Below the pieces are notes generated by a model. It searched no databases and was not told where the DNA came from. It saw only the letters and a list, made by a program, of their open reading frames with translations. The position numbers were made by a program, and so were the translations under genes. A stretch of 64,000 bases of DNA, taken from the NCBI GenBank assembly GCA_947503525.1, contig CANNEA010000010.1:124001-188000 (forward strand), written 5' to 3'. Below, in pieces: positions 1-64,000 of this stretch. How positions within the stretch are numbered: the first letter of the stretch is position 1; every line of letters starts with the position of its first letter. Source of the stretch: an uncultured Carboxylicivirga sp. (lineage in GTDB: Bacteria; Bacteroidota; Bacteroidia; Bacteroidales; Marinilabiliaceae).

Positions 1-2
1 TG

Positions 3-437
3 AAAAACAAGGGTTATTTAAATTATTCGCGAATACCGGTTTATTCAGGAAATGATGAAAACATTACCGGATATGTACTGAGGCAACAAGTGTTTGAAAA
101 TTTAGCTGAAGACAAACACACCTTACAACTGAAAGATATCAAACGCGAAATTATGGTGTTTCCTGACACCACGGTTCTGTATTTTTTATGGGAGAAACTA
201 TTAGAAAAAAAGGAGCATATTGCTTTAATCGTGGATGAATACGGAGGAGTAGATGGGATTGTGACATTGGAGGATGTAATTGAAACCTTACTCGGACTTG
301 AAATTGTTGACGAGAATGACACTGTAACAGATATGCAAAAATATGCTCGGGAAAGATGGAAATCAAGACAAGTAAAACATAACCTGATAGATAAGATTAA
401 CTTGTCTAATAATAAAAACGCTCCTGACAATGACTAA
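3..437 (+). CDS. CBS-domain CorC/HlyC/CNNM-type protein, C-terminal part
   Basis: The reading frame is open from base 3 to the stop at 435-437, so this is the 3' end of a gene that starts outside the window. The visible 144 residues begin with the SRIPVY motif that opens the first CBS repeat of CorC/HlyC (CNNM-like) membrane proteins. A second repeat follows with HIALIVDEYGGVDGIVTLED, the family signature. Such proteins normally carry an N-terminal DUF21 membrane domain and are linked to Mg/Co transport or efflux, with the CBS pair sensing adenine nucleotides. No CorC_HlyC C-terminal domain is visible after the CBS pair; the protein ends in a short basic/polar tail. An in-frame GTG at 90 is an internal codon, not a start. 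Family is clear, transported ion is not. Confidence 0.85.
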   Translation, partial: KNKGYLNYSRIPVYSGNDENITGYVLRQQVFENLAEDKHTLQLKDIKREIMVFPDTTVLYFLWEKLLEKKEHIALIVDEYGGVDGIVTLEDVIETLLGLEIVDENDTVTDMQKYARERWKSRQVKHNLIDKINLSNNKNAPDND

Positions 438-455
438 TAAGCTAGCTTATTAGTC
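432..455. repeat. Perfect 24-bp palindrome over a stop codon
   Basis: Bases 432-443 (GACTAATAAGCT) are followed at 444-455 by their exact reverse complement, with no loop. The palindrome contains the stop codon of the CBS-domain gene (435-437). No T-run follows, so it is not an obvious rho-independent terminator. It could be an operator for the downstream membrane gene, or a strong mRNA 3' hairpin. Confidence 0.8.
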
Positions 456-474
456 GACAAGCTAAATAGAAATT

Positions 475-894
475 ATGAAATTAGATATTAAAGACAGGAA
501 AGTCATTCTTTCTACACTTTGGATATTTGTGACTTTCAATTACGCCTATTGCGATATCTTAAGCTTGATGGATTCATCCTTATTAAAACAATACCTAACA
601 GGTGTTGTTGACGGGCTTGAATTAACCCAAGGGTTTCTATTGTCCGGCGCCATCCTTATGGAGATTCCGATAGCAATGATTTTACTCGCCCGAATCTTAA
701 ATTACAAAGCCAACCGATGGGCAAATATTATTGCTGCATTAATTAAGACCATAGCAATGATTATGACAATGTTTGTTGGCACTCCAAGCATGTATTATCT
801 GTTTTTTGGAAGCATAGAAATTGCTACAACAATTTTTATAATATATTATGCCTTGACCTGGAACAAAGCCGGTGTTAAGTCCGATCATGATTGA
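475..894 (+). CDS. DUF6326-like four-helix membrane protein
   Basis: A 139-residue protein with four hydrophobic segments, at about residues 12-30, 48-72, 80-102 and 106-128, joined by short loops. The second helix ends with a conserved-looking MEIPIAM segment and the third begins after NRWANI. This pattern and length match small membrane proteins annotated as DUF6326 in Bacteroidota; the function of that family is unknown to me. No signal peptidase site is seen, so it should sit in the inner membrane. It lies 37 bases after the CBS-domain gene on the same strand, separated by the 24-bp palindrome. The stop codon lies inside a strong inverted repeat at 878-901. Confidence 0.65.
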   Translation: MKLDIKDRKVILSTLWIFVTFNYAYCDILSLMDSSLLKQYLTGVVDGLELTQGFLLSGAILMEIPIAMILLARILNYKANRWANIIAALIKTIAMIMTMFVGTPSMYYLFFGSIEIATTIFIIYYALTWNKAGVKSDHD

Positions 895-901
895 TCGGAC
901 T
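878..901. terminator. Hairpin between convergent genes
   Basis: AGTCCGATCA (878-887), loop TGAT (888-891), TGATCGGACT (892-901): a perfect 10-bp stem overlapping the stop codon of the DUF6326-like gene. It is placed just before the convergent aldo/keto reductase gene ends. No strong T-run on either strand, so it may act as an RNA 3' stabiliser rather than a classic terminator. Confidence 0.5.
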
Positions 902-918
902 ATGCATTCAATAAACAA

Positions 919-2079
919 TTAAGTTCTTGTTTGTCCAACTGCCTGCAGATTGTCATCCAGTTTTTCTACTGTTTCCATTTGTGATACACAACAGGATAAA
1001 TTCGGATTCTGTAAAGCCCACAGATAAGACTTAGCAAAAACTGACAACTTCTCATCCGGAATGGTTGAGTTTATTTTACCCACGATCCAATCAGGTTTAT
1101 TATCCATAACATATAAACGGGAAACCTTCATTGCAATCAGGCCCATTCCCGATTGCTTAGCCTTATACATTGATGCATCAAGGGCAGCATGATTGGCAAT
1201 GTTGTAGGCAAACATGGCCACATCGTAATAACCCAAATCAATTGCAGCATCCAGATTACCGCTTACATCGTTGTGAAAAGAAAGCGCTGAAGCCCTGATT
1301 AATCCCTTTTGTTTAAATTCAAATAATAATTCTTCGAGTATTTCATCTTTAAGTTCGGGTCCTGCTGCACCATGTGGACAAAACAACACATCGATATAAT
1401 CGGTTTGCAGTCTTTTTAGTGAGCCTTCAATTAGTTGGTAGGCATGTTTTCTGATTTCCTGTTTCCATTCTTTTTTCATGCCATACTTCTGCAGAACAAC
1501 ATGCCATAAATAGGCTGACTTTAATTGTTGTTCCTGTCCATTAAAGTAATTAAAATGATATCCCGGACGCAATACCATTCTTTCCGCCAAAAGTTCATCG
1601 GCTTGTTTCTGCAATTTCTCCTGCTCGCCCGGGGCAAGGCTCTCGAATATCTTTCTTAAATATTTTCCTTTACCATAAGCACTAAGCTTAGTGGTTAAAA
1701 ATACCTTTTCACGATTTCCGCTTTGCTTAAAATAATTCCCAAGGTTCTCTTCCACCTTTCCTTGACCATAGGCAAAAGCACTATCAAAGTAATTGATTCC
1801 TCGCTCAATGCTTGCATCAAGAATAGGATAACTTTCCTCGGTATGATACGGAAAAGTCCCCATACCCAATTCCGAAACCATCATTCCAGTCCTTCCTAAC
1901 ATCCGATAATGCATACCTTGTTGTTTATTTCGCCAGATCGGTTCAATTGCTTTATCTTCATTTTTGTTATTGGGATTTGAATCTGAGGCATTGATTAAAG
2001 CAGGCGCTGAGATGATGCCCAATGATGAAGCCACTGCTTTCTGAATAAATGCCCTGCGTGAATCCTTTTGTTTACTCAT
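919..2079 (-). CDS. Tat-exported aldo/keto reductase
   Basis: 386 residues. The N-terminus has a twin-arginine motif, SRRAFIQK at 7-14, then a hydrophobic stretch ending around residue 31, so export by the Tat system as a folded cofactor-bound enzyme is likely. From residue 58 an aldo/keto reductase fold follows (MLGRTGMMVSELGMGTFPYH). The catalytic tetrad can be placed: Asp99 and Tyr104 in FDSAFAYG, Lys131 in LTTKL, His236 in DVLFCPHG. These enzymes reduce or oxidise carbonyls/alcohols with NADP(H). An insertion of about 60 residues between 140 and 200, with a run of Glu/Gln/Lys, is longer than in standard members. It is a single gene on the minus strand with its own upstream region; substrate unknown. 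Confidence 0.85.
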   Translation of the reverse strand: MSKQKDSRRAFIQKAVASSLGIISAPALINASDSNPNNKNEDKAIEPIWRNKQQGMHYRMLGRTGMMVSELGMGTFPYHTEESYPILDASIERGINYFDSAFAYGQGKVEENLGNYFKQSGNREKVFLTTKLSAYGKGKYLRKIFESLAPGEQEKLQKQADELLAERMVLRPGYHFNYFNGQEQQLKSAYLWHVVLQKYGMKKEWKQEIRKHAYQLIEGSLKRLQTDYIDVLFCPHGAAGPELKDEILEELLFEFKQKGLIRASALSFHNDVSGNLDAAIDLGYYDVAMFAYNIANHAALDASMYKAKQSGMGLIAMKVSRLYVMDNKPDWIVGKINSTIPDEKLSVFAKSYLWALQNPNLSCCVSQMETVEKLDDNLQAVGQTRT

Positions 2080-2289
2080 AATAGATAGAGCTTAAGGTAA
2101 ATTGGAATTATTGAATTCGTGAAATATCTAAAGAGTAACATGATGGTAGTATCAATGTTCATGAATTTTATAAACTTATCAGGAGAAGCCGAATGGCCTA
2201 TAATTTATGAGCCATATTTCATACAAACTTGCACGCCAAATTGAACAGATTGCTTTTATTAAAGGTTATAATAGTTAAATGCATAAGTG

Positions 2290-2997
2290 ATGACAAGTAA
2301 AGAGATTCTGAAAGAACTTGAAGGATATGGCAATGAAGGCACCAAGTCAGTATTAATTAAACATGGCGCCAAAGAGCCCTTTTTTGGGGTTAAGGTTCAA
2401 GACTTAAAGAAAATACTAAAGAAGACCAAAAAGAATCATCAACTCTCATTAGAATTATATGCCACCGGTAATTCCGATGCCATGTATCTGGCCGGTTTAA
2501 TGGCCGATGAAAAACAAATAACCGAGGAACAGTTAGACGAATGGGTAGAACAAGCCTATTGGTATTACTTAAGCGAATATGCGGTGGCCTGGGTTGCTGC
2601 TGAAACGCCTTATGGCTTTGAACTTGGCCTTAAATGGATTGAATCAGATAAGGAAAACATTGCCTCTGCCGGATGGGCGACTTTGGCTTATTATTCATCC
2701 GTGAATACCGATGAGAATATAGACATTAAGGCTTATACTCAATTATTAAACACTGTAAAGAATAACATCCACAGTGCTCTCAATCGTGTGAGATATACAA
2801 TGAATGGTTTTGTAATTGCAGTTGGCACTTATATACAAAGTCTTACTGAGGCTTCAAAAGAAGTGGCAGAAGCCATTGGTAAAGTTAATGTGGACGTTGG
2901 CGGCACAGCATGTAAAGTTCCTCTTGCTACTGTCTATATCGACAAAATAATTGCAAAGGATAAAGTTGGCAAAAAACGCAAAACCGCCAGGTGCTAA
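2290..2997 (+). CDS. DNA alkylation repair protein (AlkD-like HEAT repeat)
   Basis: 235 residues read from ATG at 2290; a GTG directly before it (2287) would add one residue and is less likely. The protein is helical throughout, with the family opening KEILKELEGYGNEGTKSVLIKHGA and the GVKVQDLKKI motif, as in DNA alkylation repair proteins related to AlkD. AlkD-type enzymes are HEAT-like glycosylases that remove cationic alkylated bases without flipping the base. The tryptophan and aspartate typical of the AlkD active site are not clearly placed here (AVAWVAAETPYG is a candidate segment), so activity is inferred only from family. The C-terminus is basic (KVGKKRKTARC). It is a monocistronic gene ending in a small hairpin, GGTGC-TAAAA-GCACC at 2990-3004. 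Confidence 0.75.
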   Translation: MTSKEILKELEGYGNEGTKSVLIKHGAKEPFFGVKVQDLKKILKKTKKNHQLSLELYATGNSDAMYLAGLMADEKQITEEQLDEWVEQAYWYYLSEYAVAWVAAETPYGFELGLKWIESDKENIASAGWATLAYYSSVNTDENIDIKAYTQLLNTVKNNIHSALNRVRYTMNGFVIAVGTYIQSLTEASKEVAEAIGKVNVDVGGTACKVPLATVYIDKIIAKDKVGKKRKTARC

Positions 2998-3055
2998 AAG
3001 CACCAGAATTATAAATCTGCCCTTTAAAAATATAAATAAGTGAACTGACAGGGAG

Positions 3056-4303
3056 CTATTTAAATATGGTATCTACTAAGTCCTCCGCAAAATCTTCCTT
3101 ATTCATTTGTTCGGCCATTTGTGAGACTTTCGTTTTATAGCTTTCGTTAGTATATAAATCCAGAATAGTTGTATCCAGCCAATCAGAATTGAGCTTTCCT
3201 ATTTTAATTCCTTCAGGTCCTAAACCTCTTTCCTTAATAAGTTTATTCCAGATAAACTGATCAATAATATGTGGGATTATTAATGACGGACAAGCATATT
3301 TGATGGCCATATGAGTAGTACCTGATCCGCCATGATGAATAGCGGCATATACTTTAGGCAACAACCAATCATATGGAATTTGCGATACAAAATGAATCAA
3401 TTGCTTATCGTAATTTTTCAATTCCACTAATCCACCGGCCGAGGTATTAATAACAGCAGGGATATTATGCCTTTGAAGTATATCAACAAACAGTTTGGTT
3501 TTCTCCTCAGGATAAGGATTGGTCATGCTACCAAATGTGATCAACAATACCTTTGAATGACGATTAAGAAAAGCCTTAAGCTCTTCTCCCGGTTTCCATT
3601 CCCTTGCTTTATTTCGTTCGTGATAGCCTAATACCTGTATGTTTTTAGGCCAGTAATCAGGGCGAGGTAGTAATTGTGGCGAAATGGTATAAATAACTTT
3701 ATGCTCCTTTAAGGCATTTTTCGTTTGCTGCTTATTTACAGTTTTAATTTTCAGCTGCCTCACAGATGACTGTATTGCCTGTAGCAAACCCCAATCGGCT
3801 AATTTATACGTTAGCTTATTAATGGTATTACCAAAGTTTTTATTAAATCCGATATGCGCATGTCCTTTGATAAAATGAAGATAAGGAACCGGGCTAACAA
3901 AAACCGTTTTACCCGGATGGCTCACTTCCCAAATTACGGGATACATCGCTTTACCATTATGAATAATAATATCGGGCTGCTCCTGCTCTACAATTTCAAA
4001 TTGCTTTTGAACCAAGCCCTCATTAATTGTTTTTTGTTGTCCTGCTAGCTTTACAAAGGCCATAAATTTTTTAAAAGCCGAGCCGCCGGATCCCAGGGCT
4101 AACTTCCCGGTTTCGCTTTCCAGCATATGAATAAATTCTGGTCCCAATGAAAAAAACGGCATTTCCGATTCTTCCGATAACTTTTGAAATTGTTCCGGAA
4201 AGGCACATATCACTTCGTGTCCGCGTGCTTTTAATAATTCACCAATGGCTAAAAAAGGTTCCATGTCTCCGCGTGTCCCAATCGAAGTCAAAAGTATTTT
4301 CAT
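3056..4303 (-). CDS. GT1-family glycosyltransferase (UGT/MGT-like)
   Basis: 415 residues with the two Rossmann-like domains of a GT-B enzyme. The N-terminus carries the glycine-rich acceptor-side motif SIGTRGDMEPFLAIG (7-21) shared with sterol/macrolide/flavonoid glucosyltransferases and GT28. The C-terminal half has the nucleotide-sugar site HHGGSGTTHMAIK at about 322-335, followed by PHIIDQFIWNKLI, the usual place for the acidic/Gln sugar-contacting residues. This family transfers hexose from UDP-sugar to small hydrophobic acceptors such as lipids, carotenoids or antibiotics. No signal or membrane helix is seen, so it should be cytoplasmic or peripheral at the membrane. It is not next to pathway genes, so the acceptor cannot be named. 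Confidence 0.8.
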   Translation of the reverse strand: MKILLTSIGTRGDMEPFLAIGELLKARGHEVICAFPEQFQKLSEESEMPFFSLGPEFIHMLESETGKLALGSGGSAFKKFMAFVKLAGQQKTINEGLVQKQFEIVEQEQPDIIIHNGKAMYPVIWEVSHPGKTVFVSPVPYLHFIKGHAHIGFNKNFGNTINKLTYKLADWGLLQAIQSSVRQLKIKTVNKQQTKNALKEHKVIYTISPQLLPRPDYWPKNIQVLGYHERNKAREWKPGEELKAFLNRHSKVLLITFGSMTNPYPEEKTKLFVDILQRHNIPAVINTSAGGLVELKNYDKQLIHFVSQIPYDWLLPKVYAAIHHGGSGTTHMAIKYACPSLIIPHIIDQFIWNKLIKERGLGPEGIKIGKLNSDWLDTTILDLYTNESYKTKVSQMAEQMNKEDFAEDLVDTIFK

Positions 4304-4352
4304 ATTGTCCTTGTAAAATATATGGAGGAAAGTAACAAAGATTATTCCTTAA

Positions 4353-4820
4353 TCAGTCTAAGAAAACTGTTTTATTCAATCTCATATGTAAGATGGGATA
4401 GGCTTTGCCGCTTGAGTCTAATTCGGAACGCTTATACACTTCAAAACCAAATTTTCGATAAAACTCCAGAGCCTGTGTATTGTCTTCATTAACATCAACC
4501 TTATTGACATTAAATTCATTAATGGAATACAATAATAAAGCTTTACCTCTTCCTTTACCACGTTCGTTGGGATGAATAAAAAGCATTTCCAGATTTTGCT
4601 CCGCCACACCCAAAAAACCAATAATTTCTCGCTTAGTATTTCGCAAACATCTCAATTCTACAGCATCTAAATAAGTATTTAGAATAAGAGGTTTAAAGAA
4701 AGCTATGTCTTCTTCCTTTAAAAAATGATGGGTGGCTCTGACCGAGGCTTCCCAAAGCTCCACTAATGTCGGATATTCTTCTTTTTGTACTTTATCAATC
4801 TGATTTGTCATTGGCTCCAT
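4353..4820 (-). CDS. GNAT-family N-acetyltransferase
   Basis: 155 residues with the GNAT order of motifs: an N-terminal helix pair, a central strand (EIIGFLGVAEQ), strand beta-4 (LEMLFIHP), and the acetyl-CoA pyrophosphate loop RGKGRGKA at about 87-94, then NEDNTQALEFYRKFGFEVY near the end. It transfers an acetyl group from acetyl-CoA to an amine of unknown identity. Starts at Met1 (4820) or Met4 (4811) are both possible. It lies 49 bases downstream of no partner gene; the convergent/adjacent glycosyltransferase is on the same strand further on but with a gap, so an operon is possible but not shown. Confidence 0.85.
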   Translation of the reverse strand: MEPMTNQIDKVQKEEYPTLVELWEASVRATHHFLKEEDIAFFKPLILNTYLDAVELRCLRNTKREIIGFLGVAEQNLEMLFIHPNERGKGRGKALLLYSINEFNVNKVDVNEDNTQALEFYRKFGFEVYKRSELDSSGKAYPILHMRLNKTVFLD

Positions 4821-4912
4821 TGCTAATCAATCTCAATAAATTGATTCTTACATCTAATACAACAAAGCTAAACAACTTACCTTAATCGCAGATCATTGGA
4901 GTAAGAAATAGA

Positions 4913-6055
4913 TTAAGCTTTTGACACATCCCTTCCACTAACTTTAAAGAAGTGCATGCGTTGACTCAGCTCATCTGCTTTTATTTTTAATTCTTTGGCT
5001 CTACGAGACATTTCATCTGCCGAAGAGGCATTCTTTTGAGTTTCACCATTTAATAACTGTATGGAGTTATTTATTTGAATAGCTCCCTCGTTTTGCTCCT
5101 TGCTGTTGGCATGTATCTCCTGAATCAAATTTGATGTAGCCTGCATTAATGGAATGGAGGACTTCAATAATTCAATAGCTACTTCCGATTGCTCACTTCC
5201 ACTCTTTGAAACTTCTTCAATTTCGTTGGCAGCAACCTTACTTCTTTCAGCTAACTTTCTTACTTCTTTGGCGACTACAGAAAATCCTCGTCCGTGTTCA
5301 CCTGCTCTGGCGGCTTCTACTGAAGCGTTAAGCGCCAATATATTGGTTTGTTCGGCTATGTCATTAATAACTTTAATCTTTTCGGCAATGTCTAACATTG
5401 AAGATAAGGCCACCATGGCCGAATTATTTCCTTTTTCAACAGCAGAATTAGCTTCCATTGCAATCTTCTCTGTTTTCTGAGAATTCTCAGTACTCTGATC
5501 AATATTCGCCACCATTTCTTCCATTGAAGATGAGATTTCTTCCAAAGAAGAAGCCTGATTGGTAGCCGAATTGGATATGTTGTTAACGCTTTTGTTCAGA
5601 CCTCCTCCGATATCATTTAAATCATCGGCGCTATCATCAATCTTGTTAACCACCTCGCCAAAAACTGCTATTATCTTAACTATGGAACGCTGAATATCTC
5701 CAATTTCATCATCCTTAGTAATTCGACTTTTCCCGGACTCAATACTTAAATCACCTGATGCAATTACCTCAAGATCGCCACAAGTCTTTTTTAAGGGATA
5801 CTTTACAATTCGGCTGGTGATAAAAACGAAAACAAATGTAATTCCAACAGTTACTACAAACGCAAGTGGATATGGGTATACATCCGCAAAATTCTCCCCA
5901 AATCGTGTATTTATAACCACCAACATGATATTGATTCCCCAGAGGGTTCCTATCTGAAAGAAAATACTCTTTTTAAAAACTGTCTTTAAAATAAAAACTA
6001 GTGCAATTGTACCTCCAATTAAGGTTATAATCGCTTTCAGAATAATAGGATTCAT
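4913..6055 (-). CDS. Methyl-accepting chemotaxis protein without periplasmic sensor
   Basis: 380 residues. Three hydrophobic segments fill the first 82 residues (about 5-25, 32-50, 62-82) with only short loops, so there is no separate ligand-binding domain. A HAMP-like stretch follows (about 83-135, ending [10 protein letters not shown]). The cytoplasmic coiled coil contains the conserved tip that contacts CheA/Che[19 protein letters not shown], and then [18 protein letters not shown]. It should work as a membrane-embedded signal transducer in a chemosensory or related pathway; no che genes are in the window. Gene is isolated, with 265 bases upstream before the radical SAM gene. The signal sensed is unknown; redox, light or membrane state would fit the absence of a periplasmic domain. 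Confidence 0.85.
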
Positions 6056-6320
6056 CCTAACACATGTTTTGCTTTTGCCCTTGCTATTTCAATAATTTGC
6101 AACGAGCAAAAACTAATTTATAAAAAATATAGTCTGGATAGTGATGTTTTGACGGTTTCCTAAAAAACCTAAAACAATGTACGTCAGGCTTGCCAACAAG
6201 TTTCAAATAATGGCATTTTATTAATCACTCTTATTTATAATATGCCTCGATATTTAGTTTGCTGATTACTAAAAAACGATTGATCTTGTTTATGGAAAAT
6301 AAACTGAAGGTGCAAGCACT

Positions 6321-8153
6321 TTACACTTCAAGCAGCGAAATAATATTGGAATAATCCGCATTGCAATAAATCAGATAACTTTGTTTAAGATTAGCTAATA
6401 TCTCCTTTAACCTCTCTTCAGATAGATCTTTGAACCTGGCTCTCATCTCACTAAATAAATCATCAAATTCCACCACCTGCTTTTCTGTTGCCTTCAATAC
6501 AAATGCGTATTCAGCTTCACCAAAAACAATATTTTCAATCTCCTCATCATTGCAATATTCGGTATAATAATACACACCATTATATTCCTGCAGCTTGTAG
6601 GTAAAACGATGTGTTTTATAATACGTTTCCACATCAATCAATTTATCCCATTCGCGCTCATTGCCCGGAATATCTCGTCTATATCGAAACAAATGAAAAC
6701 GATCATCATGCTTAGAAAAGCTTTCCGGTAATAGATATGACAGATCATCACTATTATAATTCCCTAATTCCTGATCAGGCATCAACTTATAATATTTCGA
6801 CATGGAAGAAAGGACCAGACTTACATAGTCATGTGAGAATTTAATCACCGGATCTCCATAATAGAATCGCAAGTAATGAAGATTGTCGATACACTCCTGA
6901 ACATCCTCTTCCGTTTCGCCCGGCACATGTTTGATGACATTAACCACCGGATTAATTCCGTTCTTTAAGGCATATTTAATAAAAAAGGCATTGTCCGAAA
7001 AAGTATTGCTCTTGTTCATCTTCGCGAGCAAAACATCTGATAGTCCGTCATAACCGATAAATAAATTCTTAAAACCAGCTATGGCCATCTTCTCCATCAA
7101 TTCTGCACTATAATATGAATTAGGAATTATCTCTGCCCAAAATGAAAAATCTTCTTCACTTCGGTAACGCAAATCAATTATCAAATCCAGGAGACGTTCG
7201 AAATGTTTGAGGCTGCCAAATGTATCGCTATCCACAAATGTAAAAGTATTGAGCCCATATTGTTGATGCACTTGTTCAATTTCTTTCACTACACATTCCG
7301 GACTTCTGGCTCGAAGCTTATAGCCCTGGTTAAAGTCGCAAAAATTGCAGCGATGCCAGTGGCATGAGCGAATCGAATTAATTGGTATACTAATCAGGTC
7401 CTTGTCTTCACACTCAGGAAAGGATGAAAAATAATCTTCGTAATCAGGATAGATATAGTTTTCAAAGTCGAGGTATTGACTTTGATTGGATGAGGACTGT
7501 TTCAACCCTTCAGCTGCTCGATAAATCAATCGTGGAACAAGAGATAAATCCGGATCATCCTTTTTTAATTGATGTGTTAACTCCAGTAAAGGATATTCAC
7601 CTTCCCCCCAGCTTGCATAATCAAAGGCAGAACATACCTTCATAGCTTCACGAGCTACCTTCTCCCCTCCAAATCCACCAACAATAATTTTCACATGTGG
7701 GGCCTGCTTTTTGACTTCCTCAGCCATGATCATTCCCGGAATCCATTGATTGTATTTTGCGGTAATCCCAAACAAAGTGATTATACTAAAATCAATGCTT
7801 TTAATTTCCTCCGTAATCGTTGATATGATTTCCTCCTTTTTTTCTGCTAAAAAATCGGAATAATAATCCGGATCGGTACTTTTAAACTCCGGGCTCATTT
7901 TTTGAAGTAAGGAAACAATGCGCCTGTTGCCTCTCTCATTTCCATCACGATCATTTAGAATGGACAAAAAAGGAAGCAAACGAATTTCCGTATCTTCACT
8001 ATCGGTATACTCTGCCATCACCGACAAACAGAAATTCCAATACTTGACATTAGTTTCCACACCATTGCTTTCCATAAACTTCTTTAGAATAGAAAGTGAG
8101 ATAGATGGACTATACACATCGGCTGGTGGTAAACAATTTAAAAGTATTTGCAT
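6321..8153 (-). CDS. B12-binding radical SAM protein with CX4CX2C cluster motif
   Basis: 610 residues. Residues about 1-200 form a cobalamin-binding-like domain, with the glycine-rich end VKIIVGGFGGEKVAREAM and WGEGEYPLLEL. The radical SAM domain starts near 260; the 4Fe-4S cysteines are Cys264, Cys269 and Cys272 in SCHWHRCNFC. The spacing CX4CX2C is one residue longer than the usual CX3CX2C. A C-terminal region of about 150 residues (from 450) resembles the tail found in peptide-modifying B12 radical SAM proteins, including FRYRRDIPGNEREWDKLIDVETYYKTH, shortened here to its key words. No precursor peptide gene was found within 300 bases on either side. It is a lone gene, so substrate (peptide, lipid or other) is open. 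Confidence 0.75.
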   Translation of the reverse strand: MQILLNCLPPADVYSPSISLSILKKFMESNGVETNVKYWNFCLSVMAEYTDSEDTEIRLLPFLSILNDRDGNERGNRRIVSLLQKMSPEFKSTDPDYYSDFLAEKKEEIISTITEEIKSIDFSIITLFGITAKYNQWIPGMIMAEEVKKQAPHVKIIVGGFGGEKVAREAMKVCSAFDYASWGEGEYPLLELTHQLKKDDPDLSLVPRLIYRAAEGLKQSSSNQSQYLDFENYIYPDYEDYFSSFPECEDKDLISIPINSIRSCHWHRCNFCDFNQGYKLRARSPECVVKEIEQVHQQYGLNTFTFVDSDTFGSLKHFERLLDLIIDLRYRSEEDFSFWAEIIPNSYYSAELMEKMAIAGFKNLFIGYDGLSDVLLAKMNKSNTFSDNAFFIKYALKNGINPVVNVIKHVPGETEEDVQECIDNLHYLRFYYGDPVIKFSHDYVSLVLSSMSKYYKLMPDQELGNYNSDDLSYLLPESFSKHDDRFHLFRYRRDIPGNEREWDKLIDVETYYKTHRFTYKLQEYNGVYYYTEYCNDEEIENIVFGEAEYAFVLKATEKQVVEFDDLFSEMRARFKDLSEERLKEILANLKQSYLIYCNADYSNIISLLEV

Positions 8154-8335
8154 TAGTCTGAATTAAGATGATAGGCCTTTACTGCCGCCTTTTTCATAAA
8201 CAAAAGTAGGAAAGTTAATTCCTATACTTGTCCTAAGGAAAAGAAAATGTTTATTTTGCCTTAGTTTATACGGGTTTCTTTAAGCAATTATTCAGCGAAT
8301 TAATAAAAAGAGCTCGATTCATTTATACGGTTACG

Positions 8336-9952
8336 ATGCTTTGCCTGATTGATTTTAAAGAAGACATTGAAAACATAGAGCTTCCTGAGTTTTTTACTAA
8401 TCCTTTTGACTATAGTCCGCACACGCTCTGTCTTCAGGCTGCCAAACAGCTACAATCAATACTTCCAGAACCTGATCCCAATGAAAAAGGAAAAATGTAT
8501 GGGGTATTAATCGTTAAAGATCAAGGTGGTAAAGTTGGATTTCTAGCCGCTTATTCAGGTAATGAGCAAAACATCACGCACTCCATTCCTTTTGTACCTC
8601 AAGTTTTTGACATCACTAATCCTGCGGGATTCTTTCGTAAGGGTGAAGCCGAACTTAATAAGATCAATGCTGAAATATCAAAAGCTGAGAATTCACCTCA
8701 ACATAAAGGCTTGCAACTTAAATTAAAATCAGCCAAAGAAGAGTCAAAAGACATTATAGATAAGGCAAAGGCAACAATTAAAGAGGCTAAAAAAAGAAGG
8801 GAACACTTAAGAGCGGAAGCAGAAAACGCAAATAACAAAGAGAAGCTATTTGATCAGCTTATTAATGAAAGCCAAACTGAAAAAAGTCAATTCAATAGAC
8901 TTAAGAAAGAGCTAAAACAGAAGGTAGATGATACTCAGCAGCAACTTGATCTATATCTTCAACAAATAAAGAATCTAAAACAAAAGCGAAAGAAACGATC
9001 TGCCCAATTGCAACAACGCCTGTTCGATAATTATATCTTTCTGAATGTCCTTACAGAGGAGAAAAGTGCAAGTGCAATTTTTAGTAATATAGCTTTAAAA
9101 ACGCCGCCTGCCGGGACGGGCGATTGCTGTGCACCCAAACTATTACAATATGCCTTCCTTAATCAATTAAAGCCCATTGCCATGGCTGAATTCTGGTGGG
9201 GTGCATCACCTAAAAAAGAGATTCGCCATCATGCTTATTTCTATCCGGCTTGCAACAGCAAGTGCAAACCCATTTTGGGCCATATGCTATCCGGGCTTAA
9301 ACTTGAGCATTACAAAAAGCCAATTAAGAAATTAGCCATAGAAGTGATTTATGAAGATGATACTATCGCAGTGATTAACAAACCAGCCGGTTTATTGTCT
9401 GTTCCCGGAAAAGAAAACCATGAGTCAGCTTATTCCCAAGTGAAAACACTTTACCCAATGGCGACAGGACCGCTAATTGTTCATCGTCTGGATATGGCTA
9501 CATCAGGCCTAATGCTTATTGCCCTTAACAAAGAAGCCCATGAACACTTGCAAAAGCAATTTCTAAATAAATCAATCCGTAAAAAATATGTCGCCATCGT
9601 AGACGGTATTATCGAGAAAGACTCTGGCACCATCAATTTACCGCTTCGCGTTGATTTAGATGACCGCCCCCGCCAATTGGTTTGCTTCGAACACGGAAAA
9701 GAAGCCATTAGCAAATGGGAAGTAATAGAAAGATATGAAAGCCAAACGAAAATACACTTTTATCCCATAAGCGGCCGAACGCACCAATTGCGTCTTCACG
9801 CAGCCCACATTAAGGGATTGAATGCTCCAATTGTAGGGGATCAGTTATACGGTTTAAAAGCAGAGCGTCTGCTTCTGCATGCTGAAGAAATTACTTTTAT
9901 TCATCCTGGAAAATTGGAGCAACTGACATTTAGTGTACAGGCGGAGTTTTAA
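8336..9952 (+). CDS. RluA-family pseudouridine synthase with N-terminal extension
   Basis: 538 residues. The C-terminal 200 residues are a RluA-type synthase: EDDTIAVINKPAGLLSVPG, then HRLDMATSGLMLIAL with catalytic Asp386, then the GRTHQLRLHAAHIKG motif. It converts uridine to pseudouridine in rRNA or tRNA; the exact site cannot be read. The first 330 residues are extra: an alpha/beta segment (1-100), a long charged coiled coil (about 103-228), and a block with paired cysteines (GDCCAPKLLQYA at 262-273, YPACNSKC at 303-310) and AMAEFWWG. That block is reminiscent of a metal site or deaminase-like fold. I recall similar long RluA proteins in gammaproteobacteria, so the architecture is not unique, but the job of the extension is unknown. 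It stands alone. Confidence 0.85.
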   Translation: MLCLIDFKEDIENIELPEFFTNPFDYSPHTLCLQAAKQLQSILPEPDPNEKGKMYGVLIVKDQGGKVGFLAAYSGNEQNITHSIPFVPQVFDITNPAGFFRKGEAELNKINAEISKAENSPQHKGLQLKLKSAKEESKDIIDKAKATIKEAKKRREHLRAEAENANNKEKLFDQLINESQTEKSQFNRLKKELKQKVDDTQQQLDLYLQQIKNLKQKRKKRSAQLQQRLFDNYIFLNVLTEEKSASAIFSNIALKTPPAGTGDCCAPKLLQYAFLNQLKPIAMAEFWWGASPKKEIRHHAYFYPACNSKCKPILGHMLSGLKLEHYKKPIKKLAIEVIYEDDTIAVINKPAGLLSVPGKENHESAYSQVKTLYPMATGPLIVHRLDMATSGLMLIALNKEAHEHLQKQFLNKSIRKKYVAIVDGIIEKDSGTINLPLRVDLDDRPRQLVCFEHGKEAISKWEVIERYESQTKIHFYPISGRTHQLRLHAAHIKGLNAPIVGDQLYGLKAERLLLHAEEITFIHPGKLEQLTFSVQAEF

Positions 9953-10029
9953 ACAACAAGATTGCCTTTGTAAAATTAATTTCCTGGCATAAAGACTGCT
10001 AATTTTTGGCTTTTATTATCTTTATATCA

Positions 10030-10575
10030 ATGCCAAAGAATTTTACCATATTTCCAATTCTCTTAACGCTCATCTGCCTCAATGTGAAGGCGCAAGTCGA
10101 TTCACATAACTATGAAGTGACATCCTCGGATTATAAAGAATATGGGCTTTCTATTGGGCTCAACTACGCTAAATACATGTATGGTGAACTAGGTTATTAC
10201 AATAGTTATGTTTGGGAAGCTGGTGGATTTCCGGCAACATCTTCAACAATGAACTATGCTATGGAATTTTCCTATTTTGATGATCTTATATTGGCACCAA
10301 AAATCCAAGGCAGACTACACTTTTATTTTTTCAACCTGAGCCTCTCTGCACTTTGCTATACAAACTTAGGTAATCATTATGCTTTCAAACTCAGACCCGA
10401 AGCTGGAATGGGTTTATGGAATTTTGATATCAATTACGGATATAACATCGGCATCTATAAAAACGAGTTTGAACAATGCAATATGCACCTACTTTCAATC
10501 AAATACTATTTAAGATTTAAAAGAAAACATCTTAATGAATATGACAGAGCTGGTAATATCGTAAGCAGGCATTAG
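10030..10575 (+). CDS. Exported protein of unknown function
   Basis: 181 residues from ATG at 10030; a TTG at 10006 in the same frame would put eight hydrophobic residues ahead of the signal peptide and is less likely. The first 21 residues are a signal peptide (KNFTIFPILLTLICLNVKAQ, Ala-Gln cleavage, common in Bacteroidota). The mature part is rich in Tyr and aromatic residues, alternates polar and hydrophobic residues (GLSIGLNYAKYMYGELGYY, KLRPEAGMGLWNFDINYGY), and ends FKRKHLNEYDRAGNIVSRH. This looks like a small beta-barrel or outer-membrane-associated protein. I do not recognise the family. It begins 77 bases after the pseudouridine synthase gene. Confidence 0.6.
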   Translation: MPKNFTIFPILLTLICLNVKAQVDSHNYEVTSSDYKEYGLSIGLNYAKYMYGELGYYNSYVWEAGGFPATSSTMNYAMEFSYFDDLILAPKIQGRLHFYFFNLSLSALCYTNLGNHYAFKLRPEAGMGLWNFDINYGYNIGIYKNEFEQCNMHLLSIKYYLRFKRKHLNEYDRAGNIVSRH

Positions 10576-10763
10576 TAAATCATAAAAAAGAAAATTTCAT
10601 TTCTGAAACTTGCCTTTCGAAGCGCATTAAGTGTTCAATCAAACTTATACATTTTACAGCAATAGTAAGGAATACTTGTTATATACCCCTCCTAAAACAC
10701 TTCCCTTAAACCATAGAGCAAAAAATATTATATATCTTTAAACTAATGAAATAGGACTCAAGT

Positions 10764-11321
10764 ATGGATAAGAAAAACGTTACACAAATATTAAATAACA
10801 ATTCGGGACCTGGAAGAGATGAACAGCTATACCCTTTGGTATACGACAATCTGCATTTGATTGCTGAAAAGTTATACGCCAGAGAACGAAAAGGACATAC
10901 ACTTCAGCCAACACTTTTGGTGAATGAGGCTTTTATGAGCTTAGTTGATCAGGACAATATAGATTGGAAAGGCCGATCACATTTTTTTGCAGTTGGAGCG
11001 CAAGCTATCCGTCGTATTCTAGTGCATCATGCACGAAATAAAAATGCGGACAAACGTGGTGGCGGTGCCCATAAAATTGATTTGGAAGAAGGCATTGCCT
11101 TTACGCCGGAGAAGGATGGAGTGGTATTGGCTTTAGATGAGGCTCTGGAACATTTAGCTGAAGTGCACGAAAGACAAGCTAAAGTGGTAGAACTAAAATT
11201 TTTCGGTGGAATGAAAATGCAGGAGATAGCCGATGAATTGGGCGTATCAATCAAAACCGTGGAGATTGACTGGAAAGTTGCCAAGGCCTGGCTAAAGAAA
11301 TTCCTGACTATGGACATTTAA
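10764..11321 (+). CDS. ECF sigma factor, Sig-70_X6 type
   Basis: 185 residues covering sigma region 2 (about 20-100, with LYPLVYDNLHLIAEKLYARE and QAIRRILVHHARNKNADKRG) and region 4 (about 125-183, with ELKFFGGMKMQEIADELGVS forming the helix-turn-helix). The sequence matches the group of ECF-like factors named X6, common in Planctomycetes and some Bacteroidota, rather than the FecI type. There is no anti-sigma gene directly beside it, so control may be by transcription or by another partner. Downstream lie six minus-strand genes for exported proteins that share upstream motifs; directing RNA polymerase to them is a reasonable guess but is not shown by sequence alone. Confidence 0.85.
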   Translation: MDKKNVTQILNNNSGPGRDEQLYPLVYDNLHLIAEKLYARERKGHTLQPTLLVNEAFMSLVDQDNIDWKGRSHFFAVGAQAIRRILVHHARNKNADKRGGGAHKIDLEEGIAFTPEKDGVVLALDEALEHLAEVHERQAKVVELKFFGGMKMQEIADELGVSIKTVEIDWKVAKAWLKKFLTMDI

Positions 11322-11400
11322 CATACTGTCCGTATATGGTGATTAATCATCAAACGTGATCAAAGCTATATAATGTTGACAAGTAATAATTAAGCCATTG

Positions 11401-11437
11401 AAAACAAAAGAGGCCGAATGCTTGTACACTCGACCTC
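11401..11437 (-). terminator. Rho-independent terminator of the C45-like gene
   Basis: Read on the minus strand: GAGGTCGAGTG, loop of 6, CATTCGGCCTC, then TTTTGTTTT. The stem has two G-U or compensated pairs. It starts 22 bases after the stop of the acyltransferase-like gene. Confidence 0.8.
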
Positions 11438-11458
11438 CCTTTTAAAAGCTATTATTAT

Positions 11459-12652
11459 TTAAAAATCAAACTGTATATAGTTATCGCCATTTGGTAATCC
11501 ATTAGTGACATACATTACAGGATTTCCATTTTGAGGAATCTCACAAATTACACTTTCAATCGTTTCGCTAATGGCTCCTTTTTCACTGATACGAATTGGC
11601 TTCGTACTTTTTAATTCTTTCATACCTTTCGCATCAATTGTGGTATAATTCTGGCGCAAAACTGATTCTGCAGTTTCATAACGCTCGACGGTTTTGGCTA
11701 CGCTAGGTTTTTTAGAGGTAATATCTCGTACAGTTGGCGCATTGGTCTGCAATGTGTGATTAGTGTGGATGGCATACGAACCATGTGTACTTTGTAATCC
11801 TTTAACATTTTTATCACCATAAACTTCAATCGATTTAACTTCCAGACGATCGCCAACCATATAGTTCATGGCCTGTGCAGATGGAATGTTCCTTAAATAG
11901 TTTTCTGCCTCGGAAAGCGAAGTTGTTTCAAGTACTTTTCTATTATTAAAAGCAACCGGGATACCAGAAGCATTTCGCTCCATATCCACAATAATATTAC
12001 AGCCCACCGCTACTCCTTTATTGTTAACACCGTTTTGAGCAAAGGTTCCGACAAAACTTGTTTGAAGAATGACCAAATCAGAATCGGGAAAAGAAATTTT
12101 ACTTACAACCACTCGATCTCTGAAGAAGGTCATTAAATCATTATTGTGTGTAACAAAATTGGGCAGATTCTCACGACCGAATACCCCTGTTGTGGTACAA
12201 TGGGCAACCTGATCGGCTGTTCCTCCTTTTTCCATTAAAAAGGCTAAATACTCATCCAAACTGTTATAAAGGAATAGTACTTTCATGTCAATTCCGGAAC
12301 CATAGGCCATGCCTTTCAATTCTTCATTTAAATCAGGCAGTTCTCTTTTAAGGTCTTGTAGGTATGAAGTCTGACTACAGAAGTCCTTTGCAAATTCTGT
12401 ACTATTTTTGTAATCGGAGTGTTCAACTATCCACTTGTCAAAATCGTTGATGGCTTCTTTTAACTCTGCCTTTAAGGCAGCGCCGTGTTGATAACCTCTA
12501 CCGAAGGCATTGGGTGCATCAATTTCGATATAATAAATACCGTCCTTAATTGTAAGCTCAGGGATTTCAGTCATTTTACCTGAAACATTACTACTGAAAA
12601 TTGCCGTTAAGGCTACTACTGCTGCTAATACTGAATTCTTTAAATTTTTCAT
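11459..12652 (-). CDS. Exported C45-family Ntn hydrolase / acyltransferase-like protein
   Basis: 397 residues with an N-terminal signal peptide (about 1-25, ending in NVSGK). It resembles acyl-CoA:6-aminopenicillanate acyltransferase-like (peptidase C45) proteins, which mature by self-cleavage before a Cys that then acts as nucleophile. The candidate is Cys152 in VAHCTTTGVFGRENLP; the segments GRGYQHGAAL, THNNDLMTFF and FAQNGVNNKGVAVGCNI match family landmarks. Such enzymes hydrolyse or transfer acyl groups on amide bonds; in exported form, targets could include acyl-homoserine lactones, bile-acid-like or peptide amides. Its leader carries the same TAGAACAGGG element and dyad variant as the neighbouring lipoprotein genes, so it likely belongs to their regulon. 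Substrate is unknown. Confidence 0.75.
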   Translation of the reverse strand: MKNLKNSVLAAVVALTAIFSSNVSGKMTEIPELTIKDGIYYIEIDAPNAFGRGYQHGAALKAELKEAINDFDKWIVEHSDYKNSTEFAKDFCSQTSYLQDLKRELPDLNEELKGMAYGSGIDMKVLFLYNSLDEYLAFLMEKGGTADQVAHCTTTGVFGRENLPNFVTHNNDLMTFFRDRVVVSKISFPDSDLVILQTSFVGTFAQNGVNNKGVAVGCNIIVDMERNASGIPVAFNNRKVLETTSLSEAENYLRNIPSAQAMNYMVGDRLEVKSIEVYGDKNVKGLQSTHGSYAIHTNHTLQTNAPTVRDITSKKPSVAKTVERYETAESVLRQNYTTIDAKGMKELKSTKPIRISEKGAISETIESVICEIPQNGNPVMYVTNGLPNGDNYIQFDF

Positions 12653-12845
12653 TGTTCTTTGTTTTAATTGAATTTTCTTGTTTAAATAGAACAGGGCCAG
12701 CCGGGAATAATTCCCCTTTTGGAAATTGAAAAAATAGCTGTTAAAGGGCTCTAAAAAGAAGAAAAGTCAGAAGCAACAAAAAGGCTTACGCACTAGGAAT
12801 AAAGGCGATGAGAAATGTATTGTTATTCCAGATGTTAGGGTAATG
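12653..12845 (-). promoter_or_regulatory. Leader with shared elements upstream of the C45-like gene
   Basis: The 193 bases upstream of the gene hold two elements shared with other genes here (given as plus-strand sequence). TAGAACAGGG lies at 12687-12696, 35 bases from the start codon. A variant of the dyad, TGTTAGGGTAATG, lies at 12833-12845, 181 bases from the start; its right half-site is altered. From 12846 to 12935 nothing is seen. Confidence 0.6.
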
Positions 12846-12935
12846 TTACTTAATAACAACTGCAGGCTATTGTTTTAATATGTTTGACATTGCCTCGGAA
12901 ACGCATTTTGTTGCTCTGGTATAAAGTCGATTTAA

Positions 12936-12967
12936 TAACAAACCAGGCTACCCAAAAGGATAGCCTG
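12936..12967 (-). terminator. Rho-independent terminator of the PepSY-like lipoprotein gene
   Basis: Minus strand: CAGGCTATCC, loop TTTT, GGGTAGCCTG (one mismatch), then GGTTTGTTATT. Same core (AGGCTAcC) as the terminators of the duplicated lipopeptide genes. Confidence 0.75.
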
Positions 12968-13005
12968 ATTGTTCAATGAGAATGTAAACGTTTTGAATGA
13001 ACTTC

Positions 13006-13596
13006 TTAGTCATCTATTGTTTTTCTTAAGAAATTTCCGTTCCCATCGAAATACAATTTGTACTCGGGATTCCCATCTAATTCAACTTCATATTCGCTAA
13101 TTTCCTCGCCTCTCATGCAAACTTTTACATCATCAATTGAGTGATGCGGAAACTGAGTCCTGATATAAGTTTTAATACTTTGCGGCAAACTATAGGAGGA
13201 AATCTTAATTCCACATCTAAGTTCTTTATCTCCCCCATTTCCACCACCTCCGATAGAAATACGTCCATTATTAGCTAAATATTCTCCATCTCCACTAAAG
13301 TAAAGTTCTCCATCACCTTCCATCTCCACATCGTAACGTGTGATTGTTTGGTTCTCATCCATGCAAACATCAACTTCGTCTATTTGTTGACCAGGAAGGT
13401 TGACACTAATGAAGTTGCTTATTTTTGCAGGCAAACTTGATTTGGGAAAATCAATATCACAAGTTTCTTGCTTTACTGGCGGAACGGGATTAGGGTTTAC
13501 CGGTTTGCTAGGCATTGGATCATAGCCTGTTTCACATGATGTCAACGCTGTTAATGTCAACACTACTAATACTGTAAATTTTGCTAAAGTTTTCAT
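13006..13596 (-). CDS. Lipoprotein with two PepSY-like (BLIP-like) repeats
   Basis: 196 residues. Signal peptide with lipobox LTSC, lipidated Cys21. Two related units follow. The first (about 46-105) runs CDIDFPKSSLPAKISNFI ... GQQIDEVDVCMDENQTI ... YDVEMEGDGELYFSGDGEYL. The second (about 127-192) runs CGIKISSYSLPQSIKTYI ... HHSIDDVKVCMRGEEIS ... YEVELDGNPEYKLYFDGNGNFL. This is the repeat of Bacteroidota PepSY-like / beta-lactamase-inhibitor-like proteins, secreted or lipid-anchored small domains often found in surface stress regulons. Each unit has two cysteines that could pair. Its leader has the dyad at 13782-13794. The linker between units (GGGGNGG) is glycine-rich. Confidence 0.8.
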   Translation of the reverse strand: MKTLAKFTVLVVLTLTALTSCETGYDPMPSKPVNPNPVPPVKQETCDIDFPKSSLPAKISNFISVNLPGQQIDEVDVCMDENQTITRYDVEMEGDGELYFSGDGEYLANNGRISIGGGGNGGDKELRCGIKISSYSLPQSIKTYIRTQFPHHSIDDVKVCMRGEEISEYEVELDGNPEYKLYFDGNGNFLRKTIDD

Positions 13597-13794
13597 TTTA
13601 AATTGTTTTTAATTATTTATAATTGATTGTTTGATTAGAGCAGTGCAGTCATCCATAATTTGCCCTGATCGATTCCCTATTTTACTTCGCTAAAAGGCTT
13701 AAGGATCTACAGAAAACATGAACTAACAGCAAAGGGAAACCGCATCAATAAAGAGGTACATAAAAAACAATATCAAGTTGAGGTTAGGGTAACA
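13597..13794 (-). promoter_or_regulatory. Leader with dyad upstream of the PepSY-like lipoprotein gene
   Basis: Plus-strand sequence GGTTAGGGTAACA at 13782-13794 is the dyad with its first base changed, 186 bases from the start codon. A weak version of the proximal element, TAGAGCAGTG, is at 13636-13645. The sequence GTACCTC (minus strand) follows the dyad at a longer distance (22 bases) than in the two best other sites (14 bases). Nothing else is seen in this gap apart from the terminator at 13883-13909. Confidence 0.55.
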
Positions 13795-13882
13795 TGTGAA
13801 ATAAAAAACCTTAATAGCATGGACTCTTTGGTTTGCAAATTGCCTTAAGAAGGGATGATGATAGTTGACTATTTTTAGGCAT

Positions 13883-13909
13883 AAAAAAAGGCTACCCTTT
13901 AGGCAGCCT
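13883..13909 (-). terminator. Rho-independent terminator of lipopeptide gene copy 1
   Basis: Minus strand: AGGCTGCC, loop TAAAG, GGTAGCCT (one G-U pair), then TTTTTTT. Located 30 bases after the stop codon. Confidence 0.85.
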
Positions 13910-13938
13910 CGAAAACACACTATATGAAAACACTAAAC

Positions 13939-14130
13939 TTAATCGCAATCTAATTCCCATCTTCCGTCGTCCCATTCCCAGTGGCATCCCGGAGGTGCTG
14001 GTTGACTTGGACGTCCATTTCCGTTTCCTCCTCTTCTGTCCGGTTCATAATTATCATCATCGCATGAAGAAAAACCAAAAGCCATTACGGCTAATACTAC
14101 TGTTACTAATGCTAATCTTACTTTTTTCAT
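13939..14130 (-). CDS. Small surface lipopeptide, copy 1
   Basis: 63 residues: signal peptide of 22 residues, lipobox FSSC with lipidated Cys23, then a 41-residue mature chain. The mature part starts CDDDNYE, which resembles the acidic lipoprotein export signal used by Bacteroidota to send lipoproteins to the cell surface. It continues with two arginines, a Gly/Asn-rich linker (GGNGNGR), a Pro-rich bend and a compact Trp-rich end with Cys49 and Cys62 that may form a disulfide (GCHWEWDDGRWELDC). I do not know this family. Copy 2 at 16099 has an identical mature chain and differs at only three signal-peptide residues (8, 19, 21), so the mature peptide is under constraint. Its own promoter region and terminator make it a single-gene unit. 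Confidence 0.8.
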   Translation of the reverse strand: MKKVRLALVTVVLAVMAFGFSSCDDDNYEPDRRGGNGNGRPSQPAPPGCHWEWDDGRWELDCD

Positions 14131-14339
14131 CGTTTTATTATTTAAATTATTATTGTTTTAATTGTTCTTGCTTGTTTAATTAGAACAGGGTCGGCTTTAA
14201 TAATAAACCCTCTTGATTACCCTAAGCATTAGGTGAGATTAAGGAGGAAAACAAGAAAAAATCAAGGGTGACATTTACCCCTCTCCTTAATTTAAGCGGG
14301 GTGCGGAGGTATAAAAACGATTGTGCTGTTAGGGTAACA
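14131..14339 (-). promoter_or_regulatory. Leader with dyad upstream of lipopeptide copy 1
   Basis: Plus-strand elements: TAGAACAGGG at 14181-14190 (51 bases from the start), an inverted repeat AGGGT (14187-14191) ... ACCCT (14207-14211), and the perfect dyad TGTTAGGGTAACA at 14327-14339 (197 bases from the start). On the minus strand the dyad is followed after 14 bases by ATACCTCC. The remainder up to 14478 shows nothing. Confidence 0.7.
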
Positions 14340-14478
14340 AAAGGAAAGAATAATTGTAATTACTTAAAAAAAGGATACTCCCTGATATGGCAAATAAAGC
14401 AATTGCATAAATCAATACCGGAGTTAATAAACTATATTAATCCATGGAGACAAGGCAGTCAAAGCATCAGATAACCCG

Positions 14479-14805
14479 TTACAGAAAAACGGTAAAGTAG
14501 ACACTAAAGATATTTACCCGGCTTTCAAACTCACCCCGATAAAACACACCACATTGATACTTACTGCCCATAATATCAATAACGGGTTCTATCTCAAGTA
14601 TAAATTCATCTTCGCGAGTATCATCAATAGCCTTAACCTCATAAATTGGAGTGATCTGGATAAAAGCCTTTTCATTAATAAGAAAGGACGAAACAATTTG
14701 TGCCGTAAAACCATGGTCTTCTTCCTGTAATTCAACAGGGACCGAATTATCGCATAGACATTCGATTTCCTGAAATAAAAAATGGCCGCCAAATCTGGCG
14801 ACCAT
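14479..14805 (-). CDS. Doubtful 108-codon frame, possible gene remnant
   Basis: The frame opens with ATG at 14803-14805 and ends at 14479. Its composition from residue 15 on looks protein-like, with hydrophobic/acidic alternation (AFIQITPIYEVKAIDDTRED, EFILEIEPVIDIMG). However, the ATG and first codons lie inside the terminator hairpin of the preceding gene, so translation from that ATG would need transcription through the terminator. No signal peptide or known domain is recognised. It may be the 3' part of a gene whose 5' end has been replaced by the neighbouring lipoprotein unit, or a real gene with another start. Kept at low confidence. Confidence 0.3.
   Translation of the reverse strand: MVARFGGHFLFQEIECLCDNSVPVELQEEDHGFTAQIVSSFLINEKAFIQITPIYEVKAIDDTREDEFILEIEPVIDIMGSKYQCGVFYRGEFESRVNIFSVYFTVFL
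14772..14805 (-). terminator. Rho-independent terminator of the 305-codon lipoprotein gene
   Basis: Minus strand: GGTCGCC, loop AGATTT, GGCGGCC (one G-U pair), then ATTTTTTATTT. It begins 23 bases after the stop of the gene at 14828-15745. Confidence 0.8.
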
Positions 14806-14827
14806 TATATTTAAATGTTTTTTTATT

Positions 14828-15745
14828 CTACATTGATTTAATTTCAATTCTAATATTGTCACTCGAAGCAAAGGACGTTCCATTGATGGCTTCAACTTTT
14901 ATCAGTCCTACTTTACCTCTCTCAGTTTTAAAAACGAATGTTTCACCTACTTTACATCCTTCCACTATATCAATTCCTGAATCCAATTGTAGCTTTGATA
15001 AGTAGTCGTAATCCACATTGTCCCAATCCACATCCTTTTTAATGTTAAAGAATGTTGAGTTACGCTGTTCCCATTGTTGTGTAGCTGTTGCCGAATTCTT
15101 TGCTACGGAATGGTTTGGAGAAATTATACTCGACTTCCTATTCTTATCATAGCTGTACAAAAAGTCTGTTTTATTTTGCTCTTCAAGGCTTAAGATATCA
15201 CCTGATCCGGCCTGAGCAAATACCTCTCCGGTACTGTTTGACATAAATGTTCCTTTTGATTGACCATCGGCATAAAACTGCGAATTATATAAAGTTGCCT
15301 GCCAGATTTTCATTTCTTTGACCATATTTTTATCAATGCTAATGTCATAATTGGCATTAAAAAATCGTCCTTCAACATCTTCAGCAATAACAACCAGGCG
15401 CGTGTCAACAGTTAAATTTTTAAGAGGGATCTCAAATTTCCAGATTTTATTGTCTTCACCAAAAGCATCGAACAGCATTGACTCCACCACTTCATCGCCA
15501 ATTAATTGTTTTAGATTGATTTCTTTTAATCCAACTTCAGAGCTTACATAACCTTTAATTACATGATCAGTACCTGGAGCAATTTTAACCTTATCCTTTC
15601 CCTGATTGAAAATAACACTTGGAGGAGCATTGTCAATTGGAGGAGTAGGTAGGTTTGGTTTTACCTCGTTATTTTCGCATGCTATAAAACTAAATAGTAT
15701 TAAAGATGCCATAAATGCTTTCAGAATTAATCTTAACTTTTTCAT
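14828..15745 (-). CDS. Lipoprotein of unknown function, Ig-like/FN-like N-terminal half
   Basis: 305 residues. Signal peptide with lipobox FIAC, lipidated Cys23, then a Pro/Asn-rich spacer (NLPTPPIDNAPPSVIF). Residues about 40-140 read like a beta-sandwich of the Ig-like/cadherin type found in Bacteroidota lipoproteins (PGTDHVIKGYVSSEVGLKEI, DTRLVVIAEDVEGRF). The C-terminal half (from about 155: GTFMSNSTGEVFAQAGSG, and KVGETFVFKTERGKVGLIKVEAI) may be a second beta domain. I cannot name the family. It sits between the two copies of the lipopeptide cassette and has the same leader elements (perfect dyad at 15942-15954), so it is probably controlled with them. Confidence 0.75.
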   Translation of the reverse strand: MKKLRLILKAFMASLILFSFIACENNEVKPNLPTPPIDNAPPSVIFNQGKDKVKIAPGTDHVIKGYVSSEVGLKEINLKQLIGDEVVESMLFDAFGEDNKIWKFEIPLKNLTVDTRLVVIAEDVEGRFFNANYDISIDKNMVKEMKIWQATLYNSQFYADGQSKGTFMSNSTGEVFAQAGSGDILSLEEQNKTDFLYSYDKNRKSSIISPNHSVAKNSATATQQWEQRNSTFFNIKKDVDWDNVDYDYLSKLQLDSGIDIVEGCKVGETFVFKTERGKVGLIKVEAINGTSFASSDNIRIEIKSM

Positions 15746-15954
15746 TGTTCTATTTTTAAATTAATTATTGTTTTAATTGTATTTGCTTGTTTGATTAGAA
15801 CAGGGCTAGCTTTAATTCTAAACCCTCTAAACTTTTCAAATTATAAGGTGGGACTCAAGAATAAAAAGAGTAAAAATCGAGGCATGTATTTTCCATAGCC
15901 TTTAAATCACGTGGGATATAGAGGTATTATACTAATTGAGATGTTAGGGTAACA
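15746..15954 (-). promoter_or_regulatory. Leader with dyad upstream of the 305-codon lipoprotein gene
   Basis: Plus-strand elements: TAGAACAGGG at 15796-15805 (51 bases from the start), AGGG...ACCCT (15822-15826), and the perfect dyad TGTTAGGGTAACA at 15942-15954 (197 bases from the start). On the minus strand ATACCTCT follows the dyad after 14 bases, the same spacing as at 14327. Bases 15955-16033 show nothing. Confidence 0.7.
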
Positions 15955-16041
15955 GTTGGTTGATATTACTATTATGTCACATTACTCCATATTTGTTTTC
16001 TTCTCAAAACCTATTCGAACCGTTGACAATTTTCTTGGCAC

Positions 16042-16069
16042 AAAAAAAAGGCTACCCTTTAGGTAGCCT
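16042..16069 (-). terminator. Rho-independent terminator of lipopeptide gene copy 2
   Basis: Minus strand: AGGCTACC, loop TAAAG, GGTAGCCT, then a run of eight T. Perfect 8-bp stem; same as copy 1 with one base change that restores a Watson-Crick pair. Confidence 0.85.
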
Positions 16070-16098
16070 CGAAAACACACTATATGAAAACACTAAAC

Positions 16099-16290
16099 TT
16101 AATCGCAATCTAATTCCCATCGTCCGTCATCCCATTCCCAGTGGCATCCCGGAGGTGCTGGTTGACTTGGACGTCCATTTCCATTTCCTCCTCTTCTGTC
16201 TGGTTCATAATTATCATCGTCGCATGAGGCAAAACTAAAAGCCATTACGGCTAATACTACTGTTACTACTGCTAATCTTACTTTTTTCAT
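16099..16290 (-). CDS. Small surface lipopeptide, copy 2
   Basis: 63 residues. Same layout as copy 1 at 13939: 22-residue signal, lipobox FASC with Cys23, acidic CDDDNYE start, Gly/Asn/Pro linker, and a Trp-rich end with Cys49 and Cys62. Differences from copy 1 are Leu8 to Val, Gly19 to Ser and Ser21 to Ala, all in the removed signal peptide. Its leader carries the perfect dyad at 16487-16499, which also lies 96 bases upstream of the divergent regulator-like gene at 16595. Confidence 0.8.
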   Translation of the reverse strand: MKKVRLAVVTVVLAVMAFSFASCDDDNYEPDRRGGNGNGRPSQPAPPGCHWEWDDGRWELDCD

Positions 16291-16499
16291 CGTTTTATTT
16301 TTTAAATTATTATTGTTTTAATTGTTCTTGCTTGTTTGATTAGAACAGGGTAACCATTAATAATAAACCCTTTAAATTCCCCTAACTAGCTGGTGAAATT
16401 GAAGATGAAAACAAGTAAAAATTAAGGTTGACATTTACCCCTATTCCTAATTTAAGCGGTGTGTGGAGGCCTAAAAACGATTGTGCTGTTAGGGTAACA
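16291..16499 (-). promoter_or_regulatory. Leader with dyad, shared by divergent genes
   Basis: Plus-strand elements: TAGAACAGGG at 16341-16350 (51 bases from the lipopeptide start), AGGGT...ACCCT (16347-16351 and 16367-16371), and the perfect dyad TGTTAGGGTAACA at 16487-16499 (197 bases from the lipopeptide start). The dyad faces the regulator-like gene at 16595 on the other side, so one site could serve both. The remaining 95 bases to 16594 hold only an AT-rich promoter-like stretch. Confidence 0.65.
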
Positions 16500-16594
16500 A
16501 TTACCTATTTTCTTTTAAAACATTGCCATGTTGTTTCCTTTTGTTGGCAAATTAAATGAAAGCGGCTAAATTGAAGTCATAATTAGTTATACCT

Positions 16595-18172
16595 ATGGCC
16601 GACCGAAAGAAATACAAAATACGAGTTGAGATTATCAACAAGCAAATGGAAACTATCTTAAATAGCAGTGTTTTTAAGAAGGCTAAGAAACTGCAGGCCA
16701 TCCTCCGTTACCTTGTTGAACAAGTAAACGCCGGTAAAAGCTGGCAACTAAAAATGATATCTGTAGCTATTGATGTATTTGATTTGGATGCTGATTTGAG
16801 TCCTTCGGATGAAACAAAAGTTAGAATGCAGGTTGGCAGATTAAGACAACGCTTACATGAATATTATAACGAAGAAGGAAGTAATGATTCAGTTGTATTT
16901 CGTCTTCAAAAAGGGAGTTACGTGCCTGAGTTTATATTAAGAAAGGATTTAAACACATTTTCTGAAACAAGAGAAGTGGTCAATACCTCTATGTATTCAA
17001 TTGCTGTATACCCAATTGCAAATAATGGTGATGAGTCTCTTAAATCTATTTGTATTGGTTTATCTCAGCAACTCATTATTGATTTATCACGCTTCTCCTA
17101 TTTAAATGTACGTGGAGAAGTACAACAATCACAATATCCCGATCTTACTGATCTTAAATCAATGTCAAAAGATTTAGGCGCAAGATTCCTGTTAACTGGA
17201 AACATTACGAAGATTGGAGATGAATATACCGTAATGCTAAATTTGAACGATTTAAGCAAAACAACAGTACTATGGGGCGATTCGTATCAATTCAAATCGG
17301 GTGAATTAAATGCGCTTATATCCTCTTCTTCTCAAAAGGCAGTATCTTCAATTACCAGTAGCTATGGAGTTCTGGCAAAACATTTAATGTCCGCTTTGAA
17401 TGTTGAGCAAGTTAACATTAAAGAAAAAGTGAACTTATTGTATTCAAAGTGGGGTCGCGAGTATACTGATCATTCTGCATCCGAAGTACTACAAGCAATC
17501 CATGAAGGATTAACAACTTACCCTGACAATACAGATCTTATGGCCATTGCTGCTGAAGTCTATCTATCGCGTTATTATTTTTCTGATTTAATTGATGATA
17601 CAGATTTCGTTGTGGGAAAAGACTTTGCAATGAAGGCTATTGAACAGGATCCCTATCATACTATCGCATGTTGGTCTGCTGGCTTATATTACTATCTAAA
17701 CAAAGAGAAAGAATTAAGTCTTGAGTACTTTAATCGCTGTGCTGAGAGTAATCCTAACGATGCTATTTTTATTAATGGTGTTGGTGTTATGGCTTATTTT
17801 CTCGACGAAGAAGATTTATCAATGCAATTGATGAAAGAGGCTAATCAATCTACTCAATTATTACAACCATTTGATGAGGCTGTATATTGTTTGATTTTCT
17901 TAAAAAAAGGCGAATTTCAAGATGCTTTTAAAGTAGCCATGAAAATTAATCTTAAGGACAATTATCTGGATCCACTGTTAAAAATGGTATGCTATAATAG
18001 CCTGGGACGCATGGAAGAATCTAAATTGGAGTTATCCCGATTACTAAAGATAAGACCCGAATTTCTATCACAAGGCACTCAAATGCTCAATACAATATTT
18101 TATAGCAATGATGTGGTCAAGCTGCTTACATCGAGCTTTAATTCAGTTTCTGAAACTCCTTTAAACTTATAA
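16595..18172 (+). CDS. TolB/TPR-type regulator-like protein
   Basis: 525 residues, no membrane helix. Residues 28-113 match the N-terminal domain of a family of bacterial proteins that pair a putative DNA-binding or signalling module with a TolB/FlgO-like domain. Its motifs are LQAILRYLVEQVNAGKSWQLK, ETKVRMQVGRLRQRLHEYY and RLQKGSYVPEF. Residues about 134-235 are the TolB-like domain (SIAVYPIANNGDE, GARFLLTGNITKIGDEYTV), and 270-520 are tetratricopeptide-like helices. Relatives in Proteobacteria and Acidobacteria are often called CadC-like or adenylate-cyclase-like regulators. Its divergent placement from the lipopeptide gene, sharing the dyad at 16487-16499, suggests it controls the set and itself. 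DNA binding is inferred, not shown. Confidence 0.65.
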   Translation: MADRKKYKIRVEIINKQMETILNSSVFKKAKKLQAILRYLVEQVNAGKSWQLKMISVAIDVFDLDADLSPSDETKVRMQVGRLRQRLHEYYNEEGSNDSVVFRLQKGSYVPEFILRKDLNTFSETREVVNTSMYSIAVYPIANNGDESLKSICIGLSQQLIIDLSRFSYLNVRGEVQQSQYPDLTDLKSMSKDLGARFLLTGNITKIGDEYTVMLNLNDLSKTTVLWGDSYQFKSGELNALISSSSQKAVSSITSSYGVLAKHLMSALNVEQVNIKEKVNLLYSKWGREYTDHSASEVLQAIHEGLTTYPDNTDLMAIAAEVYLSRYYFSDLIDDTDFVVGKDFAMKAIEQDPYHTIACWSAGLYYYLNKEKELSLEYFNRCAESNPNDAIFINGVGVMAYFLDEEDLSMQLMKEANQSTQLLQPFDEAVYCLIFLKKGEFQDAFKVAMKINLKDNYLDPLLKMVCYNSLGRMEESKLELSRLLKIRPEFLSQGTQMLNTIFYSNDVVKLLTSSFNSVSETPLNL

Positions 18173-18173
18173 A

Positions 18174-18197
18174 GGCTGCCATAGAAAGCAGCCCCTT
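18174..18197 (+). terminator. Hairpin terminator between convergent genes
   Basis: GGCTGC (18174-18179), loop of 8, GCAGCC (18188-18193), then CCTTTAT. It follows the stop of the TolB/TPR gene by one base and precedes the convergent gene at 18225. Confidence 0.6.
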
Positions 18198-18224
18198 TAT
18201 CATATCACAAATGGATTTTTAGTT

Positions 18225-19061
18225 TTACGCTTTTCGCAATTGCTTTATTTCGTCCATAATAATGGTCACTTCCTTTTTAGCATCTTCTTGATTGTTAACT
18301 TCCGGATCAAAAGTCACTAATCTTTCGTATTCTTTTTCAATCGCTTTTGCATCACTGCCTTCTGAAGCAATAATAGCCTTAAGCCATATGGCGGTTAATC
18401 TATGATTGGCATCCTTTGATGTTTCACCAATATTGGCAAAAGCCAAAGCCCGTTCCATATTATTGTCCAATAAAGCCAGGAAAGCATCAACATTCTCACT
18501 TCCATATTCCTTACGATATTGTTCTTCCTCCGATGGTTTTGCAACTTGTTTGTCTTGCATATCAGCCAGCATTTGATTTTGTGCCATCATCATGCGCTCA
18601 TCATTAATGTCTTTCGAAATGGTACCAACTCCATGTGTGGCAATACCAGCTGCAGCCAATTGTCGGTCATCAGCTAAAACCCCAATTAAATACATCACTC
18701 CACCTGCAGCCCGCGCAACATGTGCAGCGGTTCGGCGAGATTGTAAATCTTCAATTTGCATGCGATAAATGTTTCCGTCGCCTGTGAAATCAAGTTTAAT
18801 ATGTTTTGAGAATGGTCTATTTGTTTTTAGTGATAAGCGTTTATATAAATCAAAATCATCAGTCTTTAAACTTTTAATTTGTTCATATTTGATAATTTGA
18901 TTTTCATCATCAACAATCCCTCCGCTTCGAATATTATTTAAAGCAACATCCATTTCCTGTTGGCTCCCATCCTTAAGTATGATTTGAATTGGCTTAGCCA
19001 TACACAATACATTGCTAATAGTTATTAAAATAATAAGTGTTGTTACCTTTAAAATTTTCAT
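18225..19061 (-). CDS. Exported protein of unknown function with glycine-zipper-like segment
   Basis: 278 residues with a signal peptide (about 1-21). The N-terminal third is beta-rich (IQIILKDGSQQEMDVALNNI, DDFDLYKRLSLKTNRPF). Residues about 110-155 form an Ala/Gly-rich hydrophobic stretch (HVARAAGGVMYLIGVLADDRQ, AAAGIATHGVGTISKD) that could insert in a membrane. The rest is helical and charged, with a TPR-like end (AFLALLDNNMERALAFANIG). Not recognised as a named family. Its leader has the AGGGT-N15-ACCCT inverted repeat and ACAGGG, but I do not see the dyad, so membership of the regulon is partial. Confidence 0.65.
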   Translation of the reverse strand: MKILKVTTLIILITISNVLCMAKPIQIILKDGSQQEMDVALNNIRSGGIVDDENQIIKYEQIKSLKTDDFDLYKRLSLKTNRPFSKHIKLDFTGDGNIYRMQIEDLQSRRTAAHVARAAGGVMYLIGVLADDRQLAAAGIATHGVGTISKDINDERMMMAQNQMLADMQDKQVAKPSEEEQYRKEYGSENVDAFLALLDNNMERALAFANIGETSKDANHRLTAIWLKAIIASEGSDAKAIEKEYERLVTFDPEVNNQEDAKKEVTIIMDEIKQLRKA

Positions 19062-19147
19062 AGTTCTATTATTTACATTTTACTTACAACAGGGTAGAAT
19101 CAGAATGAAAACCCTAAACAATAATACGCTTGTCATGCTTTAAATGA
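19062..19147 (-). promoter_or_regulatory. Leader of the 278-codon exported protein
   Basis: Plus-strand AGGGT (19091-19095) and ACCCT (19111-19115) form the same inverted repeat as in the lipopeptide leaders, and ACAGGG lies at 19089-19094. No TGTTAGGGTAACA-like site was found in the 440 bases upstream. Confidence 0.45.
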
Positions 19148-19267
19148 AGAATAAGAAAAGACATACTTTTAAACTTCAATGAAGCAAATAAACCTGATAT
19201 ATATGATCGTTTAGAAGAGACATTACATTTTGATCTTATTCCTAAATCAAATGTGTCAGAAAACTAA
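19148..19267 (+). pseudogene. Open frame without start, likely gene fragment
   Basis: After the stop at 19145-19147 the frame codes for 39 residues (KDILLNFNEANKPDIYDRLE, then ETLHFDLIPKSNVSEN) and stops at 19265-19267. There is no ATG, GTG or TTG at its head, but the composition is typical of coding sequence: charged, helical, low in rare residues. Probably the 3' end of a gene lost at the edge of the immune-like locus. Family not recognised. Confidence 0.35.
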
Positions 19268-19375
19268 GAACATGAAAAAATAATAGATTTAGGTTATGGT
19301 ATTAATGGGTAAGGCTACAAGACTTTTTGTGGTTAATGGCATAATCATCTTCCTTTATAATATCTATGATTTTAG

Positions 19376-19513
19376 GTACCTGGTTCCAAGTATTTGCAGA
19401 TATATCCGTACATTTATGAGAGTGATTATTCAAAAGGGACTTATTTTGTCCAGAACACCTGTGGAGATTTGAAGGATCTAGTTACTTGGTTAAAATCATT
19501 ACATTATGGATAA
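19376..19513 (+). pseudogene. Open frame overlapping the next start, likely gene fragment
   Basis: From a TAG at 19373-19375 the frame codes for 45 residues (start VPGSKYLQIYPYIYESDYSK, end GDLKDLVTWLKSLHYG) and stops at 19511-19513, overlapping the ATG of the membrane protein at 19506 by four codon positions. No start codon is present at its head. Overlapping stop/start of this kind is usual between translationally coupled genes, so the lost gene may once have been the operon partner of the membrane protein. The fragment begins exactly at GTACCTGGTT, a 10-mer also found in the tRNA-Cys gene. Confidence 0.4.
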
Positions 19514-19934
19514 GCAAGAAATACTTCATAAAGAAATTGATTTAATACAGAGTTGTATTAAACGAATGGCTAGTAATTCTTTTTTAATAAAAGGTTGGAC
19601 TGTTTCATTGATTGCTGTTGTACTTGCCTTGACTAAAGATAAAGTTGATTTTTTATTCATCAGTATTGTGTTATTAATACCCGTTCTTGGCTTCTGGTAT
19701 TTAGACACATTCTTTTTGCGAACAGAAAAGATGTATAGGATGATGTATAAATGGGTTATTGAAAATAGGCTTTCAAGTGAAGAGCGGATGTACGAACTCA
19801 ATCCTCAAAGATATAAGGCTGAAGTAAATTCTTCTATAAAAATTATGTTCTCAGTAACGCTGAGGATTTTTTATGGAATACCATCTCTTGTCTTAATTAC
19901 AATTATCATCTTTAAACTCATTTTACCATGCTAA
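19506..19934 (+). CDS. Small membrane protein, SLATT-like
   Basis: 142 residues. An N-terminal amphipathic helix (KQEILHKEIDLIQSCIKRMA) leads to FLIKGWTVS and two hydrophobic helices (about 32-44 and 47-66). A charged cytoplasmic helix follows (TEKMYRMMYKWVIENRLSSEERMYE), then a last hydrophobic region (about 109-140). The IQxxIxRMAxNSFxIKGW pattern is common in small membrane proteins carried on mobile elements and defence islands; the shape recalls SLATT effectors, which are thought to act as pore-forming suicide proteins. The family assignment is inference. It faces the nSTAND gene convergently (60 bases apart), so it is not in the same operon. Confidence 0.6.
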   Translation: MDKQEILHKEIDLIQSCIKRMASNSFLIKGWTVSLIAVVLALTKDKVDFLFISIVLLIPVLGFWYLDTFFLRTEKMYRMMYKWVIENRLSSEERMYELNPQRYKAEVNSSIKIMFSVTLRIFYGIPSLVLITIIIFKLILPC

Positions 19935-19993
19935 TTAAGTTGCCGTTAAAAGAGAAAAGTATTTTTTAGTTTTCATTTCAAATATTTACTCTA

Positions 19994-22708
19994 TCAAGGT
20001 GATTCACGCTTACTAAAATTAATTTCTTCAACCTTATTTTCAGGATCAACTTTGTTAGTTTTCTTAGTCTTAGTTTCGTCAATATATGGCCCTTTCAATT
20101 TTTTCAGTTTCTTTTGAATTTCTGAAGCAACTTTAGGATCGAGTAATGTAACTTTATTATATGTAAGATTCAACGATTTCAATTGAGTCAGATTGCTTAT
20201 TTCAATTGGAATATCTAGTGAGTCCAACATATTATTGCTAAGGTCTAAAAACTTAAGGTTTTTTAGATTCCAAAGACTGAGAGGAAGCTCTGTAAGTTCA
20301 TTGTTCGAAAGATTTAAAGATTCCAATTGAGTCAGTTTACCTATATCAATAGGTATTGACTCCAGCTTATTATTGCTCAGATCTAAAGCTTTTAGTTCTT
20401 TTAGATCCCAAATATTGGGAAGCTGTCCATCAAATTTACTGTGTGAAAGATTCAGGTATTTTAATTTCGAGAGACCATTTAATTCATTTGTTACGTATTT
20501 TATTCTGTTATTCGAAAAATCAAGTGCATAGATTGATATGAGTTTGCCAATAACTTTTGAAATAGAATCAATCTGTGTATCGCTAATCTTTAAATACCTC
20601 AAATTTGTAAGATCACCTATTTGTGCTGGTACAGCATTCAAATTATTATCTTTTATGGTAAGATGTTTTAGATGATCAAGAGCCAGATATTTGGCGTAGG
20701 ACTGTTTATCTTTTATATTTTTTTTTAAAAATAATTCTTCCAATCGATGACTTTTTCTTTGACCAGGTGAAACATTAGATGCTTCTGTTCTCGATTTCCA
20801 TTCAATCTCAATAGCTTCTATTTCTTGCAAAGTGGTATCAGAAGCTTGGATGATTGAATTTGTAATGTTTAACGTTAGAAATTCCTTGAAGTTTCCATCA
20901 AAATAATCCAAAGTATAGACCTTATTTGCTCTTAATGCTTTGGTTGAGATTTCAATAAAGTCATTAAAATTTTCAGCTTCATCATATCTATATGAGCAGA
21001 TAGTGTCTCCATCCTCATTAATAAATCCGAATTTATTTCCATCGGAGACTTTTGCTATACCATTGTGGAAATGATAGTTCAATCCAGAAAGAATAGTCCT
21101 TCTTTCATTTGATAATTTCTGAGACCAAATGAATAATGCTATGGCAACCACAAAAAATATAACAAACGTCACAATTACCAAATTTTTATTCCTTTGAATT
21201 AACTTCTTTTTATACTTGAACTGCCTAACTTTCTCTTCATCAGCGAGTCTTTGTTTTTGCTTTTCCTCACTCGCCTCCAGAAACTTCATGGCGAGCTCAA
21301 ATTCCCCACCATATCGTTTTGCCCAATCTTTTGTCGGCTGTTCCCTTTTCTTCCATTCCCGGGCATATTCCAGGTTAGGAGTGTCCCAAAGTGAAGCTTT
21401 CCTCTCCTTCCATCGCTTTGCCGTTTTTTCCAGAAACAGGTATTGATCTGCGGATTTGGACTCCTTGTCCACCCAATCATCCATCCGGTCCCATTGCCTG
21501 ATCAGGCTTTCATGGCCTATATCGATCATGGTTTCCGGGAAGAGGTTTTCTGTATATACAGGGGTAAGGAAACTGCATTCCGGCTGGCGGAAAATGTCGA
21601 TCACCTGCTTTACGCTTTCCTGATACTTTTCTTTTTCTTCTGATGAAACATTTTCCTCAAAATGACCGGCAACCGACGATATCACTTCTAAGAGGGTTGG
21701 CCGACGTGTATCTCTTTTACCAATACTGCGTTCGCTCAGGCACCGGAAAATGGTTTCCGCAGTCTTTTTCTGTTCGTGTATTAGCTGGTTAAAAGTTTCA
21801 TTTGCATGATTAGATAAGGCATCCTTAAAACCACCTGCTTTTTTGTAATCCTCAAGTGTGAGGACCATATCTTCGAGAGCTGATCCCCTTGACTCTGCCT
21901 GTTTTTTGGTCCACATTCGCATCAGCAGGTGCTGCAACAAGGGAAGCTGGTCAGGATCGTTTCCCATGTCATTTAACAGGTTATTGACAAGGCGGGCATC
22001 AACATGCCCGCCGAACACCCGGGCCGGACCTTCTATGGCTGCACGGGACTGTTCCCGGGTTAACCGGGGAGTTAAAAACTGACTCTCGTTAATGACTTGC
22101 GGTAATTCCTCGAATATGGCACAATCGCCCAGGAAATCGGAGCGCATGGTGATCACCACGTAGATAGGGAATTCGCCTTTCCGGGCACTTTCGATAAGTA
22201 AAGACACAAAAGCATCGGCCTCGTCAAAATTTCCCTCTTTCCTGAACCGGAAAATTTCTTCGAATTGATCAACGAGAACGAGCAAATTGGTTTTCTCCGG
22301 AAGAGGCTTTTCCTGGAGCACTTCAACCAATCCCAAGGGGCCCCGTCGCAATGTAGCATAAACATAGGCCAGTACTTCTTCCTCAGGTTCTTTTGAATCC
22401 ATTGCAGTCAATACCGCGTTTGCCAAACGTTTCAAGGGATGGCTTCCTGGGCGTAGAACAGCAAAATTCCACCTGGCACCGGCTTCAGCCATGAAACCGG
22501 CTTCAAGAGATCCGATCAAACCAGCCCTAACTAGGGAAGATTTTCCACACCCAGATGCGCCCATTACAGAGAGAAAATGCGATTCTGATAGTTTTTCTAA
22601 TAGTTGGTCGGTTTGTTCTTCTCGTCCAAAAAAAATGTCGGTTTCATATCGATGATAGGGTCGCAAACCGGGATAAGGCCATTTAGTTTCCATGGTTTCG
22701 GTTTTCAT
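19994..22708 (-). CDS. nSTAND NTPase with membrane helix, WG-like and leucine-rich repeats
   Basis: 904 residues. Residues 11-27 and on form an nSTAND1-type NTPase: GLRPYHRYETDIFFGRE opening, Walker A GASGCGKSS at 50-58, Walker B LLVLVDQFEE at 142-151, and a sensor/arginine region MRSDFLGDC near 188. A helical arm follows (300-480), then a Lys-rich stretch (KYKKKLIQRNK, 498-508) and one hydrophobic helix (509-528). After it come WG-like repeats (551-580, KFGFINEDGDTICSYRYDEAENF shortened) and about eight leucine-rich repeats (676-855, LxxLxLSNNxLxxLP). With the basic flank inside, the LRR part would face the periplasm. The start overlaps the TIR gene's end by 26 bases, so the two are co-translated. 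Base composition breaks near 21240, just before the membrane helix. Likely role: ligand sensing that triggers NTPase oligomerisation and TIR activation. Confidence 0.85.
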   Translation of the reverse strand: MKTETMETKWPYPGLRPYHRYETDIFFGREEQTDQLLEKLSESHFLSVMGASGCGKSSLVRAGLIGSLEAGFMAEAGARWNFAVLRPGSHPLKRLANAVLTAMDSKEPEEEVLAYVYATLRRGPLGLVEVLQEKPLPEKTNLLVLVDQFEEIFRFRKEGNFDEADAFVSLLIESARKGEFPIYVVITMRSDFLGDCAIFEELPQVINESQFLTPRLTREQSRAAIEGPARVFGGHVDARLVNNLLNDMGNDPDQLPLLQHLLMRMWTKKQAESRGSALEDMVLTLEDYKKAGGFKDALSNHANETFNQLIHEQKKTAETIFRCLSERSIGKRDTRRPTLLEVISSVAGHFEENVSSEEKEKYQESVKQVIDIFRQPECSFLTPVYTENLFPETMIDIGHESLIRQWDRMDDWVDKESKSADQYLFLEKTAKRWKERKASLWDTPNLEYAREWKKREQPTKDWAKRYGGEFELAMKFLEASEEKQKQRLADEEKVRQFKYKKKLIQRNKNLVIVTFVIFFVVAIALFIWSQKLSNERRTILSGLNYHFHNGIAKVSDGNKFGFINEDGDTICSYRYDEAENFNDFIEISTKALRANKVYTLDYFDGNFKEFLTLNITNSIIQASDTTLQEIEAIEIEWKSRTEASNVSPGQRKSHRLEELFLKKNIKDKQSYAKYLALDHLKHLTIKDNNLNAVPAQIGDLTNLRYLKISDTQIDSISKVIGKLISIYALDFSNNRIKYVTNELNGLSKLKYLNLSHSKFDGQLPNIWDLKELKALDLSNNKLESIPIDIGKLTQLESLNLSNNELTELPLSLWNLKNLKFLDLSNNMLDSLDIPIEISNLTQLKSLNLTYNKVTLLDPKVASEIQKKLKKLKGPYIDETKTKKTNKVDPENKVEEINFSKRESP

Positions 22709-24152
22709 TTAAATACTCGACAAATGATTTTAATTCATCTACCTGTAAATCTTTAATTGAATGAATGATGCGCATCCCTTGAAGTTTTATAGGTAATTCT
22801 TCCTTAGGTTCCGGTGGCCCAACATAAACAGCCAGTGCCTTAAGGGGCTCTTCTCGTAATGCCGATAATTTTCTAACCCTTCTTAATTGTTCTGAAACCC
22901 AAGCGGAAGTTATGTTCCCGTAAACGATAATAACACCATCACAAATCCTTAGATTCTCTTCGAGATCCTGTCGGATTTCCGCTTGATTACTTTTTCTACT
23001 TATCACTTCCTCAGGAAATATCGGTAGGCCATAGTCTACACCTAACTCATCTAACTTAGATTTAATTTCTTCTGCCACTTTCTTGTCTTCGGAATTCATG
23101 TTCACAAAGACAAAAACATTCAGTGGCTTTTTGTCTGGTTCCGGTTCTTTTTCCTTTACCTTTTTCAACACTGCTTTCTTGAACTCTCCTAGATCAACCG
23201 CCATAACGGTTTCCTTGTCTAGTAGTTCTTTATAAGCTGAATCCGGCAATTGTTCAATGTCTACCGCTTTGCTACGCCACTGTAAAATGGGTAATTGTTG
23301 CTCTAATGCCCCTTGGTATTGTAGGCAGGGATAAGTCAAGTCGGAACCAGGTGCTTTTTTCCCATGCAATTGACTTAATAGTTGAACGAAGATCTTACTT
23401 CTCTTGATATCCTTTACTAGTGCTTCCTGAAAAAGCCTCTCCTTCCGAGGATACCAGCTATCCGGTAAAACATGTATTTTTTGCTGATCCAGGTATCTTT
23501 TAACTTCGTCACGAAAAGAATCGAGGTCGTCAGTGACTTCAGCAAGGTAAACTGTAGCCTGATCAATCTGATCTATATCTTTACAATGCCGTTCAATCTC
23601 TTTATTTTTCAGCTTCTTCAATACATTTTCCAGATCAAACACCAGGTCATTGTATAAATTTACGTATTCTTCTTCTTCTGGCTTTGGCACACCGTAAATT
23701 TTCGTAGTTCCATGTCTTCCTTGTAATGTCCAGAATTTACTCTTTTTGTATTCTTTAAGTTCAAGAGGCATATCATCTTCGTCCACACGGTCACGATATA
23801 CGACAAAGATCCTGGAACCGGAATAAGTTCGCTTTTTAATCAACTCAAAAAATTTATTCTTTTCCTGCTGACACCAAGGAGAAGCAACATAACTTGGGGA
23901 GAGAATAATGATGATTACTGCAGATTCCTCAAGCGCTTTAACAATTGTGGGTGTGACTTCTGAACTAGGGGATAGTTCATCATCTATCCATAGTTTGTAA
24001 AATTCACTCCGTCCGAGACGCTGACTCAATCGAATCTCAACAGCTTCAATCAATGCACTAACCCAGCCGTCTTTCATTCCGGGCAAAAGCCGGTTATCCT
24101 CGTGTGCGTAACTGACAAAAATGTCATTTTTGTACTTGCTTATGTAAGCCAT
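22683..24152 (-). CDS. Protein with TIR domain and two further TIR-like segments
   Basis: 489 residues. TIR-1 at about 8-175: DIFVSYAHEDN, LWIDDELSPSSEV, IIILSPSYVASPWCQQE with Glu97 in the place of the NADase catalytic glutamate. A middle segment (199-262) has strand-helix alternation of the same kind (ATVYLAEVTDDLDSFRDEV, SKIFVQLLSQLHG). A third unit (343-480) reads LNVFVFVNMNSEDKKVAEEI, GVIIVYGNITSAWVSEQ (Glu421 after Trp418), YVGPPEPKEELPIK, again TIR-like. Bacterial TIR domains cleave NAD or make cyclic ADP-ribose-type signals; at least TIR-1 keeps the needed residues. It is the first gene of a two-gene unit with the nSTAND-LRR protein, overlapping it by 26 bases. No signal peptide, so it is cytoplasmic. 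Confidence 0.85.
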   Translation of the reverse strand: MAYISKYKNDIFVSYAHEDNRLLPGMKDGWVSALIEAVEIRLSQRLGRSEFYKLWIDDELSPSSEVTPTIVKALEESAVIIIILSPSYVASPWCQQEKNKFFELIKKRTYSGSRIFVVYRDRVDEDDMPLELKEYKKSKFWTLQGRHGTTKIYGVPKPEEEEYVNLYNDLVFDLENVLKKLKNKEIERHCKDIDQIDQATVYLAEVTDDLDSFRDEVKRYLDQQKIHVLPDSWYPRKERLFQEALVKDIKRSKIFVQLLSQLHGKKAPGSDLTYPCLQYQGALEQQLPILQWRSKAVDIEQLPDSAYKELLDKETVMAVDLGEFKKAVLKKVKEKEPEPDKKPLNVFVFVNMNSEDKKVAEEIKSKLDELGVDYGLPIFPEEVISRKSNQAEIRQDLEENLRICDGVIIVYGNITSAWVSEQLRRVRKLSALREEPLKALAVYVGPPEPKEELPIKLQGMRIIHSIKDLQVDELKSFVEYLNENRNHGN

Positions 24153-24252
24153 TGTGTTGTTTACTATATTGGTTCCAAAACAATTGTCAGTATTTAGATC
24201 ATATTAAAGCACTATTTTTCAATTGTTAAAATATGCTTAAGTACCCTGAGAT

Positions 24253-25023
24253 TTATTCTCGATTCGAACAGTTTAAACAAATATAGTAGTCCCCATCCGA
24301 ATCAATTGTCATTTTGTATTCTATCATATTATAGTACTGACCATCAAAATATTTAGATTTATCTCCAGACCATGTGTAATTTCCTCCAGGTATTTCAGCA
24401 TAAATGTAGACAATACTATTATTGGTTTTTAGCCTTAAACCATCTGAAAGTAAGTATGTACCAGTAAAAGCATCAATTGAATACCAATATTCTGTAATCC
24501 AAACCTCATCGTTATTAAGATATCTGACTGCCAATTGTAGTTTATCATTACATTTATTTTCGAAATATATTTGACTTTGATTTGAAGAGGCTCTTAGTTT
24601 CCAATTGAATTCGTCAAGGAATATTTTTATTGCATAGCTTCCTTCTATTTGTCTTATATAGGCATTGGCCTCAATACCTTGGGCATCTCTATTTATCAAA
24701 CTGGAGTTGCCATATTCATCGACCGACAAATAAAAAATATCTGGACTGTAATCATATGGAGTTGATGTCCCTGGGTAAACTGGATCACTTCCTCTGAACC
24801 TCATGCCATCCAGAGTATTTTCGATTTCTATCTTCTGTTCAACCATCCTAGTTGCACCTTCAGTGAAATAACGACATCGCATCTTTCCTGTGCCATCCTC
24901 ATATAGTACAAGTGCACATCTGTACTGAGTTATACCAGCAGTGAACTTCACTTCATAAATATCTTGTGCCTGAATTGCATAACCAAATGTAATTGTCAAG
25001 AAAAATATTGTAATAAATTTCAT
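24253..25023 (-). CDS. Exported protein of unknown function
   Basis: 256 residues with a signal peptide (about 1-19, cut before QDIYEV). The mature protein is beta-rich with many Tyr, Asn and Asp (QYRCALVLYEDGTGKMRCRYF, DSDGDYYICLNCSNRE at the end) and five or more cysteines. The repeated D-G-x-Y/F turns recall beta-propeller or jelly-roll proteins, but I do not recognise the family. It lies 100 bases upstream of the TIR gene on the same strand, so it could be the first gene of that unit; the gap has no clear terminator. Confidence 0.6.
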   Translation of the reverse strand: MKFITIFFLTITFGYAIQAQDIYEVKFTAGITQYRCALVLYEDGTGKMRCRYFTEGATRMVEQKIEIENTLDGMRFRGSDPVYPGTSTPYDYSPDIFYLSVDEYGNSSLINRDAQGIEANAYIRQIEGSYAIKIFLDEFNWKLRASSNQSQIYFENKCNDKLQLAVRYLNNDEVWITEYWYSIDAFTGTYLLSDGLRLKTNNSIVYIYAEIPGGNYTWSGDKSKYFDGQYYNMIEYKMTIDSDGDYYICLNCSNRE

Positions 25024-25768
25024 GAGCTGATTTATTTGATTGTTTATTTACTGATAAAACAAGTATATCTTCTATATACAAAATTCTAATTTATTAAGGT
25101 AAATGTCAATAGCCTCAACTTCAAAAAACTATCCCTTTGAACAATACATAATACTGAGGAATCAGTTATTTGTTTACAACAAAGAATATAATTTAAGAGA
25201 AATTGAAGACTTACCCTTTCGAACTCTGCAAGGCTTACAAAAATATTGAAGGTCAAACGACCTTTGACGTTAGTGGTATCAAACTATCATTCAAACTAGT
25301 AAGTTCAAAATACTTGTCATGAAAACCAGATAGCATATCAATAGGATATCTAAAAGACCTCCCTGATCTATCTAGTTTCAACTTAAAAACGACATCATCT
25401 TCTCAAGTTTTGAACGTTTCTTTACATCACTTTTGGTCTACTGAAAGAGCTTTGTTCTGCCATTTTTTCTAGCGCTTCTATTTGCATCCCCAAATTCTAA
25501 TCTTTTTAGATATCCTGGCATAATCGATTTTCATTACTGTAAAAGCCAAGTTAGGATTTAGAAGGAGAAGTTGTCTCAACAAACGGTAGTATGATGATTC
25601 ATCCAGTAAAGATTGTAAAAACTATAGCGGTTTATCTTTCTCTTATGCCTAGCCCGTATTTAAATCCAATATTTCATTTACACCATCAAAAGGGCATAAG
25701 GGAAGAAATAGTTTGCTGAAAAAAATAATTTAAAAACTTATCATTGTTTCCAAAATATTTCCAATACT
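25024..25768. other. Gap with decayed sequence and one short frame
   Basis: About 745 bases without an intact long gene. One 48-codon frame at 25103-25249 is listed separately. An inverted repeat GTCAAA-CGACC-TTTGAC lies at 25252-25268. Minus-strand stretches near 25530-25640 translate to short protein-like runs (LLDESSYYRLLRQLLL, NPNLAFTVMKIDYARI) broken by stops and frame changes. This is what a decayed mobile or accessory gene looks like, though I cannot name it. Confidence 0.45.
25103..25249 (+). CDS. Short frame of unknown status
   Basis: ATG at 25103, stop at 25247-25249, 48 residues beginning MSIASTSKNYPFEQYIIL and containing KEYNLREIEDLPFRTLQGLQ. It reads like the N-terminus of a cytoplasmic protein and could be a small gene or the surviving start of a broken one. 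It is divergent from the exported protein at 24253. Confidence 0.3.
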   Translation: MSIASTSKNYPFEQYIILRNQLFVYNKEYNLREIEDLPFRTLQGLQKY

Positions 25769-25807
25769 AAAAAAGGTGATTTTCATTTAACTGAAAATCA
25801 CCTTTTT
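25769..25807. terminator. Strong bidirectional terminator after tRNA-Cys
   Basis: AAAAAGGTGATTTTCA (25770-25785), loop of 6, then the perfect complement (25792-25807). The A and T runs at both ends of the 16-bp stem give a U-tract on either strand. It ends tRNA-Cys transcription on the minus strand. Confidence 0.9.
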
Positions 25808-25821
25808 ATCATTCTTAGTAG

Positions 25822-25892
25822 AGGTTCCTGGCGGACTCGAACCGCCGTACCTGGTTTTGCAGACCAGTGCCTAGCCGCTCGGCCAAGGAACC
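25822..25892 (-). tRNA. tRNA-Cys (GCA)
   Basis: Minus-strand 71-base cloverleaf: acceptor GGTTCCT/AGGAACC with discriminator T, D-arm GCCGAGCGGCTAGGC, anticodon stem CTGGT/ACCAG with loop CTGCAAA (anticodon GCA), and T-arm GGCGGTTCGAGTCCGCC. The CCA end is not encoded. It sits at the boundary between the island-like TIR locus and conserved housekeeping genes, a usual place for integration. Confidence 0.95.
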
Positions 25893-25941
25893 AGTATTTT
25901 CGGGATGCAAATTAAGTGAATATTTTGGTAGTCCCCAAATT

Positions 25942-26136
25942 TTAAACCTTCTTTTTAGCGTATTTTGGAAGGCAATTGGGGCAAAGGCAGTCCTTGTATT
26001 TATCTGACAACAACTTAAAGGTTTCTTTACTGACTTCAAACTCATAACACCAGCACGCTTGATCAGTATTGGCATAGCAAGAAAACTTCGCCTGACACTT
26101 TGGACATATCTTTTCTTTTACTCCCTCTTTCTTCAT
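25942..26136 (-). CDS. Cysteine-rich CWC family protein
   Basis: 64 residues with eight cysteines (11, 14, 20, 28, 30, 50, 52, 55) arranged CPKC ... C ... ACWCYEF ... CLCPNC, the pattern of the cysteine-rich CWC family. Probably a small zinc- or other metal-binding cytoplasmic protein; function unknown. Its start lies 1 base after the folB stop, so it is the second gene of an operon with folB. Confidence 0.8.
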   Translation of the reverse strand: MKKEGVKEKICPKCQAKFSCYANTDQACWCYEFEVSKETFKLLSDKYKDCLCPNCLPKYAKKKV

Positions 26137-26137
26137 A

Positions 26138-26506
26138 CTAATTGGTCATAGTTACACTCACACACTTCATTTGTCCTCCCATAGGCGGATTCATTTTCGA
26201 AACTTTTACCTTAAGGGTATCGATTTGAGGAAACTGATCAATAATACTATCAATAATTCGTTTAGTCAGGTGCTCCAGAAGATGAGAGTTTTGCATCACC
26301 TGCTCTTTGGCTAATTGATAAATAGTTACATAGTTTAAGGCATCAGAAATTTGATCCGTTTCGGCAGCGGTGGTACAATCTGTACTTAAGCTAATATTCA
26401 CCAAAAATCGGTTACCCACCACCTGTTCTTCCTTAAAACATCCATGGTAGGCATAAAACTCCATCTCTTCCAATTCTATTAAACCATGCAGTGTATTACT
26501 ATCCAT
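26138..26506 (-). CDS. folB: Dihydroneopterin aldolase
   Basis: 122 residues, the usual length. It splits 7,8-dihydroneopterin into 6-hydroxymethyl-dihydropterin and glycolaldehyde in folate synthesis. Visible family marks are LIELEEMEFYAYHGCFKEEQ near the start (pterin pocket), LNYVTIYQLAKEQ, LLEHLTKRI, and VKVSKMNPPMGG with the conserved Lys near the end. The enzyme forms a barrel-like octamer in known members. It is followed immediately by the CWC-family gene; glnS is divergent 131 bases away. Confidence 0.9.
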   Translation of the reverse strand: MDSNTLHGLIELEEMEFYAYHGCFKEEQVVGNRFLVNISLSTDCTTAAETDQISDALNYVTIYQLAKEQVMQNSHLLEHLTKRIIDSIIDQFPQIDTLKVKVSKMNPPMGGQMKCVSVTMTN

Positions 26507-26637
26507 AAAGTATTTTTTTGGCGAAATTAAGCTTTTATAGCCATATCAACAGATTTTTAACTGGAAAAACAATTACTTTTGTATTTCCTGTCTACAAATA
26601 GACGGTAGCAGATTGAACATACTTGAATACATAGCCG

Positions 26638-28344
26638 ATGGAGTCAAACGAAACAATTAAGACCAATTTTATTCATCAGGAAATTGATAGTGATTTAAAC
26701 GAAAATAAAAATGACGGAGCCGTACTTACGCGTTTTCCGCCTGAACCAAATGGATACTTACATATAGGACATGCCAAGTCCATTTGTCTGAATTTTGGCT
26801 TAGGTAAGTATTATAAAGGCGGAACTAACCTGCGTTTCGACGACACCAATCCTACCAAGGAAGATACAGAATATGTTGATTCCATTAAGGAAGATGTTAA
26901 TTGGTTAGGTTTTGAATGGAATGAAGAGCCAAAGTTTACTTCCGATTATTTCGAACAACTATATGACTGGGCCGTTCTTTTAATTAAAAAAGGCAAGGCT
27001 TATGTCGATGATCAAAGCGCTGAGGCAATTGCCTCACAGAAAGGCACGCCAACTGTTCCAGGGCAGGAAAGTCCTTTCAGAAACCGAAGCGTGGAGGAAA
27101 ACCTTGATTTATTCGAGCGCATGCGTAAAGGCGAGTTTCAAAATGGCGAGCGCGTTCTTCGTGCCAAGATCGACATGACATCTTCAAATATGCATTTGCG
27201 TGATCCATTGATGTATCGCATAATCCATGCACATCATCACCGAACAGGAGATAAATGGTGTATTTATCCTATGTATGATTTTGCACATGGTCAGGGTGAT
27301 TTCATTGAAGGTATTACGCACTCAATATGCACCTTAGAGTTTGAGGTTCACCGTCCCTTATATGAGTGGTTTCTGAATTCAATCCTTGACGAAATGCCCG
27401 AACGTCCGGTTGCTGTTCCACGTCAGATTGAATTTGCCCGTCTTAACCTCAATTATACCGTAATGAGTAAGCGTAAGCTTCTTCAGTTGGTTAATGAGAA
27501 CTATGTAGCCGGATGGGATGATCCACGCATGCCAACCGTTTCCGGATTGCGACGCCGAGGTTATACACCGGAATCAATACGTCGTTTTGCGGATGAAATT
27601 GGAATTGCAAAACGTGAAAACATCATTGATGTGGCTTTATTGGAACACTGCGTTCGTGAAGATCTTAATAAACGTGCACCTCGCGTTTATGCAGTACTTA
27701 ATCCGGTTAAAGTTATTATCACCAATTATCCTGAAGGTCAGGTTGAATGGATGGAAGCCATCAACAATCCTGAAGATGAAAATATGGGTTCAAGAACACT
27801 TCCGTTTAGTCGTGAGATTTATATCGAACGTAATGACTTTATGGAAAATGCACCACGTAAATTTTTCCGAATGGATGTGGGTCGCGAAGTGCGCCTAAAG
27901 AATGCTTACATTGTAAAATGTGAAGACATTAAGAAAGATGAAAACGGCGAAATAACTGAAATTTACTGCACCTATGATCCGGACACAAAAAGTGGAATGG
28001 AAGGCAGCAAACGTAAAGTAAAAGGGACACTACATTGGGTAAGCATCGAGCACAGTAAAAAAGTGCAGGTAAAACAATACGATCGTTTGTTTATGGATGA
28101 AGCACCTGATTCCAACAAAGAAAAAGGCTTTTTGGAATTACTGAATCCAGATTCGCTTTCAGTTGTGAACACCTGCTATATTGAACCCAATTATATGGAT
28201 GCCAACTCCAATTTCAGTGATGGTATTCAGCGTTTTCAATTCCAGCGCCTGGGTTATTTCTGTATTGATAAAGATTCAAGTGAAGATGATGTAATCTTTA
28301 ACCGTACAGTAACTCTAAAAGATGGCTGGAGCAAGAAGAAATAA
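26638..28344 (+). CDS. glnS: Glutaminyl-tRNA synthetase
   Basis: 568 residues, close to the E. coli enzyme. Class I synthetase that charges tRNA-Gln with glutamine. The HIGH motif is at 42-45 in [15 protein letters not shown] and the KMSKS-type motif is VMSKRK at about 275-280; the C-terminal half holds the two beta-barrel anticodon domains ([19 protein letters not shown] onward). A separate glutamate enzyme (gltX) is encoded convergently right next to it, so this organism uses direct Gln charging. A terminator follows. Confidence 0.95.
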
Positions 28345-28387
28345 GAACTAAGTGATAATAGTTAGTTATCAATCTTAAATGATAAAC

Positions 28388-28423
28388 ATCCCGTTTCCAA
28401 CATCTTGGAGCGGGATTTTTTTT
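28388..28423 (+). terminator. Rho-independent terminator of glnS
   Basis: ATCCCG...CCAA, loop, TTGG..CGGGAT, followed by eight T. Starts 44 bases after the stop codon. Confidence 0.85.
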
Positions 28424-28452
28424 ACTCTGATGGAGCCGCTCCTTTAGAAATG

Positions 28453-28486
28453 AAAAAAAATCCCATGCTCAATTTGAACACGGGAT
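28453..28486 (-). terminator. Rho-independent terminator of gltX
   Basis: Minus strand: ATCCCGTG, loop region, CATGGGAT, then TTTTTTTT. Starts 23 bases past the gltX stop. Confidence 0.85.
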
Positions 28487-28508
28487 CTGATATTATTATA
28501 GTTTTAGC

Positions 28509-30035
28509 CTAGGCTCCAATATTCTCAACCGCAGCTTTTATGCGAGTAATCGTCTCCTCTTTGCCAAGCATCTCAGCAATAACCATTAAATCCGGTCCAA
28601 ATCCTCCACCAACTAAAGCCAAACGGAAAGCATTCATCACCAATCCAAAACCAAGTCCTTTTGCCTCTATTTGAGCCGATATAGCTGCTTTAATATCATC
28701 TGCTACCCAATTGTCTACTTTTCCAAGTTCAGGAGCTAAATCAGTCATAAATGCAGGCACATCGCCTTTCCACCGTTTCTTAACCACTTTGGCATCATAT
28801 TCAACTGGTGCCTGAAAAAAGAAAAACGATTGTTCCCACAATTCACTAATGAAATTAACACGCTCTTTAACCAGAGCTGTTACTTTTTCTACAAAGGCTA
28901 TATCGGCAACTATACCACGTTCATTTAAATCATCATTGAATAATAAAGCCAATTCTTCATTATCCTTGCACATTAAATGCTGCTGATTAAACCATTTGGC
29001 TTTATCAGGATCAAAACGAGCACCGGATTTGTTCACACGCTCAATACTAAAGCTTGAGATTAACTCTTCCATCGAAAACAATTCCTGCTCTGTTCCAGGA
29101 TTCCATCCAAGCAAGGCTAATAAGTTATTAACGGCTTCAGGGAAGTAGCCACTCTCTTTGTAACCTGCAGCTATGCCATCTTCCAATTCCCAGTTTAATG
29201 GAAATACCGGAAATCCACCCTTATCACCATCACGTTTCGACAGTTTACCTTTTCCGGTTGGTTTTAATATTAATGGTAAATGTGCAAACTGCGGCATATT
29301 AGCTTCCCAGCCCAAAGCTTTGTGCAAAAGGATATGCAATGGAACAGAAGGTAACCACTCCTCGCCACGTATAACATGACTTATCTGCATTAAATGATCA
29401 TCCACAACATTAGCTAAATGATAAGTTGGCAGTTGGTCTGCGCTTTTGTAGATAACTTTGTCGTCCAGCGTAACTGTGTTAAACTTAACATCTCCCCTAA
29501 CCATATCATTTGTTTGCACATCGGTATCCTCAGGCATTTTAAAACGAATTACCCATGCTTCACCCGCGTCCATTCTGCGCTTAACTTCATCTTCACTTAA
29601 TGCTAATGAGTTATTTAAGCTCTTTCGCGTATGCATATCGTAAGCAAATTTCTGCTTATTCTGCTCAGCCTGTGTACGAAGTACATCTAACTCTTCCGAA
29701 GTATCAAATGCATAATAGGCCCATCCGGTCTCGACCAATTGATCTGCATATTTCTTATATAACTCACGACGCTCACTTTGTTTGTAAGGCCCAAACTCTC
29801 CACCTTCTTTTACGCCTTCGTCAACAGTCATTCCAAGCCAGGCTAAACTGTCATTCACATATTCTTCTGCTCCTTCAACAAAGCGCGTTGAATCAGTATC
29901 TTCTATACGAAGAATAAAATCTCCACCATGCTTTTTAGCAAACAAATAATTAAACAAGGCTGTACGTACTCCTCCAATATGTAGAGGTCCGGTTGGACTT
30001 GGTGCAAAGCGCACCCTTACTTTCTGAGCTGTCAT
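28509..30035 (-). CDS. gltX: Glutamyl-tRNA synthetase
   Basis: 508 residues from ATG at 30033-30035; an upstream ATG would add 15 residues that fall outside the family start. The N-terminus MTAQKVRVRFAPSPTGPLHIGG contains the HIGH-class motif (HIGG, 19-22), and KLSKRDGD is the KMSKS equivalent. It attaches glutamate to tRNA-Glu, which also feeds tetrapyrrole synthesis. Inserted residues FAYDMHTRKSLNNSLALSED and the acidic anticodon-binding C-terminus fit the discriminating bacterial type. Convergent with glnS; the two genes have separate terminators. Confidence 0.95.
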   Translation of the reverse strand: MTAQKVRVRFAPSPTGPLHIGGVRTALFNYLFAKKHGGDFILRIEDTDSTRFVEGAEEYVNDSLAWLGMTVDEGVKEGGEFGPYKQSERRELYKKYADQLVETGWAYYAFDTSEELDVLRTQAEQNKQKFAYDMHTRKSLNNSLALSEDEVKRRMDAGEAWVIRFKMPEDTDVQTNDMVRGDVKFNTVTLDDKVIYKSADQLPTYHLANVVDDHLMQISHVIRGEEWLPSVPLHILLHKALGWEANMPQFAHLPLILKPTGKGKLSKRDGDKGGFPVFPLNWELEDGIAAGYKESGYFPEAVNNLLALLGWNPGTEQELFSMEELISSFSIERVNKSGARFDPDKAKWFNQQHLMCKDNEELALLFNDDLNERGIVADIAFVEKVTALVKERVNFISELWEQSFFFFQAPVEYDAKVVKKRWKGDVPAFMTDLAPELGKVDNWVADDIKAAISAQIEAKGLGFGLVMNAFRLALVGGGFGPDLMVIAEMLGKEETITRIKAAVENIGA

Positions 30036-30122
30036 CTTCAATATTTTTTTGCAAAGATAAGGTCTTGAATTTATACTCATTCAATTACATGTCACATTTT
30101 TTCAATCTCTACAGATGCGCAT

Positions 30123-30153
30123 AAAAAAAGCAGCACCTTAATTGGTACTGCTT
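30123..30153 (-). terminator. Rho-independent terminator of nrdJ
   Basis: Minus strand: AAGCAGTACC, loop AATTAA, GGTGCTGCTT (one G-U pair), then TTTTTTT. Starts 30 bases after the nrdJ stop. Confidence 0.85.
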
Positions 30154-30182
30154 CTTTTTGGTTGAAAATATTTGGCAGATAT

Positions 30183-32738
30183 TTATCCACATTTAGATGA
30201 TCCACAATTCTGACAGATCAAACAGCCTTCCTGATAGATCAGATCATCAGAATCACAGTTTTCGCATTTCCCTTTCTTAGCTGAAGTTCCATTTGGAATA
30301 TACTTTTTCAAAGCACGCTCAACACCGTTTTTCCAGGTATTGATTGACTCACTGTCTAATTGCAAACCTGCAACCAAGTCCAGAATATCCTCAATTGGCA
30401 TACTATGACGTAGCACCCCGGATATTAGCTTGGCGTAATTCCAATATTCTTTATCAAACTTGTGAGATAGTCCTTCGATGGTTGTTTTGTATCCTCGTTT
30501 ATTACTAAACTGGAAATCGTAACGTGAAGAACCATCCTTATCTCTACTCTTTATGATTTTACCCGACTGAACTGATTTTGGCAATAAGATACCATCTTCA
30601 TCATCTGCCAATCCTGTAAATACTTCATATGGCTTACCATCAATAGTTCCAACAAAAGCAATCCACTTTTCTTTATTATTTTGGAAACGTACCACATCAG
30701 CATCTAACTCTTCAGGGCGTTTAGTTGGAAACTTACCATCTCCTTCTTCCTTCTTCTCATCATTGGCAATCAAAACTCCTGCGCGGCTACCGTCACGATA
30801 AACAGTAACACCTTTACATCCACTTTTCCAGGCTTCGATATATAATTTGCCAACTAACTCTTCTGAAACATCGTTTGGCAAGTTGATAGTTACACTTATT
30901 GAATGATCTACCCATTTCTGCACCTCACCTTGCATACGTACTTTATTCAACCAGTCCACATCATTAGAAGTAGCTCCATAGTAAGGCGATTCTGCAACCA
31001 ATACATCAAGTTCTTCCTGAGAGTAGTTTCGAGTAACATCGTGCCCTTTGGCCTGCATCCATGTCACAAATTTATGGTGAAATACTGTATACTCTTCCCA
31101 GCTATCTCCAACTTCATCCACAAAATCAACTCGTGTCTCATTATCATTTGGATTAACCTTACGACGACGTTTGTAAACAGGTAAGAAGACAGGTTCTATT
31201 CCTGAAGTTGTCTGTGTCATTAAACTGGTTGTTCCGGTAGGAGCAATTGTTAAAGCAGCTATATTACGGCGACCATATTTCATCATATCTGCCTCTAGGG
31301 TTTTATCCTCAGCAAACAAACGATTAACAAATGGATTATTCTTTTCTTTCTCAAAGTTATAGATTGGGAATGAACCTCGATCTTTTGCCATTTCAACAGA
31401 AGAACGATAAGCCGCTAATGCCAAAGATTTATGTACTTCAATTGAGAAGTCGGTAGCATCTTCATGACCATACCGCAGGCCAAGTGCGGCCAACATATCC
31501 CCTTCAGCAGTGATACCAACTCCGGTACGACGACCTTCATCAGCCTTTTTGCGAATATTTTCCCACAACTCACGCTCCACACGTTTAACTGTTCCACTTT
31601 CAGGATCAGACTTGATTTTATTTAAAATACCATCAATCTTTTCTAATTCAAGATCAATAATATCATCCATCATACGCTGAGCAAACCCAACGTGCTCCTT
31701 AAATAAATCAAAATTGAATTTGGCTTTATCTGTAAAAGGATTCTCAACGTATGAATATAGATTAAGCGCAATCAGACGACATGAATCATATGGGCATAAA
31801 GGAATCTCGCCACAAGGATTAGTTGATACAGTACGATATCCTAAATCAGCATAACAATCAGGCACTGATTCGCGGATAATTGTATCCCAGAATAAAATTC
31901 CCGGCTCAGCCGATTTCCATGCATTATGCACTACTTTTTGCCATAAGTCATTGGCATCAATTTCTTTTGAATAGGTAGGTTTTGATGAATCAACCGGATA
32001 ATATTGAGTGTATTTTTTACCATCAACCACCGATTGCATAAAATCATCATCAATCTTAACTGAAACATTAGCACCTGTTACCTTGCCTTGCTCCATCTTC
32101 GCATCAATGAAAGACTCCGAATCGGGGTGTTTAACAGATACACTTAGCATTAAAGCTCCACGACGACCATCTTGAGCTACTTCGCGCGTTGAGTTGCTAA
32201 AACGCTCCATAAAAGGCACAATACCGGTAGATGTTAAGGCTGAATTTTTAACCGGCGATCCTTTGGGTCTGATATGCGATAAATCATGACCAACTCCACC
32301 ACGACGCTTCATCAATTGTACCTGCTCCTGATCCACTTTCATGATTCCACCATAAGAATCAGATGGTCCATCATCACCAATTACGAAACAATTAGACAAA
32401 GAGGCTACCTGAAAATTATTGCCAATACCTGACATTGGTCCACCTTGTGGAACTATATATTTAAAGTTTTTAAGTAATCCATATAATTTATCAACCGACA
32501 TTGGGTTTGGATACTTCTCCTCTATTCTTGCTATCTCTCTCGCCAAACGCCAGTGCATCTCATCTGGGTTCAATTCATAAATGTTCCCATCTGAATCTTT
32601 AAGGGCATATTTATTTACCCATACTCTTGCTGCTAATTCATCTCCTTGAAAATAATCAAGAGAAGAATTAAAAGCTTCATCGTTTGTGTATATTTTTCTG
32701 ACAGATTCAGTTTTAGGATCGATTTCTTTAACAGCCAT
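30183..32738 (-). CDS. nrdJ: Adenosylcobalamin-dependent ribonucleotide reductase (class II)
   Basis: 851 residues. It reduces ribonucleotides to deoxyribonucleotides using a thiyl radical made by adenosylcobalamin, so it works with or without oxygen. Family marks include SGIGNNFQVASLSNCFVIGD (substrate/redox Cys), KRRGGVGHDLSHIRP, NPCGEIPLCPYDSCRL (active-site Cys loop), TIAPTGTTSLMTQTTSGIEP, and a C-terminal zinc-ribbon tail CENCDS ... CLICQNCGSSKCG that would pass electrons to the active site. No nrdAB or nrdD is in the window. No B12-box riboswitch was found upstream. Single gene with long 442-base upstream gap. Confidence 0.95.
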   Translation of the reverse strand: MAVKEIDPKTESVRKIYTNDEAFNSSLDYFQGDELAARVWVNKYALKDSDGNIYELNPDEMHWRLAREIARIEEKYPNPMSVDKLYGLLKNFKYIVPQGGPMSGIGNNFQVASLSNCFVIGDDGPSDSYGGIMKVDQEQVQLMKRRGGVGHDLSHIRPKGSPVKNSALTSTGIVPFMERFSNSTREVAQDGRRGALMLSVSVKHPDSESFIDAKMEQGKVTGANVSVKIDDDFMQSVVDGKKYTQYYPVDSSKPTYSKEIDANDLWQKVVHNAWKSAEPGILFWDTIIRESVPDCYADLGYRTVSTNPCGEIPLCPYDSCRLIALNLYSYVENPFTDKAKFNFDLFKEHVGFAQRMMDDIIDLELEKIDGILNKIKSDPESGTVKRVERELWENIRKKADEGRRTGVGITAEGDMLAALGLRYGHEDATDFSIEVHKSLALAAYRSSVEMAKDRGSFPIYNFEKEKNNPFVNRLFAEDKTLEADMMKYGRRNIAALTIAPTGTTSLMTQTTSGIEPVFLPVYKRRRKVNPNDNETRVDFVDEVGDSWEEYTVFHHKFVTWMQAKGHDVTRNYSQEELDVLVAESPYYGATSNDVDWLNKVRMQGEVQKWVDHSISVTINLPNDVSEELVGKLYIEAWKSGCKGVTVYRDGSRAGVLIANDEKKEEGDGKFPTKRPEELDADVVRFQNNKEKWIAFVGTIDGKPYEVFTGLADDEDGILLPKSVQSGKIIKSRDKDGSSRYDFQFSNKRGYKTTIEGLSHKFDKEYWNYAKLISGVLRHSMPIEDILDLVAGLQLDSESINTWKNGVERALKKYIPNGTSAKKGKCENCDSDDLIYQEGCLICQNCGSSKCG

Positions 32739-33124
32739 ATGAACTTAAAAATTTAACGTGTTGATAAATTGGACCTTATTGTTTCGTAATTGCGTTTTTT
32801 ATATGATTGCAATTTATAAAAGGTGACTTTTTTAGGCAAACAATACTTATCAACAATCGTTCAAAGTTGTCCATTTTAAAATGCTTAACCCCTGTATTAA
32901 TGCGCTTTACATTTTTTAAGAATCGCGAAAGTTTTCCAAAATGAACATTTTATAAACATTTTGCTACTCATAAAACATAATCATTTGGACATTTTAGGAA
33001 GTGCATTACCAAAGGAGTTTACCCATTTCAGCACATGAGTTTGAACTGCACGAGGTTTTGCAAATGTTAATTTAATCCATATTTTGGAATGTTATCAACA
33101 TCTTAATTGGGTTTTTTAAGTAAT
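32739..33124 (-). promoter_or_regulatory. Upstream region of nrdJ with three TTATCAACA sites
   Basis: About 386 bases with no gene. TTATCAACA, one mismatch from the DnaA-box consensus TTATCCACA, occurs three times: 32759-32767 (minus), 32847-32855 (plus) and 33092-33100 (plus). The stretch 32880-32990 has repeated ACATTTT runs. No cobalamin riboswitch core is seen. DnaA control of a reductase gene has a precedent in E. coli, but the sites here are only suggestive. Confidence 0.35.
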
Positions 33125-33154
33125 AAAAAACCGAATCAGGGAATTGATTCGGTT
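33125..33154 (-). terminator. Rho-independent terminator of waaA
   Basis: Minus strand: AACCGAATCA, loop ATTCCC, TGATTCGGTT, then TTTT. Perfect 10-bp stem. Confidence 0.9.
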
Positions 33155-33180
33155 CTTATATAATATCAGTCGATTAGGTA

Positions 33181-34407
33181 TTAAACAAAAACCTCTTCCA
33201 TAATTGCTTTAGTTGCTCCACACATCTTATACACATATTGACCTGCTCTATTAGAAACTTCTCTCATTAAATTTTCGTTTCTCCAAAGCTCCTCCAGCTT
33301 TAGATTAAAATCATCACCATCATTAATTGCATAACCCGCACCAAGCTCAATTAAATCACGTGCCTCTTTAAACTTTTTATAGTTTGGGCCAAAAAACACA
33401 GGCATACTATAAGTCGCTGCTTCCAGTGTATTATGAATTCCTTTACCAAACCCTCCGCCGATGTAAGCAACCTGACCATATTTATATATACTGGATAACA
33501 TACCAATTGTATCTACAAGCATCACTCGATAATTCTTCAGCTCTTGAGGAGCTTTTGTTAAGCGAAACGAAGGCACAGATAGTTTATTCTCAATTTGCTT
33601 TAGATGCTCTTCGTGTATTTCGTGAGGAGCAACAATCAGTTTTACATCCTTTCCAACATTCTCAATATAATTAATCAGAATATCCTCATCAGGAGCCCAT
33701 GAACTGCCAGCCACAATTACTTTATCACAATTACCAACAAACTGATCAGCCAGGTGAACCTCAGCAGAAGCCTTGGCAATATCTCTTACCCTATCAAAAC
33801 GCGTATCGCCAGCAATCAAATAATTATTGACTCCTATCTCTTTCAATAAGCCTCCCGAAACTTCATCTTGAACATAGAACTTATTGAAACAAGCAAGCAT
33901 TTGCTGAAACCAGGAACCATACCATTTAAAAAAAGATTGCTGCTTTCGAAAGATCATTGAAACACCGTAAACCGGAATTGATTTAGATTTTAAAGTCTTT
34001 AAGTAGTGGTGCCAGAATTCGTATTTCACAAAAAACACTTTCTCGGGTTTTATAGCATCTATAAAACGAAGGGCATTAGTTCTTGTATCTGCAGGAAGGT
34101 ATAAAACATAGTCGGCCAATTCATAATTCTTACGCACCTCATAACCTGAAGGCGAAAAAAAGGTCAGTACTACTTTATAATTGGGATAATCCTTCTTTAA
34201 GGCTTCAATTATTGGTCTTCCTTGTTCAAATTCACCCAAACTAGCTGCATGAATCCATACTACCGGCTCACTGATGGAAAGCCCTTTAATCCTATTCCAG
34301 GTATCTTTACGCCCATCTCTAAGCAATTTTGCCTTTTGATTAAAAGGCGATACCAGAAAAATCAAAAAAGAATAAAGTGCGATTCCAATGTTATATAGAA
34401 ATGTCAT
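33181..34407 (-). CDS. waaA: 3-deoxy-D-manno-octulosonic acid (Kdo) transferase
   Basis: 408 residues. It attaches Kdo from CMP-Kdo to lipid A precursor, the first core step of LPS, at the inner face of the cytoplasmic membrane. An N-terminal membrane anchor (about 4-21) is followed by WIHAASLGEFEQGRPIIEAL, with the catalytic-type Glu, and LTFFSPSGYEV, KYEFWHHYLK, AGDTRFDRV; the C-terminal domain has VIVAGSSWAPDE and GGGFGKGIHNTLEAA. All are typical of GT30. Single gene with own terminator, between nrdJ and pgk. Confidence 0.95.
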   Translation of the reverse strand: MTFLYNIGIALYSFLIFLVSPFNQKAKLLRDGRKDTWNRIKGLSISEPVVWIHAASLGEFEQGRPIIEALKKDYPNYKVVLTFFSPSGYEVRKNYELADYVLYLPADTRTNALRFIDAIKPEKVFFVKYEFWHHYLKTLKSKSIPVYGVSMIFRKQQSFFKWYGSWFQQMLACFNKFYVQDEVSGGLLKEIGVNNYLIAGDTRFDRVRDIAKASAEVHLADQFVGNCDKVIVAGSSWAPDEDILINYIENVGKDVKLIVAPHEIHEEHLKQIENKLSVPSFRLTKAPQELKNYRVMLVDTIGMLSSIYKYGQVAYIGGGFGKGIHNTLEAATYSMPVFFGPNYKKFKEARDLIELGAGYAINDGDDFNLKLEELWRNENLMREVSNRAGQYVYKMCGATKAIMEEVFV

Positions 34408-34465
34408 TCATAATAATTTAGATAACAAAGATACAAGGACTAGATGACAGATAACACATAAACAA

Positions 34466-34498
34466 TAAAAAAGCCTGTCGTTATTCAACGACAGGCTC
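34466..34498 (-). terminator. Rho-independent terminator of pgk
   Basis: Minus strand: AGCCTGTCGTT, loop GAAT, AACGACAGGCT, then TTTTTT. Perfect 11-bp stem. Confidence 0.95.
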
Positions 34499-34525
34499 GA
34501 TCCAATTAGCTTGGATTAATATTTT

Positions 34526-35701
34526 TTATCCTCGGATAGCTTTAACCCCAGGCAATTCTTTTCCTTCCAAGAATTCCAAAGAAGCACCACCGCCAGTAGA
34601 AATATGACTCATTTTATCAGCCAATCCACTTTGGTTTACTGCAGCAACAGAGTCACCTCCACCAATAATAGATACGGCAGAAGAATCAGCAACAGCTTTA
34701 CAAACCGTGAAAGTTCCATTGGAGAAATTAGGCATTTCGAAACATCCCATTGGACCATTCCAAACAACAGTTTTTGCACTTGCTATTTCAGCAGCATATG
34801 CCTTAGCAGTATCCGGACCAACATCCAAAGCCATACGACCTTCCGGAATATCATTTCCTACTGTTAGGATATCAGCATCATCCGCAAATTTATCAGCGGC
34901 TAAGTTATCTGTTGGCAACATGAAGTTAACTCCATTAGCTTTAGCATCCACCAAAATCTTTGCAGCAGTATCAACTAAATCATCTTCAACTAAAGAATTA
35001 CCAATATTATGACCTTGAGCTTTAAGGAAAGTATAAGCCATACCACCACCAATTAGGATAGTATCCACTTTAGTGATTAATGTCTTTAGTACTTCTAATT
35101 TACCCGAAACCTTAGCACCACCCACAATAGCAACAAATGGCTTTTCAGCATTCTCAACAGTGTCACCAAGGAATTTGATTTCTTTATCCAATAGGTAACC
35201 TGCCATTTTTTGATCCATAAACTTAGCAATGATAGTAGTAGAAGCATGAGCACGGTGAGCCGTACCGAAAGCATCATTTACATATACATCAGCTAATTCG
35301 GCCAATTGTTTAGCAAAACCTTCATCTCCTTTTGTCTCTTCGTTATGGAAACGTAAGTTTTCTAACAACATTACTTCACCACCTTTAAGATCAGCAGCCA
35401 GAGCTTTAACCTCATCACCAATACAGTCAGGTGCAAATTTAACATCAACCCCTAAAGTAGAAGAAAGGTGAGAAACGATATGCTTTAATGAAAATTCGTT
35501 TTTAACCTCGCCCTTTGGACGACCCAAGTGTGACATTAATATAACAGCACCGCCATCAGCCAATACTTTTTTGATAGTTGGTACCGCAGCACGAATTCGA
35601 GTATCATCAGTAATCTCAAATTTATCATTCAAAGGCACGTTAAAATCAACACGGATAATTGCCTTTTTCTCAGAGAAATTAAAACTGTCTATTGCAGCCA
35701 T
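34526..35701 (-). CDS. pgk: Phosphoglycerate kinase
   Basis: 391 residues. Glycolytic enzyme moving phosphate between 1,3-bisphosphoglycerate and ADP in the cytoplasm. Marks: AIIRVDFNVPLND near residue 13-25, LMSHLGRPKGEV, LLENLRFHNEE, VNDAFGTAHRAHAS, VGGAKVSGKLEVL, and at the end VSIIGGGDSVAAVN and ISTGGGASLEFLEGKELPGV. No lesion seen. Single gene with a strong terminator; codon use looks clean and highly expressed. Confidence 0.97.
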   Translation of the reverse strand: MAAIDSFNFSEKKAIIRVDFNVPLNDKFEITDDTRIRAAVPTIKKVLADGGAVILMSHLGRPKGEVKNEFSLKHIVSHLSSTLGVDVKFAPDCIGDEVKALAADLKGGEVMLLENLRFHNEETKGDEGFAKQLAELADVYVNDAFGTAHRAHASTTIIAKFMDQKMAGYLLDKEIKFLGDTVENAEKPFVAIVGGAKVSGKLEVLKTLITKVDTILIGGGMAYTFLKAQGHNIGNSLVEDDLVDTAAKILVDAKANGVNFMLPTDNLAADKFADDADILTVGNDIPEGRMALDVGPDTAKAYAAEIASAKTVVWNGPMGCFEMPNFSNGTFTVCKAVADSSAVSIIGGGDSVAAVNQSGLADKMSHISTGGGASLEFLEGKELPGVKAIRG

Positions 35702-35852
35702 TTGTAAGTGATTTAATTATTCAACAATTGAAGCACGAAGATACAAAAACTTGACGATGCGAAAGGCAAATCTCACCTTGAAACGTCATTTTATAAGAAT
35801 TATTAACATCATTTTTACAGTCTGGAAGAACAAGCCAACTTTAATGGTATAA

Positions 35853-36704
35853 CTATTCACCTTCTTCTTCCTCATCCTCCAGCCAATAGTCTTCACTATT
35901 CAGACCTGAGGCTAAAGCCAAAAACCAAGGATTAAGTAATTCTTCTCTGTTATATTGCAATCTTCCTTTAGTTGTCCAATCCAGTAATTGTCCACCTGCA
36001 GCTTCCAGAATTGCTTGCCCGGCACAAGTATCCCATTCCATTGTTGGCCCTAATCGAGGATATAGCTGAGCCTTGCCTTCCGCAATTACACACATTTTCA
36101 ATGAACTCCCAATAGATAAACTTTGTGATGCAGGCTGAATGCCTTCCAACTTATCCATGTAAGCCTTTGTTTCTTCACTAAAGTGGCTAACACTTCTAAC
36201 AACAGTAAAAGCCTTAGTTGATTCAACAGGAAGTTGAACAGGAATTAAATCTGTAACCACTTCCATCGGATCTTTTTTCAACCAGCGCTTTGGCAAAACA
36301 GAACGATAAGCACCATCCTTATCTCCCCAATATAGCATATCTAATGCCGGAGCCAAAATCACACCTAATATGGGCTTTTGCTCTTCCACCAAAGCAATAT
36401 TAACCGTAAACTCATCACTTCGTTTGACAAATTCTTTTGTCCCATCAATTGGATCAACTACCCACAACTGTGACCAATCCTTTCGTTCGTCAAACTCAAT
36501 ATCCTTTCCTTCTTCACTGAGCATCGGAATTCCGGATGACTTCAAAACAGCATCAATGGCAAAATGACTATTAATGTCAGCTTCGGTAAGCGGTGATTGA
36601 TCTCCTTTCAGCATGACCTGAACATCATCTTTCTTATAAACCTTCATTGTGGCCTGACCACCGGCAATACAAGCCTTTAGTGCTAACATGGTTAATTGAT
36701 GCAT
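35853..36704 (-). CDS. cysQ: 3'(2'),5'-bisphosphate nucleotidase, CysQ type
   Basis: 283 residues. It removes the 3' phosphate from PAP/PAPS, keeping sulfate assimilation running. The Li-sensitive phosphatase fold is clear: GDQSPLTEADINSHFAID, MLSEEGKDIEF (metal-binding Glu-Glu), WVVDPIDGTKEFVKRSDEFT (metal-binding Asp and Ile-Asp-Gly), and WDTCAGQAILEAAGG near the end. The tail after LQYNREELLNPWFLA is acidic (EDEEEEGE). It starts 12 bases after the preceding gene's stop, so it is the third gene of a tight operon. Confidence 0.92.
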   Translation of the reverse strand: MHQLTMLALKACIAGGQATMKVYKKDDVQVMLKGDQSPLTEADINSHFAIDAVLKSSGIPMLSEEGKDIEFDERKDWSQLWVVDPIDGTKEFVKRSDEFTVNIALVEEQKPILGVILAPALDMLYWGDKDGAYRSVLPKRWLKKDPMEVVTDLIPVQLPVESTKAFTVVRSVSHFSEETKAYMDKLEGIQPASQSLSIGSSLKMCVIAEGKAQLYPRLGPTMEWDTCAGQAILEAAGGQLLDWTTKGRLQYNREELLNPWFLALASGLNSEDYWLEDEEEEGE

Positions 36705-36716
36705 CGTACAAATATT

Positions 36717-37268
36717 TTAGTTTACAAGAACTTTAATTTTGGTTTGTGCTGTTAGTGAGAAGGTACGCATATCAATCCCTTGCAGCAACAATAATCCAGG
36801 AGAGCTACCTTCTTGTACACTGCCCCACTCCGGATAAACCTTAAACTCTTTGGCCTTTTGTAAAGTCTGTTCCATAATAGCTTCAGCCAAACCCATCCCT
36901 TTATTTACATCCTCCTTTACTTGATCCCATGGATTTACATTTGAAAAGTCAGTCGACTGACAAACAGTTTTATGCGATACGAAAGCTGGTAATTTAAAGC
37001 TTAGCTCAGATTCAAGAATATACCTTCTACAACCGTCAACCACCATTTGCCTTATATCACCGTTAGTACCTTTAAACTTACTATCTATTACACCGATGAA
37101 TGACGGAATTATTATACCTGGAAAATATTCCAAACTCACTTCTTCCTTAAAAGAGTCTCCCATTTCTCTATACTCAACAATCTTTCCTTCATTATTGATT
37201 TTGATGACTGGTCTTTTAGCCCACAAGCCATGAGGAGTTATACAAAAATGCGAAGTGAGTTTACGCAT
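36717..37268 (-). CDS. Protein resembling an amidohydrolase without metal site
   Basis: 183 residues. The start FCITPHGLWAKRPVIKINNEG and the segment EYFPGIIIPSFIGVIDSKF resemble the strand that opens metal-dependent amidohydrolases (usually PGFIDxHxH). The HxH pair is absent here, and the protein is half the usual size. The rest is unplaced (DVNKGMGLAEAIMEQTLQKA, SPGLLLLQGIDMRTFSL). It could be a structural relative with a lost active site, or a domain with its own role. It begins one base after the DUF4296 gene's stop and precedes cysQ, so the three genes are co-transcribed; conserved neighbourhood would help to place it. Confidence 0.5.
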   Translation of the reverse strand: MRKLTSHFCITPHGLWAKRPVIKINNEGKIVEYREMGDSFKEEVSLEYFPGIIIPSFIGVIDSKFKGTNGDIRQMVVDGCRRYILESELSFKLPAFVSHKTVCQSTDFSNVNPWDQVKEDVNKGMGLAEAIMEQTLQKAKEFKVYPEWGSVQEGSSPGLLLLQGIDMRTFSLTAQTKIKVLVN

Positions 37269-37269
37269 A

Positions 37270-38067
37270 TCACCTTAGGTTTTTAGGTTCAACCCGAGGT
37301 ACAAAAGTTAATTTAACATCGTCAATCTGCACCATAGGAATCCGGGTAGTATCATGTTCAAAAAGCAATCCTTCTAATGAAAGTAGCTTTTTCCCCATCG
37401 GGATAGATAAGGACAAATTTCCCGAGGTTTTCTTAAACGATTTACGTATCTGATAAGTTAATGTATCCCTTGTACTATCAACAAAGCATGCAATCATATA
37501 CATTTGGGCACTATCTAATTGATTGCCTTTGGTAAAAGTATAGCTTGCGTGTAATCTAACAATCCCTGAACTTATCGAATCCAATAATACAGAATAAGGA
37601 ATAGTTGAGGCGATCGAATCCTTCTCATCCAATGGCAATTTATATTTTCTTCTTTCATTCCAATAATCTTTGACATCAGGAATCATTCCCATTTTCTCGA
37701 CATTACTCTCATTCTCCGCATTCAACTCCTTTTTAAGCAAAGCATCCTTCTTACTTAGGATTGAAATCACATCATCATAAACATCTGCAAACAACAAGGG
37801 ATGTGATGAGTACCAACTCACAGCCGAATCGAATTCAAACTTTGTTATTTCATGTTTATCCAATACATCTTTGTAATACCCAACAAATTTTTTGTCATCT
37901 CGGTTTACAACTCTACCATTTTGAGAAATAGCGGCTTCTACCTCATAAACATCAGCTAATAGCTCCGCCATTCCTTCCTCATCAGGTACAAACTTAGGTC
38001 GACGAGCATTAGGTGTACAAGCAAAAAAACCAAACAGGATAATACTACAAATAATTAATCGCATCAT
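37270..38067 (-). CDS. DUF4296 lipoprotein
   Basis: 265 residues. Signal peptide with lipobox FFAC (Cys at about 17). Residues about 28-115 match DUF4296 of Bacteroidota: FVPDEEGMAELLADVYEVEAA, DKHEITKFEFDSAVSWYSSHP. A C-terminal beta-rich half follows (HASYTFTKGNQLDSAQMYMI). Function unknown; it should be anchored in the outer membrane or inner membrane facing the periplasm. First gene of the operon with the 183-residue protein and cysQ. Two Met codons at the start make 38067 or 38064 possible. Confidence 0.85.
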   Translation of the reverse strand: MMRLIICSIILFGFFACTPNARRPKFVPDEEGMAELLADVYEVEAAISQNGRVVNRDDKKFVGYYKDVLDKHEITKFEFDSAVSWYSSHPLLFADVYDDVISILSKKDALLKKELNAENESNVEKMGMIPDVKDYWNERRKYKLPLDEKDSIASTIPYSVLLDSISSGIVRLHASYTFTKGNQLDSAQMYMIACFVDSTRDTLTYQIRKSFKKTSGNLSLSIPMGKKLLSLEGLLFEHDTTRIPMVQIDDVKLTFVPRVEPKNLR

Positions 38068-38137
38068 GAATTAAGAATTTACTCTCAACAAAGTAAGTAA
38101 ATTAGAAACTAATATAGAATTCTAAAGCATTAAGAAT

Positions 38138-39535
38138 TTATTTACCGTCTGCGCGAAGCATTGTACGAACAGTCTTCAGAATGATGACAAAATCCAATTT
38201 CAAAGACCAGCTATCAATGTATTCCAAATCCATACGCATCCATTCTTCAAATGAAATATCATTTCGGGATGCTGAAACTTGCCAAATACATGTAATCCCT
38301 GGTTTCATTGACAAACGACGTAGTTGCCATCTTTTATACTCTTTAACTTCTTGGGGCACGGGAGGACGTGGTCCCACAATGGACATGTCACCTAATAGCA
38401 CATTGAAGAACTGTGGTAATTCATCCAAACTGGTTTTACGCAAAAAATGTCCAACACCTGTAATACGAGGATCCCGTGTCATCTTAAAGGTCGGACCATC
38501 CATCTCGTTCTGAGCCATTAATTCTTGTTTCAGATCCTCGGCATTAGTCACCATTGTTCGGTACTTATATACCCAGAACTTTCGTCCCCTTATACCTACT
38601 CTTTTCTGTTTAAAAAACACAGGCCCTTTAGACGTCAATTTTATGGCCAGAGCAATTCCAATATAAACTGGTGAAAACAATGTGATAACAAAAAACGAAA
38701 CCAGAAAATCATATATCGCCTTAAACTTTAGCGAAAGATAATCCATTGGGGTATTTGAAATTGTTAAAACAGGCGTGGTATCGAAATAATGCAAATGCGT
38801 TTTATTGGAAAGCATATTAAAGAACGGCGAAGACATTCTAAATATAACTCCCACTTCATGACAACTGGTCATTAGGGTCATGATTTCTTCCATCCTGGCC
38901 TTCTCCTGACAATAGATCACCTCATCTATGGTTTTCTCAGCCAATATATGATCAATATCTGCATCCAGCGGTAAAAATGGCGCTACCTCTTTATGCGTGG
39001 ATTTCAATTCCTCAGCACCAATTATACCGGTAATGCGATAACCCCATTCAGGATTATTAAGTACCTGATTTATGAAAGTTCCTGCAGATTTATCACCAAC
39101 AATTAATATATTCCGATAATTTAGCCCACGTTTGCGCGCACTCTTCATATAATGGTATATAACTACTTTCTCTACAAAAGTCAGAAACGTTACTATTCCG
39201 CCAAAATACAATATTGGAATAAGTCCTATATAAAAGAGGTTAAATACAAATACTGCCAATGCCAATAAACCAGAACCCAACAGTGACATAACAATCACAT
39301 TGAAAAGCAAAACAGAATACGGCCGAGACCGATATAACTCGTTTAAACGAAGGGTTTTTGACAATACCAACCATATTCCAAGAATCAAAAGATGTAGAAT
39401 AATAGAATCCTTATTCCGGATAAATGCCAGTTGTTCAAAATGAACCCATAGTGCCAGTTCAAAGGCTATCCACGCAATGAATACATCAACGGCAGCAAGG
39501 GCATTATATACAACCTTCTCTTTTTCTCTTAGCAT
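38138..39535 (-). CDS. Initiating polyprenyl glycosyl-phosphotransferase
   Basis: 465 residues. It would transfer a sugar-1-phosphate to undecaprenyl phosphate, the first step of surface polysaccharide assembly. Four N-terminal membrane helices (about 12-110) and a CoA-binding-like middle domain are followed by a fifth hydrophobic segment (about 275-298). The catalytic part contains VGIRGRKFWVYKYRTM, TSLDELPQFFNVLLGDMSIVGPRP and MKPGITCIWQVSASRN. Matches WbaP/WcaJ-type enzymes (exopolysaccharide biosynthesis polyprenyl glycosylphosphotransferase). It is monocistronic on the minus strand, between cysQ's operon and a Wzi-like gene. Confidence 0.92.
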   Translation of the reverse strand: MLREKEKVVYNALAAVDVFIAWIAFELALWVHFEQLAFIRNKDSIILHLLILGIWLVLSKTLRLNELYRSRPYSVLLFNVIVMSLLGSGLLALAVFVFNLFYIGLIPILYFGGIVTFLTFVEKVVIYHYMKSARKRGLNYRNILIVGDKSAGTFINQVLNNPEWGYRITGIIGAEELKSTHKEVAPFLPLDADIDHILAEKTIDEVIYCQEKARMEEIMTLMTSCHEVGVIFRMSSPFFNMLSNKTHLHYFDTTPVLTISNTPMDYLSLKFKAIYDFLVSFFVITLFSPVYIGIALAIKLTSKGPVFFKQKRVGIRGRKFWVYKYRTMVTNAEDLKQELMAQNEMDGPTFKMTRDPRITGVGHFLRKTSLDELPQFFNVLLGDMSIVGPRPPVPQEVKEYKRWQLRRLSMKPGITCIWQVSASRNDISFEEWMRMDLEYIDSWSLKLDFVIILKTVRTMLRADGK

Positions 39536-39640
39536 CTCCAGAATTTTATTACCCCTGCAAAGTTAGGCATTCATATCAGCTTCACAAAACGACATTTATC
39601 ATCGAATAAGGCAATCTATCAATATTTATACCAAATCATT

Positions 39641-41263
39641 TTAGTTTAGATGCGGTCTATAAACAATCCCCAATCGGCCGCCAAAGGAGTGATATAGGTC
39701 GCCAAAATCATAGGCCAATGTTCCATTTAATTCTAATCCTGGTACTGTTTTTATTTTCCAGATAGCTTGAAACAAAGAATAAACTTGCTGCTTCTCCTTT
39801 TTATAATAAAAGTTTGCTACCCTGTCCCAGCTATAACGTCTTGTAAATTCTTCAGCATAACTCCCTTTATTTACGGAATAGGTCGTTTTTAATCGATAGG
39901 AAACTTGCTTACTTATATCTCCTTCCATTCCTAAATGAAAGGCATTTACACGATTATTAATGAATTTCAAATGATGATTTAATGGCCCATCATCAAATTG
40001 ACGAGTTGCTTCATAGGTATGATATAAAGGTATTCCCATGGATTCTCCATGATACGACCAGCCAGAATAATAAGTCCCATTATTCATATAATCATCACGT
40101 CCTCCAAACTTATAGCCCTCATTCATGGCAACCTCCATATAGCGGTTCACCTCCGGCCAGCTCCAACCTGTCGATGTCTCGCCAAATACCTCAAACATGA
40201 AATTATCGTAATCGTTTTCGATATCTCTCTTCCAAATAATAGAACCCTGTTTATGCCCATTATAATCCACCGGATACAAAGGATCTGGAATACCATAATC
40301 TGACTGCACATCTGTTTTGATAAACTCAAGCGATATTCCTTTCAGACAGGATATCTCCTTTGGATAAATTAAGAAGCCAATGGTATAATCCTTATTTTCT
40401 CCTCTCCATAATTTTAATCCTGATGCATCAGCAAAGGGTTTTTGCAAATAAAATTGCGCATCAAACTTCTCATGTTTATAATATAACCCAAAATCCCAAA
40501 TCCCCATATGAGCTCCTGCAGCATTGGTTTCTTCTCCTCCACCTAACTTAGTTGAACCAGTGGCAAAAAAAGTGGCAAAAAAATCGATCGGTATCTTAGT
40601 ACCATCCGGTCTGGTCCCGCCAAATAATGCAGAGTGTACTATACCTCCGTATGGTTGAAGCTTAGAATTACCAAGTCGCGCATAGGCCCACTTTTCATGT
40701 AATAATACATTATTGGCACTATTACTGCGCTCACCTCTTTCATCATTAAGAACTCCTTGTGACATCCCTCCTTTAATTTCTAACCAGTTTTTTGTAAATC
40801 CCAAAGGTAAATAGTCCTTAATTCCCAATGTCATCTTAGGTATTGGGCGAACATTACTGCTAATAATAAAATTTCCTGTTGACAAACTTTCATCATAGGC
40901 CACCCATGAATCAGCTTCTTTCCCAATGGAATAATCAACAAACCAGAAATGCCCTTTTAAATAAGCCTCATGCAAGAAACTTGTCTTAATATTAGTATTT
41001 AATACTCCTCCAGCTCCCAATTTAAGAGAGAAATTCTTTTTTTTCATTAACTGATAATCCCCACCCAGGTATAACAATCCATATGTTCCAGCTTTGTTCA
41101 GGTATTTTCCCCACTCATTTGAATGCATCCATAGAGGAGGAATGGTTTTATCAGAGATAGATACAGCACTTTCTATTTCTAAATTTAGCTTCTCCTGAGC
41201 TGAAAGAAAAGAAGTACTAAGTGCAAATAAAACAAGAGTTGTCTTATATAAAAGTTTCATCAT
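39641..41263 (-). CDS. Capsule assembly Wzi-like outer-membrane protein
   Basis: 540 residues. Signal peptide (about 1-22, ends FLSAQ). The mature protein alternates polar and hydrophobic residues with many Gly, Tyr and Trp, as a beta-barrel does. Landmarks are PPLWMHSNEWGKY, LKLGAGGVLNTNI, FVDYSIGKEADSW and FNPD-like ends, and the last residues IVYRPHLN fit a barrel with a C-terminal aromatic/hydrophobic strand. In E. coli, Wzi holds capsular polysaccharide on the surface; Bacteroidota homologues are usually longer, as here. Divergent from the PagL-like gene, 102 bases apart. Confidence 0.85.
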   Translation of the reverse strand: MMKLLYKTTLVLFALSTSFLSAQEKLNLEIESAVSISDKTIPPLWMHSNEWGKYLNKAGTYGLLYLGGDYQLMKKKNFSLKLGAGGVLNTNIKTSFLHEAYLKGHFWFVDYSIGKEADSWVAYDESLSTGNFIISSNVRPIPKMTLGIKDYLPLGFTKNWLEIKGGMSQGVLNDERGERSNSANNVLLHEKWAYARLGNSKLQPYGGIVHSALFGGTRPDGTKIPIDFFATFFATGSTKLGGGEETNAAGAHMGIWDFGLYYKHEKFDAQFYLQKPFADASGLKLWRGENKDYTIGFLIYPKEISCLKGISLEFIKTDVQSDYGIPDPLYPVDYNGHKQGSIIWKRDIENDYDNFMFEVFGETSTGWSWPEVNRYMEVAMNEGYKFGGRDDYMNNGTYYSGWSYHGESMGIPLYHTYEATRQFDDGPLNHHLKFINNRVNAFHLGMEGDISKQVSYRLKTTYSVNKGSYAEEFTRRYSWDRVANFYYKKEKQQVYSLFQAIWKIKTVPGLELNGTLAYDFGDLYHSFGGRLGIVYRPHLN

Positions 41264-41365
41264 CGGCGTTTTACAAACTGCAAATTAACAATAAATCTTT
41301 TGCATCATCAATCCTTCCACTCAGTCTTACATTTTTATTACTTTCGCATCAAAATCCTATTGAAC

Positions 41366-42508
41366 TTGAAAAAGTACTTATCCCTACTGCTCCTTTGCCA
41401 ATTCCTCTGTATTAATTCCAGTGCGCAAGAAAATAGCCCTCTTGAAACCAAGACCAAACATCACTACATTACAGCACGCGTAATGGGCGGTCTGGTTATC
41501 CCACACCATAAAACCATGTTGTATTTTATTGATGACTTCGCTGCCGGAATTGAATTAAACTACGGCTATCGTCAATTTAATACGGATAGCTGGGAAGCCT
41601 TTTTCAATTACCCTGAGATCGGCCTTGGATTTTATTATGGAACCTTTGGTAGTAAAGAGATTTATGGAGAAGGTTATGCCCTTTTCCCATATATACAATA
41701 CAAGCTATTCCGTTCGCCTCGAATTTCGATTAATAACAAAGTGGCCATGGGTCTGGGTTATGCTAGCAAACCGTTTCATTTGGAAGACAATACTTATAAC
41801 ATGGTATTTAGCACGCATCTCAATATCTATATTGGCTTGGCCTTAAGCATGGATTATCGATTATCTGATCGACTCTCCGCCACGCTATCGGGCGATTTAA
41901 CGCATATGTCAAACGGTGCAGCTAAGAAACCAAATCATGGCATTAATGTATTGACAGCTAGCTTTGGTGCCAAATACCATTTCAATCCTGATCTAAACCC
42001 AAGGACATCTAGAGTCGAACCGCCCAAAAGCAATGAAAGAGAATTACTTATTATGGGCAGTATTGGACGCAGTCAATCCTCCGTTTATAATCCTCAAAAA
42101 TTCTGGAACGCCTCGCTCAATATGAATTACATATGGCATTTAAATCAAAAAAGAGGCATAGGAATTGGCATCGATCAGTTATACTCAGAAGCCATACCAT
42201 ATGCCTGGCAGGAATTTGATAATATTGAAGATCAACTGAGCTATTCCACAAAGGACTATTTGATCACAGGCCTGTTTGCTTCGTATAATGTATATCTGAA
42301 TAAAACCAATCTCTTTGCTAACCTTGGCGTTTATCTGCATCACAGAATTAAACCGCCACAGCCCTTGTACCCTAGAATTGGTATACGCTATGCCCTGTTG
42401 CCAAATCTTATTGCTAACTTTAGCGTCAAAGCCAGTTTCTTTAGATCCGAATTTTTAGAATTTGGACTTGGGTATAGATTTAAATACAGTAAAAAGGATA
42501 AATCATGA
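41366..42508 (+). CDS. PagL-like lipid A deacylase / acyloxyacyl hydrolase
   Basis: The frame is open from an ATG at 41300, but the signal peptide (KKYLSLLLLCQFLCINSSAQ) begins after 41366, where a TTG codon follows in frame; the ATG would leave a 22-residue leader before it. About 380 residues. The first half is a small barrel with the catalytic pattern HMSNGAAKKPNHGIN, matching His-X-Ser-Asn of PagL-type outer-membrane lipid A 3-O-deacylases. A second beta unit (about 210 on) may be a repeat of the same barrel. It modifies lipid A or another glycolipid in the outer membrane. It overlaps the next gene's ATG by 4 bases (ATGA), so the two are coupled. Confidence 0.65.
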   Translation: MKKYLSLLLLCQFLCINSSAQENSPLETKTKHHYITARVMGGLVIPHHKTMLYFIDDFAAGIELNYGYRQFNTDSWEAFFNYPEIGLGFYYGTFGSKEIYGEGYALFPYIQYKLFRSPRISINNKVAMGLGYASKPFHLEDNTYNMVFSTHLNIYIGLALSMDYRLSDRLSATLSGDLTHMSNGAAKKPNHGINVLTASFGAKYHFNPDLNPRTSRVEPPKSNERELLIMGSIGRSQSSVYNPQKFWNASLNMNYIWHLNQKRGIGIGIDQLYSEAIPYAWQEFDNIEDQLSYSTKDYLITGLFASYNVYLNKTNLFANLGVYLHHRIKPPQPLYPRIGIRYALLPNLIANFSVKASFFRSEFLEFGLGYRFKYSKKDKS

Positions 42509-43245
42509 AATTAACTATTCCCATAATACTGCTTATTCTTTTCTCGGCTTGTGAGTATATCGACAACTTAACCGAGTCGAGTGCAATAATCACCAAAACA
42601 ATCGTCTCCAGTCCTATTGAAAAGCTTACGATTGAAGCTCCCTGTAAACTTGTGCTAAACCATAAAATCCAAGACATTATTATTGTTGGCCAGGAGCACC
42701 TTATAAATGAATTGATTTTAGACAACTCCGAGAGTCATCTCATTATTGATCATAGAGCTAAAGATTACCTTCAGAATAGTAAACTAATTGAGATCCATGT
42801 CAATGCTGATAAACTCACAAACGTGACGATTAACAGGGTCATAAACCTGGTTTCTGATGATATTATTCACTCAAATAAACTTTCAGTTGTTGTTAATGGC
42901 ACAGCTAAGTTCACTGAAATGGATTTGGAGCTCGACAATCGTTCAACAGTGCTTATGGTCTATGGCTATAACAACAGTGGCAATTTCCGACTTCAAGGAT
43001 TTTCCGACTCCTTTTCCACCAACATTGAAGGCAGTGTTAATGTTTATGCCTCGGATTTGTTAAGTACTTCGGTTGATGTAAAACATAAGTCTATTGGGGA
43101 ATGTCGGGTTTACTCGCAAGAAGTTCTAAAGGTTGAAACCTATTCCAGTGGGAATACCTATTATAAAGGTGACCCGACTAGCCTTTCTCATCAACATATT
43201 AAGGTATCTAAAGTCGAACCAAGCGGTCAATTAATCAAACTTTAA
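42505..43245 (+). CDS. Head-GIN (DUF2807) lipoprotein
   Basis: 246 residues. Signal peptide with lipobox FSAC (Cys at 16). The rest is repetitive beta-helix-like sequence: IEKLTIEAPCKLVL, HLIIDHRAKDYLQNSKLIEI, NVTINRVINLVSDD, SGNFRLQGFSDSF, KSIGECRVYSQEVLKV, the signature of the head-GIN domain (DUF2807). These surface-anchored proteins are linked to adhesion or polysaccharide handling. Start overlaps the PagL-like gene's end by ATGA. Followed by the GT2 gene after 6 bases, so it is the middle gene of three. Confidence 0.8.
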   Translation: MKLTIPIILLILFSACEYIDNLTESSAIITKTIVSSPIEKLTIEAPCKLVLNHKIQDIIIVGQEHLINELILDNSESHLIIDHRAKDYLQNSKLIEIHVNADKLTNVTINRVINLVSDDIIHSNKLSVVVNGTAKFTEMDLELDNRSTVLMVYGYNNSGNFRLQGFSDSFSTNIEGSVNVYASDLLSTSVDVKHKSIGECRVYSQEVLKVETYSSGNTYYKGDPTSLSHQHIKVSKVEPSGQLIKL

Positions 43246-43251
43246 AAAACA

Positions 43252-44031
43252 ATGAAGGCATTTCCGAAAACAAGTCTTTTTTTGACAACCTATAATTGGC
43301 CCAAAGCTTTAAACCTTTGCCTTCAAAGCGTTCTTAAACAAACTGTATTACCCAATGAAGTGATCATTGCAGATGATGGTTCAGGTGATGAAACCAAGAA
43401 GCTGATCGAAACGTTTCAAAAATATTTTCCTATCCCCTTGCATCATGTTTGGCAGGAAGACAATGGATTCAGAATTAATGCAGCCCGAAATCTGGCTTTA
43501 AAAAAAGCCGCTTTTCCCTACATTATTCAAATTGATGGCGATGTTATACTGGATCCTCATTTTGTTGAAGATCACTTAAGTTTCGCCAAAGAAGGACGAC
43601 TTCTGGCAGGTCGCCGACTGAGAATTGACCAGTATAGTACAGCCTCTTTTTGTAAAGATGGATGCTCTGCAGGATTGAAAAGCAAACGAAACAGAATGCT
43701 AGCCATTTTACATCATCAGCTCTTGTATAAATCCACCTCTGTAAAAGGCGTACGTGGTTGTAATATGTCCTATTGGAAAGGTGATGCCCATAAGGTTAAC
43801 GGCTATGACGAAGCCTGGACTGGTAAGGGACCTGATGATAAAGAGTTTGCTATTCGAATGAGCTATGCCGGCATAAAGGTTTTTAACCTTAAGTTTTATG
43901 CTCTGCAACACCACCTCCATCATGGTGAAGAAGGCCTTCTCAATAATTACAAACTTAATCAGGAGTATTTTGGGGAAACAGTCAAAAAACGCTTGACTAA
44001 ATGCAAGCAAGGATTGGAAATACTGAAATAA
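43252..44031 (+). CDS. GT2-family glycosyltransferase
   Basis: 259 residues, cytoplasmic or peripheral. GT-A fold: TTYNWPKALNLCLQSVLKQ, the nucleotide-binding NEVIIADDGSGDET, IIQIDGDVILDPHFVEDH with the metal-binding Asp-Gly-Asp, and, near the end, a Glyco_transf_7C-like piece GCNMSYWKGDAHKVNGYDE and GPDDKEFAIRMSYAG. It transfers a sugar, probably a hexose, to a growing glycan or lipid. Third gene of the unit with the PagL-like and head-GIN genes, which is an unusual mix of glycan synthesis and lipid A editing. Confidence 0.9.
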   Translation: MKAFPKTSLFLTTYNWPKALNLCLQSVLKQTVLPNEVIIADDGSGDETKKLIETFQKYFPIPLHHVWQEDNGFRINAARNLALKKAAFPYIIQIDGDVILDPHFVEDHLSFAKEGRLLAGRRLRIDQYSTASFCKDGCSAGLKSKRNRMLAILHHQLLYKSTSVKGVRGCNMSYWKGDAHKVNGYDEAWTGKGPDDKEFAIRMSYAGIKVFNLKFYALQHHLHHGEEGLLNNYKLNQEYFGETVKKRLTKCKQGLEILK

Positions 44032-44603
44032 AACTCTCTTAATATTTTCTCGCCAAAAGCGCCAAGACTTTCGTTAAGTACGCTAAAAACTAATTCACCA
44101 AACGTATTTAATTCTTTGCGCACTCTGCGTATAACCTTGTTTGCGAGCTTTGCGTGAAACACTTTCTCGCTAAGAATGCTAAGGCTCTATATTTTTCTTT
44201 GCGAACTCTGCGATACTTTTTCTTTGCGTCCTTTGCGTGAAACTTTCAAACCGAAAGGGTTCTGGTTTGTATCAAGAATGTAGGATCCGGTTTTTTTTGA
44301 ATCCTCCACATATTATTTTCTTTTTATGCTTTGTTATTTCGCCTTTGGGATAAATGCGAGATAAAAAGTAATTTTCAAATTTGACTTTACATTATAAATT
44401 TTCTTTTTTAATTTTAGTATTGGGAATCGCCAAGGTGAATGTATGCCTTCACAAAGCTAATACTGTAGCATTACTCACTTTAGGATTATCGGGGATTATT
44501 TTACACTTGCCTTTATCTATGATAGAGATTAAAGGTAGGTTGTGCCTTGTATTAAAGACATTTAAATATAAAGGCATCGCTGTGTTAACTTAATTCTTTT
44601 GAC
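44032..44603. other. Intergenic stretch with CGCTAAG repeats
   Basis: The first part (44047-44248) is a block of the dispersed repeat listed separately. The remainder has no gene I can support; a 70-codon frame at 44381-44593 has no recognisable domain and is left out. Confidence 0.6.
44047..44248. repeat. Dispersed CGCTAAG/CTTTGCG repeat block 1
   Basis: A left arm of about 10-base steps (TCTCGCCAAAAGCGCCAAGA, TCGTTAAGTACGCTAAAAAC) is followed by right-arm sequence of the opposite sense (CTTTGCGCACTCTGCG, CTTTGCGTCCTTTGCGTGAA). Arms are mutual reverse complements in outline. The same type recurs at 45967-46012, 47141-47183, 47296-47720, 50054-50094 and 50484-50687. Confidence 0.8.
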
Positions 44604-44930
44604 ATGAATCTTAACGAAAAAGCAAAGTGTCTCCAAAACTTCTCATCTCTTCTTGAAAAAGAATCCACCGGTAATGCAAAGAGTTTTGCCAAGCGTCTGG
44701 GTATCTCCCGATCCTGCCTCTATGGCTTGATTGATGAGGTTGAAAATATGGGTGTTGAAATTAAATATAATCGCCAAAAGGAAAGTTTTTACTATAGTAA
44801 CAACAAGATTTTGGCCGTTTGTATTCCGGTTAAGGTCATTGATAATAGTATGCTTAGTTCCGAATGTCCATATAAGCAATTATTACTACATAATTACAGA
44901 GCATCAATTAAGAATATAAGAAATATATAA
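44604..44930 (+). CDS. Helix-turn-helix regulator, small
   Basis: 108 residues. The N-terminal half is a helix-turn-helix of the HTH_11/winged type: ESTGNAKSFAKRLGISRSCL and YGLIDEVENMGVEIKYNRQKE, typical of DNA-binding modules. The second half (residues 64-108) is a short tail with no named domain. It should act as a transcription factor; the gene just downstream (45049) is the likely target. It has the same orientation, with a 118-base gap that contains the promoter-like element listed below. Confidence 0.65.
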   Translation: MNLNEKAKCLQNFSSLLEKESTGNAKSFAKRLGISRSCLYGLIDEVENMGVEIKYNRQKESFYYSNNKILAVCIPVKVIDNSMLSSECPYKQLLLHNYRASIKNIRNI

Positions 44931-44942
44931 TTTTTTTTCATT

Positions 44943-44976
44943 TGTCCATTTTTTTGGACTAAACTGAATTTAACTT
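44943..44976 (+). promoter_or_regulatory. Promoter-like element GGACT-N10-TAACTT
   Basis: GTCCATTTTTTTGGACT (44944-44960) forms a small hairpin (GTCCA/TGGAC) and is followed after 10 bases by TAACTT (44971-44976), 73 bases before the lipoprotein start. The same 16-base core and the same 10-base spacing to TAACTT recur at 47784-47814. Probably a promoter used by one sigma factor or an activator site. Confidence 0.5.
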
Positions 44977-45048
44977 GCATACAAATCAAATGGCCAAATG
45001 ATTTTCAAACTCAAAGGAGTCATTTATTAACTATTCAAAACAAGTGAT

Positions 45049-45672
45049 ATGAAAACGTTTAGAAATCCATATTTGGCAACCATTATGGCACTTTTAATGC
45101 TTATTACTTCTTGTAATCAGCATGACATGCCAATCAAAAAAACAATTAATGCTGAAGTTTTGAGAATCACGCACGCTGAAATCGTGGATGAATTAGCCAA
45201 TTTAGAAATTACTAACTCAGATTTACTTATAATTAAAAGTAATTATCCATCTATTGAAGAAGAATTTCTTGCCAATGTTAAGTATATTGAAGAATTTGGG
45301 GTAGAAAATCTATTTATAAAGCATGGAATGGACCTTGATATTCTCGCAGAATTCGATTTCTACATAGAAAATGAAAATAACAGTAACGTTTATCAACTAT
45401 TAATTGAAAAATTTAATTTTGAAAGTATTAAGGAAGCTAAATTACTATTTAATCTTATTGAGGTTTATAAGATATTTGAGAATAATTTGCCTATATCAGA
45501 TACTGATACCTTAAAGAAAGCAGATGGATTAACATGGGGGTGCGCACTTGCTCTTGCTGGCACAATTGCTGTAACAGCTGGAGCGGCATTTGTAACAGGT
45601 GGGGCATCCTTAATAGTCTTCCTTGTCAGTAAGGGCCTTGCAACAGCTAGTATAATTAACGCTTGTACTTAA
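45049..45672 (+). CDS. Lipoprotein with bacteriocin-like C-terminal segment
   Basis: 207 residues. Signal peptide with lipobox ITSC, Cys22. The middle (25-155) is acidic and helical. The last 45 residues differ: WGCALALAGTIAVTAGAAFV then TGGASLIVFLVSKGLATASI, ending INACT. It is Gly/Ala-rich, hydrophobic, and framed by Cys165 and Cys206. This resembles hydrophobic leaderless or circular bacteriocin cores and membrane-inserting toxins, though I cannot name a family. The neighbour at 45683 is a 61-residue two-helix membrane protein that starts 10 bases downstream, a typical place for an immunity or export partner. Function is inference. Confidence 0.6.
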   Translation: MKTFRNPYLATIMALLMLITSCNQHDMPIKKTINAEVLRITHAEIVDELANLEITNSDLLIIKSNYPSIEEEFLANVKYIEEFGVENLFIKHGMDLDILAEFDFYIENENNSNVYQLLIEKFNFESIKEAKLLFNLIEVYKIFENNLPISDTDTLKKADGLTWGCALALAGTIAVTAGAAFVTGGASLIVFLVSKGLATASIINACT

Positions 45673-45682
45673 ATTAACTATT

Positions 45683-45868
45683 ATGAAAACCTACAAATTT
45701 ATTCTTTTACTTGTCTTCTTTTCAATAGAATTAACTGCGATAGTCTTATTCCTTCTTAAGGAAATCAATAGCCTTGTTTTAACACTTATTAGTATAACAA
45801 TGTCAATGATGATAGCATTATATTTTATGGATAGATATAAGCAAATACAGAATAAAAGGGAACACTAA
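45683..45868 (+). CDS. Small two-helix membrane protein
   Basis: 61 residues with two hydrophobic helices (about 5-26 and 32-49) and a short charged tail (RYKQIQNKREH). No signal peptide cleavage site. It is coupled to the lipoprotein gene by a 10-base gap. It may be an immunity or accessory protein for that lipoprotein; the family is not recognised. Confidence 0.55.
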   Translation: MKTYKFILLLVFFSIELTAIVLFLLKEINSLVLTLISITMSMMIALYFMDRYKQIQNKREH

Positions 45869-45884
45869 ATTTACTAAAAGATAA

Positions 45885-45911
45885 AATCCCGCTTCATAAT
45901 GGAGCGGGATT
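45885..45911 (+). terminator. Hairpin after the small membrane protein
   Basis: AATCCCGCT (45885-45893), loop of 9, AGCGGGATT (45903-45911). Perfect 9-bp stem; only a weak T content follows, so termination is probable but not certain. Confidence 0.6.
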
Positions 45912-45966
45912 AATCAAAAGTTTAACATCATTTCAGAATACTAAAATCATCTGCCTTCTTGTTAAG

Positions 45967-46012
45967 TTCTCGCCAAATACGCCAGGACTTTATGCCAAAT
46001 AAGCCACGGCTA
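45967..46012. repeat. Dispersed CGCTAAG-type repeat block 2
   Basis: Left-arm sequence only: TCTCGCCAAATACGCCAGGA then GCCAAATAAGCC. Short and degenerate; it lies beyond the manC 3' end. Confidence 0.6.
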
Positions 46013-46078
46013 ACTTCAGTCTCAATTTTTTGCTCACTCCGAAATGACTTTTCATGTGAAGTCTTCACATGCAACAAA

Positions 46079-47134
46079 TCAATGATTCACCATTGCCTGA
46101 AATTCCTTAATGCGCTGCTCATCCTCCTTTTTGCAGACCATAAATACACCATTGGCTTCTGTTACAATAAAGTCATCCAGACCCTGTAACAAGACTTTTC
46201 GCCCATTGGGAATGGTAACTATACTGTTTTTACATTCCACCAGGTGTACGTGATCACCTACTACTGCATTACCTTCGTTATCGCAATCACGTTTCTCCCA
46301 AAGACTGCCCCAGGTGCCCAGATCAGACCAGCCAAAATCAGCAGGCATAACATAAATATTACCGGCACGCTCCATTATACCATAATCCACTGATATATTT
46401 TCACATGTAGGAAAAGCCTCATCAATGTAGGCTTGTTCAGCATCCGTATCGTAAACTTCATTGCCCTTGGCGAAAATAGTAGCCAGTTCGGGCAGGTGGG
46501 CTTCCAGACTGGCTTTTATAGCCTTGGCCGACCATAAGAAGATGCCTGCATTCCAAAAGAAAGAGCCTTCGGCTAAATAATGTTTTGCCGTTTCAAGCTC
46601 AGGTTTTTCCTTAAAGGCAGCTACTTGATTAATGCCTTCCTGGTATGCCTCAGCGGCTTGTATATAACCATAACCCGTTTCCGGACGGTGGGGATGAATC
46701 CCAAGGGTAAGCAGGGCTTCATTATTGGATGTAAAACTCAAGCCCTTTTTGATTACATCCTGAAAGCCTGTTTCGTCAGTGATTAAGTGATCAGATGGTG
46801 CGACTACAATATTCGCTTCTGGATTTCGCTTATAAATCTTATAGGCCGCATAGGCAATACAAGGTGCTGTATTGCGCATACATGGTTCCAGAAGAACCTG
46901 CGAATCAGAAATACCCGGCAATTGCTCCTGAATTATGGCTTTATAGTTTTTACTGGTGACAATAAAAACATTTTCCATGGGCATAATATCGCCAAAGCGC
47001 TTGACCGTTTGCTGAATCATGGTTTGCCCGGTTCCCAGTATATCTAAAAACTGCTTAGGCGTTTCTTTGGTGCTCATTGGCCAAAAGCGCGAGCCTATTC
47101 CGCCTGCCATTATGATTAGGTAATTGTTGTTCAT
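46079..47134 (-). CDS. manC: Mannose-1-phosphate guanylyltransferase
   Basis: 351 residues. It makes GDP-mannose from mannose-1-phosphate and GTP, the precursor for the GDP-fucose branch encoded downstream. The nucleotide-binding start MNNNYLIIMAGGIGSRFWPM, FLDILGTGQTMIQQT, VAPSDHLI, GYGYIQAAE, FWNAGIFLW and ADFGWSDLGTWG all match the family. The C-terminal isomerase domain of longer ManC proteins is missing, as in many single-function versions. Together with fcl and gmd it gives GDP-fucose synthesis. Confidence 0.95.
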   Translation of the reverse strand: MNNNYLIIMAGGIGSRFWPMSTKETPKQFLDILGTGQTMIQQTVKRFGDIMPMENVFIVTSKNYKAIIQEQLPGISDSQVLLEPCMRNTAPCIAYAAYKIYKRNPEANIVVAPSDHLITDETGFQDVIKKGLSFTSNNEALLTLGIHPHRPETGYGYIQAAEAYQEGINQVAAFKEKPELETAKHYLAEGSFFWNAGIFLWSAKAIKASLEAHLPELATIFAKGNEVYDTDAEQAYIDEAFPTCENISVDYGIMERAGNIYVMPADFGWSDLGTWGSLWEKRDCDNEGNAVVGDHVHLVECKNSIVTIPNGRKVLLQGLDDFIVTEANGVFMVCKKEDEQRIKEFQAMVNH

Positions 47135-47140
47135 ATCTTT

Positions 47141-47183
47141 TCTCGCTAAGGCGCTAAAGTTAATCAGTAAAGGGCGCCAAGGT
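47141..47183. repeat. Dispersed CGCTAAG-type repeat block 3
   Basis: TCTCGCTAAGGCGCTAAAGT then GGGCGCCAAGG, directly upstream of the manC start. Confidence 0.6.
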
Positions 47184-47295
47184 TATAATCAACACAAATA
47201 TATCCATTGACCTTTAAGCAAACAATGAATTGCTAAAATTAAGTTCTATTGGAGAGAACAAACCCTTCATTAGATACTATTATTAAGATGTAATA

Positions 47296-47720
47296 GTTCT
47301 CGCCAAGATCGCCAAGACTATCGCTAAAAACGCTAAGTTATTCCCGTTACGTTCTCTACGTATTAATCGCTTTGCGGCTTTTGCGCAAAAACAATCATCT
47401 CTCACGTCGCTTCTCTATTTTCCTATTTCCACACTTTTGCAGATTAGTTTCTTTGCTGGAGTGAACCATTTCACGCTAAGGCCTCCTAGGTTTTCGCTAT
47501 TAACAACAAGTATTATTTTTCTCCATGGACTTTAGTTAAAAAACTGCCTTTACAGTCTCAGCGCATTATTTTCTCTTTGCGGTTTGGTGTAAAACACATT
47601 CTCGCTAAGAGCGCCAGGCATTTCGCTAAGAATGCTAAGGCTCTTATCTTTTATCCGTATTCTTTTTTTTCTTTGTGAACTTTGCGATTAAAGAAATTCT
47701 TTGCGGCCCTTGCGTGAAAC
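47296..47720. repeat. Dispersed CGCTAAG/CTTTGCG repeat block 4 (largest)
   Basis: At least three left-arm/right-arm sets in 425 bases: TCTCGCCAAGATCGCCAAGA and CGCTTTGCGGCTTTTGCGC; TTTCACGCTAAGGCCTCC; TCTCGCTAAGAGCGCCAGG and CTTTGCGGCCCTTGCGTG. Steps are about 9-12 bases. Density and arrangement suggest nested insertions of the same element. Confidence 0.75.
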
Positions 47721-47783
47721 CTTTTTTGTTTATATCTAAAGTTTTCCCTTTTTTTTAATCCTCAACAAAAAAACTCTGAAAAT

Positions 47784-47814
47784 CCATTTTTTTGGACTGT
47801 TTCGTTCATAACTT
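47784..47814 (+). promoter_or_regulatory. Second GGACT-N10-TAACTT element
   Basis: CCATTTTTTTGGACT (47784-47798) plus 10 bases plus TAACTT (47809-47814), the same layout as at 44943-44976. It is 352 bases upstream of the 234-residue gene at 48166 and just ahead of the tandem array. Confidence 0.45.
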
Positions 47815-47853
47815 TTCTAAGTCATATGGAACGCTTAATTAGGTAGTGGACTT

Positions 47854-48000
47854 TTTATATAAGACAGTTGAGGTATTACACCGGGCAGTTGATCCTTTAT
47901 ATGAGTAAGTGATGGCTTTATATACGACAGTTAACAATTTATCTCAAACAGTGAAGGTTTTATCTGTGTCAGTTATCAATTTATGGCACAATAAGGTCTT
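47854..48000. repeat. Degenerate tandem array, about seven 21-base units
   Basis: Units begin TTTAT and most contain ACAGTT or a close variant about 10 bases in. Clear examples start at 47916, 47937, 47958 and 47979; earlier copies at 47854, 47876 and 47895 are less regular. The 21-base period equals seven codons or two helical turns. Confidence 0.6.
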
Positions 48001-48165
48001 AACTATTTCCTATAAATCTGCAACTGTGAGTCATAAGATCATGACTGATGAAAACAAGAGGCTTCATACAGATGATATCATACTAATTTACAACAAGATA
48101 AATGCAATCAAAACACTGAAAAAGCGAATGAAAGAATGTTTATATCTGAAGTAAAATTAAAATAG

Positions 48166-48870
48166 ATGAATGAGATGTCATACAAAAACAGATTATTCAA
48201 CATTCCCGATGCCAACTTGATTGAATTCGGAGAAGTGGTTGCAGCAAAACTGCCTGATGACATTGTGGATGTGCATAACTTCGACAGAACTGTTACGGAA
48301 GCCTATCCGGCCTCTATAAAAGCTGCCATTAATGAAGTCAAAGCCATTCCAACTGATCAGGTCATTATTGATGAAATGGCGGAGCTCACTAAAAATGTGA
48401 ATGATGCCCTTGCTGCATGCAATAAGTGTTACCGCACCATAAGCTTTTTTGTTCGTAAAGCTTTCCCTGAAAACAAATCCATTCAAAATCAGTTTGGATT
48501 GAACGATATTGCAAATGTGCGATATAATGATTCGAAGATGATTCTCTTTTTTAATGATGTGGCCAAGGTGGTTAACAAATATTGGTCAGATTTGGTAGAG
48601 GCCGGCTGTAACGAAGCTGTACTTCAAGGCCTGGAAGCATTGGGCAATAAACTCCAGGAAGCCAATACCAGACAGGAATTATTTAAAAAAGAACGGGGTG
48701 TAATCACCAGCCAACGAATAGATAAATTAAATCAATTGTATAATTTGTTGGTGCCCATCAGTCAAATCAGCCAGATTATCTTTGCGGATGATCAGGCTAA
48801 ACTGGCTACCTATGCCTTGCCTCGCCCCAAATCATCAAGTAATGGACCTGACGACCTGATTGTGTCGTAG
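48166..48870 (+). CDS. Helical protein of unknown function
   Basis: 234 residues, helical, no signal peptide. It starts MNEMSYKNRLFNIPDANL; a Met at position 4 is an alternative. It contains AELTKNVNDALAACNKCYRT, FFVRKAFPENKSIQNQFGLN and KLNQLYNLLVPISQISQI, which read like long antiparallel helices of a bundle, and ends with a Ser/Gly-rich tail. I have seen proteins with this style in Bacteroidota genomes but cannot name a domain. Upstream it has a promoter-like element and a tandem array, so expression is probably regulated. Confidence 0.55.
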   Translation: MNEMSYKNRLFNIPDANLIEFGEVVAAKLPDDIVDVHNFDRTVTEAYPASIKAAINEVKAIPTDQVIIDEMAELTKNVNDALAACNKCYRTISFFVRKAFPENKSIQNQFGLNDIANVRYNDSKMILFFNDVAKVVNKYWSDLVEAGCNEAVLQGLEALGNKLQEANTRQELFKKERGVITSQRIDKLNQLYNLLVPISQISQIIFADDQAKLATYALPRPKSSSNGPDDLIVS

Positions 48871-48902
48871 TTGAAAATAAACAACTTCAGATATATACGA
48901 AA

Positions 48903-48934
48903 ACAGCCCTGTCGAAAAATCGGCAGGGCTGTTG
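48903..48934. terminator. Bidirectional terminator, fcl and the 234-residue gene
   Basis: AACAGCCCTGTCGA, loop AAAA, TCGGCAGGGCTGTT (one mismatch-like pair). The stem serves both convergent genes, ending the fcl gene on the minus strand and the 234-residue gene on the plus strand. Confidence 0.8.
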
Positions 48935-48952
48935 ATTAAATATTAAATAAGT

Positions 48953-50044
48953 TTATCTATTGAGGTACCAATCATACATCAAAGCAATACCCTGGTCAAT
49001 CTCAATTTTATGATGCCAACCCAATTCATGAATCTTTGTAGGATCAGTTAATTTACGCATGGTTCCATCGGGTTTATCCGTATTAAAATACAAGTCCCCT
49101 TCAAAACCAACCTTATCCTTTATGGTCTCAGCCAATAATTTAATTGAAACTTCCTTTCCGGTTCCAATATTAATGTGGGTATTCCGAATTTCGGATGTTG
49201 AGCCTGTCGAAGAATACGTATCCTTAAAATCAATATTCTCAATGGCAAACACACAAGCAGAAGCCATTTCTTCTGACCATAGAAACTCACGCATTGGTTT
49301 GCCAGACCCCCAGATCTCTACTTTATAAGCATTCTCTGTTGGTAAAATACCATATTTCGATAATTTAGCTAAAATAGCATCTTCTGAAACCTCCCCATTA
49401 ACTCCTTCAATTGGTAGTAAATTGAGATCTTTTCTAACACTCTCCCAATCATTATTCATCAAACACTTACCCAAATGTATTTTTCGTACTAAGGCAGGTA
49501 GCACATGTGATTTTTCCAAATCGAAATTATCATTAGGCCCATATAAATTAGTTGGCATCACTGAAATAAAATTAGTGCCATACTGCAAATTATAGGACTC
49601 GCACATCTTAATCCCTGCGATCTTCGCAATAGCATAAGGCTCATTGGTATACTCCAATGGTGAAGTCAGCAAACAACCCTCCGGCATAGGTTGAGGCGCT
49701 TCTTTAGGATAGATACAGGTAGAGCCCAAGAACAAGAGCTTTTTTACACCATGTACATAAGCCGAATGGATCACATTATTCTGGATCATCAGGTTTTCGT
49801 AAATAAATTGCCCGCGATAAGTATTATTCGCCACAATACCACCAACTTTGGCTGCAGCTAATATCACATACTCCGGTTTTTCTTCCTCATAGAATTGATT
49901 AACCGCTATAGCATCCATTAGGTTCAGTTCCCCAATGGAACGACCAATAATATTGGTATAACCTTTTCCTTGCAAAGTTTTTACCAGAGCTGAACCAACT
50001 AGCCCCAGGTGACCAGCAACATATATTTTTGAATCTTTATTCAT
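48953..50044 (-). CDS. fcl: GDP-L-fucose synthase
   Basis: 363 residues read from ATG at 50042-50044; an upstream ATG would add 13 residues that lie in repeat DNA. It converts GDP-4-keto-6-deoxymannose to GDP-L-fucose by epimerisation and NADPH reduction. Marks: IYVAGHLGLVGSALVKTL (nucleotide fold), STCIYPKEAPQPMPE (Ser-Tyr-Lys with YAIAKIAG), ISVMPTNLYGPNDNFDLEKSHVLPAL. An insertion of about 40 residues (MNNDWESVRKDLNLLPIEGV, about 210-250) is longer than in E. coli Fcl. Same strand as gmd; a GxxExxY gene and a repeat block lie in between. Confidence 0.92.
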   Translation of the reverse strand: MNKDSKIYVAGHLGLVGSALVKTLQGKGYTNIIGRSIGELNLMDAIAVNQFYEEEKPEYVILAAAKVGGIVANNTYRGQFIYENLMIQNNVIHSAYVHGVKKLLFLGSTCIYPKEAPQPMPEGCLLTSPLEYTNEPYAIAKIAGIKMCESYNLQYGTNFISVMPTNLYGPNDNFDLEKSHVLPALVRKIHLGKCLMNNDWESVRKDLNLLPIEGVNGEVSEDAILAKLSKYGILPTENAYKVEIWGSGKPMREFLWSEEMASACVFAIENIDFKDTYSSTGSTSEIRNTHINIGTGKEVSIKLLAETIKDKVGFEGDLYFNTDKPDGTMRKLTDPTKIHELGWHHKIEIDQGIALMYDWYLNR

Positions 50045-50053
50045 ATGCAATAG

Positions 50054-50094
50054 TTTCTCGCGAAAAGCGCTTAGTATACGCAAACAACGCGAAG
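50054..50094. repeat. CGCTAAG-type repeat block 5, flanks GxxExxY gene
   Basis: TTTCTCGCGAAAAGCGCTTA then TACGCAAACAACGCGAAG. It ends at the GxxExxY stop codon, so it closely flanks that gene on its 3' side. Confidence 0.65.
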
Positions 50095-50095
50095 A

Positions 50096-50473
50096 TTATA
50101 AACCATTCACCAATCGGTGAACACCTTCTTTAAATAATTTTGTGTTAAAATTAATCAATAGTCCAAGTTTAACTTCTGATAATCGCAAATAAGTTAAAGT
50201 CTGAGCAAAATGAACTGGTGCTAATTTTTCGACTGATTTAATTTCCACAATAAGCTTGTTTTCAACAAATAAATCAATTCGATATCCAACATCTAGCTTA
50301 ACATCCTTATATACAAATGGTATTGCTACCTGACTTTCTACCGTCAATCCTCTTTCTTCCAAATCATATTTTAGAGCATGTTCGTATGTAGATTCCAATA
50401 AACCAGGGCCAACTGTTTTGTGTAAATGAAATGAAGTGTCAATAACTATTTTAGCTATTTCATTCTCCGACAT
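50096..50473 (-). CDS. GxxExxY protein
   Basis: 125 residues. The name-giving motif is GPGLLESTYE (residues 22-31); the next conserved parts are YRIDLFVENKLIVEIKSV, with the Asp...Glu-x-Lys pattern of PD-(D/E)XK nucleases, and AQTLTYLRLSEVKLGLLINF. The family has no proven role; a nuclease or nucleic-acid function is often suggested. Here it is flanked on both sides by the dispersed CGCTAAG/CTTTGCG repeat (50054-50094 and 50484-50687), and it sits between fcl and gmd without any link to sugar chemistry, so it looks like an inserted unit. Confidence 0.85.
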   Translation of the reverse strand: MSENEIAKIVIDTSFHLHKTVGPGLLESTYEHALKYDLEERGLTVESQVAIPFVYKDVKLDVGYRIDLFVENKLIVEIKSVEKLAPVHFAQTLTYLRLSEVKLGLLINFNTKLFKEGVHRLVNGL

Positions 50474-50483
50474 AATATTGTAG

Positions 50484-50687
50484 TTTCTCGCTGATTAGAA
50501 ATCAATTGACAAAACTTACTTGACGAGATGCCCTTTTTAGAACATTTGTCTTTGCGGCCTTTGCCTGAAACTTTTCTCGCAAAGAGCGCTAAGTTTTTCG
50601 CCAAGTGCGCCAAGTGAATTATTCCCTCATTCTAGTCAACTGTTCGACCTTTGCGATATTTTTTTCTTTGCGGCCTTAGCGAGAACT
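50484..50687. repeat. CGCTAAG/CTTTGCG repeat block 6, flanks GxxExxY gene
   Basis: Contains TTTCTCGCTGATTAG, CTTTGCGGCCTTTGCCTGAA, TCTCGCAAAGAGCGCTAAG, TTCGCCAAGTGCGCCAAG and CTTTGCGGCCTTAGCGAGAA. It fills most of the gap between the GxxExxY gene and gmd. Confidence 0.75.
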
Positions 50688-50688
50688 A

Positions 50689-51804
50689 CTACTCAAAGTA
50701 ATTTAAAGTCTCGTATCCACCTTCTCGCAGGTACCTATCTTTTTTCATTAGCTTCACATCCGATTGCATCATATCCTTCACCAATCCTGCCAAATCATAT
50801 TCAGGTTCCCAACCTAACTTGGTTTTCGATTTTGTTGGATCGCCAATTAACAATTCAACTTCAGTAGGGCGGTAATAAGCCGGATCTACTTTCACTACCT
50901 CTTTACCGATCTCTACTTGAAACTCCGGATTATTGCATGCAACAACTCTACCGACTTCATTTTCTCCTTCACCAGAGAAATCTAATTCAATTCCGACCTC
51001 ACCAAATGACATTTTTACAAAATCACGGACTTTGGTGGTAACTCCTGTTGCAATCACATAGTCCTCCGCTTTTTCCTGTTGAAGGATTAACCACATGGCT
51101 TTAATGTAATCCTTGGCATGTCCCCAGTCACGTTTGGCGTCCATATTACCCAGATAAACACAATCCTGCATACCTAAGCCTATTTTAGAAACAGCTCGAG
51201 TTATTTTACGTGTCACAAAGGTTTCTCCACGTAAGGGACTTTCATGGTTAAATAATATGCCATTGCATGCAAACATATTGTAGGCTTCTCGATAATTAAC
51301 AGTTATCCAGTAGGCATACATCTTAGCCACCGCATAAGGACTTCGTGGATAAAATGGTGTTTTTTCGGACTGTGGCACTTCCTGAACCAAACCATATAAC
51401 TCAGAGGTAGAAGCCTGATAAACTCTTGTCTTTTCTGTTAAGCCCAGTAAACGAATGGCTTCCAGAATACGCAGGGTGCCAATCCCATCTGCATTTGCCG
51501 TATACTCAGGCGTATCAAAGCTAACTTTAACATGACTCATTGCCGCCAAATTATAAATCTCGTCGGGCTGAACCTCTTGAATAATACGTATCAAGTTAGT
51601 CGAATCCGTTAAGTCACCATAATGCAGAATCAAGTTACGATTCTCCACATGCGGATCCTGATATAAATGATCTATTCGATCCGTATTAAACAAAGAAGAC
51701 CTGCGTTTTAAGCCGTGAACTTCATATCCTTTTTTTAATAAAAACTCCGCCAGATAGGCGCCATCCTGACCGGTTATACCGGTTATAAGTGCTTTTTTAA
51801 TCAT
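50689..51804 (-). CDS. gmd: GDP-mannose 4,6-dehydratase
   Basis: 371 residues. It dehydrates GDP-mannose to GDP-4-keto-6-deoxymannose, the step before Fcl. The start [20 protein letters not shown] is the NAD(P)-binding loop; [20 protein letters not shown] and [20 protein letters not shown] hold the catalytic Ser/Thr-Tyr-Lys. [16 protein letters not shown] and [19 protein letters not shown] complete the signature. No lesion seen. It is divergent from nothing; it follows the polysaccharide operon after a 138-base gap. Confidence 0.95.
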
Positions 51805-51908
51805 GATAAAATCAAGTTGTTATATCTATAGAATTGCACGAAACATCGTCCACTTTTAACTATTTGATGAGTATAGAAATGTAGGGTATCCTGAGTAATT
51901 TCCTATAA

Positions 51909-51940
51909 AATAAAGTCTGTCTATAGAAAGGACTTATTTT
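51909..51940 (-). terminator. Possible terminator after the glycosyltransferase operon
   Basis: Minus strand: AATAAGTC, loop of about 13, GACTTTATT, then TTATAGG. Imperfect and long-looped; placed right after the stop of the last operon gene (51943), so it could end the operon. Confidence 0.4.
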
Positions 51941-51942
51941 CA

Positions 51943-53034
51943 CTATATAATATCATTATAAATACTTATCGTTTTCTTAGCAATTTTATCCCAGTTATAT
52001 TTCTCTTCAATAACAGAGATATAATTTGTATAACGATCAGATGCTAGTTTACCATTTAACTTATATTGCAAATCTTTAATATCTGAAACTCTGAAATAAT
52101 CTTCTTCATCTAAACCAACTATCTTATTTGCTGAAATATTACTAACTAAAACATTCAATCCATAGGACATTGCTTCAAGTAAAGCAATGGGTAAACCTTC
52201 ATGATATGAAGGCAAAACAAATAGCTTAGCATTTCCAAATAAGCTTCTTAATTCATTTCCTGATTTAAACCCAGTTAAAACAACATTACTGGCCATTGCT
52301 TTCTTTTTCAACCCAATGCTATACTCGGACTCATGATCGGCATCACCTATTAAAACTAATTTAATATCCGTTTTGAGATTTTTATATGCATCAATCAAAT
52401 CATGAAAACCTTTTTCTGGGACAAAACGACCAACAGCTACAATATACTTTTTGCGTTTAAGCCCATAAGCTGCCAATAAATCATAATTATCTGGAACATC
52501 TGCAATTTCAACGCCATTAAAAACTAATTCAGTATTCGCACCATTGCATCGCCTCATTACAATTTCATCAATTACTTTTGAAATAACAATTACCTTATTC
52601 GCAAAACAGACACCCAAATATTCACCCAACTTCAAAATAAATTTAGCTACCTTATTCCATTTCTGACGATCGTAGTCTGGTCCATGGTGCGTCATCACCA
52701 CTTTCAAACCTAACAATTTGGCAAACGGTATCATTATAGCCGGACCTATTGCATGTACATGCAATAAGTCTGCTTTTATCTTCTTAGCATACAAAACCGC
52801 TAAGAATGTATGAATAATTGCCTCAAAACTCTTTTGCTTTGGCGTCCATATATCTTTTAGTTTAATTCCATTAAATTCTGTTCGAAATGGTTCTTCATCA
52901 ACATAAGCTTTCCTCCTAATCAAAATTACTTCATGATCTGCTTCAACAATCCTTGGATAAAGTTCCTGACAATGAGTTTCAACTCCTCCCAATATATTTG
53001 GAACACCACGAGTTCCAGTTACAACGATTTTCAT
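51943..53034 (-). CDS. GT4-family glycosyltransferase
   Basis: 363 residues, GT-B fold. The N-terminal domain starts MKIVVTGTRGVPNILGGVET and has HVHAIGPAIMIPFAKLLGL. The C-terminal domain carries YIVAVGRFVPEKGFHDLIDA, VLTGFKSGNELRSLF, and EX7E-type LPSYHEGLPIALLEAMSYG with the catalytic glutamates. It adds a hexose-type sugar to the repeat unit at the cytoplasmic face. Last gene of the operon running 63.9 to 51.9 kb; its start codon overlaps the reductase gene's end by one base. Confidence 0.92.
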   Translation of the reverse strand: MKIVVTGTRGVPNILGGVETHCQELYPRIVEADHEVILIRRKAYVDEEPFRTEFNGIKLKDIWTPKQKSFEAIIHTFLAVLYAKKIKADLLHVHAIGPAIMIPFAKLLGLKVVMTHHGPDYDRQKWNKVAKFILKLGEYLGVCFANKVIVISKVIDEIVMRRCNGANTELVFNGVEIADVPDNYDLLAAYGLKRKKYIVAVGRFVPEKGFHDLIDAYKNLKTDIKLVLIGDADHESEYSIGLKKKAMASNVVLTGFKSGNELRSLFGNAKLFVLPSYHEGLPIALLEAMSYGLNVLVSNISANKIVGLDEEDYFRVSDIKDLQYKLNGKLASDRYTNYISVIEEKYNWDKIAKKTISIYNDII

Positions 53035-53672
53035 TAGAAATAACCTTCAGTTTTAATTCTTTCTCGTTCAACACCTTTCTCTTCAAGTAACTCATATACA
53101 TCATCCAACATCTCATAACTGCCACAAATATAAAAATATGAATATTCAGAAACATTAATATCTTTAACTGCCTCGGTAACCCTTCCTTGAATATCGCCCT
53201 CAGCAGACCTACTTGTACACAATGTTACTTTAGACCTATCATAATGATCAAGATCATAAGCTTCTGTGCTATCTTTGACTCCATGAAATAAATGAAAATT
53301 TAGATCAGAATATGATTCAATGAATGAATGAAATGGAGCAATACCTGTACCAGTGGCTATAAGGCACAACTTTTCTCCTCCGTAATCTTCAGGAAGACAA
53401 AAATATCCTCTTGGTTTCCCAACTTTTATCTCATCACCAGAATTAAGCTTTCGAAGTAGCGGAGTAATAACACCATTAGGTATTTCTTTGACTAATATCT
53501 CTAAATAATCATTACCCAGACTACTATAAATAGAATAAGGACGATTTTCCTCTCCTGCAATTCCTACTGAAATATGTAAGCCCGGAATAAAATTTCTATT
53601 TTCCTTCGTGAATCTCAAAACAAAAGCGGTCTTCGAAACCGCCCTAATGCTAATTACTTTGTGAATATGCAT
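53034..53672 (-). CDS. FAD-binding FNR-type reductase
   Basis: 212 residues. Ferredoxin-NADP reductase fold without an iron-sulfur domain: the FAD motif RPYSIYSS (44-51), NAD(P)-binding ATGTGIAPFHSFIES (106-120) and a C-terminal ICGSYEMLDDVYELLEEKG typical of NADH/NADPH oxidoreductases of the Fpr type. It would move electrons from NAD(P)H to a protein partner. The radical SAM gene is directly upstream with a 9-base gap, and the last glycosyltransferase overlaps its stop. Flavin reductases often supply electrons for radical SAM clusters, so this pair likely works together. Confidence 0.85.
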   Translation of the reverse strand: MHIHKVISIRAVSKTAFVLRFTKENRNFIPGLHISVGIAGEENRPYSIYSSLGNDYLEILVKEIPNGVITPLLRKLNSGDEIKVGKPRGYFCLPEDYGGEKLCLIATGTGIAPFHSFIESYSDLNFHLFHGVKDSTEAYDLDHYDRSKVTLCTSRSAEGDIQGRVTEAVKDINVSEYSYFYICGSYEMLDDVYELLEEKGVERERIKTEGYF

Positions 53673-53681
53673 AGAAAAAGA

Positions 53682-54812
53682 TTAATCCTCAACCAAGGGT
53701 AAAGATGGATCTGGTTTTACACCAGCCAAATCAGTAAAAGGTGTCATTCGCTTAAAGTCTAAATCACCTTGTAAAGGATTTTGACCAACATTGTAATATG
53801 GAATATCATCGATGCAAACAGATTTACCCATTAATGACTTAATTTTATTCTTAACTACCCACTTAACTGGGTGTTTTATATACTTTTTCATTACTGGCGC
53901 CGCTGTTCCTACCATCCAACAATTTTTGGGGCATTTCTTTACCTTTTCTCTAACACTCTGAGCCTTTTCACCATACCATAAATCTTCAAATTTATTAAAG
54001 TCCCTGATATTACCCATGCTCTCCTTCCATACCTTATCTTCTAAACCATTACATGGATATACATCACCATAAGGTTCAATAAAGAAATTTGCAGTACCTG
54101 CTTCACAAGGCAACATGCGTTTTCCTCCATGTATATAATTAATCAAACCAAGATTAAAGAAAGCCCTGAACCAACTCTTAGGACTATTTTCCTTTAGCAA
54201 ATTATTAATTAATGCTTCAAAATCCTCAACAACCTCGTCTTTATTAGTAACAACATTATCCTCTTTATGGAAATAGTATGAGTTATGAAATGTTGCTGTT
54301 GCAAATTCCATATTCATTTCCTGAGCCAGCTTATATAACCACTGCATATCCTTAGAATTCTTATTTGAAACAGTCATTCCAAATCCGATATCCTTAATAC
54401 CCATTTCCTTTAATTTTAACAATAATCGTAAACCATTATCAAAACCACCTTCTTTCCCCCTAAGGTCATCATTTTGTACCGCTAAGCCCTCAATACTAAC
54501 CCTAATTCCAATATTTGGGAATCTTTTTGCAAGCTTTATAATCTTCTCATAATGCCAACCGGAAGTGGAAATAACAACTCTAGGAGCTTTAGTAAAAGCA
54601 ACTTCCACTAACTCTTCCAAGTCCCTTCTTTGAAAAGGCTCACCTCCTGTTATATTGATAAACTTAAGTTTCGGTAACTTCTCCAGATCCTTAGCTGTAA
54701 TTTCTTTTGTTTCATCTGACGGATATTTCCAAATACTACACATCTTACAGCGCATTTGGCATCTATAAGTGGTAATAATTGACACATCCGTTGGCATTCC
54801 TACTTTTTGCAT
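53682..54812 (-). CDS. Radical SAM protein with SPASM-like C-terminus
   Basis: 376 residues. Cluster-binding motif CQMRCKMC (Cys18, Cys22, Cys25) in SIITTYRCQMRCKMC, the normal CX3CX2C spacing, followed by FINITGGEPFQRRDLEE. After the core comes a cysteine-rich part (CEAGTANFFIEPYGDVYPCNG and KKCPKNCW) like SPASM/twitch domains that bind extra clusters. It is placed between two glycosyltransferases and the FNR-like reductase. In known pathways, radical SAM enzymes of this kind epimerise, dehydrogenate or deoxygenate sugars or peptides. A sugar-editing role in this polysaccharide is the natural guess, not proved. Confidence 0.85.
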   Translation of the reverse strand: MQKVGMPTDVSIITTYRCQMRCKMCSIWKYPSDETKEITAKDLEKLPKLKFINITGGEPFQRRDLEELVEVAFTKAPRVVISTSGWHYEKIIKLAKRFPNIGIRVSIEGLAVQNDDLRGKEGGFDNGLRLLLKLKEMGIKDIGFGMTVSNKNSKDMQWLYKLAQEMNMEFATATFHNSYYFHKEDNVVTNKDEVVEDFEALINNLLKENSPKSWFRAFFNLGLINYIHGGKRMLPCEAGTANFFIEPYGDVYPCNGLEDKVWKESMGNIRDFNKFEDLWYGEKAQSVREKVKKCPKNCWMVGTAAPVMKKYIKHPVKWVVKNKIKSLMGKSVCIDDIPYYNVGQNPLQGDLDFKRMTPFTDLAGVKPDPSLPLVED

Positions 54813-54862
54813 ATTTTCTATTTATTTATACCCCTAAAGTAACCCCTTAGAAGAAATAAAGT

Positions 54863-56059
54863 TTAAATATATTGCTTATAAAGTTTTATAAGACTTTGAT
54901 AATAATTCTCTTGAGAAAACTTTCTTTTAGCCTGCTCGTTAATCTCTTCATAATTCCAGTCTTCCTTTTGAACCATCTCTTCAAGTTTCCTTTTTAAATC
55001 CGTTACATCTCTTGGATTGAACAGCATTCCGTTATCCTGATTTACTAATTCCGTTATACCTCCAATTCGCGCTCCAAGAACCGGAGTACCTAATGCCAAG
55101 GCTTCAATAATTGTTAACGGATTATTCTCATACCATTCAGAAGGAATAACCAGCAAAGAGGATTCACTAAGAACATTCTTGATAAATTCCCAATCTCGAA
55201 AACCTAAAAAACTTATTTGATCAGAAGAATATTTTGTTACCAGATTTTCACGCAAAGGTCCATCTCCAATAATCTTTAATTCTACTTCCTTTAGTGATCC
55301 AAAAGCTTTACATAAGGTCTCAACCCCTTTTTCCTTACTTAAGCGACCAACATAAACAACTTGTTTCTTTCGAGTTAAATATATCTCATTTTGAAATTTC
55401 TGATCATCAGCAAAGTTATATATATGACTTACTATTTGGTTACTATACCCCCCTTCATGCATCTTATTCCTTAAAAATAGGGAAGGAGAAATAAACTGAT
55501 CAACAGCATTTTCTATTCGTTCCCTATTCCATTTTTTTGATTCCAGGTATCCAATTATACTGCCTAATAAACTGCCTTTTATACACTTTTTACGATAAAC
55601 TGCATTTGGGTTTATATAACACTCTTCACATATATTACCTTCGTTATCAATAAATGTATATGCAGGGCACAAAAGCTTATAATCGTGAAGCGTCCACAAA
55701 ACAGCTATATTTAACTCTTTAGCCACCTCAGCAATAGAAGGGGATAACTGGGAGTGAATATTATGCAAATGAACAATATCAGGTTTAAACGCTTTGAGTT
55801 GCTTCTTAAAACACCTTCTAACCTCTTTATCTCCAAAAGGACGTAATAATGCCTTATAAAGTTGAATCGGAGACTTTGAACTAAAAGACACTTCTTCCGG
55901 CCAATATTTAACATCTTTAATATCAATATTATCTGCATACTGCATACTATAAACTGCTACCTCATGTCCTTTACTTATTAACAACTGTTTTAGTTGCATG
56001 GTATGTATACAATCACCTCCACGGGGGTAAAAAAACTTATTGGCTAGGAGTACTTTCAT
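54863..56059 (-). CDS. GT4-family glycosyltransferase
   Basis: 398 residues. N-terminal domain: MKVLLANKFFYPRGGDCIHT, IVHLHNIHSQLSPSIAEVAK, and a cysteine-containing loop (CPAYTFIDNEGNICEECY) seen in a subgroup of GT4. C-terminal domain: VVYVGRLSKEKGVETLCKAF, LGFRDWEFIKNVLSESSLLV, and PSEWYENNPLTIIEALALG with the glutamate-rich nucleotide site. It extends the repeat unit at the cytoplasmic face. Two cysteine pairs could bind metal. It lies 50 bases upstream of the radical SAM gene and is 3 bases after the next GT4 gene. Confidence 0.92.
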   Translation of the reverse strand: MKVLLANKFFYPRGGDCIHTMQLKQLLISKGHEVAVYSMQYADNIDIKDVKYWPEEVSFSSKSPIQLYKALLRPFGDKEVRRCFKKQLKAFKPDIVHLHNIHSQLSPSIAEVAKELNIAVLWTLHDYKLLCPAYTFIDNEGNICEECYINPNAVYRKKCIKGSLLGSIIGYLESKKWNRERIENAVDQFISPSLFLRNKMHEGGYSNQIVSHIYNFADDQKFQNEIYLTRKKQVVYVGRLSKEKGVETLCKAFGSLKEVELKIIGDGPLRENLVTKYSSDQISFLGFRDWEFIKNVLSESSLLVIPSEWYENNPLTIIEALALGTPVLGARIGGITELVNQDNGMLFNPRDVTDLKRKLEEMVQKEDWNYEEINEQAKRKFSQENYYQSLIKLYKQYI

Positions 56060-56062
56060 AGA

Positions 56063-57190
56063 TTAGATATTAATACGTTTCAAATATGATTCAGCAATAT
56101 TATCCCAAGAGAAAAACTTTTTGATGTAACTTCTCCTACGATTGCCAATATCCTTTTCGTGCTTGCCTTCTAAATATCGAAGGATATTTTCTACCCAAAT
56201 ATCAATTTCCATTATGACAATAGATCCAAATAATTCCTTATTTAAAATGGCGGTTGCTCCCGCTGTGGGAGAAGAAATAACTGGTACTCCATAAAATAAA
56301 GATTCCAATATTACCATTCCATAAATTTCATAATAAGAAGGCAAGACAAATAAATCACTAACCTTGTAAACACACTCTAGTTGATCATTAGGGATTTCAT
56401 CGACAATTAAAACATTCTCACTTAAGCAAAGATCATCTACACCATCACTTACCAACTCACTATCTGGGCCCTTACCAACGACAATTAATCCAACTTTATA
56501 ATCAATAACCTTTTCATTTATCTCCTTTAAACATTTTAGTAGAAAAAGAATATCTCTTCGCTTCTCTAGAACTCCAACGTATAATAATACCTTATCTACC
56601 TTCTTAGTAAAATTCTCGATCGAATTAAAGTTATCATAAAGATGCGTTTTATCAATGATATTTAGTCCAACATTCTGTACTGAAACATTACGATATCCTT
56701 TCTGCTCAAGGTATTTTTTTGCAAAATCAGTTTTAGCTAAGACTACGTCAAAGTTCTTAATTAGTCTATTTTTATATAACCTGTCAAATATCTTCTGATA
56801 AATGAATCCAAGACCGTTATAATCCTCATACATACCTTGATATAAGACAGTCTTTAAACCTCTTTTTTTTGCAGCAGATACAATGATAAAGTTCATAAGT
56901 TGAGAATCTTCTAACATATGAACCACATCATATCCCCCATTAATAATTTGCTTTACCAAACCAGGGTAATAAGTAACCTCTTTAAGTACGAAGCCATTCA
57001 AAGGTAATAGCATTAACTTGTGGCCATCACATTCTTTGAATAAAGTGTTTTTTTCAACCCCTACAAATCTTGAATAAAAATCAACAGATACTCCCAATTT
57101 TATCAGAGCTGTTCCGAAACCAATATTCTGTGCGTTATAATTTTTTAAGTCTGCCTTAGAAGAACAAGTTCTTAGTATCGCAATCTTCAT
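56063..57190 (-). CDS. GT4-family glycosyltransferase
   Basis: 375 residues. Starts MKIAILRTCSSKADLKNYNA and has GYDVVHMLEDSQLMNF in the N-domain. The C-domain has VLLYVGVLEKRRDILFLLKC, LIVDEIPNDQLECVYKVSDL and LPSYYEIYGMVILESLFYGV, the GT4 EX7E region. Substrate is unknown. It lies 30 bases after the acyltransferase gene and 3 bases before the next GT4, so it is fully within the operon. Confidence 0.9.
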   Translation of the reverse strand: MKIAILRTCSSKADLKNYNAQNIGFGTALIKLGVSVDFYSRFVGVEKNTLFKECDGHKLMLLPLNGFVLKEVTYYPGLVKQIINGGYDVVHMLEDSQLMNFIIVSAAKKRGLKTVLYQGMYEDYNGLGFIYQKIFDRLYKNRLIKNFDVVLAKTDFAKKYLEQKGYRNVSVQNVGLNIIDKTHLYDNFNSIENFTKKVDKVLLYVGVLEKRRDILFLLKCLKEINEKVIDYKVGLIVVGKGPDSELVSDGVDDLCLSENVLIVDEIPNDQLECVYKVSDLFVLPSYYEIYGMVILESLFYGVPVISSPTAGATAILNKELFGSIVIMEIDIWVENILRYLEGKHEKDIGNRRRSYIKKFFSWDNIAESYLKRINI

Positions 57191-57220
57191 AAAATTTAAA
57201 AATATATTTCAACTATTGTT

Positions 57221-57958
57221 TTACAACTTAAGGTTAAAATGATTGTTAAGTTCAAACTCTTCATCTAAACTAAAAATTCTCCGAAATCCATTAGCTAGAA
57301 ATTTTGCAGGAACTCCGGCAATAATTGAATTTTCACCAATCCCAGTATAATCTTTATTCGTAATACTATTTGAGCCTATAATCGTGTACGCAGGAGTTAT
57401 TGTTCCTTTTTGAATGGTTGTCCTGTTACCTATCCAGTTGTAATCACCAATAATAACAGGAGATGTTCTCTTACTACATTCACCTCTTTCTAAATTTTTA
57501 ACATAATGGAAATTCGTGTCAACTATCTGACTTTCATAGGCAATCCTTGCTTCTTTCCCTATTTTCACACTATCCTCACACAGAATCTTAACTTTAGCTC
57601 CTATCAATACATTTTTATTAATTTCAATTGTTCCCTTTTTAGCAACATTTAAAGTAATACCATGACCAAAATCTACCTTTCCAGAGAATATAACTTTACC
57701 TCTAATCTTTATTAATGAATAAGATCCCTTCTTACTTATAAAATCATCATTAAAATACCTAAATTTTACTAACGCAAATTTAATTGGTCCATTAATAACA
57801 ATCTTTCCATTCAAAGATTTTAACTGAATCCTTTTCGTTAAGGTAATTGGCAACACTATCGCCTGTTTTAAAGGCAACATTTTAAAATTAAAATATATGG
57901 TTTTGAAAATATTAATTTCAAATAATAAACTCAGTTTATTTTTTATTGATTTCATCAT
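57221..57958 (-). CDS. Left-handed beta-helix acyltransferase-like protein
   Basis: 245 residues. From about residue 85 the hexapeptide pattern is visible: FGHGITLNVAKKGTIEIN, VLIGAKVKILCEDSVKIG, PVIIGDYNWIGNRTTIQKGT, YTIIGSNSITNKDYTGIG, NSIIAGVPAKFLANGF. This is the left-handed beta-helix of acetyl/acyltransferases that O-acetylate or N-acylate sugars. It should decorate a sugar in the repeat unit. The stop of the preceding GT gene touches its start codon by one base. Confidence 0.88.
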   Translation of the reverse strand: MMKSIKNKLSLLFEINIFKTIYFNFKMLPLKQAIVLPITLTKRIQLKSLNGKIVINGPIKFALVKFRYFNDDFISKKGSYSLIKIRGKVIFSGKVDFGHGITLNVAKKGTIEINKNVLIGAKVKILCEDSVKIGKEARIAYESQIVDTNFHYVKNLERGECSKRTSPVIIGDYNWIGNRTTIQKGTITPAYTIIGSNSITNKDYTGIGENSIIAGVPAKFLANGFRRIFSLDEEFELNNHFNLKL

Positions 57959-58921
57959 CTAAACATCACTTAAGGCCATTATACGATTTACATTAAACTC
58001 CTCGTCTAGTTTTGCCCATTGAATATCATTTTTTCCAACACCTCCTGCATTTGTCCTCATAAGTGATACTTTTTGAGATTTCGGGATTACCATTGGGTGC
58101 GGAAAATAATCACCGACAGCAACATTTATATTATTTAGTACTTGATGCGCTTTTAACCATAAATCATCGGCATCAGGGGCAGTTTTGTTTAATGTTTCTT
58201 TTTCAAACAATTTAGGTGGCCTAAATGAGGCTGGATACAACACACCTCCGCACCCAATTGCTATAAATTGCCCATTCTCTTGCCAAGTAGTTCGTACAGG
58301 TTTCCATTCTTTATATGGAACAACACCTAGACTATTAAAAGCTATTTTGGATGCTCTATTGGCACAAACACAGTTGGGAAATACATTGGAGATTCTTAAT
58401 AATCTTTCAATTGTATCACTTGGATAGTATAAATCATCATCAATCGTGATTATCGACCTATTTCTATAGGCTTCAAAGGCATAATAATACTTTTTATGTG
58501 GCTTCAGATTATCTTCAACATAACAAATTTCAAGACCTTTCTTTTTAAACCAAATCAACTTTTTAGGCAAATCCTTATCTTTATCAGGAAATTCAAGTTT
58601 GGATAGATATAAAATAATTCTTTCTGGCTTCACAGACTGTTCAGTCATTGAAAACAAGGTCAGCCAAACTGAATCTATTCTAGCAGGAAACGTAGTTAAT
58701 GAAACAATAACTTTTGTTTTGCCTTCAAAAATCACCTTTTTACCAAAAAAACATTCAAAATAGACAATTGAAAGCGTTAAATAAACTAAAGTTTTTTTTA
58801 TTAACCTTAAAATAAATTTAAGAGCTACATTGATAAAAGTTTCACTATTTAAGAACTCTTGTTTCTTCGTACACAGCGAATATAAAGAGATCATTTTTCT
58901 CTTAACCATAGAGATATCCAT
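57959..58921 (-). CDS. Glycosyltransferase with DxD motif
   Basis: 320 residues. Two hydrophobic stretches near 30-60 (ALKFILRLIKKTLVYLTLSI) may anchor it to the membrane. The catalytic part starts VIVSLTTFPARIDSVWLTLF, then ITIDDDLYYPSDTIERLLRI with the metal-binding Asp triad, then APDADDLWLKAHQVLNNI. The LTTFPARI opening is seen in GT2-like and GT32-like glycosyltransferases of surface polysaccharide loci. Exact family is uncertain; the sugar is unknown. Confidence 0.75.
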   Translation of the reverse strand: MDISMVKRKMISLYSLCTKKQEFLNSETFINVALKFILRLIKKTLVYLTLSIVYFECFFGKKVIFEGKTKVIVSLTTFPARIDSVWLTLFSMTEQSVKPERIILYLSKLEFPDKDKDLPKKLIWFKKKGLEICYVEDNLKPHKKYYYAFEAYRNRSIITIDDDLYYPSDTIERLLRISNVFPNCVCANRASKIAFNSLGVVPYKEWKPVRTTWQENGQFIAIGCGGVLYPASFRPPKLFEKETLNKTAPDADDLWLKAHQVLNNINVAVGDYFPHPMVIPKSQKVSLMRTNAGGVGKNDIQWAKLDEEFNVNRIMALSDV

Positions 58922-58923
58922 AT

Positions 58924-60165
58924 TTAAATACTAATTGTTTGAGACCCTTTCAAGTAATTAATCCTATCCCTAAAACTATTACTAAAAGCATAGGCAGATA
59001 GGATAAAAAAACTTATTCCCGGTACTCCAGATGCTAAAGAATTATTAGAAGAGCTGATCATCAAAAAAAATAGCGTTATCAAAATGTGGTATTTACCAAA
59101 TGCTAAACTATACTTTCTTAAAATGAAAGCATATGTAAATGTAATTGCTAATGTTAATACAAAACCTACCTTAAATAAATAAAAAATCCAATAGTTCTCA
59201 ATATGATCCAACCCTGTCTGTTTCGTTGCATTAATTAGATCAATTGATGGTCCACCTATTAGAAACTTTTTCATGTCATAATTTTGAAAAACATGAAGTA
59301 TCTCCAACCGAGCTCCTGCACTCTCTTCATCAAACATACCATGTTTAAAAATACGAGCGCCAAAATCAAATCTAAACATTAGTATTAATATTCCCACTAA
59401 GGCAACCAGCATTATCAAGATTAGACCTATTTTATTAAATGCCTTGACATTACGAGACAACATAACTTCTAAGAGGAAATATATTGAATAATATAAAACG
59501 GAAATTGCTATAGCGAATCTTGTATTAAAACACAATAATGCTACCAAACCTAAAAAGAATAAAACATGCTTTTTCTTTTGACTAAAATCTGAATACATTA
59601 TAAAGAAAATCATTATTGAAACCACTAAAGCATTTGATAATGGATGATTATGCAATGATGTACTTCTAAACGACTCAATATCCCAAAGCCACGGAATTAA
59701 CATACTGCCTTCTCCATTATAATATAAGAATAAATTAATTTGCAGTAGGCGTTCAAAGATGGCCATTAAGCAATTTATTACAAAAAAGTAAATCAATAAT
59801 TTCCGAATACTTTTCCGTATTGTAACATATTTTTTATCGAAAAAAACAATTGTAATAGACAATAGTATAGGAATAATAAGATTATTAATAATCAAACTAA
59901 ATCCACCATTCTCTCCATGTGCTAACATTACTAGGATTGCAAGCACACACAAAAACAAGAGAGATAACTCACTAATATAATCTCTAATATTTTTATAGCT
60001 AACAAGTATTGCGTACCCACTCGTTATAGAGAGCAGATAAAATGCTGGATAAATCTTCTGATATGTTGGAGCTCCTCCAAAATCAATTACCCATCCGAAT
60101 TGATACAATATAGCTTGTCCAAAATAAACAATCAGAACAACACTAACTAGAACTAAATATTTCAC
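58924..60165 (-). CDS. Wzy-like O-antigen/capsule polymerase
   Basis: 413 residues with about eleven hydrophobic segments spaced over the whole length and short charged loops. One larger loop (about 270-315, LMFRFDFGARIFKHGMFDEE and DYDMKKF) is typical of the periplasmic loop of Wzy polymerases, which join repeat units. Sequence identity among Wzy proteins is low, so the call rests on topology and neighbours (Wzx and glycosyltransferases). It lies 2 bases after the next gene. Confidence 0.7.
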   Translation of the reverse strand: MKYLVLVSVVLIVYFGQAILYQFGWVIDFGGAPTYQKIYPAFYLLSITSGYAILVSYKNIRDYISELSLLFLCVLAILVMLAHGENGGFSLIINNLIIPILLSITIVFFDKKYVTIRKSIRKLLIYFFVINCLMAIFERLLQINLFLYYNGEGSMLIPWLWDIESFRSTSLHNHPLSNALVVSIMIFFIMYSDFSQKKKHVLFFLGLVALLCFNTRFAIAISVLYYSIYFLLEVMLSRNVKAFNKIGLILIMLVALVGILILMFRFDFGARIFKHGMFDEESAGARLEILHVFQNYDMKKFLIGGPSIDLINATKQTGLDHIENYWIFYLFKVGFVLTLAITFTYAFILRKYSLAFGKYHILITLFFLMISSSNNSLASGVPGISFFILSAYAFSNSFRDRINYLKGSQTISI

Positions 60166-60189
60166 TACTCTTAATTAATAGTTATACTA

Positions 60190-61008
60190 TTAGTGACGAG
60201 AACTCAACCTTCTTTCTTTTATGTACGAATGCAACTGTGGCATAATACCTTTTATTATTTTTGATAAAAACTCTTTATTTATACTAAGAACAGTCTTAAA
60301 ATAATACCATAATTTGAACCTTATCTCATCATTAATTCCTATTACCTTTGCATCTTCATACCACGCTAAACGCTGCCTTTTCTTTGATGCTCCCTCATCA
60401 ACCAAATAATAACAAAAAGGATCTTCAAAATACTGAAAGTCATATCCGTCTATAAATATTTCGTAAAGCATCTTAAAATCTGCTGAAATTAAAAAATCAG
60501 TATCAAAACAATATTTTATAGCTAATCTAGCTCTAACAAGTGTACTTTGATGACAAACACCTTTACTTTTTATGTACGAATGCATCTTAAAGAACGGATT
60601 ATTGCTTTTGGAATAAAATGTACCAACTGTTGAATTTATAATAGTATCACCATAAATAACCCCTGTTGTACTTCCGATATTATTAAAACTAAAAATATTT
60701 TCTATTGTAGTGTTATTATATATTCTGTCACCAGCATTCATAAAAAGGATCCACTCTCCATTTGCTTTTTTTATTCCTTTATTCATAGCATCGTAAATGC
60801 CATGATCATTTTCGCTGGTCCAATATGAAATTGATTTTGAATATTTTTTTATAATGTCAACGGTACCATCATTACTTCCACCATCGATTACTATATATTC
60901 AATATTTGTATATGATTGATTAATTACACTAAGAAGAGTAGATTCTAATATATCTACCCCATTATAAACAACCGTAATTATTGAAACCATGTTTGTTTCT
61001 ACACTCAT
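60190..61008 (-). CDS. GT2-family glycosyltransferase
   Basis: 272 residues. GT-A fold: MVSIITVVYNGVDILESTLL, YIVIDGGSNDGTVDIIKKYS, YDAMNKGIKKANGEWILFMN with a metal-binding DAMNKG in the place of the DxD, and ISADFKMLYEIF in the C-part. This is the Wca/PssA-like type with the NKG hallmark. It adds a sugar to the repeat unit in the cytoplasm. It lies 4 bases before the next GT2 and 24 bases after Wzy. Confidence 0.92.
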   Translation of the reverse strand: MSVETNMVSIITVVYNGVDILESTLLSVINQSYTNIEYIVIDGGSNDGTVDIIKKYSKSISYWTSENDHGIYDAMNKGIKKANGEWILFMNAGDRIYNNTTIENIFSFNNIGSTTGVIYGDTIINSTVGTFYSKSNNPFFKMHSYIKSKGVCHQSTLVRARLAIKYCFDTDFLISADFKMLYEIFIDGYDFQYFEDPFCYYLVDEGASKKRQRLAWYEDAKVIGINDEIRFKLWYYFKTVLSINKEFLSKIIKGIMPQLHSYIKERRLSSRH

Positions 61009-61012
61009 TACA

Positions 61013-61927
61013 TTACTTTTTGATCAAAATCGAATTCTTAACGATTCTCTTCATTCTTTTAGCTAAATACTTTACTAAGAAACCGAGATCGAATTGACTA
61101 CTTAAAAGATCAAGATGATAATCTTTCCCAACCCCTATCATACCACGAAACTTCTCGACTGTAGATAGCTTCTTTAGCATTTGTGGATAATAGTTTACCA
61201 CAAAATATTTTTTAGCAAAATCATAATAAGTATATAAACTATTTGAAACCGTAAAAGAGTCATTATGTGCTCTAAAAATGGATAAATGTTTATTAATCAC
61301 AACTATATTTTGGTACTTAGAAGCTGTTATCAGAAATAATAAAAGATCATTACCCGCACCATATTTGCTAAAATCCAAATTTAAACTATTAGGAATATCA
61401 ATTAACAAAGATTCTTTTAAATCATTTGTTCGAAAGATTGCACAGCCAGGTGAGTTAGGAAAATCTATTGTATTATAAAACAATACCTCTTCTAGATATT
61501 TATTTACTGAATACAATCCACTTTTATTAGACATTTCACTCCTATTGTTTCGAGAACCAATCAATCTAATTTCACTTATTACAAACGCTACATCGGGAGA
61601 AAAAGCCTTTAATGTATCTTCAACAAACGAATTTTCAATTAAATCATCTGAGAATAATATTTTAGAATATTCACCTTTCGCTTCCTGAATACAACGTTGC
61701 CAATTCCTTACTGGTCCAATATTTTCATCATTCTGAAAGATTCTAATCCTCGAATCTTTTTCTTTCCATCCTTTAAGAACTTCCCATGTATCATCCGTAC
61801 TACTATTATCAACAATAATTACTTCAATATTTTTATAGGTCTGATCAACAGCAGCTTTAATTGTATCATCTACTAAATTTGCACGATTAAAAGCTGGAAT
61901 TAATATACTTACTAAATCCTTTTCCAT
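61013..61927 (-). CDS. GT2-family glycosyltransferase
   Basis: 304 residues. GT-A fold: LVSILIPAFNRANLVDDTIK, NIEVIIVDNSSTDDTWEVLK, and YSKILFSDDLIENSFVEDTL with the metal-binding Ser-Asp-Asp. The end (AKKYFVVNYYPQMLKKLSTV) is a helical tail. Sugar and acceptor are unknown. Its start overlaps the Wzx gene's stop by 16 bases, which indicates translational coupling. Confidence 0.92.
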   Translation of the reverse strand: MEKDLVSILIPAFNRANLVDDTIKAAVDQTYKNIEVIIVDNSSTDDTWEVLKGWKEKDSRIRIFQNDENIGPVRNWQRCIQEAKGEYSKILFSDDLIENSFVEDTLKAFSPDVAFVISEIRLIGSRNNRSEMSNKSGLYSVNKYLEEVLFYNTIDFPNSPGCAIFRTNDLKESLLIDIPNSLNLDFSKYGAGNDLLLFLITASKYQNIVVINKHLSIFRAHNDSFTVSNSLYTYYDFAKKYFVVNYYPQMLKKLSTVEKFRGMIGVGKDYHLDLLSSQFDLGFLVKYLAKRMKRIVKNSILIKK

Positions 61928-63288
61928 GATTTCAATATGTTGAATGATTGAATTGGGCCTGCAATAGCAAAGAAAGACAACGATATTGCCATTGATAAAA
62001 CAACTCCTTCACTTCCCATTCTAAAATAATTAACTAATACGTAAGCCATTGGCACATGTAATAATGATGCTACGATTGAAGTATAAATCTGAACCCTTAT
62101 TTTACCAATTCCATTTAAAAAGAAGGCGTATATATTATTCCAAATACTAATAAATGTATAAAAAGCAAAAATCCATACCATTACTACATTTACTTCAATT
62201 TGTTTATTTGTCCATATACCAATTATATATTGGCACAAGAAGGCCATTAATAGTAGAACAAGAACTGCAATACCCATTAGTTTATTTAATTTGATAATAG
62301 TTCTTCTCATCCAATCAACATCATGAGTTGCTTTTGCATGTGTAAATGCCGACCAAAGAGGTGTCATAATAATACCCCAAACCATCGTTAAAACGCCAAA
62401 GTATTTGAATACTATATTATATGGTGTTACTTCAGCAGGGGAGAAGAACTGAGCAATTAAAATATTACTTGTTTGGAATATTACTAAAACCGCAATTTGA
62501 ATTACAAAAAATTGTATACCCAAACTAGTCAATTCCTTAGCATATGAAAAATCTATCTGTTTAAATGAAGGTTTTAAAAAAGAGTATTTACCGTTATAAA
62601 AAATAATACTTGCACATAAATATATAATCACCGGAGTCAACATAGTTGCCCATCCAAAGGTTATTAAAGAACTTTTCTCAAGTTGAGTCAAAACCCAAAC
62701 AATCAGCAATCCTGCAGCATTACCTAACACATCAAAAATACTTCCAATAGCAGGCAACTGATCAGCGACGAAAACTGTAGTAATAATTTTCAAAACAAAT
62801 CTTAAACCAAACATCAAAGAAACAATTACCACCAATGAATTAAGTTCCTCAGAATAGCTGTTAGGCGTATTCAAGACTATTGTCCAATCAATCCAATAAT
62901 TTACTATGTAAAAAAGTACCAATACAGAAATAACAATCGAAGTAAGCATGAAATAAGCTGTACTGACAAACTTTTTTCCCTTATTTGTATCTCCAATTGC
63001 TAAAGCTTCTGCTAATTTATTTCTCAAACCATTTCCCAAACCGATATCAAATATGCTCATCCAAGCAACTATTGACGTGAGCGTCATCCAAATACCATAC
63101 CGTGTGGGATTAAGATAGTTCAAAGTAATTGGAACATACAATAAGCTAATTAGTACACTAATACCCTTTATAGCAAAATTGCCTAGTATGTTCTTTTTTA
63201 CCAAAATAGTTCTTGCACTTCCTGACGACAATGAGGTTCTAATCTTTTCTAGAATCATTCCTTTAAATAATTGATTTTGTCCAGTCAA
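61912..63288 (-). CDS. Wzx-like polysaccharide flippase
   Basis: 458 residues with about 12-14 membrane helices and short loops, in the MOP superfamily. Typical pieces include ILGNFAIKGISVLISLLYVP, TRYGIWMTLTSIVAWMSIFD, and later FLNGIGKIRVQIYTSIVASL, a Leu/Gly-rich helix pair. It should flip the lipid-linked repeat unit to the periplasmic face. The start overlaps the preceding epimerase gene by 26 bases. Confidence 0.88.
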   Translation of the reverse strand: MTGQNQLFKGMILEKIRTSLSSGSARTILVKKNILGNFAIKGISVLISLLYVPITLNYLNPTRYGIWMTLTSIVAWMSIFDIGLGNGLRNKLAEALAIGDTNKGKKFVSTAYFMLTSIVISVLVLFYIVNYWIDWTIVLNTPNSYSEELNSLVVIVSLMFGLRFVLKIITTVFVADQLPAIGSIFDVLGNAAGLLIVWVLTQLEKSSLITFGWATMLTPVIIYLCASIIFYNGKYSFLKPSFKQIDFSYAKELTSLGIQFFVIQIAVLVIFQTSNILIAQFFSPAEVTPYNIVFKYFGVLTMVWGIIMTPLWSAFTHAKATHDVDWMRRTIIKLNKLMGIAVLVLLLMAFLCQYIIGIWTNKQIEVNVVMVWIFAFYTFISIWNNIYAFFLNGIGKIRVQIYTSIVASLLHVPMAYVLVNYFRMGSEGVVLSMAISLSFFAIAGPIQSFNILKSWKRI

Positions 63289-64000
63289 TCATTTTTTTTA
63301 TTCCTATTTCTGGAGTAATTTCCGGCAACCATCCTATTGAATTTGTAATCTTTGTATTATCTGCCACAAAAACTTTTTGATCACTTTCCCGCCATGGAAG
63401 TTTATTATAGTTCATTTTTATATCTAGTAATCCTTCTAAAAGCTTAAACAACTCTAAAAGAGATAGGCTATTCTCAATTCCACCACCAATATTATAGGCC
63501 TGCCCTTTAACATCATCAATGCACTCTGAGGCTCTGAAATACAAACTTATTATATCATCAGCATGTAGTACATCTCTAACCTGTTTTCCGGAACCAGAAA
63601 TAGTAAATGGTTCTTTTATAAGTCTATTTTTAGTTTCCAATGCCTTTTGGCAAAACCAACCAATCCACCCCTGATCGATAGTGGCATGCTGATTTCCTCC
63701 ATACATCGAAGAATGTCTAAAAACGACAGTTTTTATTCCAAATATCCTGTGATAGTCAAGCAAGTATTGGTCCGCAGCACCTTTAGAGCATCCATAGGGA
63801 GAATGAAAATCTAACGAAATTGTTTCGTCAAAACCATTAGGAAATTCATTACATACATACCGTGTAGCTGTTTCTTCGAAAGTTAAGTTTTCAAAATCTC
63901 CATAAACTTTATTCGTAGAGGAATACAATACAACACTTTCTGGCGAGTATTTTCTAATAGAATCCAAAAGATTAAATGTGCCAAAGTTATTAATTTCAAA
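63263..64000 (-). CDS. CDP-paratose 2-epimerase-like protein, 5' part outside
   Basis: The frame is open to the window edge: the last eleven codons (bases 63968-64000) encode FEINNFGTFNL, so the true start lies further right. At least 245 residues. It is an extended short-chain dehydrogenase: YSSTNKVYGDFENL, GFDETISLDFHSPYGCSKGA, ADQYLLDYHRIFGIKTVVFR, HSSMYGGNQHATIDQGWIGW, which are close to CDP-paratose 2-epimerase. That enzyme makes CDP-tyvelose in O-antigens. It may be used for a dideoxyhexose here, but a related nucleotide-sugar epimerase is possible. First visible gene of the operon ending at 51.9 kb. Confidence 0.8.
   Translation of the reverse strand, partial: FEINNFGTFNLLDSIRKYSPESVVLYSSTNKVYGDFENLTFEETATRYVCNEFPNGFDETISLDFHSPYGCSKGAADQYLLDYHRIFGIKTVVFRHSSMYGGNQHATIDQGWIGWFCQKALETKNRLIKEPFTISGSGKQVRDVLHADDIISLYFRASECIDDVKGQAYNIGGGIENSLSLLELFKLLEGLLDIKMNYNKLPWRESDQKVFVADNTKITNSIGWLPEITPEIGIKKMIDWTKSII

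Follow-up and report, generated by a model that had tools for sequence, protein, structure and literature searches.

Introduction

Animal Toll-like receptors combine an extracytoplasmic leucine-rich repeat (LRR) region, one membrane helix and a TIR output; Thoeris consists of the TIR protein ThsB and of ThsA (SIR2-SLOG or macro). Outer-membrane receptors are common phage entry points, and the STAND-type phage sensors described to date act, to our knowledge, inside the cell. In the available text of the sources, TIR is named among the effector and adaptor domains to which nSTAND1 NTPases of counter-invader systems are linked (PMC8195603), and EACC1 and EACC2 are membrane-associated two-gene systems built of caspase and EACC domains (PMC7159879, PMC8195603). 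STAND NTPases diversified by DGRs carry variable C-terminal sensors of the C-type lectin type, which are diversified by the retroelement, and one target was predicted to be periplasmic (PMC10907252, available text).

The window, i.e., the whole stretch of 64,000 nucleotides analysed here (uncultured Carboxylicivirga sp., contig CANNEA010000010.1, positions 124,001 to 188,000), contains two overlapping genes, for a triple-module TIR protein and for an nSTAND1 NTPase with a membrane helix and LRRs (Table 1). The pair is read here, with a probability of about 60%, as a split STAND receptor that crosses the membrane, its TIR effector acting in trans. It shares with the animal Toll-like receptors a predicted extracytoplasmic LRR region, one helix and a TIR output, and the name of a split Toll-like receptor, proposed in the earlier note, stands as a fair functional analogy; it does not hold as membership, as the TIR is a separate protein, an NTPase precedes the helix, the order of the parts is reversed and, among the TIR-linked nSTAND1 proteins scanned with Pfam, LRRs occur in the window copy only. 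The analogy makes no claim of common ancestry of the whole.

By Pfam name the NTPase family is that of the counter-invader systems; a helix between NTPase and repeat sensor together with a separate triple-module TIR gene is not described in the available text of PMC8195603. EACC1/EACC2 are alike in having two genes, a membrane helix and variable C-terminal domains, some of them extracellular, and differ, as far as the available text of PMC7159879 and PMC8195603 goes, in their caspase and EACC domains where the window pair has NTPase and TIR; no caspase-family peptidase match was found in the pair or the scanned neighbours. A STAND NTPase with a variable C-terminal sensor is common to the pair and to the DGR-diversified proteins as given in the available text of PMC10907252, but no C-type lectin domain was found by Pfam in the window pair.

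Table 1. Positions (window numbering) of the gene pair, its domains and its surroundings.
Feature	Position	Strand	Basis
TIR protein of 489 aa with three modules, candidate effector or enzyme	22683..24152	-	frame, Pfam, AlphaFold2 model
Module 1, true TIR domain, ca. residues 8-152	23697..24131	-	TIR_2, 83.4 bits (Pfam cut-off 28)
Codon of catalytic Glu97, module 1	23862-23864	-	motif WCQQE
Module 2, DUF4062-like alpha/beta module, ca. residues 199-333	23154..23558	-	Pfam, model, alignment
Module 3, TIR-like alpha/beta module, ca. residues 345-487	22692..23120	-	sub-threshold Pfam, model, alignment
nSTAND1 NTPase-membrane helix-LRR protein, 904 aa	19994..22708	-	frame, Pfam
nSTAND1 NTPase region, residues 11-437	21398..22678	-	Pfam, alignment
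Membrane helix, residues 510-528, basic run just before	21125..21181	-	hydropathy
Linker past helix, residues 529-679, no confirmed domain	20672..21124	-	Pfam, hydropathy
Eight LRRs, ca. residues 680-866, predicted extracytoplasmic sensor	20111..20671	-	Pfam, pattern, eye
Three-helix membrane protein, 142 aa, PADLOC PDC-M50A, likely TIR partner	19506..19934	+	131.7 bits, 4.9e-39
Protein of 256 aa, N-terminus resembling a signal peptide (by eye), gene 100 bp 5' of TIR gene	24253..25023	-	
Accessory block, ca. 16 kb, between tRNA-Cys and gene 8336-9952	9953..25767	.	sister-genome comparison
tRNA-Cys, edge of accessory block	25821-25892		

Results and Discussion

The two proteins

The two frames, which the earlier note had given as overlapping by 26 bp, agreed with that description in overlap, lengths, strand and coordinates. 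In 21 tabulated pairs, the TIR and nSTAND1 frames overlapped by 1–37 bp (13 pairs) or were separated by 2–21 bp (6 pairs) or by 89 and 225 bp (2 pairs). Counts of promoter-like sites (33; shuffles 29.5, sd 5.9) and of terminator-like ones (8; shuffles 5.9, sd 2.6) were of no use.

The clear TIR domain with Glu97 noted before was borne out (Pfam), and this Glu is retained in 13 of 15 aligned TIR sequences, the window copy counted. Two further TIR-like segments had also been proposed: the second matched DUF4062, just above the cut-off (residues 201–272; 25.2 vs 24.7 bits), the third gave a sub-threshold match only, to Nuc_deoxyrib_tr (19.4 bits, cut-off 28.8). The AlphaFold2 model gave three alpha/beta modules (mean pLDDT 81.9); their mutual arrangement is unsure because of a pTM of 0.44. 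In the alignment, the column taken for the catalytic one holds Gln in module 2 and no Glu in module 3. A fold search with the model gave 14 matches at E ≤ 0.001, listed without the module matched, mostly TIR-domain structures (RUN1, RPP1, RPV1, TLR1, TIR-1); MilB and a nucleoside deoxyribosyltransferase ranked lower. With its TIR domain and catalytic Glu, the protein is a candidate TIR NADase which may cleave NAD.

The nSTAND1 NTPase of the 904-aa protein (PF20703) was found with 320.3 bits against a curated cut-off of 27.1 (Pfam); Walker A (G50, S52, G53, G55, K56, S57, S58) and Walker B (D147-Q148-F149-E150-E151) are invariant in 21 aligned nSTAND1 sequences. Fold matches of the NTPase model were ORC/Cdc6, CED-4, Dark, Apaf-1 and plant NLRs, with low TM-scores, and are, as judged from this model, of the STAND/AAA class. 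The "about eight" LRRs expected earlier were counted as eight, starting at residues 680, 749, 772, 795, 818 and 843 (search pattern) and at 703 and 726 (by eye); several LRR families exceeded the Pfam cut-off, and the region has pLDDT <50 in the structure model. Of the WG-like repeats suggested besides, a single partial copy was found, in the linker past the helix and below the cut-off (18.8 vs 25.6 bits, Pfam), and this claim was dropped.

The TIR protein matched ThsB_TIR (Pfam, 23.0 bits, cut-off 21.2), and the PADLOC ThsB models only at E ≈ 5e-4. Like the Thoeris TIR, it is predicted to make a nucleotide signal, and SLATT/SLOG genes lie near some relatives of the pair; it differs in being coupled to an NTPase receptor, and no SIR2, SLOG or macro match (Pfam) was obtained in ten scanned neighbours, a set that excludes ORF 14479-14895. 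PADLOC gave for the pair weak TIR and P-loop matches only and no STAND defence family; an assignment to Avs-type STAND defence is not supported, no PADLOC STAND model being matched and the weak mad8 and mad3 matches lying in the P-loop region only. A triple-module TIR gene paired with an nSTAND1-helix-sensor gene was not recognised in the literature covered by full-text search, outside which most subscription papers lie.

Membrane topology

The single helix named in the earlier note has a Kyte-Doolittle mean of 3.15 and is the sole place in the 904-aa protein above 1.6. Hydropathy scans of proteins found with a local nSTAND1 model gave the helix in 31 of 32 TIR-linked proteins (the exception, L030, stops at 487 aa, short of it) and in 9 of 9 others with >300 bits. 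K+R residues were more numerous in the 15 residues before the helix than in the 15 after it in 37 of 40 proteins, equal in 1 and fewer in 2 (window protein, 7 vs 3); many of these proteins are closely related, and six loci, each holding two genes in tandem, account for 12 of the 32. As ATP binding wants the NTPase inside, the helix, if inserted, would put the LRRs outside. This predicted topology, already favoured in the note, is well supported, being strengthened by the conserved helix position, the positive-inside bias and the barrel genes adjoining relatives.

All 13 matches of a barrel model among 678 ORFs (6 of them its own seeds) lay directly downstream of nSTAND1 genes in Bacteroidota relatives, as did 8 of 9 matches in new loci; a TonB-dependent receptor lies beside relatives in L082 (Pfam) and in Runella (annotation). 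A periplasmic sensor is supported by the outer-membrane barrel genes adjoining many Bacteroidota relatives. The window locus gave no match to our barrel or lipoprotein models, nor did the barrel model match in the fetched stretches of the pair's own clade, so that this argument applies to the window pair by kinship only.

Relatives and the 142-aa protein

TIR and nSTAND1 genes adjoin each other in distant genomes too, though not in every case. A related TIR gene lies 5' of an nSTAND1 gene in Chlorobiaceae, other Bacteroidota, Desulfatitalea, Thiothrix, Paraburkholderia, Caballeronia, Bauldia and Planctomycetota, and one clade takes in four phyla. By these sequences the split pair is a family across several phyla, a point absent from the earlier note. 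The region past the helix varies (WD40, TPR, RHS-type, LRR); among TIR-linked nSTAND1 proteins scanned with Pfam, LRRs occur only in the window copy and WD40 is commonest. The TIR proteins of WD40-type Bacteroidota loci share only 19–23% identity with the window TIR protein, and one Bacteroidota family (L032-L034) has lost the catalytic Glu, so that some members may signal without acting as NADases.

SLATT adjoins the pair in Caballeronia (45.3 bits, cut-off 41) and was matched below the cut-off in Chlorobiaceae (L026, L028); TPR-S lies 3' of the pair in L040 (67.0 and 93.5 bits, cut-off 27.6), and SLOG cluster 2 with TIR in L050 (184.8 and 31.7 bits). As classed by sequence, these are conflict-type neighbours. 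With PADLOC, nine neighbours or relatives from other loci yielded nothing beyond weak TIR-type matches, and no relative of the TIR protein was found in phage records and viral contigs.

The M50A gene and the pair face each other tail-to-tail across 59 bp; being on the opposite strand, the M50A gene is outside the operon. A TIR-annotated gene was present at most 2 genes from the M50A relative in 11 of 11 plasmid loci examined, and judging from these neighbourhoods the 142-aa protein is likely a third part of the system, which the earlier note had passed over. It matches the M50A models of PDC-M50, a PADLOC candidate, no other M50 name being among the PADLOC matches of that search; the plasmid relatives have annotated TIR proteins of ca. 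160–410 aa as neighbours, and the neighbours of the window protein are a triple-module TIR protein and an nSTAND1 receptor.

Proposed mechanism and alternatives

The 904-aa protein would reside in the inner membrane, with cytoplasmic NTPase, one helix and periplasmic LRRs. A ligand bound on the envelope side (a phage particle, a phage protein or a product of the damaged envelope) would release the NTPase, which may oligomerise in the usual STAND manner and thereby gather and switch on the TIR protein of the overlapping gene. Module 1 would then cleave NAD or make a nucleotide messenger, as Glu97 and the habits of TIR families suggest; modules 2 and 3, devoid of that Glu, probably serve for docking or ligand binding. 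The 142-aa protein, which likely serves the TIR as membrane partner or as effector, may fill the SLATT-type place of Caballeronia and, by weaker matches, of Chlorobiaceae. An infected or attacked cell would stop growing or die, and we infer a phage defence role of the pair.

The pair could instead serve the physiology of the cell itself (uptake of nutrients or state of the envelope) by signalling across the envelope, nSTAND1 sensing an outer-membrane partner and the TIR modules being a scaffold or the maker of a regulatory nucleotide. Barrels or TonB-dependent receptors adjoining Bacteroidota relatives, together with STAS proteins, a SpoIIE-type phosphatase, a TLC-HEAT transporter and, in Runella, an annotated ATP-binding signal protein, speak for it, as do the missing Glu of L032-L034 and the outer-membrane-type partners that nSTAND1-helix proteins without a TIR gene also have. 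These features were, however, seen in Bacteroidota outside the window's clade, and the window copy sits in a variable block with a gene of a TIR-partner family adjoining; this explanation is rated unlikely. More improbable still is a cytoplasmic, membrane-anchored TIR-STAND defence, in which the helix merely tethers the protein to the membrane or lies along it and the LRRs sense a phage protein inside. Sensing inside the cell by known STAND defence proteins, the often cytoplasmic location of WD40, TPR and LRR domains and the short L030 protein agree with it; one inserted 19-residue helix of the hydropathy given above, with the NTPase inside, would bar a cytoplasmic far side, and the conservation of that helix with its charge bias and the barrel genes beside relatives' nSTAND1 genes also count against it. 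Chance adjacency of two ordinary accessory genes, the LRR gene being decayed or neutral, would suit a pair unmatched in 13 same-genus genomes, but is very unlikely because the pairing is conserved: order and adjacency are kept across phyla, mostly with overlapping frames, and both genes are open with invariant motifs.

For the split receptor as a family, a wider proposal is put forward tentatively, as possible rather than probable: inner-membrane STAND receptors with swappable periplasmic ectodomains (LRR, WD40, TPR, RHS-type), a TIR enzyme in trans and a small membrane partner (M50A/SLATT) may be the true bacterial counterpart of Toll-like receptors, recognising phage not within the cell but at its envelope, while DNA enters or earlier, moving horizontally and being widespread. 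If true, such a conserved family, crossing the membrane and exchanging its outer sensors, would form a bacterial branch of surface immunity, would tie nSTAND1 signalling to outer-membrane receptors and would offer an example, open to test, of TIR signalling that is driven from beyond the inner membrane.

Genomic setting

The locus of a sister genome (L132) has ca. 100 bp where the window has the 16-kb block, and neither the TIR protein nor the NTPase half of the 904-aa protein was matched in 13 same-genus genomes. Rfam gave tRNA only in 9000-27000. Integration at tRNA-Cys is not claimed, since no repeat of its region of at least 14 bp was found in 5001-25780. The genes of two flanking exported proteins are not firmly placed in the system, as such proteins hardly recur: that of 256 aa gave one weak match in 99 other genomes; that of 278 aa was unmatched in 12 other same-genus genomes but matched twice, with internal stops, elsewhere in its own genome.

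Gene pair and domain composition

Both genes of the pair (coordinates in the table) were found where the earlier note had placed them, with the 26-bp overlap. Domains, motifs, hydrophobic helix, pairing, sensor exchange and neighbours were established at the level of sequence. Pfam scores: TIR_2 in the 489-codon protein, 83.4 bits (cut-off 28), Glu97 being present as had been claimed; nSTAND1 in the 904-codon protein, 320.3 bits (cut-off 27.1), with LRR matches, likewise in agreement; the WG-like repeats proposed for the same protein reached 18.8 bits, under the threshold of 25.6, and were dropped. The two extra TIR-like modules both appear in the predicted model; a DUF4062 match, just significant, covers the second module only.

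Features of the window treated in this section
Feature	Position	Strand	Length	Remarks
TIR gene	24152..22683	minus	489 codons	
nSTAND1-LRR gene	22708..19994	minus	904 codons	
142-aa protein (M50A family)	19506..19934	plus	142 aa	59 bp past the pair, opposite strand; three predicted helices; PADLOC PDC-M50A 131.7 bits
Exported protein	18225..19061		278 aa	

Membrane helix and topology

The one membrane helix claimed at residues 509–528 was recovered as the sole hydrophobic peak of the 904-codon protein (510–528, mean 3.15); in the AlphaFold2 model residues 470–532 form one helix. Proteins scoring >300 bits with a local nSTAND1 model were collected and five duplicate loci were dropped, giving 41 proteins, 32 with a TIR gene among the three upstream genes and 9 without. 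The helix started at residues 400–650 in 31 of the 32 and was present in 9/9 of the others. Lys and Arg in the 15 residues flanking the helix were more numerous before than after it in 37 of 40 proteins (equal in 1, fewer in 2), the rows not being independent (many close kin; 12 of the 32 belong to six loci that each carry a tandem pair of nSTAND1 genes); the window protein has 7 before and 3 after. As the NTPase depends on ATP of the cytoplasm, a helix that is inserted would put the LRR outside, and the predicted insertion, with the NTPase in and the LRR out, is strongly indicated. The exceptional TIR-linked protein (locus L030; L numbers denote loci in other genomes) ends at 487 aa, before the helix, having either been truncated naturally or represent a form that lacks it by design.

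Distribution of the pair

The TIR/nSTAND1 pair is a family. Matches to the TIR protein (own genome included): 5 of 198 relatives' genomes, with none in the 13 others of the same genus, first-look candidates being scored only in part for some; 15 of a 395-genome phylum sample. A one-genome-per-species scan gave 13 loci (Desulfatitalea, Chlorobiaceae, Pirellulaceae, Schlesneria, Paraburkholderia, Hyphomicrobiales, Bauldia, Thiothrix), the five from Chlorobiaceae lying on the same contigs as five found earlier. Identity of the window TIR protein was 29–40% to Chlorobiaceae and only 19–23% to the Bacteroidota WD40-type loci. In the loci inspected, five weak matches of the 395-genome sample left aside (L017, L019, L020, L021, L023), an nSTAND1 gene comes next after each full-length TIR relative, except in L031 (TIR inside a 1062-aa protein) and L038 (TIR relative of 855 aa), with no nSTAND1 in the stretches read, and L028/L047, where the locus is in pieces. 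Spacing in 21 pairs (L050, L092-type loci and Caballeronia apart): overlap of 1–37 bp, 13; gap of 2–21 bp, 6; gaps of 89 and 225 bp, one each.

The same idea recurs in another arrangement (L092, L093, L110–L113), in which a related TIR gene is followed by two tandem nSTAND1-helix genes of ~1350 aa and a 267–278-aa protein predicted to have six or seven helices; its TIR relative has 532–535 aa (347 aa in L113, the frame reaching the contig end), and TIR and DUF4062 matches in L092 fall slightly under cut-off.

Exchangeable sensors and NTPase tree

Repeats past the helix (Pfam): LRR, window protein; WD40, L032, L035, L036, L037, L041, L048, L049 and L050; TPR, L029; RHS or MORN type, L039 and L042; RHS under cut-off, L025; no domain at E 1e-5, L044 and L051; no repeat family, L026 and the L092 pair. 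In a tree of 53 NTPase regions, which has several long branches and for which the program warns of false joins, the window clusters with Desulfatitalea and three Chlorobiaceae rows (support 99/91), nested in a 14-row set spanning four phyla (93/99, the first value under the program's mark of 95) with a TIR gene adjoining in every row. Thirteen Bacteroidota rows form a separate set (100/99), with WD40 wherever scanned (L032, L035, L036, L037, L084).

Genomic setting

Beside GlnRS, tRNA-Cys and FolB keep constant places in seven longer sister stretches. In the window nearly 16 kb separate gene 8336–9952 from tRNA-Cys, whereas its relative in L132 lies ~100 bp from the tRNA; L133 has a gap of ~2 kb and L136 one of 0.7 kb, and no relative of this gene showed up in the four remaining stretches. 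The pair is thus inside a variable block, at which a search for a flanking repeat found none. The 278-aa exported protein has two stop-interrupted matches elsewhere in the same genome (contig C2, 537306–537928).

The 142-aa gene and conflict-type neighbours

Relatives of the 142-aa protein were found in only two other genomes among 149 relatives searched (207 and 209 aa, partial match); the gene that follows begins with what we take to be a likeness to ThsB-type TIR proteins. Plasmid records with a relative number 122. In 11 plasmid loci, chosen by eye for diversity from 20 listed, a TIR-annotated gene stood within two genes in 11/11 (a raw count, two Campylobacter and two Priestia records included) and directly adjacent in 10; in the Rhodococcus plasmid an opposite-strand HIT gene intervenes. 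With these TIR neighbours, the 142-aa gene was added as a candidate third component, on sequence grounds a likely one; that M50A acts as partner is held with moderate confidence. A relative is also present, each time at the same position, in three records of ~14.35 kb deposited as Vibrio phages.

On a Caballeronia plasmid a SLATT gene (45.3 bits, cut-off 41) precedes TIR and nSTAND1-helix genes, the latter with annotated WD40; the gene before TIR in Chlorobiaceae L026 stays under both SLATT cut-offs (Pfam 25.6 vs 26.3; NCBIfam 34.0 vs 41), and L028 matches more weakly. L040 carries two TPR-S genes downstream, and L050 a downstream gene that matches both SLOG cluster 2 and TIR.

Proposed function and outer-membrane neighbours

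STAND-type activation of the TIR protein is a moderately well-founded proposal, as is its NAD chemistry (Glu retained in 13 of 15 aligned TIR sequences); anti-phage defence by the pair is advanced with similar reserve. Among what is already known are nSTAND1, TIR effectors and two-gene conflict systems associated with the membrane (PMC8195603, PMC10907252, PMC7159879); a full-text search, with most subscription papers outside its reach, gave no description of a split TIR/nSTAND1-helix-sensor pair.

The main rival to defence is a trans-envelope signalling system serving physiology, a description that may well fit the Bacteroidota WD40 clade. An outer-membrane barrel gene is often next downstream of nSTAND1 in Bacteroidota: among 678 ORFs, 13/13 barrel-model matches directly followed nSTAND1 (six being seeds of the model), and at new loci the match was the next gene in 8 of 9 (fourth downstream in L179). 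A larger barrel, in L082, is a TonB-dependent receptor (Pfam), and another, in Runella, is so annotated; STAS, SpoIIE or TLC-HEAT genes can stand upstream. No barrel-model match came from the window or from the stretches fetched for its own clade, so barrels bear on the window topology by kinship only.

A TIR-less layout in L193 (Runella rosea plasmid), L082 and L083 has STAS genes upstream of nSTAND1-helix and a TonB-dependent receptor downstream (L083: STAS by likeness only, receptor by barrel model only; L193: ATP-binding protein also annotated); it looks like a route by which an outer-membrane receptor signals to a partner switch through a STAND NTPase. A many-helix protein of ~1030–1130 aa lies upstream of nSTAND1-helix genes in L032–L036, L084, L085, L087 and L175; Pfam labels that of L032 TLC (ATP/ADP transporter)-HEAT and adds a cNMP domain below threshold, the others being grouped with it by length and helix count. 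In L194 (Persicobacter psychrovividus plasmid) the nSTAND1-helix gene adjoins annotated phage-tail and contractile-injection genes.
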